Source of the DNA: Discostella pseudostelligera
Lineage: Eukaryota; Bacillariophyta; Thalassiosirophyceae; Thalassiosirales; Thalassiosiraceae
DNA: 21,835 nucleotides
Assembly: GCA_036940085.1 (NCBI GenBank)
Contig: JALLBK010000779.1
Location: 1 to 21,835, forward strand
Direction of reading: 5' to 3'
Within the stretch, counting starts at the first letter, position 1; each line of letters begins with the position of its first letter. The translations under genes and the position numbers were made by a program. Of the stretch, positions 1 through 21,835 are shown piece after piece. The notes beneath the pieces were generated by a model, which did not search any database, was not told the origin of the DNA, and saw only the letters and a list, made by a program, of their open reading frames with translations.

Positions 1-618
1 AGCGGAGTTCTGTTTGCTTCAAAAACAAAGGATATCGGCATTTCCCGGAATTCCGGATCCGACCATTCATACTAAGCAAATTTTTGTATTGAAGATCACA
101 ATTATCATTCACTCTTTTAATGAAAACGTCGATAAAGGTACGGTGCCAGAATCTCATGTAAGTCCCCGAACATCTATTTCCTCATCTCTAAACTGCCAAC
201 ACGCACTTGCCTCTCTTCTTTCTTGACGCCGGTTCGCAACCCATCCCTTTTTGGCGATATTCTGTCCAGCTCCATTGTAGTCAGGATCGCCAAATTACAT
301 CATCCACCTCCAGCCACAGCATCATGCTCTTTTTCTTCCTTCTCCATCTCTTGGTTGAACCTGCCGACTCGACGGTCAAGAGAAGCAGAACAATGATGGC
401 ACTTGGCACTGGCTGGAAGTGAAAGTTGTGTCGGTGTGTTGAGGTGTGTTCTGCAAGAGAATCTGGAACATGATGCATATCATGCATGACAGCTGACAAT
501 TGCATCATCATTTCATTATTATTGCATGAAATTTGGACACTTGACAAGCAACCAATCATTACATTCAGATTCAGAACCGAGCCGACCATACAATACTTCT
601 TCGTCTGGTACAGAGAAA
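1..618. other. Upstream region without a recognisable gene
   Basis: No frame here gives a convincing protein. The open stretches are short and low in complexity, with no recognisable motif. The region should contain the promoter and 5' leader of the methyltransferase gene that starts at 619, and perhaps the end of a neighbour to the left. No TATA box or other core element stands out. A perfect palindrome, CCGGAATTCCGG, lies at 45-56 and overlaps GGATCC at 55-60. It is the only structure I noticed. Confidence 0.5.
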
Positions 619-2895
619 ATGGCTTGGCGAAGCAGCGGCACCAACAACACCGAAATGGTGGACAAGCTCACACGTAAGTCGATCTGTTGTTCCAATTCCA
701 CGGCGCTCGATGGTGCTGCAGTAAGCTATTGTTGAACTTGGCTGATGACGGACGAGCATTTTGGAGATAGTAGGTATTGTTCGGTAGTACTGCTGATGCA
801 TCTGTTTCGATAATAGAATGGCGGTGCTGGTGCTGGTGCTGGTTCGGATTGTGATGATACAATAGTTCTTGATTCTATGCGGTGCATCTTTACGAAACTG
901 TAATCATTCACATTGTCGGTTGCTGTTACTAACCAATAACTCCTTTCGCACTGCTTTGCATATATGCACAATGCATGAACTTTATCATAGGATTTGGAGT
1001 TATTACAAGTGATCACGTCGAGGACGGCTTCAGACAAGTGGACCGCAAATTCTTCGTTCCTCGAGTAAGACAACACGTACTAATATCTTACTTTTTGCAT
1101 ACTGATGCTCATCATTAATTTGCATTTTCAGGGAAATGAATCTATTGCTCATTCTGATCAGCCATTGAAGCATGGCAACGTTCACATATCTGCTCCGCAT
1201 ATATATGGATCTGCCATCGAGGCTTTGGATCTCGTCCCAAATTCTTCTATGTCGTTTCTGAACATCGGGAGTGGAACTGGGTATATATCTTGCATTGTTG
1301 CTGCGATTCTTGGACCCAACTCTCTCAATTACGGTTCGTATCACACAGCTGTATTTCTTATCTATTGCATGTATTGTCCTGATTTGCATCACCACCTTTC
1401 ATGTAGGCGTTGAATTGCATGACGATGTGATTGAGCACTGCAAAACATCAATCGCGAAGTGGAAGACAGCTGCTGTGGAAGATAGGAATGAAGGTCCGAC
1501 GTTTCATTTTGTGGATGCAACTGCCGATATCCATATCATAAAAGGCAACGGCCTTAACATATTGACATCACAGGGAGAAGGTGTTGTTGGTTTTGATCGA
1601 ATCTATATCGGGGCTGCTATAGATAAAGAGGATCTTGCGAACATTATCGAGCTTCTTAGTCCAGGTGGCATCCTTGTTGGACCGGGTAAGTAATGATGGT
1701 TGTTCTGTTTCATTTTGCTACATTTGGTTTGCTCACGCCTGTACATGATGCACCATTACCATAGTTGATGACGAGCTTGTTAAGGTTGCACGTGTCGGCG
1801 TCATTGCTCGAAGATTGGAAGCGGACCATATGGAGTCAGAAGATGAAGATCTATCAGATCTCAATGAAGAATTCACATCTCAAATATTGTCTGGTGTACG
1901 ATTCGCTCCCCTTGTCATGAGCCCTGTTGGGAATACAATCATTCCATCCAGAGTATGGAGCCCATCAATACAACGAGGTTATCCATCTGAATTCAAGCGT
2001 GCGAGCAAGCAGTTGTTGATGTGCTCGAACTCACAGCTCGTTCAACCAATTCGATTGCCAAGTATTGAGGAGAGAATCAATGCCTCCGCCATGCTACCAC
2101 GAACAATCTGGCTTGAGATTCTGTCGTACACCCACAGAAAATGTGAGCTGATTCTAATATTCATGTGCACACTGATCACTTCGACTGCTGACGAACTTAC
2201 TTCCATACTACTTGCTTGTCAGGGTTTCAGCCAGAACAAAATGAGACTGAATATCTAAAGCAGCGTCTCCGACAAGAGAAGGCGAAGTTCTTAAAGGCTG
2301 AAAAGGCACGTAAAGAGGCCGAGGCGAGATGCTTGGCAGCTGAAAGAGAAAGAGTAAGTTTGCACGTTGTTCACTCATATCAAGACAACTCGTTAATGCC
2401 TAACACAAAATCACCATTCAGTCAGTCTATAGGTTATTGGCTATTCGTTGTCAGTCACGACTTTTGCGTAGTCATGAAAGCAGAAACTTTCAGCAGCAAG
2501 ATGCCGCAGAAGAACTTTTCGATATATTAGACCTGGTGGACGGCGTTCAGGATACTGCCAACGCTGATCTTCAATTCGAAAATCAATCGATCTTTTCAGA
2601 TTTGAGAGCAATGTTGCAACAGTTGGCTGGCATTGCCGGCAGTCAAGCCGACAACGACGATGCGAGTGTCGGAGATGCTGAACCAGGTGCGGAAGACATG
2701 GAAGAAGATGACGCATCGGAGAATCAAGATTACTCCAGCGAAGATGAGAATGAATCTGATTTTGATGATGTTGATTCAGCAGGTGGAGAGCGAGCCGAGG
2801 ATGATTCTATGGAGGACGCTGATATTTTACCGGAAACAGGTGAGCGTTCTGACAACCAACCGCGTAGTGTTTCAGTTTCAAGCGACGATCTTTGA
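619..2895 (+). CDS. PCMT-family (isoaspartate methyltransferase-like) protein with F-box-like motif, coiled coil and acidic tail
   Basis: Seven exons are inferred at 619-673, 991-1064, 1132-1333, 1407-1685, 1765-2142, 2223-2353 and 2422-2895. All introns are GT-AG (317, 67, 73, 79, 80 and 68 nt) and phases match, giving about 530 residues. The start MAWRSSGTNNTEMVDKL leads straight into the family's N-terminal helix. Residues about 20-240 resemble protein-L-isoaspartate O-methyltransferase domain proteins (PCMTD1/2). The SAM-binding motif is LNIGSGTGYIS near residue 86, followed by NYGVELHDDV, FDRIYIGAA and LSPGGILVGP. After the domain come an F-box-like LPRTIWLEILSYTHRKWF, a charged coiled coil (LKQRLRQEKAKFLKAEKAR), ERERSVYRLLAIR and a very acidic tail. 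In animals PCMTD proteins act as cullin-ligase adaptors for modified proteins. A similar adaptor role here is inference; direct repair methylation is the alternative. It is convergent with the next gene, 101 bp between stops. Confidence 0.85.
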
Positions 2896-2996
2896 CGGGC
2901 GCTTGAGCATGGGGTTTTATGATATGATGATTTGTAGTGCAGATGTGTAGTAATTAGTTTAACCTGTTCTTTGACGCCGTACACTAATTGTTCTAC

Positions 2997-4421
2997 TTAG
3001 TTGAGCATTGCACCCTCCATGTTCTCGATACTTTCAATAACTGACTTCGAATCGGAAATGCTCCCAAGTATCCCACCTTGTGCTGAAATCATATCTATTC
3101 CAACTCTATGAAATTCTGCAAAGTACGATGCTGTACAATCTTCCAACACGATGCATCGAATACCTCGGTCGCTGGCCTCTCGAACAGTCGAATGGACACA
3201 AATTTCAGTCGTCACCCCACATACTATCAACGTGTCAACATGCAAGTTCTTCAACACTAGTTCAAGGTCTGTTTGATAGAATGAACCCTTCCCTGGCTTG
3301 TCGATTATGGTCTCACTATCATCTGAAAGAGGCTTCAATTCAGAAATGATATTATTTCCCCACTGACCTCGCACCATCGAGCGGCCATATCGCCCTTTAG
3401 ATCCAATGAGCGTGCCACCACCAAGCTTGGACGAAGATACATCTGAGAGATTTGTCCGATGCCCTTCACGTGTAAAAATAACAGGCAGGCCTTTCCGTCG
3501 GAACGAAGACAAGACATTTTTCGTGGGCGTGATGATGTGCCGCAACTTTGACGGATCGTTGCCAAGACTTTCCCCGAATCCACCATGGCACAGGAAGTCA
3601 TTTTGATAATCGATTAGGAGAAGGCACACTTTTTCACAATCGACACGCATTGTAGCCAAGGGCCTGACTGGAATGCAAAATTCGTCGCATGTTTCGGCTG
3701 GGCGTACTCGAGCAAATCTGGCGTTCTCTTCTCTTTCACACATGGTCGACGAAACAGCATCCGAATCATTACCAAGGCTTCCACGTGCTGAATACAATCC
3801 AAGTGATGCCACAAATGGCTGCGGATTCGGAAAGAGCAATTTCTTACTGTGATACCTATCTGCCATTCGAACCTTGTAGCAATCTCCAAAGTTCATCGGG
3901 GCTGGCTCTTTCATGCTCATCAGTGCATCAACAACCTCCTTCGTGTTGATGATGAACACAGTCAGGTCAGGCCCCACCGACACTGGAAAGTCGTGCCACA
4001 CACCCTTCTTGATGATAATTCCACAACCAGGTGGGATAATGTAGCCTTTCATGCGGGTTGGATCCGGCCAGCAACGTTCGTCTTCGCTCAAATCATCACG
4101 TTCGTGGGTAGGTTCGCCCAAGACAAGCAAACCTGGCGCCTTCCCAACAAGGAGAAATCCCTGGGTCATTTCCATATGGCGCTCCATCCATGAAATAGTG
4201 AAGTCATCCCTCCATTTAATGTTCGACTGCCGTACAACTGGTTGGTCTTTCCAATCAGCGCTATCAAAGTTATGCCCTTCCTTTACTGTTGCATAAAATG
4301 GGATACTGACTTCTTTTTCAATGGAGTGTTCACCATCAGTGATCAACCATCCGACATTTTTCGTGTTCTCTTTTGTTGCGAGAACAAGTTCGATAATCTC
4401 GTCGACGCAATGGGGATTCAT
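2997..4421 (-). CDS. Ureidoglycolate lyase-like / biuret amidohydrolase-like cysteine hydrolase fusion
   Basis: A single exon encodes 474 residues. Residues about 50-215 resemble ureidoglycolate lyase (AllA fold), which splits ureidoglycolate to glyoxylate and urea late in allantoin breakdown. Visible marks are MERHMEMTQGFLLVGKAPG, GYIIPPGCGIIIKKGVWHDF and DLTVFIINTKEV. Residues about 258-474 are an isochorismatase-fold cysteine hydrolase. Its triad is Asp271 (LLLIDYQNDF), Lys375 (IDKPGKGSF) and Cys408 (GVTTEICVHSTVREA). The spacing and surrounding residues (FTREGHR, DRGIRCIVLEDC, ISAQGGILGS) fit the biuret amidohydrolase branch better than nicotinamidases. Both halves act on urea-type C-N bonds, so nitrogen salvage from purines or related ureides is the likely role; exact substrates are inferred. 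No targeting peptide is obvious. The ATG lies 63 bp after the stop of the gene upstream on the same strand. Confidence 0.85.
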   Translation of the reverse strand: MNPHCVDEIIELVLATKENTKNVGWLITDGEHSIEKEVSIPFYATVKEGHNFDSADWKDQPVVRQSNIKWRDDFTISWMERHMEMTQGFLLVGKAPGLLVLGEPTHERDDLSEDERCWPDPTRMKGYIIPPGCGIIIKKGVWHDFPVSVGPDLTVFIINTKEVVDALMSMKEPAPMNFGDCYKVRMADRYHSKKLLFPNPQPFVASLGLYSARGSLGNDSDAVSSTMCEREENARFARVRPAETCDEFCIPVRPLATMRVDCEKVCLLLIDYQNDFLCHGGFGESLGNDPSKLRHIITPTKNVLSSFRRKGLPVIFTREGHRTNLSDVSSSKLGGGTLIGSKGRYGRSMVRGQWGNNIISELKPLSDDSETIIDKPGKGSFYQTDLELVLKNLHVDTLIVCGVTTEICVHSTVREASDRGIRCIVLEDCTASYFAEFHRVGIDMISAQGGILGSISDSKSVIESIENMEGAMLN

Positions 4422-4484
4422 TTCTTCCGAGCTCCGCTTGGAATCGAACGAAGTGGATGTGGGGTGCGAAAAATTAAAATCCAG

Positions 4485-7400
4485 TCAAGCCATTCGACCA
4501 CGTTTTTTGCGTTCTGGTTTTGTGCATTCCTCTCCACCATCGCTGCCGCTGCCGTCCTCAACCTCTTCACTTTCTTCCTCTTTCACCGATTGGAGATGCG
4601 AAGTGTTTCCTTTGACAGATTCTAAATCATCCTCTGGTAGCTTCGATGTTCGTGACGTGCGAACTAAATACGATCTGACAGCGTCAATTGTCACAATCAC
4701 CTCCTCGTGCTTTTCCTTGCAATTTTCAATTGTGCATTGGATGTTCGTCGCAAAGGCTTCTAAATATTCTATAAACCTCTCCAGCGGAAGGTGCCCTTCA
4801 TGGCTCAGTCTGCAGAGCGATAGACTTCGTCCGCTTCCGGAATAATTTACTGTTAAGACGGCGCATGCTAACAGCGGTTCGTGTAATGCAACAGCTCTTG
4901 AGAGTACGAGGATGATAGAATTTTCTCCGAGCAGATGATGTTCCATTGCGTTTGAGTCGGTGCATTTTTCGTCGCTACTGTACTCATTGTCGTCTGCAGG
5001 ATTATCATCATGAGGAACATCATCATCTTCCCATTCGGAAGAGGGGTCATTTCCATCACCTGCAGGTGCTGAGGAGGAGCCTCGGTGCTTCTTAGGCAGT
5101 AACACCAGAACCTTATTATTCTTCGACAACAGTGAGAGAATTTGCTCACCATCATCGAAAGCAGCACGACGCAAGATTATTTTCCCGATATCCTCAAAAT
5201 CTCTCGACACTAAACGCGCTTCTTCGCCAAGTTCCTGCATTGATTGAAGAGTGGCATCAACTTCGCCTTGAAATGACAGCTCAATGTTCGTTGAGTCACT
5301 CCATGTAACCTGCTTTACGTCATCTTTAGACTCAGACAGCGAGAGCGAAGTTAAAGAAATGTCGCTTTTTGCTGGGAGGTCGTTCGGAGATGCAGCTTTG
5401 GTGCTTTGCTCATGCTTTTCCGTTGGAACAGTTATTTTGGCCCGCTTTGGTCCTGCCTCCTTTTTCGCTGCATATAACTCTCGAGCAGCCTCTGCCTCAG
5501 CCTTGACTTCAACCATGCTCTTGCACGATGGAAAGAGAGACGAAAGCAATTTAGCTGACGCCTTATGCTTTGATTCTCGTTTCGTTAATCCCATGCCACT
5601 GCTCTCTAACTTGTGTTGGATGACGTCGTCACTCTCCTGCTGCATAGATGGCCTTGGTGTCAACTGTAAAGACCGACTCGGCGATGGCGCGGATTGAACT
5701 ACGAAACTATCCTTTCGCTTTCTACTCTGTGAAGACTCTCCACCGCAAAATGACGGGATACACTCATCTGATTGCAAATAATTTAAAGGAGATTGCCAAT
5801 AGTCCATAATGGATGTCAAATCTTTGCCATCCACAAGAAGTTTTGGGAAATAGAGGTTGAGAGAAGCGTTGCACTGAAACATACGAGAGCCAACATTTTC
5901 CCGAGGTGGATCGACCTTCGCGCGCTTGGAGCAACATGGTTCAGATACTGCCTGCTCCGGTATGTTCAACAGGTTCGAACACAGTTTGAATGTGTACGAT
6001 GGAGGCTCCCTTATTCTATCATCAATCTGCCACATCGCATGGAGAAGAGTGCTACAGAGGCTTGCCCCTCTTGACGCGTAGTAGGCATTTTCATCCTCAT
6101 CATCAATGTCACTGGCACTGCTCACGCCCGAAGTAGTTGATGCACATGGATAACTGTTTGGCGAGAGAAAGCGGTCAGACGACCCGATTGCACCAATGAG
6201 AGGAGATGGTGTCCCCCCAGACGACTTATACGACAGTAGAAGAGGGCCGCCAGAAATCAGAGCGCCTCCAGAAATAATATCTTCAGATAGAGCAGTACTG
6301 ATCGAGGAAGTCTCACTATGGTCTGGTGACAATGGTCGAGCGGAGCGCATGACTCCTGCATTATTGGTAGCTCCACCAATAGCTAGTTGCACTGCCAAGT
6401 GTGGACCCAACTCATCGAGAGATAGCAGCTTTGATCCAACATCAACACTACTCGCTCGGCTATCATCGGCTCCATCCTCGGCATAACCAATCGCTTTGTC
6501 CATAACCTCACGCCGAAGTGATGCTTCGCCGCTGCCAACATCAGTGAGAATCCCATTTGGATCAAACACTGACCCTGGCACCAATGTAGAAAATGCCTTG
6601 CGCGACGCACTCTGTTTAGCAGCGCTTTTGGAACCAGCTCGACCGCGCCCAAGTTCCACTCCATTGACATGGACGGAAAGGACAAAGGTATTCACGGCAC
6701 TGCTGCTGCTATTATTGCCACCTTCATTCTCTGAGAATGATGTTGTTGAATTTTGAGAAGGCTCAACGACAGAAAATGTTGGAATATCCCAGTGATACTT
6801 GCTACACAGTTCATGCAATGCCCGAACAGCATTCTTCCCAATTAACCCGCCAAGCACAACACTCGATGAGGATGATGAAGGCTTTCCGCTCTCCTTCTTT
6901 TTCCTCGAGAGGCTTTTCGATGGTGAAGATGATACACTCTCCGGCTGCTGAGATCGATTCTTCTTCTTGTTCCTTCCCGTGGAATTTTGTCGAGGTGTTG
7001 GGTAATCATTCGAGGATAATGAACTAATCGATGATTGGCCGTGTTGCAGTCCTCTTTTCTGACGAACACAATGACTGCTACCACCACCATCGAACTTCGT
7101 GTAGATTCTTCTTATATTATCAGCATGAGGTTGATGTGGTTGCTCGACTTCATGTTCATTGATACGTCGTCGTTGCTTGCTCTTTTCGCAGACAATAATT
7201 TCGCCACCACCGCAGTTATCGCTACTATTCTTCTGCTGGTTATTCAAATCACGACTTTCACTACCAAGCGATGAGCAGGAGTCGTTCCCGCTATTTCTCT
7301 TCTTCTTAGATCCCTTCTTGTCCTGTATCGGTGCCTCTGCAGAACTCGGTGAAGTCGGTGTTGTCGTCAACCCTCTTTGTGACTTATTTTGATATTGTTT

Positions 7401-8186
7401 GGTCCCCGCATCAGGAGGAGGTTGCCAAAGTGTTCGCTTCTGTCGAAGAGGCGGCCCACCACCACCACACTCTGGAGTCATCACCACTGGACAGTAATTA
7501 TTCATCATGGGATGCTGGTTACAGCCGAGCATAGGTGGTGGAAGCGATGCAGCATTAGGCATGGCATAATACGATGGCAAATATGAATGATTTGTCATGA
7601 TGTCAGCGGCTGTATTCATTTGAGCCGCAGCAGCCCAAGCCGCACCTGCGGCAGCATTCGCGTACTGCATGGCATGTTCCCTCATTTGCATTTCGTAGTA
7701 TTGTCGTGTGGCATCGAGGTTATTGGTTATGGCAGCGGCGGCAGCAATTGCGGGAGGAGGAAGAGGACGGTAATAAGAAGGAAGATAGCTGCCATTCATG
7801 TTGTTATCATGATACATGTGGTTGTCCATGGTGGAATGCTGTAGTGGGGGTAGTGGTGCACCCATTGACAACGAGGAGGCTGGTGGTGCATACGCGTTGT
7901 CACTGATGCAATCATATTTGTTGTTTAAACCAGCCGATTGTTGATCCTGGCTAGAATTACTCCCAGATTCTTGAACAACATCTCCGTCGTGATGAGTGAA
8001 CTCGCTCTTGCTTTCATCATCTGCATCAACTCGATTTTCAAGAGGCTTGTTCTCTGCACCATTCGACGACGGCGGTGCAGCTTCACCTTCAGCGCCGCCT
8101 CCGCCTCCACCCCCCTCAGCATCCCCACGTTCACCGAGCGATACTTTTTCGGCCCCGACGACGCTACTGCTGCTGCTATCACTCAT
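4485..8186 (-). CDS. Large dsRNA-binding-domain protein with possible C-terminal GNAT-like region
   Basis: One uninterrupted frame of 1,233 residues. The first ~440 residues are low-complexity (Ser, Asn, Gln, Pro, Ala and Tyr rich) with basic clusters (KKGSKKKR, KQRRR, RNKKKNR) suited to nuclear import or RNA contact. Residues about 450-537 form a dsRBD: helix KNAVRALHELCSKYHW, strand NTFVLSVHVNGVELGRG and signature GSKSAAKQSASRKAF, with a Ser/Asn-rich loop inserted between the first strands. A second, split dsRBD is likely. LLHAMWQIDDR, PSYTFKLCSN and FQCNASLNLYF (about 705-790) are followed much later by GMGLTKRESKHKASAKLLSS (about 865-885). Residues about 1000-1150 (IILRRAAFDDGEQILSLL; LLACAVLTVNY; LPLERFIEYLEAFA) recall a GNAT acetyltransferase, but the acetyl-CoA loop is not recognisable. 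The tail is acidic, ending in a basic KPERKKRGRMA. The ATG is preceded by a tandem repeat and E2F-like sites. Biological role unknown. Confidence 0.8.
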   Translation of the reverse strand: MSDSSSSSVVGAEKVSLGERGDAEGGGGGGGAEGEAAPPSSNGAENKPLENRVDADDESKSEFTHHDGDVVQESGSNSSQDQQSAGLNNKYDCISDNAYAPPASSLSMGAPLPPLQHSTMDNHMYHDNNMNGSYLPSYYRPLPPPAIAAAAAITNNLDATRQYYEMQMREHAMQYANAAAGAAWAAAAQMNTAADIMTNHSYLPSYYAMPNAASLPPPMLGCNQHPMMNNYCPVVMTPECGGGGPPLRQKRTLWQPPPDAGTKQYQNKSQRGLTTTPTSPSSAEAPIQDKKGSKKKRNSGNDSCSSLGSESRDLNNQQKNSSDNCGGGEIIVCEKSKQRRRINEHEVEQPHQPHADNIRRIYTKFDGGGSSHCVRQKRGLQHGQSSISSLSSNDYPTPRQNSTGRNKKKNRSQQPESVSSSPSKSLSRKKKESGKPSSSSSSVVLGGLIGKNAVRALHELCSKYHWDIPTFSVVEPSQNSTTSFSENEGGNNSSSSAVNTFVLSVHVNGVELGRGRAGSKSAAKQSASRKAFSTLVPGSVFDPNGILTDVGSGEASLRREVMDKAIGYAEDGADDSRASSVDVGSKLLSLDELGPHLAVQLAIGGATNNAGVMRSARPLSPDHSETSSISTALSEDIISGGALISGGPLLLSYKSSGGTPSPLIGAIGSSDRFLSPNSYPCASTTSGVSSASDIDDEDENAYYASRGASLCSTLLHAMWQIDDRIREPPSYTFKLCSNLLNIPEQAVSEPCCSKRAKVDPPRENVGSRMFQCNASLNLYFPKLLVDGKDLTSIMDYWQSPLNYLQSDECIPSFCGGESSQSRKRKDSFVVQSAPSPSRSLQLTPRPSMQQESDDVIQHKLESSGMGLTKRESKHKASAKLLSSLFPSCKSMVEVKAEAEAARELYAAKKEAGPKRAKITVPTEKHEQSTKAASPNDLPAKSDISLTSLSLSESKDDVKQVTWSDSTNIELSFQGEVDATLQSMQELGEEARLVSRDFEDIGKIILRRAAFDDGEQILSLLSKNNKVLVLLPKKHRGSSSAPAGDGNDPSSEWEDDDVPHDDNPADDNEYSSDEKCTDSNAMEHHLLGENSIILVLSRAVALHEPLLACAVLTVNYSGSGRSLSLCRLSHEGHLPLERFIEYLEAFATNIQCTIENCKEKHEEVIVTIDAVRSYLVRTSRTSKLPEDDLESVKGNTSHLQSVKEEESEEVEDGSGSDGGEECTKPERKKRGRMA

Positions 8187-8295
8187 CGTCTTTGTATACG
8201 TCCGAATTGGAAGGTTGCGGCGATCATACTACTGCTCCGGCGCCGTGTCCATGGTCGTCGCCGTCGCCTCGCCGTCGCCGTCCGTCGATCGCAGC

Positions 8296-8344
8296 AGATC
8301 GCAGATCGCAGATCGCAGATCGCAGATCGCAGATCGCAGATCGT
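8296..8344. repeat. 7-bp tandem repeat (AGATCGC), seven copies
   Basis: Six perfect copies of AGATCGC run from 8296 to 8337, followed by AGATCGT (8338-8344). Partial copies occur at 8287-8293 and 8349-8355. It lies 110-158 bp upstream of the ATG of the dsRBD gene, so probably in its 5' leader or core promoter. Because 7 is not a multiple of 3, every frame stays open through the array, which creates spurious ORFs on both strands. It could be unstable in length. Confidence 0.95.
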
Positions 8345-8381
8345 AGAGGATCGCAGCCGGATGTATGTATGGTGTCGTCGC

Positions 8382-8473
8382 TCCCGCCATTTTGCATTTT
8401 TTCCTTCCTTCCCGCCATTTTTCACCGGCTCCATTGAAAGAACGTTCCCGCCAGGTTTTCATGGTTCCCGCCA
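8382..8473. promoter_or_regulatory. Cluster of four E2F/DP-like sites (TCCCGCCA)
   Basis: TCCCGCCA occurs at 8382-8389, 8410-8417, 8446-8453 and 8466-8473, all in the same orientation. Extended forms are TTCCCGCCATTTTT and GGTTCCCGCCAAATCC; the latter contains the complete E2F core TTCCCGCCAAA. They lie about 195-290 bp upstream of the dsRBD gene's ATG. Four copies in 92 bp is far above chance for an 8-mer. Assignment to E2F/DP rests on the known consensus; binding is inference. Confidence 0.6.
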
Positions 8474-8786
8474 AATCCGTCGGACAAAAGTAAGTAGGAG
8501 TAGACAATAAGATGATGGTAGCAACAAGAGCATGCTGCCAATGATGAATAGAATGGTTCGAGCTTTGATGAAGGATGATATGGTGATGATTTGTACAATT
8601 CAAATAGTAAACACAAGCGTAAGGTGGAACCTGCTGTTTGAGCTTGCTGCATTTGCTGCACAACACTGTATTGGCAACATGCAACGAGTCCACCCGAGGA
8701 TGAGCAACGAGAGGAGAATCGTCAATCTGAACATTCTATAGATAAGTACAAACAGTCTTCAAATAATAAGCAGAAGATTTTCAGTG

Positions 8787-9931
8787 CTAAAAATTACAGT
8801 CTAAAGATAACTTCCTTGTTCCCTTGATCCAAGGGGTTGGTAATAGTACATGTTGGACTTCCTCGATTAAAAGAGAGAAACTGACACACCAAGCCGTGCC
8901 CGTCATCTTGTTCATTCTCTCTAATTCCAATCCTGACGAGAGGAGTACCGCAATGATGAATGCGATGATGATGCCGATGTTGAGGACGACGACGGCGCCA
9001 TCAGACTCGAAAACGATTCACGGAAGAACGTCCCCCACGAACAAATGGAGCCAAATTTCCAATGAACTTGAAATTCCTCCTCCTCATTCTCCTCGTGGAT
9101 CTCGGTAATGTTGGCATTCGAGTTAGCCATGCTATTGGTGTTGTTATTATTGTTCAACAATGCCATAGTCAACGAATCAACATCCAATCTCGACAGAATG
9201 TTCGATGACGGTGATACCAATGGTGGCAACCCTGGCAATAACTCTAAATCAGCTCCTTGCGCTACTCCTAGCTGCTGTGATGATGGCAAACTGCATGAAA
9301 CAGTGGCATAGTAACATTCCATAGACGAGGGACATTCTGTTGATGAACCGGTAGGGCAATAATGTACCCCATGGTAGTCTTCTTCGATCGAGGAGGACGA
9401 CGCTGATGGCAATGACGACGACGATGAAGAAGAAGAAGTTGCTCGCTTGCAACGTGCCTCCACATCCGAATAGGTCATTCCACACACAAATGAACTCTGC
9501 TGATGCGGTGTCCGTATTACTGCCGAATACGCAGCCGACGCCCCCGATGATGATGAAGATGGTATCTGATGACTATCCCCGCCCTCCACCACCCGTCGTT
9601 CTAACCGCTCTTGCCAATCTAATATCCAATCCATACTTTTGGATGGATCGCATTCTATTCCGGCGTAACATTTTTGACCGGAGGGGCATTCGCTGCTGCT
9701 GCTGCCCCCGTCGTCAGAGGTAGAACAGAGGGTAGTGCAAGACCGTGCCTCGCGCGGTGATGATCCACATGAAAAGGCCGATCCAAGCGCCTGTGCTCCC
9801 GGAATGAGCAGTGAGGGAGAGAGTGGACCGGACGAGGAGATGAGGAGGATGCTTGCTACTGCTGCCACCGCCGCTGACGACGACGACGACGACGATCGCA
9901 TGTTGTTTCGTCTTCTGCTGATTTTACCCAT
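8787..9931 (-). CDS. Secreted/membrane Cys-rich protein with 'CPSGQxCY' modules
   Basis: The start is ATG at 9931 (MGKISRRRNN). An upstream in-frame TTG at 9946 is not a credible start. A basic N-terminus and hydrophobic Ala/Ile/Leu stretch (AAVAAVASILLISSS) look like a signal peptide or anchor. Two Cys-rich modules follow: one with CG..C...C and ECPSGQKCYAGIEC, the other with VCGMTYSDVEARC, YCPTGSSTECPSSMECYYATVSC in broken form. They are separated by poly-Ser tracts. Such modules are common in secreted diatom and oomycete proteins. Read straight through, the frame stops at 8921 (336 residues). Removing a GT-AG intron at 9006-9067 (62 nt, phase 0) joins it to a frame with a clear transmembrane helix, AVVVLNIGIIIAFIIAVLL, and a tail stopping at 8787 (about 360 residues). 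I prefer the spliced form, but the donor (GTTCAT) is weak and the tail uncertain. Specific function unknown. Confidence 0.65.
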
Positions 9932-10209
9932 GATTTTATAAGTCAATCAATATATTATTGGGCGTAGGTGTTGTGAGATTAGATTGCTTTTGACGTTTGG
10001 GCAAAACAGATCAAATGACGTCGGTTGCTGGTTGCGCAATGCGCCCACCTTCGCTCGGCATCAATCGTTTATCGGATTAATTCCTTCCAGCATGCATGCC
10101 GTCTCTTCTCTGCATTCATTGTTGTTATTGCATCGAGCCTGCAGCCGCCATCGGCCCGCCGAGACGCCGGTCGTATTCATCGTTCTGCAGTGAATCGAAG
10201 TCTTCATCA

Positions 10210-10295
10210 GATCCAGTCAGATCAGCCACATCCAATGGGCTAATGTAGCAAAGTGGGGTTGGTCGATTTATTGGCCCATTGGATTTTACTGGATC
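10210..10295. repeat. Imperfect inverted repeat (nested arms)
   Basis: The inner arms are ATCCAATGGGCTAAT (10230-10244) and ATTGGCCCATTGGAT (10270-10284), complementary at 14 of 15 positions. The outer arms are GATCCAGT (10210-10217) and ACTGGATC (10288-10295), fully complementary. The loop is 25 nt. It could form a hairpin of about 23 base pairs with a bulge. It lies in the promoter or leader region about 245-330 bp upstream of the kinase ATG. It might be a small MITE-like remnant or a regulatory hairpin. Confidence 0.75.
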
Positions 10296-10375
10296 AGCCC
10301 ATGCAGCCACGCGTCATTTTATGCTCACCTTGAAATTGTGGCGCTCCAGCCTCGCCAACTCTCGCTCGTCCGTCT

Positions 10376-10383
10376 TCCCGCCA
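10376..10383. promoter_or_regulatory. E2F-like site upstream of the ankyrin kinase
   Basis: CTTCCCGCCATTTTAG contains the same TCCCGCCA core as the cluster upstream of the dsRBD gene, 157 bp before the kinase ATG. A single copy alone would be weak evidence; the shared extended form (TTCCCGCCATTTT) makes it worth recording. Confidence 0.4.
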
Positions 10384-10539
10384 TTTTAGTGGTGCACTTT
10401 CATTTCGACGACGACCGACAATTGCGATGACATGATGAGATGTTCGTCGGACGTCGGATGTCCGATGGGTGGACACTACGATACCATACATTATCATATA
10501 TCAAACAATTAATTACTACGCACCAAAGCCGATCGAACC

Positions 10540-13018
10540 ATGGCCAGTGCTAGCTCCAGTAGTCCAGCAGCCACCGCCTCAGGCGACAGCCTCACGAATG
10601 GAGCTGCATCAGCATCTTCACGAACGCCACTCGTCAATCGACGATCCAACCCAATCATCTCCACCGAAGACGATGAATTAGTCGATGAAGTCGTCGAAGT
10701 CAACAGCTCGGGGAGCCCCAATTATCTTCAACAACAGCAACAGCAGCAATACGTGAATAACAAAGCCCAAAGTTCATCATTTGACATTGACGCATCCATC
10801 ACTCGCCTACGCGGTTCTGGCTACCTCGCCTCGGCAGCCTCTCTCTCCACACCCACCGATGTCTTCGCCGCTGGTTGCACTCTCCTCCAATTATGTGCCA
10901 TTGGTAATCTCTCCTCCGTTATTGAATACATTACCAAATCATTCCCCAATGTCAATTTTCAAGACTATGATCGTCGTACTGCCTTACATGTTGCTGCCTC
11001 CGAGGGACATTTGCCGGTAGTCAAATATCTAATTGCCCAAGGGGCAAAGATTAATCGCACGGATCGATGGGGGGGTAGTCCGCTTGATGACTCACATCGT
11101 CATCAACATACCGATGTCGCACGATACTTGCGTGCCCATGGTGCCCGGACGGGGAGTTTGAATTTATTATCACGATTGATTACTGCGGCAGCGGTTGGGG
11201 ATTTGGAGGAGGTGACCATGTTATGTGCCGATTCGAAAGTGTTGGATTTGAGTAGTAGTCGTGGTGGTCGTGGTGTAGTAGGGGGGATAGGGATTAGTGC
11301 AATGAGTAGAATTGGAAGTACTAGTAAGTTGAGTGAGATTAGTACTAGTCTTGGACGGGTGGCACGCATGGGTGGAGGGGGTGGGGGAGGGAAAAGCCCA
11401 TTGAATACTACGTTGGATGGTAGCTCACCCAGTGCGGCAACTGCAGCCGCAGCGGAGCCAGTTGTTGACATCAATGAGGGAGACTATGACAAACGCACCG
11501 CATTGCATGTCGCCGCCGGTGGAGGACATGTCGATGTGGTCCTCTACTTGTGCAAACAGGGTGCGAATGTCAATGTCGAAGACCAATGGGGAGGCAGGCC
11601 GTTGGATGATGCCTTGGAAAAGGGACATGATAAGGTGGTGGAAATATTGCGTCAATTCGGTGCCAAGACGAAGGCTTCGACCAGTACTCGAATGGTTAGT
11701 TCGAGGTCGGTATTTGGATCAACTACCGGTGCTGCTGCTACTGGCTCTACTCATGATTCGATGATTGATGATGATCCGAATTTTAGTGTCGATTTCTTCG
11801 AACTTGAAATGATTGAACGCATAGGATCGGGTGCCTTTGGTGAGATATACAAATGCCGATGGAGGGGTATATTAGTCGCAGCCAAATGCATCAAGGCATC
11901 CAAAATTCAAAAGGAATGGCTTCTAAAGAATCGCACCGGTATGTCCAGCAAAGATCGGAGGGCGAACCGTCTCGATGCTATCAAACAAACGGCCATCACC
12001 GATGAGGAGAAACAGTTGGCACTGGAAGATTTTCGAAAAGAAACATCCATATTGAGACGACTGCGTCATCCCAACATTGTCATGATGTTGGCGTACTCCC
12101 ACTCCGATGATGTCGAGGTGATGATCTCAGAGATATGCAAATGCTCACTACTTGACATTTTCAATGCCAACAAGATTAGCAATTCGCAAATTCCAAAACG
12201 TACTCAGATCATATATGCACAGCAGCTCGCTCAGGGGATGAATCATCTGCACAAGAGCCATCCCCCGATTATCCATCGTGATTTGAAGCCTGCCAACTTA
12301 TTGGTCGATTTCAGTGGCACGTTAAAGATTGCCGACTTTGGTTTGGCGAAGATCCGGCCGAATCCGGAACAGATTGAGAGTGAGGTATTCAAATGCCAAC
12401 AAGATTAGCAATTCGCAAATTCCAAAACGTACTCAGATCATATATGCGCAGCAGCTCGCACAGGGGATGAATCATTTGCACAAGAGCCATCCTCCGATTA
12501 TTCATCGTGATTTGAAGCCTGCCAACTTATTGGTCGACTTCAGTGGCACGTTAAAGATTGCTGATTTTGGTTTGGCGAAGATCCGGCCGAATCCGGAACA
12601 GATTGAGAGTGAGGTATTCATGATGACGGGAGAGACGGGATCGTATCGTTTCATGGCCCCGGAGGTGTTTCGTCATGAGACTTACACCGAATCCGTGGAT
12701 ATCTATTCGTACTCAATGATATTTTATCATATTTTGCTAGGCCTGGCGCCATGGGCAGGATTGTCGGGGTTGGATGCGGTAACCAAAGCGGCCATGGATG
12801 GGGAACGTCCGCTCATACCCCGCAACATCGATGAGCGATTGAGTACATTATTGAAACGGTGTTGGGATGAGAGTCCACGTGCACGTCCCAGCTTTGAGGA
12901 AATCATCAAATGCTTAAATCTATACTCGCATGATGTGTTCAAGACAGATGACAGGGAAGTCCAGATGACATCTCCTTCACTTAGTGACAAGGGGTGTCGT
13001 GGATGCGTGATTTCATAG
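10540..13018 (+). CDS. Ankyrin-repeat TKL (ILK/MAPKKK-like) protein kinase with C-terminal CaaX box
   Basis: The start ATG is in an ACCATGG context. Residues about 1-100 are low-complexity with a Gln run. Ankyrin repeats occupy about 110-205 (RRTALHVAASEGHLPVVKYL) and 315-375 (KRTALHVAAGGGHVDVVLYL), with a Gly-rich linker between. The kinase domain starts near 418: Gly loop GSGAFGEIY (about 429), Lys449 (VAAKCIK), HRDLKPAN at 579 and DFG at 599. The frame stops at 12408 because a 229-bp tandem duplication (12163-12391 and 12392-12620) shifts it. Removing one unit, exactly a GT-AG interval 12385-12613, joins ESE to VFMMTGETGSYRFMAPEV and completes the kinase (APE motif, CWDESPRARPSF), giving 749 residues. 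The C-terminus CRGCVIS ends in a CaaX box (Cys-Val-Ile-Ser), typical of farnesylated proteins, so membrane attachment is likely. Left unspliced, the product is a 622-residue truncated kinase. Family assignment is secure; substrate and pathway are unknown. Confidence 0.85.
12163..12620 (+). repeat. 229-bp exact head-to-tail tandem duplication inside the kinase catalytic core
   Basis: Copy 1 is 12163-12391 and copy 2 is 12392-12620, directly adjacent. They differ at eight positions (copy 1: 12219, 12231, 12247, 12264, 12273, 12309, 12333 and 12336). All eight are silent when each copy is read in the kinase frame: seven third-position changes and one CTG/TTG Leu. The first ~56 and last ~55 bases are identical. 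Each copy spans the HRDLKPAN and DFG motifs. The unit is 76 codons plus one base, so it breaks the frame. One AG|GT (12384/12385 and 12613/12614) near the right end of each copy would let the splicing machinery remove exactly one unit. It may be real or an assembly join of two haplotypes. Confidence 0.97.
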
Positions 13019-13488
13019 AGATGAGCAGTGAAATGCTGATTGAACGGGTTGAGAAAGGGATCGTTGCATCCATGGCTGATTGCGTTACACCAATTCGTGG
13101 GTATTGGTTTTGAGCAGGTTGGTATGTCGGATGCATTTCTATTATGAGGCGTGTAGATGTGATTTCATGTGATGAAGCTGACGAGTGAACCAAAGTACAG
13201 GAATGATGATGTTCTGTCAAAATTAGCGCGGAACACCGATTCATGGTTCGGCATTGTGGGTGACAATTAGTTCATTCGTTTACTTTGAATAAATACATTT
13301 TATTCCTAATTATTAAGTAAGGTCGTTTCCTGTCTTATGTTTAAATGCGGGACAGTGTTAAATACCCATTTCTCAGATGAGGTTGATTACTTAGCTTCCC
13401 TTCCCGCGAGAACCTATGACATAGCATTATCCAGAGATGTGATTCCCTATGGATCTACGCATCTATGTGGCCGCTTCTAAACATATGA
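13019..13488. terminator. Convergent 3' region with back-to-back polyadenylation signals
   Basis: The kinase gene (+) and LTO1-like gene (-) converge here, with 470 bp between stops. AATAAA at 13288-13293 is placed for the plus-strand transcript. TTTATT at 13299-13304 is AATAAA on the minus strand. They are only five bases apart, in an A/T-rich stretch, so one short segment could serve both transcripts with little overlap. No coding sequence is seen elsewhere in the gap. Assignment is by motif only. Confidence 0.5.
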
Positions 13489-14280
13489 CTACCAATCGCT
13501 GTCTACCGCACTCATGTCTTCCACTGGTAATGGTTTGCATACTACCCCTCTGCTTCTCGGTTCTATTTCATTTCCAACTGGATTGTCCTCGGTAGTTTTG
13601 GTGTTTCCCTGTTGATGCTGATGTGTCTCCGTCCTCGAACGAATCCCTGTGTCCAATAAATTCTTGAGATCAAACGATTGTTTTGTCTTTAGCAATATGC
13701 AGAGCAGTTTGAACCGTGCACGTATTCTTTCTAATGGAGCCGAAATATCAAGCATTGATGCGGCTTCTGCTGCAGCTGCATGGTTGTCCTCTATTGATAT
13801 GTTGGCTTTTTCCAAGTTTAGAGTCTCGGTTACATGAATTCCGTCGTGGTTTACGGTGTCATCATTTTCCGAGGATTGCGCATGGTAATGATCTTTCAAA
13901 GAAGTACTACTACCTGCTGGCTTTGCCGTTCGGCCGACAAGTAGTGAATCTGGATCTGGAAACTCGTCAATCATATTTGTAAGATCATTTGCCAATGTTA
14001 GACATCGTTCCCATCGATGTGATTGCAAATTATGGTGCAGCACATCATGTTGTGATGACGATTTCTTCTGTGAAGAATCAAGATTTATAATTCCTCGTGA
14101 AAATTCATAAATATATCCAAGCTCCAAGCCAACTTCCCATCCCTTCGATCGACCAATGTTGACACCCTCGACATAACCATCACGTAGGCCCGCGGCTTTG
14201 CCTTCGTCTTTACCGGAGAGGGCGGTTTGTTGGAATGGATCAATGGCAACTTGGTACAGGAGGTCATCATTCCACATCAT
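13489..14280 (-). CDS. LTO1: LTO1/ORAOV1-like deca-GX3 protein (Fe-S adaptor for Rli1/ABCE1)
   Basis: 263 residues, single exon, starting ATG ATG at 14280. Near residues 23-55 there are nine glycines at every fourth position (GKDEGKAAGLRDGYVEG then VNIGRSKGWEVGLELG). This is the deca-GX3 motif of the Yae1/LTO1 family, followed by the typical Y.YEF segment. In yeast, Lto1 and Yae1 form an adaptor that brings the ABC protein Rli1 (ABCE1) to the cytosolic iron-sulfur assembly machinery. Lto1's C-terminal Trp is what the targeting complex recognises. This protein also ends in Asp-Trp (VDSDW). It is nearly twice the length of the yeast and human proteins; the extra ~120 residues are hydrophilic, with an Ala-rich helix and KLLCILLKTKQSF near 195-205. 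A Yae1 partner is not in the window. Family call is strong; function is transferred from yeast. Confidence 0.82.
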   Translation of the reverse strand: MMWNDDLLYQVAIDPFQQTALSGKDEGKAAGLRDGYVEGVNIGRSKGWEVGLELGYIYEFSRGIINLDSSQKKSSSQHDVLHHNLQSHRWERCLTLANDLTNMIDEFPDPDSLLVGRTAKPAGSSTSLKDHYHAQSSENDDTVNHDGIHVTETLNLEKANISIEDNHAAAAEAASMLDISAPLERIRARFKLLCILLKTKQSFDLKNLLDTGIRSRTETHQHQQGNTKTTEDNPVGNEIEPRSRGVVCKPLPVEDMSAVDSDW

Positions 14281-14679
14281 TGCTTTGTCTCTACGTCGTC
14301 TGCCTGGTGAGAGAGGGTGCGTCCATCTTCCGTCGTTCCTGCCGCTGTGCTCGCCGCCATTTCCTACTGCCTACTTCTGCTACTATCGATGGTGGCATGC
14401 GAACCACCTTATGGTAGGCGAACCCCAATCAATCAATTATTGCCCAATCGAGGAAGGACTTCTCAATTTACATTGCCAATCATCAATACTATCCATAATA
14501 TTTTATTGAGTCTACGTGTTGGCAGTGTGCATCGGCGACAAGAAGTAAATAAGTAGTTATGCCACTTGGATCAAACCTCGTCGTTCTCTAGTGTTACAAA
14601 CTCAATGCTGCATCGTCTTTGCTCCTCCTAAAACAAGCTCCCCCCCTCTCTCTTCCCTCAAATCTCACGCGTTTCTCTC
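14281..14679. other. Upstream region of the LTO1-like gene / 3' flank of the epimerase gene
   Basis: Both neighbours are on the minus strand, so this 399-bp stretch holds the LTO1-like gene's promoter and the epimerase gene's 3' end. A CGCCGCCATTTCC stretch near 14350 resembles, but does not match, the TCCCGCCA motif. A C/T-rich run lies at about 14632-14660. There is no recognisable coding sequence, and no clear AATAAA for the epimerase gene. Confidence 0.45.
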
Positions 14680-15780
14680 TTACACGGTACTCTCTTCATT
14701 TCCCAACTGCATAAGCGAATCATCCACCTGCTGTACCACCTCACTCTTACTAAAATCGGTAGTATTCCCCTCTCTCACCTCCCGTTCAATCTCCCCCTTA
14801 ATCCAAAAGTACGTCTTCCTCAATCCATCGATAATTTTCATCGTAGGTTCCCACTGCAACTTCTCAAGAATAAGCACGTTATTCGAATTACGTCCCCGCA
14901 CACCCATGGGTCCATCGATATGCTTAATGGGCAAATGTCCTTTATTCTCATACGAAAGTGCCATGGCCGCGAATTCATTCATATCGACCATTTCCGTAGA
15001 GCCAAGATTGATGGGGACATCACAGTCGGAGAATGTGAGACGCAAAACACCCTCGACACAATCGTCAATGAATGTAAACGAACGTGTCTGTTTGCCATCC
15101 CCCCACATTTCAAACTCCGTTGTGGCAGTAATGGCCTTACGACAGAATGCCGCCGGTGCCTTCTCACGCCCCCCCTTCCACGTGCCACGTGGTCCATAGA
15201 TGTTGTGAAATCGTGCAATACGAATATTTAGGGGAAAGTCCCGTCCGTACGCCAATGCCATCTCCTCGGCGTAAAGCTTCTCAAGTCCGTACATATCTTG
15301 TGGACGAGCCGGCCAGGCATCACTCTCAATTAGGCCCGGGTTGTTGACATCCTCCTGCTTCGATTCGTTGTACACACATGCCGACGAGGCGTAGAAGTAA
15401 TCCCGAACTTTGTTCCGACGAGCCGCCTCGAGCATGTTCATGGATATGGAAGTGTTATTGAAACTTAGTACACTTTCATTAGAACAGATGAAGCCCATAC
15501 CACCCATATCGGCCGCGAGGTTGTAGACTTGGAGACAATCTTTGCATGCCTTCACAGCCACTTCGAGTTTACGCAAGTCGTCAAGGATAAAGGTATCACA
15601 GAATTCATCCGGTTTCATGAATTCATTCTCTTTCCAATCCACGACGGTGACGTGGTACCCGTTCTCTTTGAGACGTTTGGCAATGTGCGAGCCGATGAAG
15701 CCGGCGCCGCCCCCGATGCAGACTTTGGCGCCATTGCCGGGGGGGAGGGTGAAGGGTTTGTGCTCGGTAGTGGTGGACAT
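14680..15780 (-). CDS. GME: GDP-mannose 3,5-epimerase
   Basis: 366 residues from ATG at 15780 (MSTTTEHKPF). The frame stays open upstream only to a GTG, so that extension is leader. The enzyme converts GDP-D-mannose to GDP-L-galactose (and GDP-L-gulose), supplying L-galactose for glycans and for the plant-type ascorbate route. It is an extended short-chain dehydrogenase-fold protein with NAD(P) loop GGGAGFIGSHIA, then NLAADMGGMGFICSN. Catalytic residues are all present: Cys135 (SSACVY), Tyr164 and Lys168 (MYGLEKLYAEE), and Lys207 (GGREKAPAAF). Each sits exactly ten positions before its equivalent in the Arabidopsis enzyme (Cys145, Tyr174, Lys178, Lys217). FHNIYGPRGTWKGGREK, MWGDGKQTRSFTFIDDCVEGV and GVRGRNSNN are also conserved. 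No targeting signal is visible, consistent with the cytosol. One of the most secure calls in the window. Confidence 0.96.
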   Translation of the reverse strand: MSTTTEHKPFTLPPGNGAKVCIGGGAGFIGSHIAKRLKENGYHVTVVDWKENEFMKPDEFCDTFILDDLRKLEVAVKACKDCLQVYNLAADMGGMGFICSNESVLSFNNTSISMNMLEAARRNKVRDYFYASSACVYNESKQEDVNNPGLIESDAWPARPQDMYGLEKLYAEEMALAYGRDFPLNIRIARFHNIYGPRGTWKGGREKAPAAFCRKAITATTEFEMWGDGKQTRSFTFIDDCVEGVLRLTFSDCDVPINLGSTEMVDMNEFAAMALSYENKGHLPIKHIDGPMGVRGRNSNNVLILEKLQWEPTMKIIDGLRKTYFWIKGEIEREVREGNTTDFSKSEVVQQVDDSLMQLGNEESTV

Positions 15781-16243
15781 GATGGCAGGGGCGGAGTAAT
15801 AAAAAATGTCGATGCGGCTTATCAATTCAATGCAATGATAATAATATGCAGGATGGATGCAAATAATAAGAGAAGGGTTGGTGTTCGCTGGATTGTTGGA
15901 AAGATTGTGTGCTATTGTGTGGCTGATCTGGATATCTTTGGCGAAGCAAATCTTTCCTACGGCGGAATAGTACAATGCCACGAAGAAATTGTGGATGGGT
16001 CACGAGTATGCAGGAACAAGGATCTTTTCTGGCCTTTTCTGGCTTTTCTCTTTGTCACCACTACTTTCACACTTCATTCACCGTCACCGTCCGAGGTCGG
16101 TGCCAATGGTCGTTCTAGTGGCTTTGTTGTCTATTAAATCGATGGAAGCGGAATCGAATAAATAGCTAAAGCATTTCGGGCAGGAGTGGTATCTCGACGG
16201 CGGCGTCGGCGATCGTCATCGACGACGAGACGATCGGTACACC
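15781..16243. other. Divergent promoter region between GME and the methyltransferase gene
   Basis: The two flanking genes diverge, so this 463-bp stretch should hold both promoters and leaders. A pyrimidine-rich segment at about 16024-16052 contains CCTTTTCTGG-like direct repeats. No E2F-like motif, TATA box or recognisable coding sequence is seen. The plus-strand frame running through 15529-16137 is antisense to the epimerase gene and has no protein-like features. Confidence 0.45.
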
Positions 16244-17122
16244 ATGGCAACTCAAGACGAGAACCCCGACAAACATAGTGTTGTATTCGATGCATTGCAC
16301 GTTGAATACAAAGATATGGCATCCTGGTATGATAGTTTCTGGAAGACATATACCAGCGCTACACAACAATTACCACTTGAGGAAGTGAAGGCATGCATCG
16401 TCGAAACTACACGTGACGATGGCGGTACTACAACTACCGACGGCGACGCTAACATCACTGTAATAGTCGACGTAGGATGTGGGACGGGGACATTCATGAA
16501 ACGCTTGTTTGATGAATATTATGTATCGAGAGAAGAGAAACTCAACACTTCTTCGTATGGTAGCAACATATCTGCGGGTCTACCGTCGCCAACATTGAGA
16601 TTGATCGGCATTGAACCATCCGAAGAAATGCTCCGACAGGCTACGACGAAATTCGATAAAATATACAAGATGGGAGATGCAGGACGAAGAAATGATGACA
16701 ACTACAGATATGTTACGGTGATACTCGAAAATTCTCCAGCGGAGCAACTACCTCTGGAAGATAACTCCGTGGATATTGTCGTCTCTACCAATGCATTTCA
16801 TTTCTTCCGCAACAAACAACAATCCCTCTGCGAGATACAACGTGTTCTAAAGTCAAACAGTGGTACCCTCATCCTAACTGACTGGTGCAGTGATTACATA
16901 CTTGTACGATTGTATCATTTCATGGAGAGAGTGCGCTGGAATTGGATGCATGGATACAAGGATGCATATCCTGCTCCATTGCGTAGAGATGAGCTTGCAG
17001 AACTTGTGGAGGCGGCAGGGTTATGCATCAACCAACATTCGACGTATCGAGTTAGAGTCTTCTCTTTTTTCTATTGGGGAATGCAATCAATTGTTGCCGC
17101 GAAGTGTCGGACGAGAGGATGA
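16244..17122 (+). CDS. Class I SAM-dependent methyltransferase (type 11-like)
   Basis: 292 residues, single exon, from an ATG in CACCATGG context. Motif I is VIVDVGCGTGTFMKRL at residues 73-88. It is followed by the acidic ribose-binding position in LIGIEPSEEMLRQA and by post-motif VILENSPAEQLPLEDNSVDIVVSTNAFHFF, split by a variable Ser/Gly/Asn loop. IQRVLKSNSGTLILTDW matches motif III of methyltransferase family 11. The segment DALHVEYKDMASWYDSFW before the domain and RLYHFMERVRWNWMHGY after it may form the substrate cap. Substrate cannot be read from sequence: ubiquinone/menaquinone-type, sterol or small-molecule methylation are all possible. No transit peptide is obvious. The stop lies 187 bp before the phosphatase ATG on the same strand. 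Confidence 0.85.
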   Translation: MATQDENPDKHSVVFDALHVEYKDMASWYDSFWKTYTSATQQLPLEEVKACIVETTRDDGGTTTTDGDANITVIVDVGCGTGTFMKRLFDEYYVSREEKLNTSSYGSNISAGLPSPTLRLIGIEPSEEMLRQATTKFDKIYKMGDAGRRNDDNYRYVTVILENSPAEQLPLEDNSVDIVVSTNAFHFFRNKQQSLCEIQRVLKSNSGTLILTDWCSDYILVRLYHFMERVRWNWMHGYKDAYPAPLRRDELAELVEAAGLCINQHSTYRVRVFSFFYWGMQSIVAAKCRTRG

Positions 17123-17190
17123 AAAATGAAAGAGGATCAACGCCGCAACTGAAACTGTTCACCACCGTAAGAAGTACTCATGGCAGAGCC

Positions 17191-17231
17191 TCCCGCCAAA
17201 TTATTAGTACCACGTGGAATCTGCCACGTGG
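17191..17231. promoter_or_regulatory. E2F-like site and paired G-boxes upstream of the phosphatase gene
   Basis: TCCCGCCAAA (TCCCGCCA at 17191-17198) repeats the window's E2F-like motif. Next to it are two perfect palindromic octamers, CCACGTGG at 17210-17217 and 17224-17231, offset by 14 bp. CACGTG is the G-box/E-box bound by bHLH and bZIP factors. The group lies 79-119 bp upstream of the phosphatase ATG, a normal position for proximal promoter elements. CACGTG also occurs by chance within coding sequence in this window, so only the exact pairing is notable. Confidence 0.45.
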
Positions 17232-17273
17232 AGACTCCATCCGGCTTTCGCGTCGCGCTTCCGCAATCCGCCA

Positions 17274-17303
17274 CAACAACAACAACAACAACAACAACAG
17301 CAA
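17274..17303 (+). repeat. (CAA)n microsatellite immediately before the phosphatase ATG
   Basis: Eight CAA units, then CAG and CAA, end six bases before the ATG at 17310. In the transcript this is an unstructured leader. If the protein started upstream it would encode a poly-Gln tract, but no ATG exists upstream in that frame. Confidence 0.85.
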
Positions 17304-17309
17304 TGGACC

Positions 17310-18247
17310 ATGAACTCCGCCGACGCCGACGCCGACGGTCGTCATCCTAATCTCTACCCACCGATTACCAAATCGATTACTCTCATCCGCCACGGAGTTG
17401 CCCTTCATAATATCTGCGATGAGAAGACGGGTGCAAAACCAGATGTACTTGATCCAAAGTTTACCGACTCGCCATTGACGCGACATGGCGAATTGCAGGC
17501 GTTCCAGTTGGGGGAGCGATTGCGGAGAATTGGGCTGGTACGGTGCTACCACGAAGATAATGCGGATGGTGGCAGTACTAGCGTAGGCACCACTGCTGGT
17601 TGTAGGAGTAGCAGCGACGCAGAGACATCACCCATTGAGTTGGTAATTTGCTCTCCATTGACACGGTGTCTACAGACCGCATCGCACATCTTTCCATCTT
17701 ATTTTAGGAGTAGTTTTCCATCTCCTGACACCTCCACGGATGTGCAATTGGATAGGAACTGCACAGTATGCTGTCATGCAGATGTGCGTGAAGCTTTTGG
17801 CAAAAATTATTCTGATAAACGAAGGTGAGCGCGCATGATGTGATGCATGGTGGAATGCATTCAGTGCATTTCTAATCCGAACAATCTCTTGTTGTCTGTA
17901 GCCCGCTCTCTCGACTGAAAACAAGATTTCCTACAGTCCATTACCACCCTTCCATTACTGAAGATGATATCGACTGGCAACCACATACTCGTGAAACATG
18001 TCACAACGTCTCCCGGCGGGTACATAATTTCTTTGTTTGGCTTCTCCAACAACCACACAGCAATGTAGCGATTGTAACACATGGTGTTTGGATGGAATGT
18101 GCATTATTGAATTACTGTCCAGAGGTGTTGGAGTTTGGAAAGAAGAGGGTGTATAATTGCGATGTTTACTCTGGTAAATTGTTGGGATCATCAGATGGGA
18201 GAAGCATTATGTTGACGGATGTCGAACAGATGACATTCGATGAGTAG
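17310..18247 (+). CDS. Histidine phosphatase (phosphoglycerate mutase-like) family protein
   Basis: Two exons, 17310-17824 and 17902-18247, separated by a 77-nt GT-AG intron, give 286 residues. The ATG at 17310 is the first in frame; an upstream GTG frame reads through the CAA repeat and is rejected. The catalytic RHG motif is in SITLIRHGVALHN with nucleophile His28. SPLTRHGELQA and ICSPLTRCLQTA follow, then VREAFGKNYSDKRR with the probable acid Glu161. The second catalytic His is 232 in VAIVTHGVWMECALL. The order RHG, E, H and the DKR element are those of the PGAM-like branch of the histidine phosphatase superfamily. Plant and fungal relatives are poorly characterised; broad phosphatase activity on sugar or other phosphoesters is more likely than true glycolytic mutase activity. 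It converges with the carrier gene, 126 bp between stops. Confidence 0.87.
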
Positions 18248-18373
18248 TATCAATCTGGAAGCATAGCACGATGTCAAACGATGACCAACTATCTCTAATA
18301 CGATAATTTGTCAACGCATCTGTCTGCTAATGTGGCCACACTGACAAAAGCCAAAAGTCCATCAAGCCACAAC

Positions 18374-19603
18374 TTAAGAGTAACCCGCAGTGAATTGCTT
18401 CAGTAGTTCATAGGATCCAAACTGTATCGCTGTATTCGGAGCCATTCTCACAATGTTGATGAATACTCCACGATAAAATCTCTCTATGCCAAATTTCGCA
18501 TAAGTCTTCCTTACGCAGTCCCTGACAAAGAGTAAATCGATGTTTGAGTACATTGCTAACGCACGTAAAAGAACAATGCATCATGTGCATTTTTCACTCA
18601 CCAATACCCCGTGAACTGTTCCGTAGTACCTCTACTCCCCTGCAATTGCAAAAGTCTCCTCACCGTATCATTCGGATAGGTCAAAATCCCAGCCATCATC
18701 CCTCCGGCGCCACCAAATGCCAACTTCCTTGTTACGCTATTCGCAACATCCTTCCCCTCCTTCTCCTCCTTCGTTTTTGGAAATGCGCTCTCCAACAATC
18801 CAACAGTACCAAATTTTACACCTTCATACGGCATGGCTCCCAATAATGTTGGTGTGATTCCCTTGTATAATGCTTTAATGCCTTCCTCGCGTGCTGTAAT
18901 CAGCACAGTATTAATGATGCCCTTGTAATGCTTCTTCCCATCCGGACTTGCCAATTTGCCCGTGATTCTACCCCGTGCTAAATCGAGTGGATAGGTTGCT
19001 GCCGATGCTGTCATACCTGCCATACCACCAGCTAGGAAGGAGATACTCCATGGCAATGACGCCTCCTTCTTCCCACCATCTGAATACCAAGAATGGTACA
19101 AGCTGCCCAACCATTTTCCATACAAATCATTACTCGAAAACACAATTGATTTGGATGGAAATACTCGTAGGAGATTGGCACCATTGCCAGCCCACAATCC
19201 TAATATACCTTCATTTTGTATTATTGATCGATAGAGATGAAATGGGGAGACTATACCTTTGGAACCAGAAGTGGACGATATGACGACGCCATGTTCACCA
19301 GTTTGGGAGAGCATACGGATGCGATCGAGTGGATTTGTTGCCGTCTACATGCAACACAACATCAATCAATCCAATAAGTGTTGTGCAATGGGATTGATGA
19401 GAGTGCATGAGTCACAATGAAGAAGGCACTCAACAACAATGCATCATCGACATCGCACAACATGAATCTCAATGGTTTACCTTGGCAATCATACCCGCAA
19501 CGCCGCCACAGACCATCCGTCTCGTCATGTCGGCGGCACCACCGCTCCCATTATCTTTCGTCGATGGTGGTACATGATGAGATGATGATATCGGATTCGA
19601 CAT
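18374..19603 (-). CDS. Mitochondrial carrier family (SLC25) transporter
   Basis: Three exons, 19481-19603, 18602-19344 and 18374-18521, with GT-AG introns of 136 and 80 nt and matching phases, encode 337 residues. All three carrier repeats carry the PX[D/E]XX[K/R] signature: NPLDRIR (residue 45 on), YPLDLAR and YPNDTVR. Six membrane segments can be placed around them, for example RRMVCGGVAGMIAK, SISFLAGGMAGMTASAATYP and LAFGGAGGMMAGILTYP. GLWAGNGANLLRVFPSKSIVF resembles the GNG..R element of the nucleotide/CoA carrier branch (SLC25A16, A23-25, A42). An adenine-nucleotide or CoA substrate is therefore suggested but not proven. It should sit in the inner mitochondrial membrane. The frame extends upstream into a poly-Asn stretch but with no ATG, so the start at 19603 is chosen. 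It diverges from the MYND-SET gene and shares a 310-bp promoter. Confidence 0.9.
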
Positions 19604-19671
19604 GATGATAGTGGTGCTGGCTTGTCCGGAGATCGCTATGGTTGCACCCTTTGCCAATGCCGATGGTTCAT

Positions 19672-19673
<2 letters not shown>

Positions 19674-19706
<33 letters not shown>
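19674..19706 (-). repeat. (CAA)11 microsatellite in the carrier gene leader
   Basis: Eleven perfect TTG units on the plus strand read as CAA on the carrier gene's sense strand, ending 70 bases before its ATG. It parallels the CAA tract before the phosphatase ATG. In frame it would encode poly-Asn, but no upstream ATG exists, so it is treated as untranslated leader or promoter DNA. Confidence 0.85.
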
Positions 19707-19708
<2 letters not shown>

Positions 19709-19743
19709 CTCGCACTTTGGGGCAGTTTGGGCGCGAAAGGATT

Positions 19744-19831
19744 TGGCGGGAAGGTGACGCCTACGCGGGCACCCGACCGCGTAAGTACGTACGTGGAATT
19801 TTGGCGGGAGACACAAATATATTCGGCGGGA
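19744..19831. promoter_or_regulatory. Three E2F-like sites in a bidirectional promoter
   Basis: ATTTGGCGGGAAG (TGGCGGGA at 19744-19751), TTTTGGCGGGAGA (19802-19809) and ATTCGGCGGGAAAT (19823-19831) lie within 88 bp, between the divergent carrier (ATG 19603) and MYND-SET (ATG 19914) genes. The first two match the E2F core TTTGGCGGGA closely. The third differs by one base. Together with upstream sites at other genes they suggest shared cell-cycle-linked control. The factor identity is inference. Confidence 0.55.
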
Positions 19832-19913
19832 AATTGTGTCCACGTAGGAATCAATTATCTTTAACCTTCAACCCCCGCCCGCACAACTCAGCCACAACAA
19901 CATCTCCGTCACC

Positions 19914-21565
19914 ATGGCGTCCGCCTCCTCTGCTACCAAGTGCGATGCCTGCGGCCTTCCACCTCGCGATCCATCCAAGCCGCTCCTTCAATGCACGCGC
20001 TGCCATGGAGCGTATTATCACGATGCCGCCTGCCAGAGAAAGCACTACCCGACGCACAAGGCTGAGTGTCGCCGAGCTGCGGCGTCCGTATCGTCGTCGT
20101 CATATGCTTCTTCTCCTAAGCCTCCCAAACAAGTCGTATCCTCCTCTTCTCTGGCAGCTTCTCCCTCAGTACCATCGTATCATGCGCCTTCGTCGTCAGT
20201 AGAATGCCGATTGGATACTGCGAAAGGCAGATGCTTGTTTGCAACAAAGGCATTACCCATAGGATGCCACCCCTTCGCCGCGACGACAAAAACCGATGCC
20301 GTAGAGGGCCTATGTGAATCCATCGTCCACCCAGTCCTGTTCGAACATTTGCGTAAATTCCGGTGCGCATTCTGCTTTCGGAATATCCCTGACAATAATA
20401 ACATCAAGGTACCAGCAAACTCCACCAAATTTCTTCTCCACCATCACTGCTCAACCGAATGCAGAAAACTCGACACGAACTGGTTGATGGAAGAACAAGC
20501 CGTGAGGAATCTACCATCGCCACCCTCTTCCACGGTACTGTCCTGTTCGCGCCTCATCCGGAAATTTATTCAATTTCCATCCTCAGTCGAAGAATTTAAC
20601 TCACTCTCTCCTGGAACCGAGTGGATTCCAACTTTGAAATCTACAGACGAGAAGGTGAAAGATTTGGCCATCATCATGACAGAGTGCAAATTATTTCTGA
20701 AGGCCATGGGTGATCATCAGGGTGCAAGCCTCGTGCATACAATATTCTCCTCTGACCTGTTATCATTCAAACATTCTGGCTTCGTTCACAGAAACCACCG
20801 ATGCTGCAGCTAACGGTGGTGACGCCCATTCAGGTCGGTGAGGAAATGACAATCAGCTACTGTGATTCTTCCATGCCACGGCTTGATCGGCGTGGTGCAT
20901 TATTACAAGAGTACAGTTTCATTTGCAATTGTCATTTCTGCCAGGATACAAATCTCGACGATGATATATATGGCTTGAAATGTATTAAGAAGAGCTGTGA
21001 CAAGAAGGGAGCAAGGATACGGTCCATGAAGGGAAAAGATTTGTTGGACGAGTATAGATGCGAGCTATGTGGTCACAATCGATCCGAAGAGGAGACGCAG
21101 TCATTACAACAACTCTATTCGAGGATGCATGCAAGTAGTGATCCATTCCATAGTGCAGTTGATGCTGAACGGAAAGCGTATAGTTGCATGAGGAGTTCGT
21201 GTCAGTTGGAAACATCCTATTTCTTTGCATTATGTTCAAAACAATTCATTTCCACCATCTGTAGGTCACTTCCGTTCATTACGGATGAAGGTGAAAGGAT
21301 GAACCTGATCGGTGAGGCGCTCTCTGCAATGAATGACAGTAAAGCGGCGTCAAAGTTCTGTTTTGACTATCCAGGAAGTTTGCAGTGGACGTTGCAACGG
21401 GGAGAGGAGGCAAAGCTTCGACTGTATGCAAATCCGACCGATGTAGAGGCGTGGAATCTTCTGAAGGAAGTGAAATCAAAGATGCTTAAATACTATCCTC
21501 CATGTGATGAAACAATACAATCATTGGACGAGTCACTTGAATCGTATTCTTGGTTTGGCAGGTAG
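19914..21565 (+). CDS. MYND-SET (SMYD-like) protein with disrupted SET domain
   Basis: The first part, 19914-20813 (299 residues, ATG in CACCATGG), has a MYND zinc finger at about 10-52 (CDACG, CTRCHGAYYHDAAC, HKAEC). It then has the first SET strand (DTAKGRCLFATKALPIG) and a Cys pair in RCAFCFRNI. It stops at 20811-20813. A second frame from about 20801 continues as the SET end and post-SET: LTVVTPIQVGEEMTISYCD, then CNCHFC and a helical C-terminal region to 21565. The two parts clearly belong to one gene but are out of frame. The expected NHSCxPN cofactor/active-site motif between them is missing, as is roughly a dozen residues. A deletion of 1 (mod 3) nucleotides, a damaged allele or an assembly error would each explain it. 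An intact relative would be a lysine methyltransferase; this copy should lack activity. Relatives act on histones and other proteins. Confidence 0.7.
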
Positions 21566-21835
21566 GGTTTGGATAATTGTCAGCTGCCTTAATATCTCCT
21601 TCATAGTAATCCGATGACAAGATATCATTAACATCATCTCTTCACTCCGGTAGTTCTGTTGATAGAATGTCTAGCCACATGCTGCTACTTAGACCATTGC
21701 TGTGCAACTTCAAGCCAAGTGTGGATTAGCCATTTGTAGAGTCAACTATGCGCCAAATTATCAAACCAATGTGATACCGCAAGTAGCACTTTACACATTA
21801 GTTTATTTTACGAGTAAAAAATCGCATACCTGTTA
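21566..21835. other. 3' flank of the MYND-SET gene
   Basis: This 270-bp end of the window follows the SET gene's stop. It is moderately A/T-rich with no recognisable coding sequence or AATAAA. GGCAG|GTAGGG at the stop codon looks slightly like a splice donor, but I see no downstream exon within the window. Confidence 0.4.

What the first reader, a model, noticed from the sequence alone, without database searches (positions are those of the whole stretch)
12163..12620. 229-bp tandem duplication with a removable AG|GT unit in a kinase core: intron birth or haplotype join
Seen: two adjacent 229-bp copies differ at eight sites, all silent. The duplication breaks the frame, yet an AG|GT in each copy means that removing 12385-12613 (GTATTC...GTGAG, phase 0, exactly one unit) restores a complete kinase. 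Known: tandem duplication of an AGGT-containing exon segment is an established model of intron gain. Inference: this could be a young intron that is a copy of its own exon, catalytic motifs included. Against it, the acceptor lacks a pyrimidine tract. The all-silent differences also look like selected allelic variation, which favours an assembler joining two haplotypes or a recent crossover between alleles. Retention would give a kinase truncated after DFG, a possible switch.
Basis: partly seen in the sequence, partly recalled or inferred. Interest (0 to 1): 0.75.

Follow-up and report, generated by a model that had tools for sequence, protein, structure and literature searches.

The report
False tandem repeat from assembly join
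The doubled 229-base stretch in this diatom kinase gene is most likely an error made when the genome was pieced together, laying two variants of the same stretch end to end, and not a newborn intron.

Summary
In detail: two adjacent 229-bp copies differ at 8 sites, all silent, the frame breaks, and 12385-12613 is the only GT...AG stretch one unit long. The eight differences lie only in the middle of the unit. Its outer 56 and 55 bases are identical, as in one arm of a bubble in a k=55 de Bruijn graph. That k shows independently: at three places a contig tip shares exactly 55 bases with another contig, the window's own start among them. The assembly also leaves contig overlaps unmerged: both Ns in 255,670 sampled bases stand between exact adjacent copies. 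dN is 0 and dS 0.15-0.20, so the copies probably diverged as coding variants on separate molecules. The candidate acceptor is GAG in a purine-rich stretch, unlike three introns that I read by eye in the window. The true gene is probably one ordinary ankyrin-repeat kinase of a centric diatom near Discostella pseudostelligera. No sequencing reads were available to check the junction.

The parts
12163..12391 (+). First copy of the 229-bp unit, in frame with the upstream part of the kinase ORF
12392..12620 (+). Second copy, in frame with the downstream part; 8 silent differences from the first
12337..12391 (+). Identical 55-base right flank of the first copy (after the last difference, up to the junction): inferred terminal 55-mer of the left contig
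   Evidence: k=55
12392..12392 (+). Single base A between the two inferred contig tips; possibly a filled joiner base where two other joins of this assembly carry one N (inference)
   Evidence: compare L014:7414 and L034:5261
12393..12447 (+). Identical 55-base left flank of the second copy: inferred first 55-mer of the right contig
12385..12613 (+). The candidate 'intron' of the finding (GTATTC...GTGAG); judged not an intron
10540..12408 (+). Upstream ORF, 622 aa: ankyrin repeats and the first part of a protein kinase domain, ending just past the junction
12467..13018 (+). Downstream ORF, 183 aa: rest of the kinase domain, its first ATG lying inside the second copy
1..55 (+). First 55 bases of the contig, identical to the last 55 bases of contig C610: visible k-mer vertex of the assembly graph

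Best explanation
An assembly artefact. Two haplotypes (or strains) of one single-copy ankyrin-kinase gene differ at eight silent sites within 118 bases and form one bubble in a k=55 de Bruijn graph. The left contig ended with one arm of the bubble plus the shared 55-mer after it. The right contig began with the shared 55-mer before the bubble plus the other arm. A joining step put the two end to end without merging the 228- or 229-base overlap, so the same stretch appears twice and the frame breaks. Shown: the geometry, k=55 at other contig tips, and other unmerged overlaps in the assembly. Inferred: that real molecules lack the junction, that the two arms are haplotypes or strains, and that the base at 12392 is a joiner.
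For: (1) The first difference lies 56 bases into the unit and the last lies 55 bases before its end. For 8 differences placed at random over 229 sites, both flanks fall at 55-56 bases with probability 7e-5; with changes at third codon positions only, both fall at 54-57 bases with probability 1.5e-4. Seven of the eight are third positions, one is a first position. (2) k=55 shown independently. Of 15 contig tips queried (the window's start, 14 tips), two share exactly 55 bases with the tip of another contig: window start with C610 end and C15 start with the C127 end, reverse complement. A third contig tip, C202 start, shares exactly 55 bases with C1:36-90 and then diverges. (3) Both Ns in 29 sampled loci (255,670 bases; L027 and L028 lie close together on C233, so a little is counted twice) are single and stand between exact adjacent copies: 72 bp at L014:7414 and 29 bp at L034:5261. 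(4) dN 0, dS 0.20 by NG86 and 0.15 by LWL85; YN00 failed. Had the changes fallen on a non-coding copy, eight silent of eight would have probability 3e-6 to 4e-5. (5) Of the 120 homologues listed (of 473 found), 117 have one catalytic-loop motif, 3 have none by my pattern, none has two.
Against: No reads were available, so no molecule was checked. The junction carries a base, not an N as at the two other joins, so a filling or polishing step, or a join without a joiner base, must be assumed. The two other joins are exact copies, not diverged ones, and only two were seen. 13 of 15 queried tips showed no exact 55-base match to another contig's tip (the search scores only the best candidates). dS of 0.15-0.20, resting on eight changes, is high for two alleles of one diploid (my judgement, no call) and may mean two strains or cryptic species. 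That the assembly keeps divergent haplotypes elsewhere was not shown: searches with both window flanks and two 10-kb stretches listed no haplotype-like contig, but three of the four did not list even the query's own place, so they say little.
Confidence: 0.94

Rival explanations
1. Young spliceosomal intron made by tandem duplication of an AGGT-containing exon segment (Rogers model): 12385-12613 is spliced out and the kinase is restored.
For: Removal of exactly one unit at AG|GT would restore the frame. The model is established: PMC4974935 (introduction read) names ATP2A1 as a consistent example and says the intron was generated experimentally in the paralogue ATP2A2.
Against: The acceptor ...GATTGAGAGTGAG has G at -3 and 33% pyrimidines in the last 30 bases; the donor is GTATTC. 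Three introns that I read by eye in the window are 77, 80 and 136 bp long, with GTGAGC, GTGAGT and GTAAAC donors, TAG, CAG and TAG acceptors and 60%, 60% and 50% pyrimidines. All eight differences being silent is not expected if one copy is non-coding, unless all fell on the coding copy, which I could not test. The model does not explain the 55-base flanks. AGGT occurs in 42% of 229-bp coding windows here.
Confidence: 0.02
2. A real tandem duplication made by unequal crossover or template switching between two alleles, giving a broken allele in one haplotype.
For: It would also join two coding haplotypes with silent-only differences. The junction is clean, without added sequence.
Against: It does not predict identical flanks of the assembler's k (chance about 1e-4). 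The breakpoints share no microhomology beyond the unit. It would break a gene that is found once in the assembly and whose listed homologues carry the catalytic loop once in 117 of 120 and never twice.
Confidence: 0.04

Closest known systems
False heterotype duplication in genome assemblies (PMC9516828; start of abstract and passages seen)
   Same: Two haplotype versions of one stretch placed in one assembly; false exon gain within a gene is one of the types listed there.
   Different: Here the copy is 229 bp, breaks the frame and has no gap between the copies; no read depth or k-mer multiplicity was available to classify it as that paper does.
[quoted passage not shown] PMC4974935, abstract and introduction seen)
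   Same: Exonic tandem copy with AG|GT at the same place in each copy.
   Different: No splicing evidence, no pyrimidine tract, unusual acceptor; divergence pattern and flanks point to assembly.

Membership tests
False heterotype duplication | The two copies are variants of one locus that is single-copy in relatives | tested here: met
   0 of 120 listed homologues (of 473 found) carry two catalytic loops; no second locus seen in the assembly; D. pseudostelligera protein P0001 has the region once. Proteins only: a spliced duplicate in a relative's DNA would not show.
False heterotype duplication | Breakpoints agree with the assembler's contig boundaries | tested here: met
   Flanks of 55-56 and 55 bases; k=55 seen at three places where a contig tip shares exactly 55 bases with another contig
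False heterotype duplication | Haploid read depth or haploid-specific k-mers in each copy, discordant pairs at the junction | not testable with these tools
   No reads held
Intron gained by tandem AGGT duplication | AGGT in each copy, removal of one unit keeps the protein | tested here: met
   but 443 of 1060 coding windows of this size contain AGGT
Intron gained by tandem AGGT duplication | Usable splice signals (donor, branch point, pyrimidine tract, acceptor) | tested here: inconclusive
   GAG acceptor, 33% pyrimidines and GTATTC donor compare badly with three introns of the window, but that reference set is small and read by eye, and the branch point was not tested
Intron gained by tandem AGGT duplication | Spliced transcripts | not testable with these tools
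   No RNA reads held

The most novel reading that the evidence does not exclude
A newborn intron that is a copy of its own kinase exon, fixed or segregating in a centric diatom, with the eight silent changes all on the copy that stayed coding.
Probability: 0.02. Interest if true: 0.65.

Novelty: not a real feature. Interest (0 to 1): 0.08.

Why it matters
As a biological feature it does not. As a lesson it is useful: a tandem duplicate whose differences stay k bases away from both ends is what two bubble arms laid end to end would look like. Scans for young introns made by tandem duplication should filter on this, because such a copy, if it contains AGGT, will look like a frame-restoring intron.

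Tried and rejected
DNA of the same gene elsewhere, to polarise the eight sites: viral contigs gave 8 pattern matches, none a relative; genome contigs gave two distant cyanobacterial kinases at 27% and 33% identity. Which copy carries the derived bases is unknown.

Haplotype contigs: searches of the assembly with window 1-12162, window 12621-21835, L034 and L009 listed only short or repeat-like matches outside the query's own place, the longest 175 bases at 79%. The self match was listed but not in 45, 47 or 48, so these searches failed that control and are not informative about absence. The positive 55-base match was confirmed from fetched sequence.

Which program made the joins: passages of PMC3446322, PMC6733440 and PMC5368935 were read for a single-N convention. 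PMC5368935 says that scaffolding typically concatenates overlapping contigs and that SOAPdenovo2 places gaps within overlaps; none of the passages I saw states a one-N rule. My memory that some scaffolders put one n between contigs predicted to overlap is recalled only. k=55 is a usual SPAdes setting (recalled); the assembler is not identified. A search on 55-mer contig ends returned no paper; the listing of one on bubbles and tandem-duplication artefacts showed nothing on this point (listing only). Passages of PMC12159174 and PMC10700740 on Discostella were seen; a table row there for D. pseudostelligera begins with 3358, by the table's legend the number of sequences, so G000 (963 contigs) does not match it as listed.

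Repeat scans. (20 fetched loci and the locus of the finding) also listed non-adjacent repeats: three in L006, one in L008 (119 bp, 94%, spacing 195; sequence seen) and one in L019. These are spaced repeats, not end-to-end overlaps, and were not pursued. The adjacent-copy scan (29 loci plus window, best place per period, entropy filter) printed five rows: the two N joins (L014, L034), this finding, and two not followed up (L019, period 42; L021, period 39). Left out: L001, L024, L025 (this locus) and L022, L023 (bacterial).

Full report
Observation. The window contains two adjacent 229-bp copies, 12163-12391 and 12392-12620, with eight differences, seven at third codon positions and one at a first position (CTG/TTG), all silent. 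The unit is not a multiple of three, so the frame breaks: the upstream ORF 10540-12408 stops just past the junction and a second ORF runs 12467-13018. The two ORFs carry ankyrin repeats plus the first part of a protein kinase domain, and the rest of the kinase domain. Only one GT...AG stretch of one unit exists, 12385-12613.

Source. The window is contig C726 of an assembly of 23.0 Mb in 963 contigs. The best protein match is a 751-residue kinase of the centric diatom Discostella pseudostelligera (P0001, taxonomy). The window's upstream part agrees with it at 596 of 620 aligned columns, and its last 134 residues at 133 of 134 (the parts were compared apart). The genome is thus from that species or a close relative (inference). 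Of the 120 homologues listed (of 473 found), 117 have one catalytic-loop motif, three have none by my pattern and none has two. One copy is the normal state. A predicted protein could hide a spliced duplicate, so this does not by itself show single-copy DNA in relatives.

The flanks. The eight differences sit at offsets 56 to 173 of the 229-base unit, so the first 56 and the last 55 bases are identical. This is what one arm of a bubble looks like in a de Bruijn graph with k=55: shared 55-mer, variant stretch, shared 55-mer. Placed at random, eight differences would leave both flanks at 55-56 bases with probability 7e-5. With changes allowed only at third positions, both flanks fall at 54-57 bases with probability 1.5e-4.

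Independent evidence for k=55. The first 55 bases of the window equal the last 55 bases of contig C610, which is 18,052 bases long, and the overlap is exactly 55. A query of 14 other contig tips gave one more tip-to-tip match: C15 start equals the reverse complement of the C127 end for exactly 55 bases (C127 is 22,387 bases long). It also showed that the C202 start equals C1 from base 36 for exactly 55 bases and then diverges (66 of 120 identical over the stretch compared). The other 13 tips showed no exact 55-base match to another contig's tip in that list, in which 40 of 43 candidates were scored. Two further contigs, C539 and C717, begin with 55 bases that match one repeat in C15 at 98% and 96%, which fits contigs starting k bases inside a repeat but is weaker evidence.

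Independent evidence for unmerged joins. In 29 sampled loci of the assembly (255,670 bases, with a small overlap between L027 and L028) there are two Ns, both single, and both stand between exact adjacent copies: 72 bases at L014:7414 and 29 bases at L034:5261. So this assembly does lay overlapping contig ends one after the other. In the window the arrangement can be read as 55-base tip, one base (A at 12392), 55-base tip. That the A stands in the place of an N is inference; without a joiner base the flanks are 55 and 56.

Divergence. The copies have dN 0 and dS 0.20 (NG86) or 0.15 (LWL85); a third method, YN00, failed. Had the changes accumulated on a copy free of coding selection, eight silent of eight would have a probability of 3e-6 to 4e-5, depending on the transition weight. 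The copies therefore most likely diverged as coding sequence on separate molecules, as alleles or strain variants do (inference). I could not polarise the sites, because no DNA of close relatives was reachable, so the case in which all changes lie on the coding copy is not excluded.

Splicing. The candidate acceptor is GAG with 33% pyrimidines in the last 30 bases, and the donor is GTATTC. Three introns read by eye in the window (17825-17901 on +; 18522-18601 and 19345-19480 on -) are 77, 80 and 136 bases long, with GTGAGC, GTGAGT and GTAAAC donors, TAG, CAG and TAG acceptors, and 60%, 60% and 50% pyrimidines. They are my own reading, not annotated introns. AGGT is common: 443 of 1060 overlapping 229-bp windows in ten ORF segments contain it, so a frame-restoring AG|GT unit would follow in about two of five tandem copies of this size.

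Against this reading. No reads were available. The two other joins carry an N and are exact, not diverged. Haplotype contigs were sought with four long queries and none was listed, but three of those searches did not list even the query's own place, so they do not count either way.

Verdict. The most likely account is a false tandem duplication made by laying two arms of one k=55 bubble end to end. The intron model (PMC4974935, abstract and introduction read) describes a real kind of event, but this is very probably not a case of it. False heterotype duplications within genes are a described class (PMC9516828, start of abstract and passages read). The absence of the junction in real molecules is inferred, not shown.

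Noticed in passing
L014:7342-7486 (single N at 7414): A 72-bp stretch repeated exactly on both sides of a single N: another unmerged contig overlap in the same assembly.
   Followed up: yes
L034:5232-5290 (single N at 5261): A 29-bp stretch repeated exactly on both sides of a single N; just downstream a 16-base stretch (TTCTGATCCACCGCCC) occurs twice without an N.
   Followed up: partly
window 1-55 and G000:C610:17998-18052: The contig's first 55 bases equal the last 55 bases of C610, so the two contigs meet at one graph vertex and may be neighbours in the genome.
   Followed up: partly
20780-20830: A gene with a MYND finger (ORF 19914-20813) loses its frame near 20810 and seems to continue in the overlapping ORF 20801-21565; it could be an indel, an assembly error or an unrecognised intron. 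The second ORF has no Pfam match at E 0.001.
   Followed up: no
8294-8347: A 7-base tandem repeat (GCAGATC, 7.7 copies, 97% matches) upstream of the first ATG (minus strand) of a 1233-aa ORF with a double-stranded-RNA-binding motif.
   Followed up: no
2997-4421 (minus strand): One ORF combines a ureidoglycolate-lyase-like part (E 1e-6) and an isochorismatase domain.
   Followed up: no
L008:4221-4534: A 119-bp stretch recurs at a spacing of 195 bases with 94% identity, a diverged spaced repeat unlike the contig overlaps.
   Followed up: no
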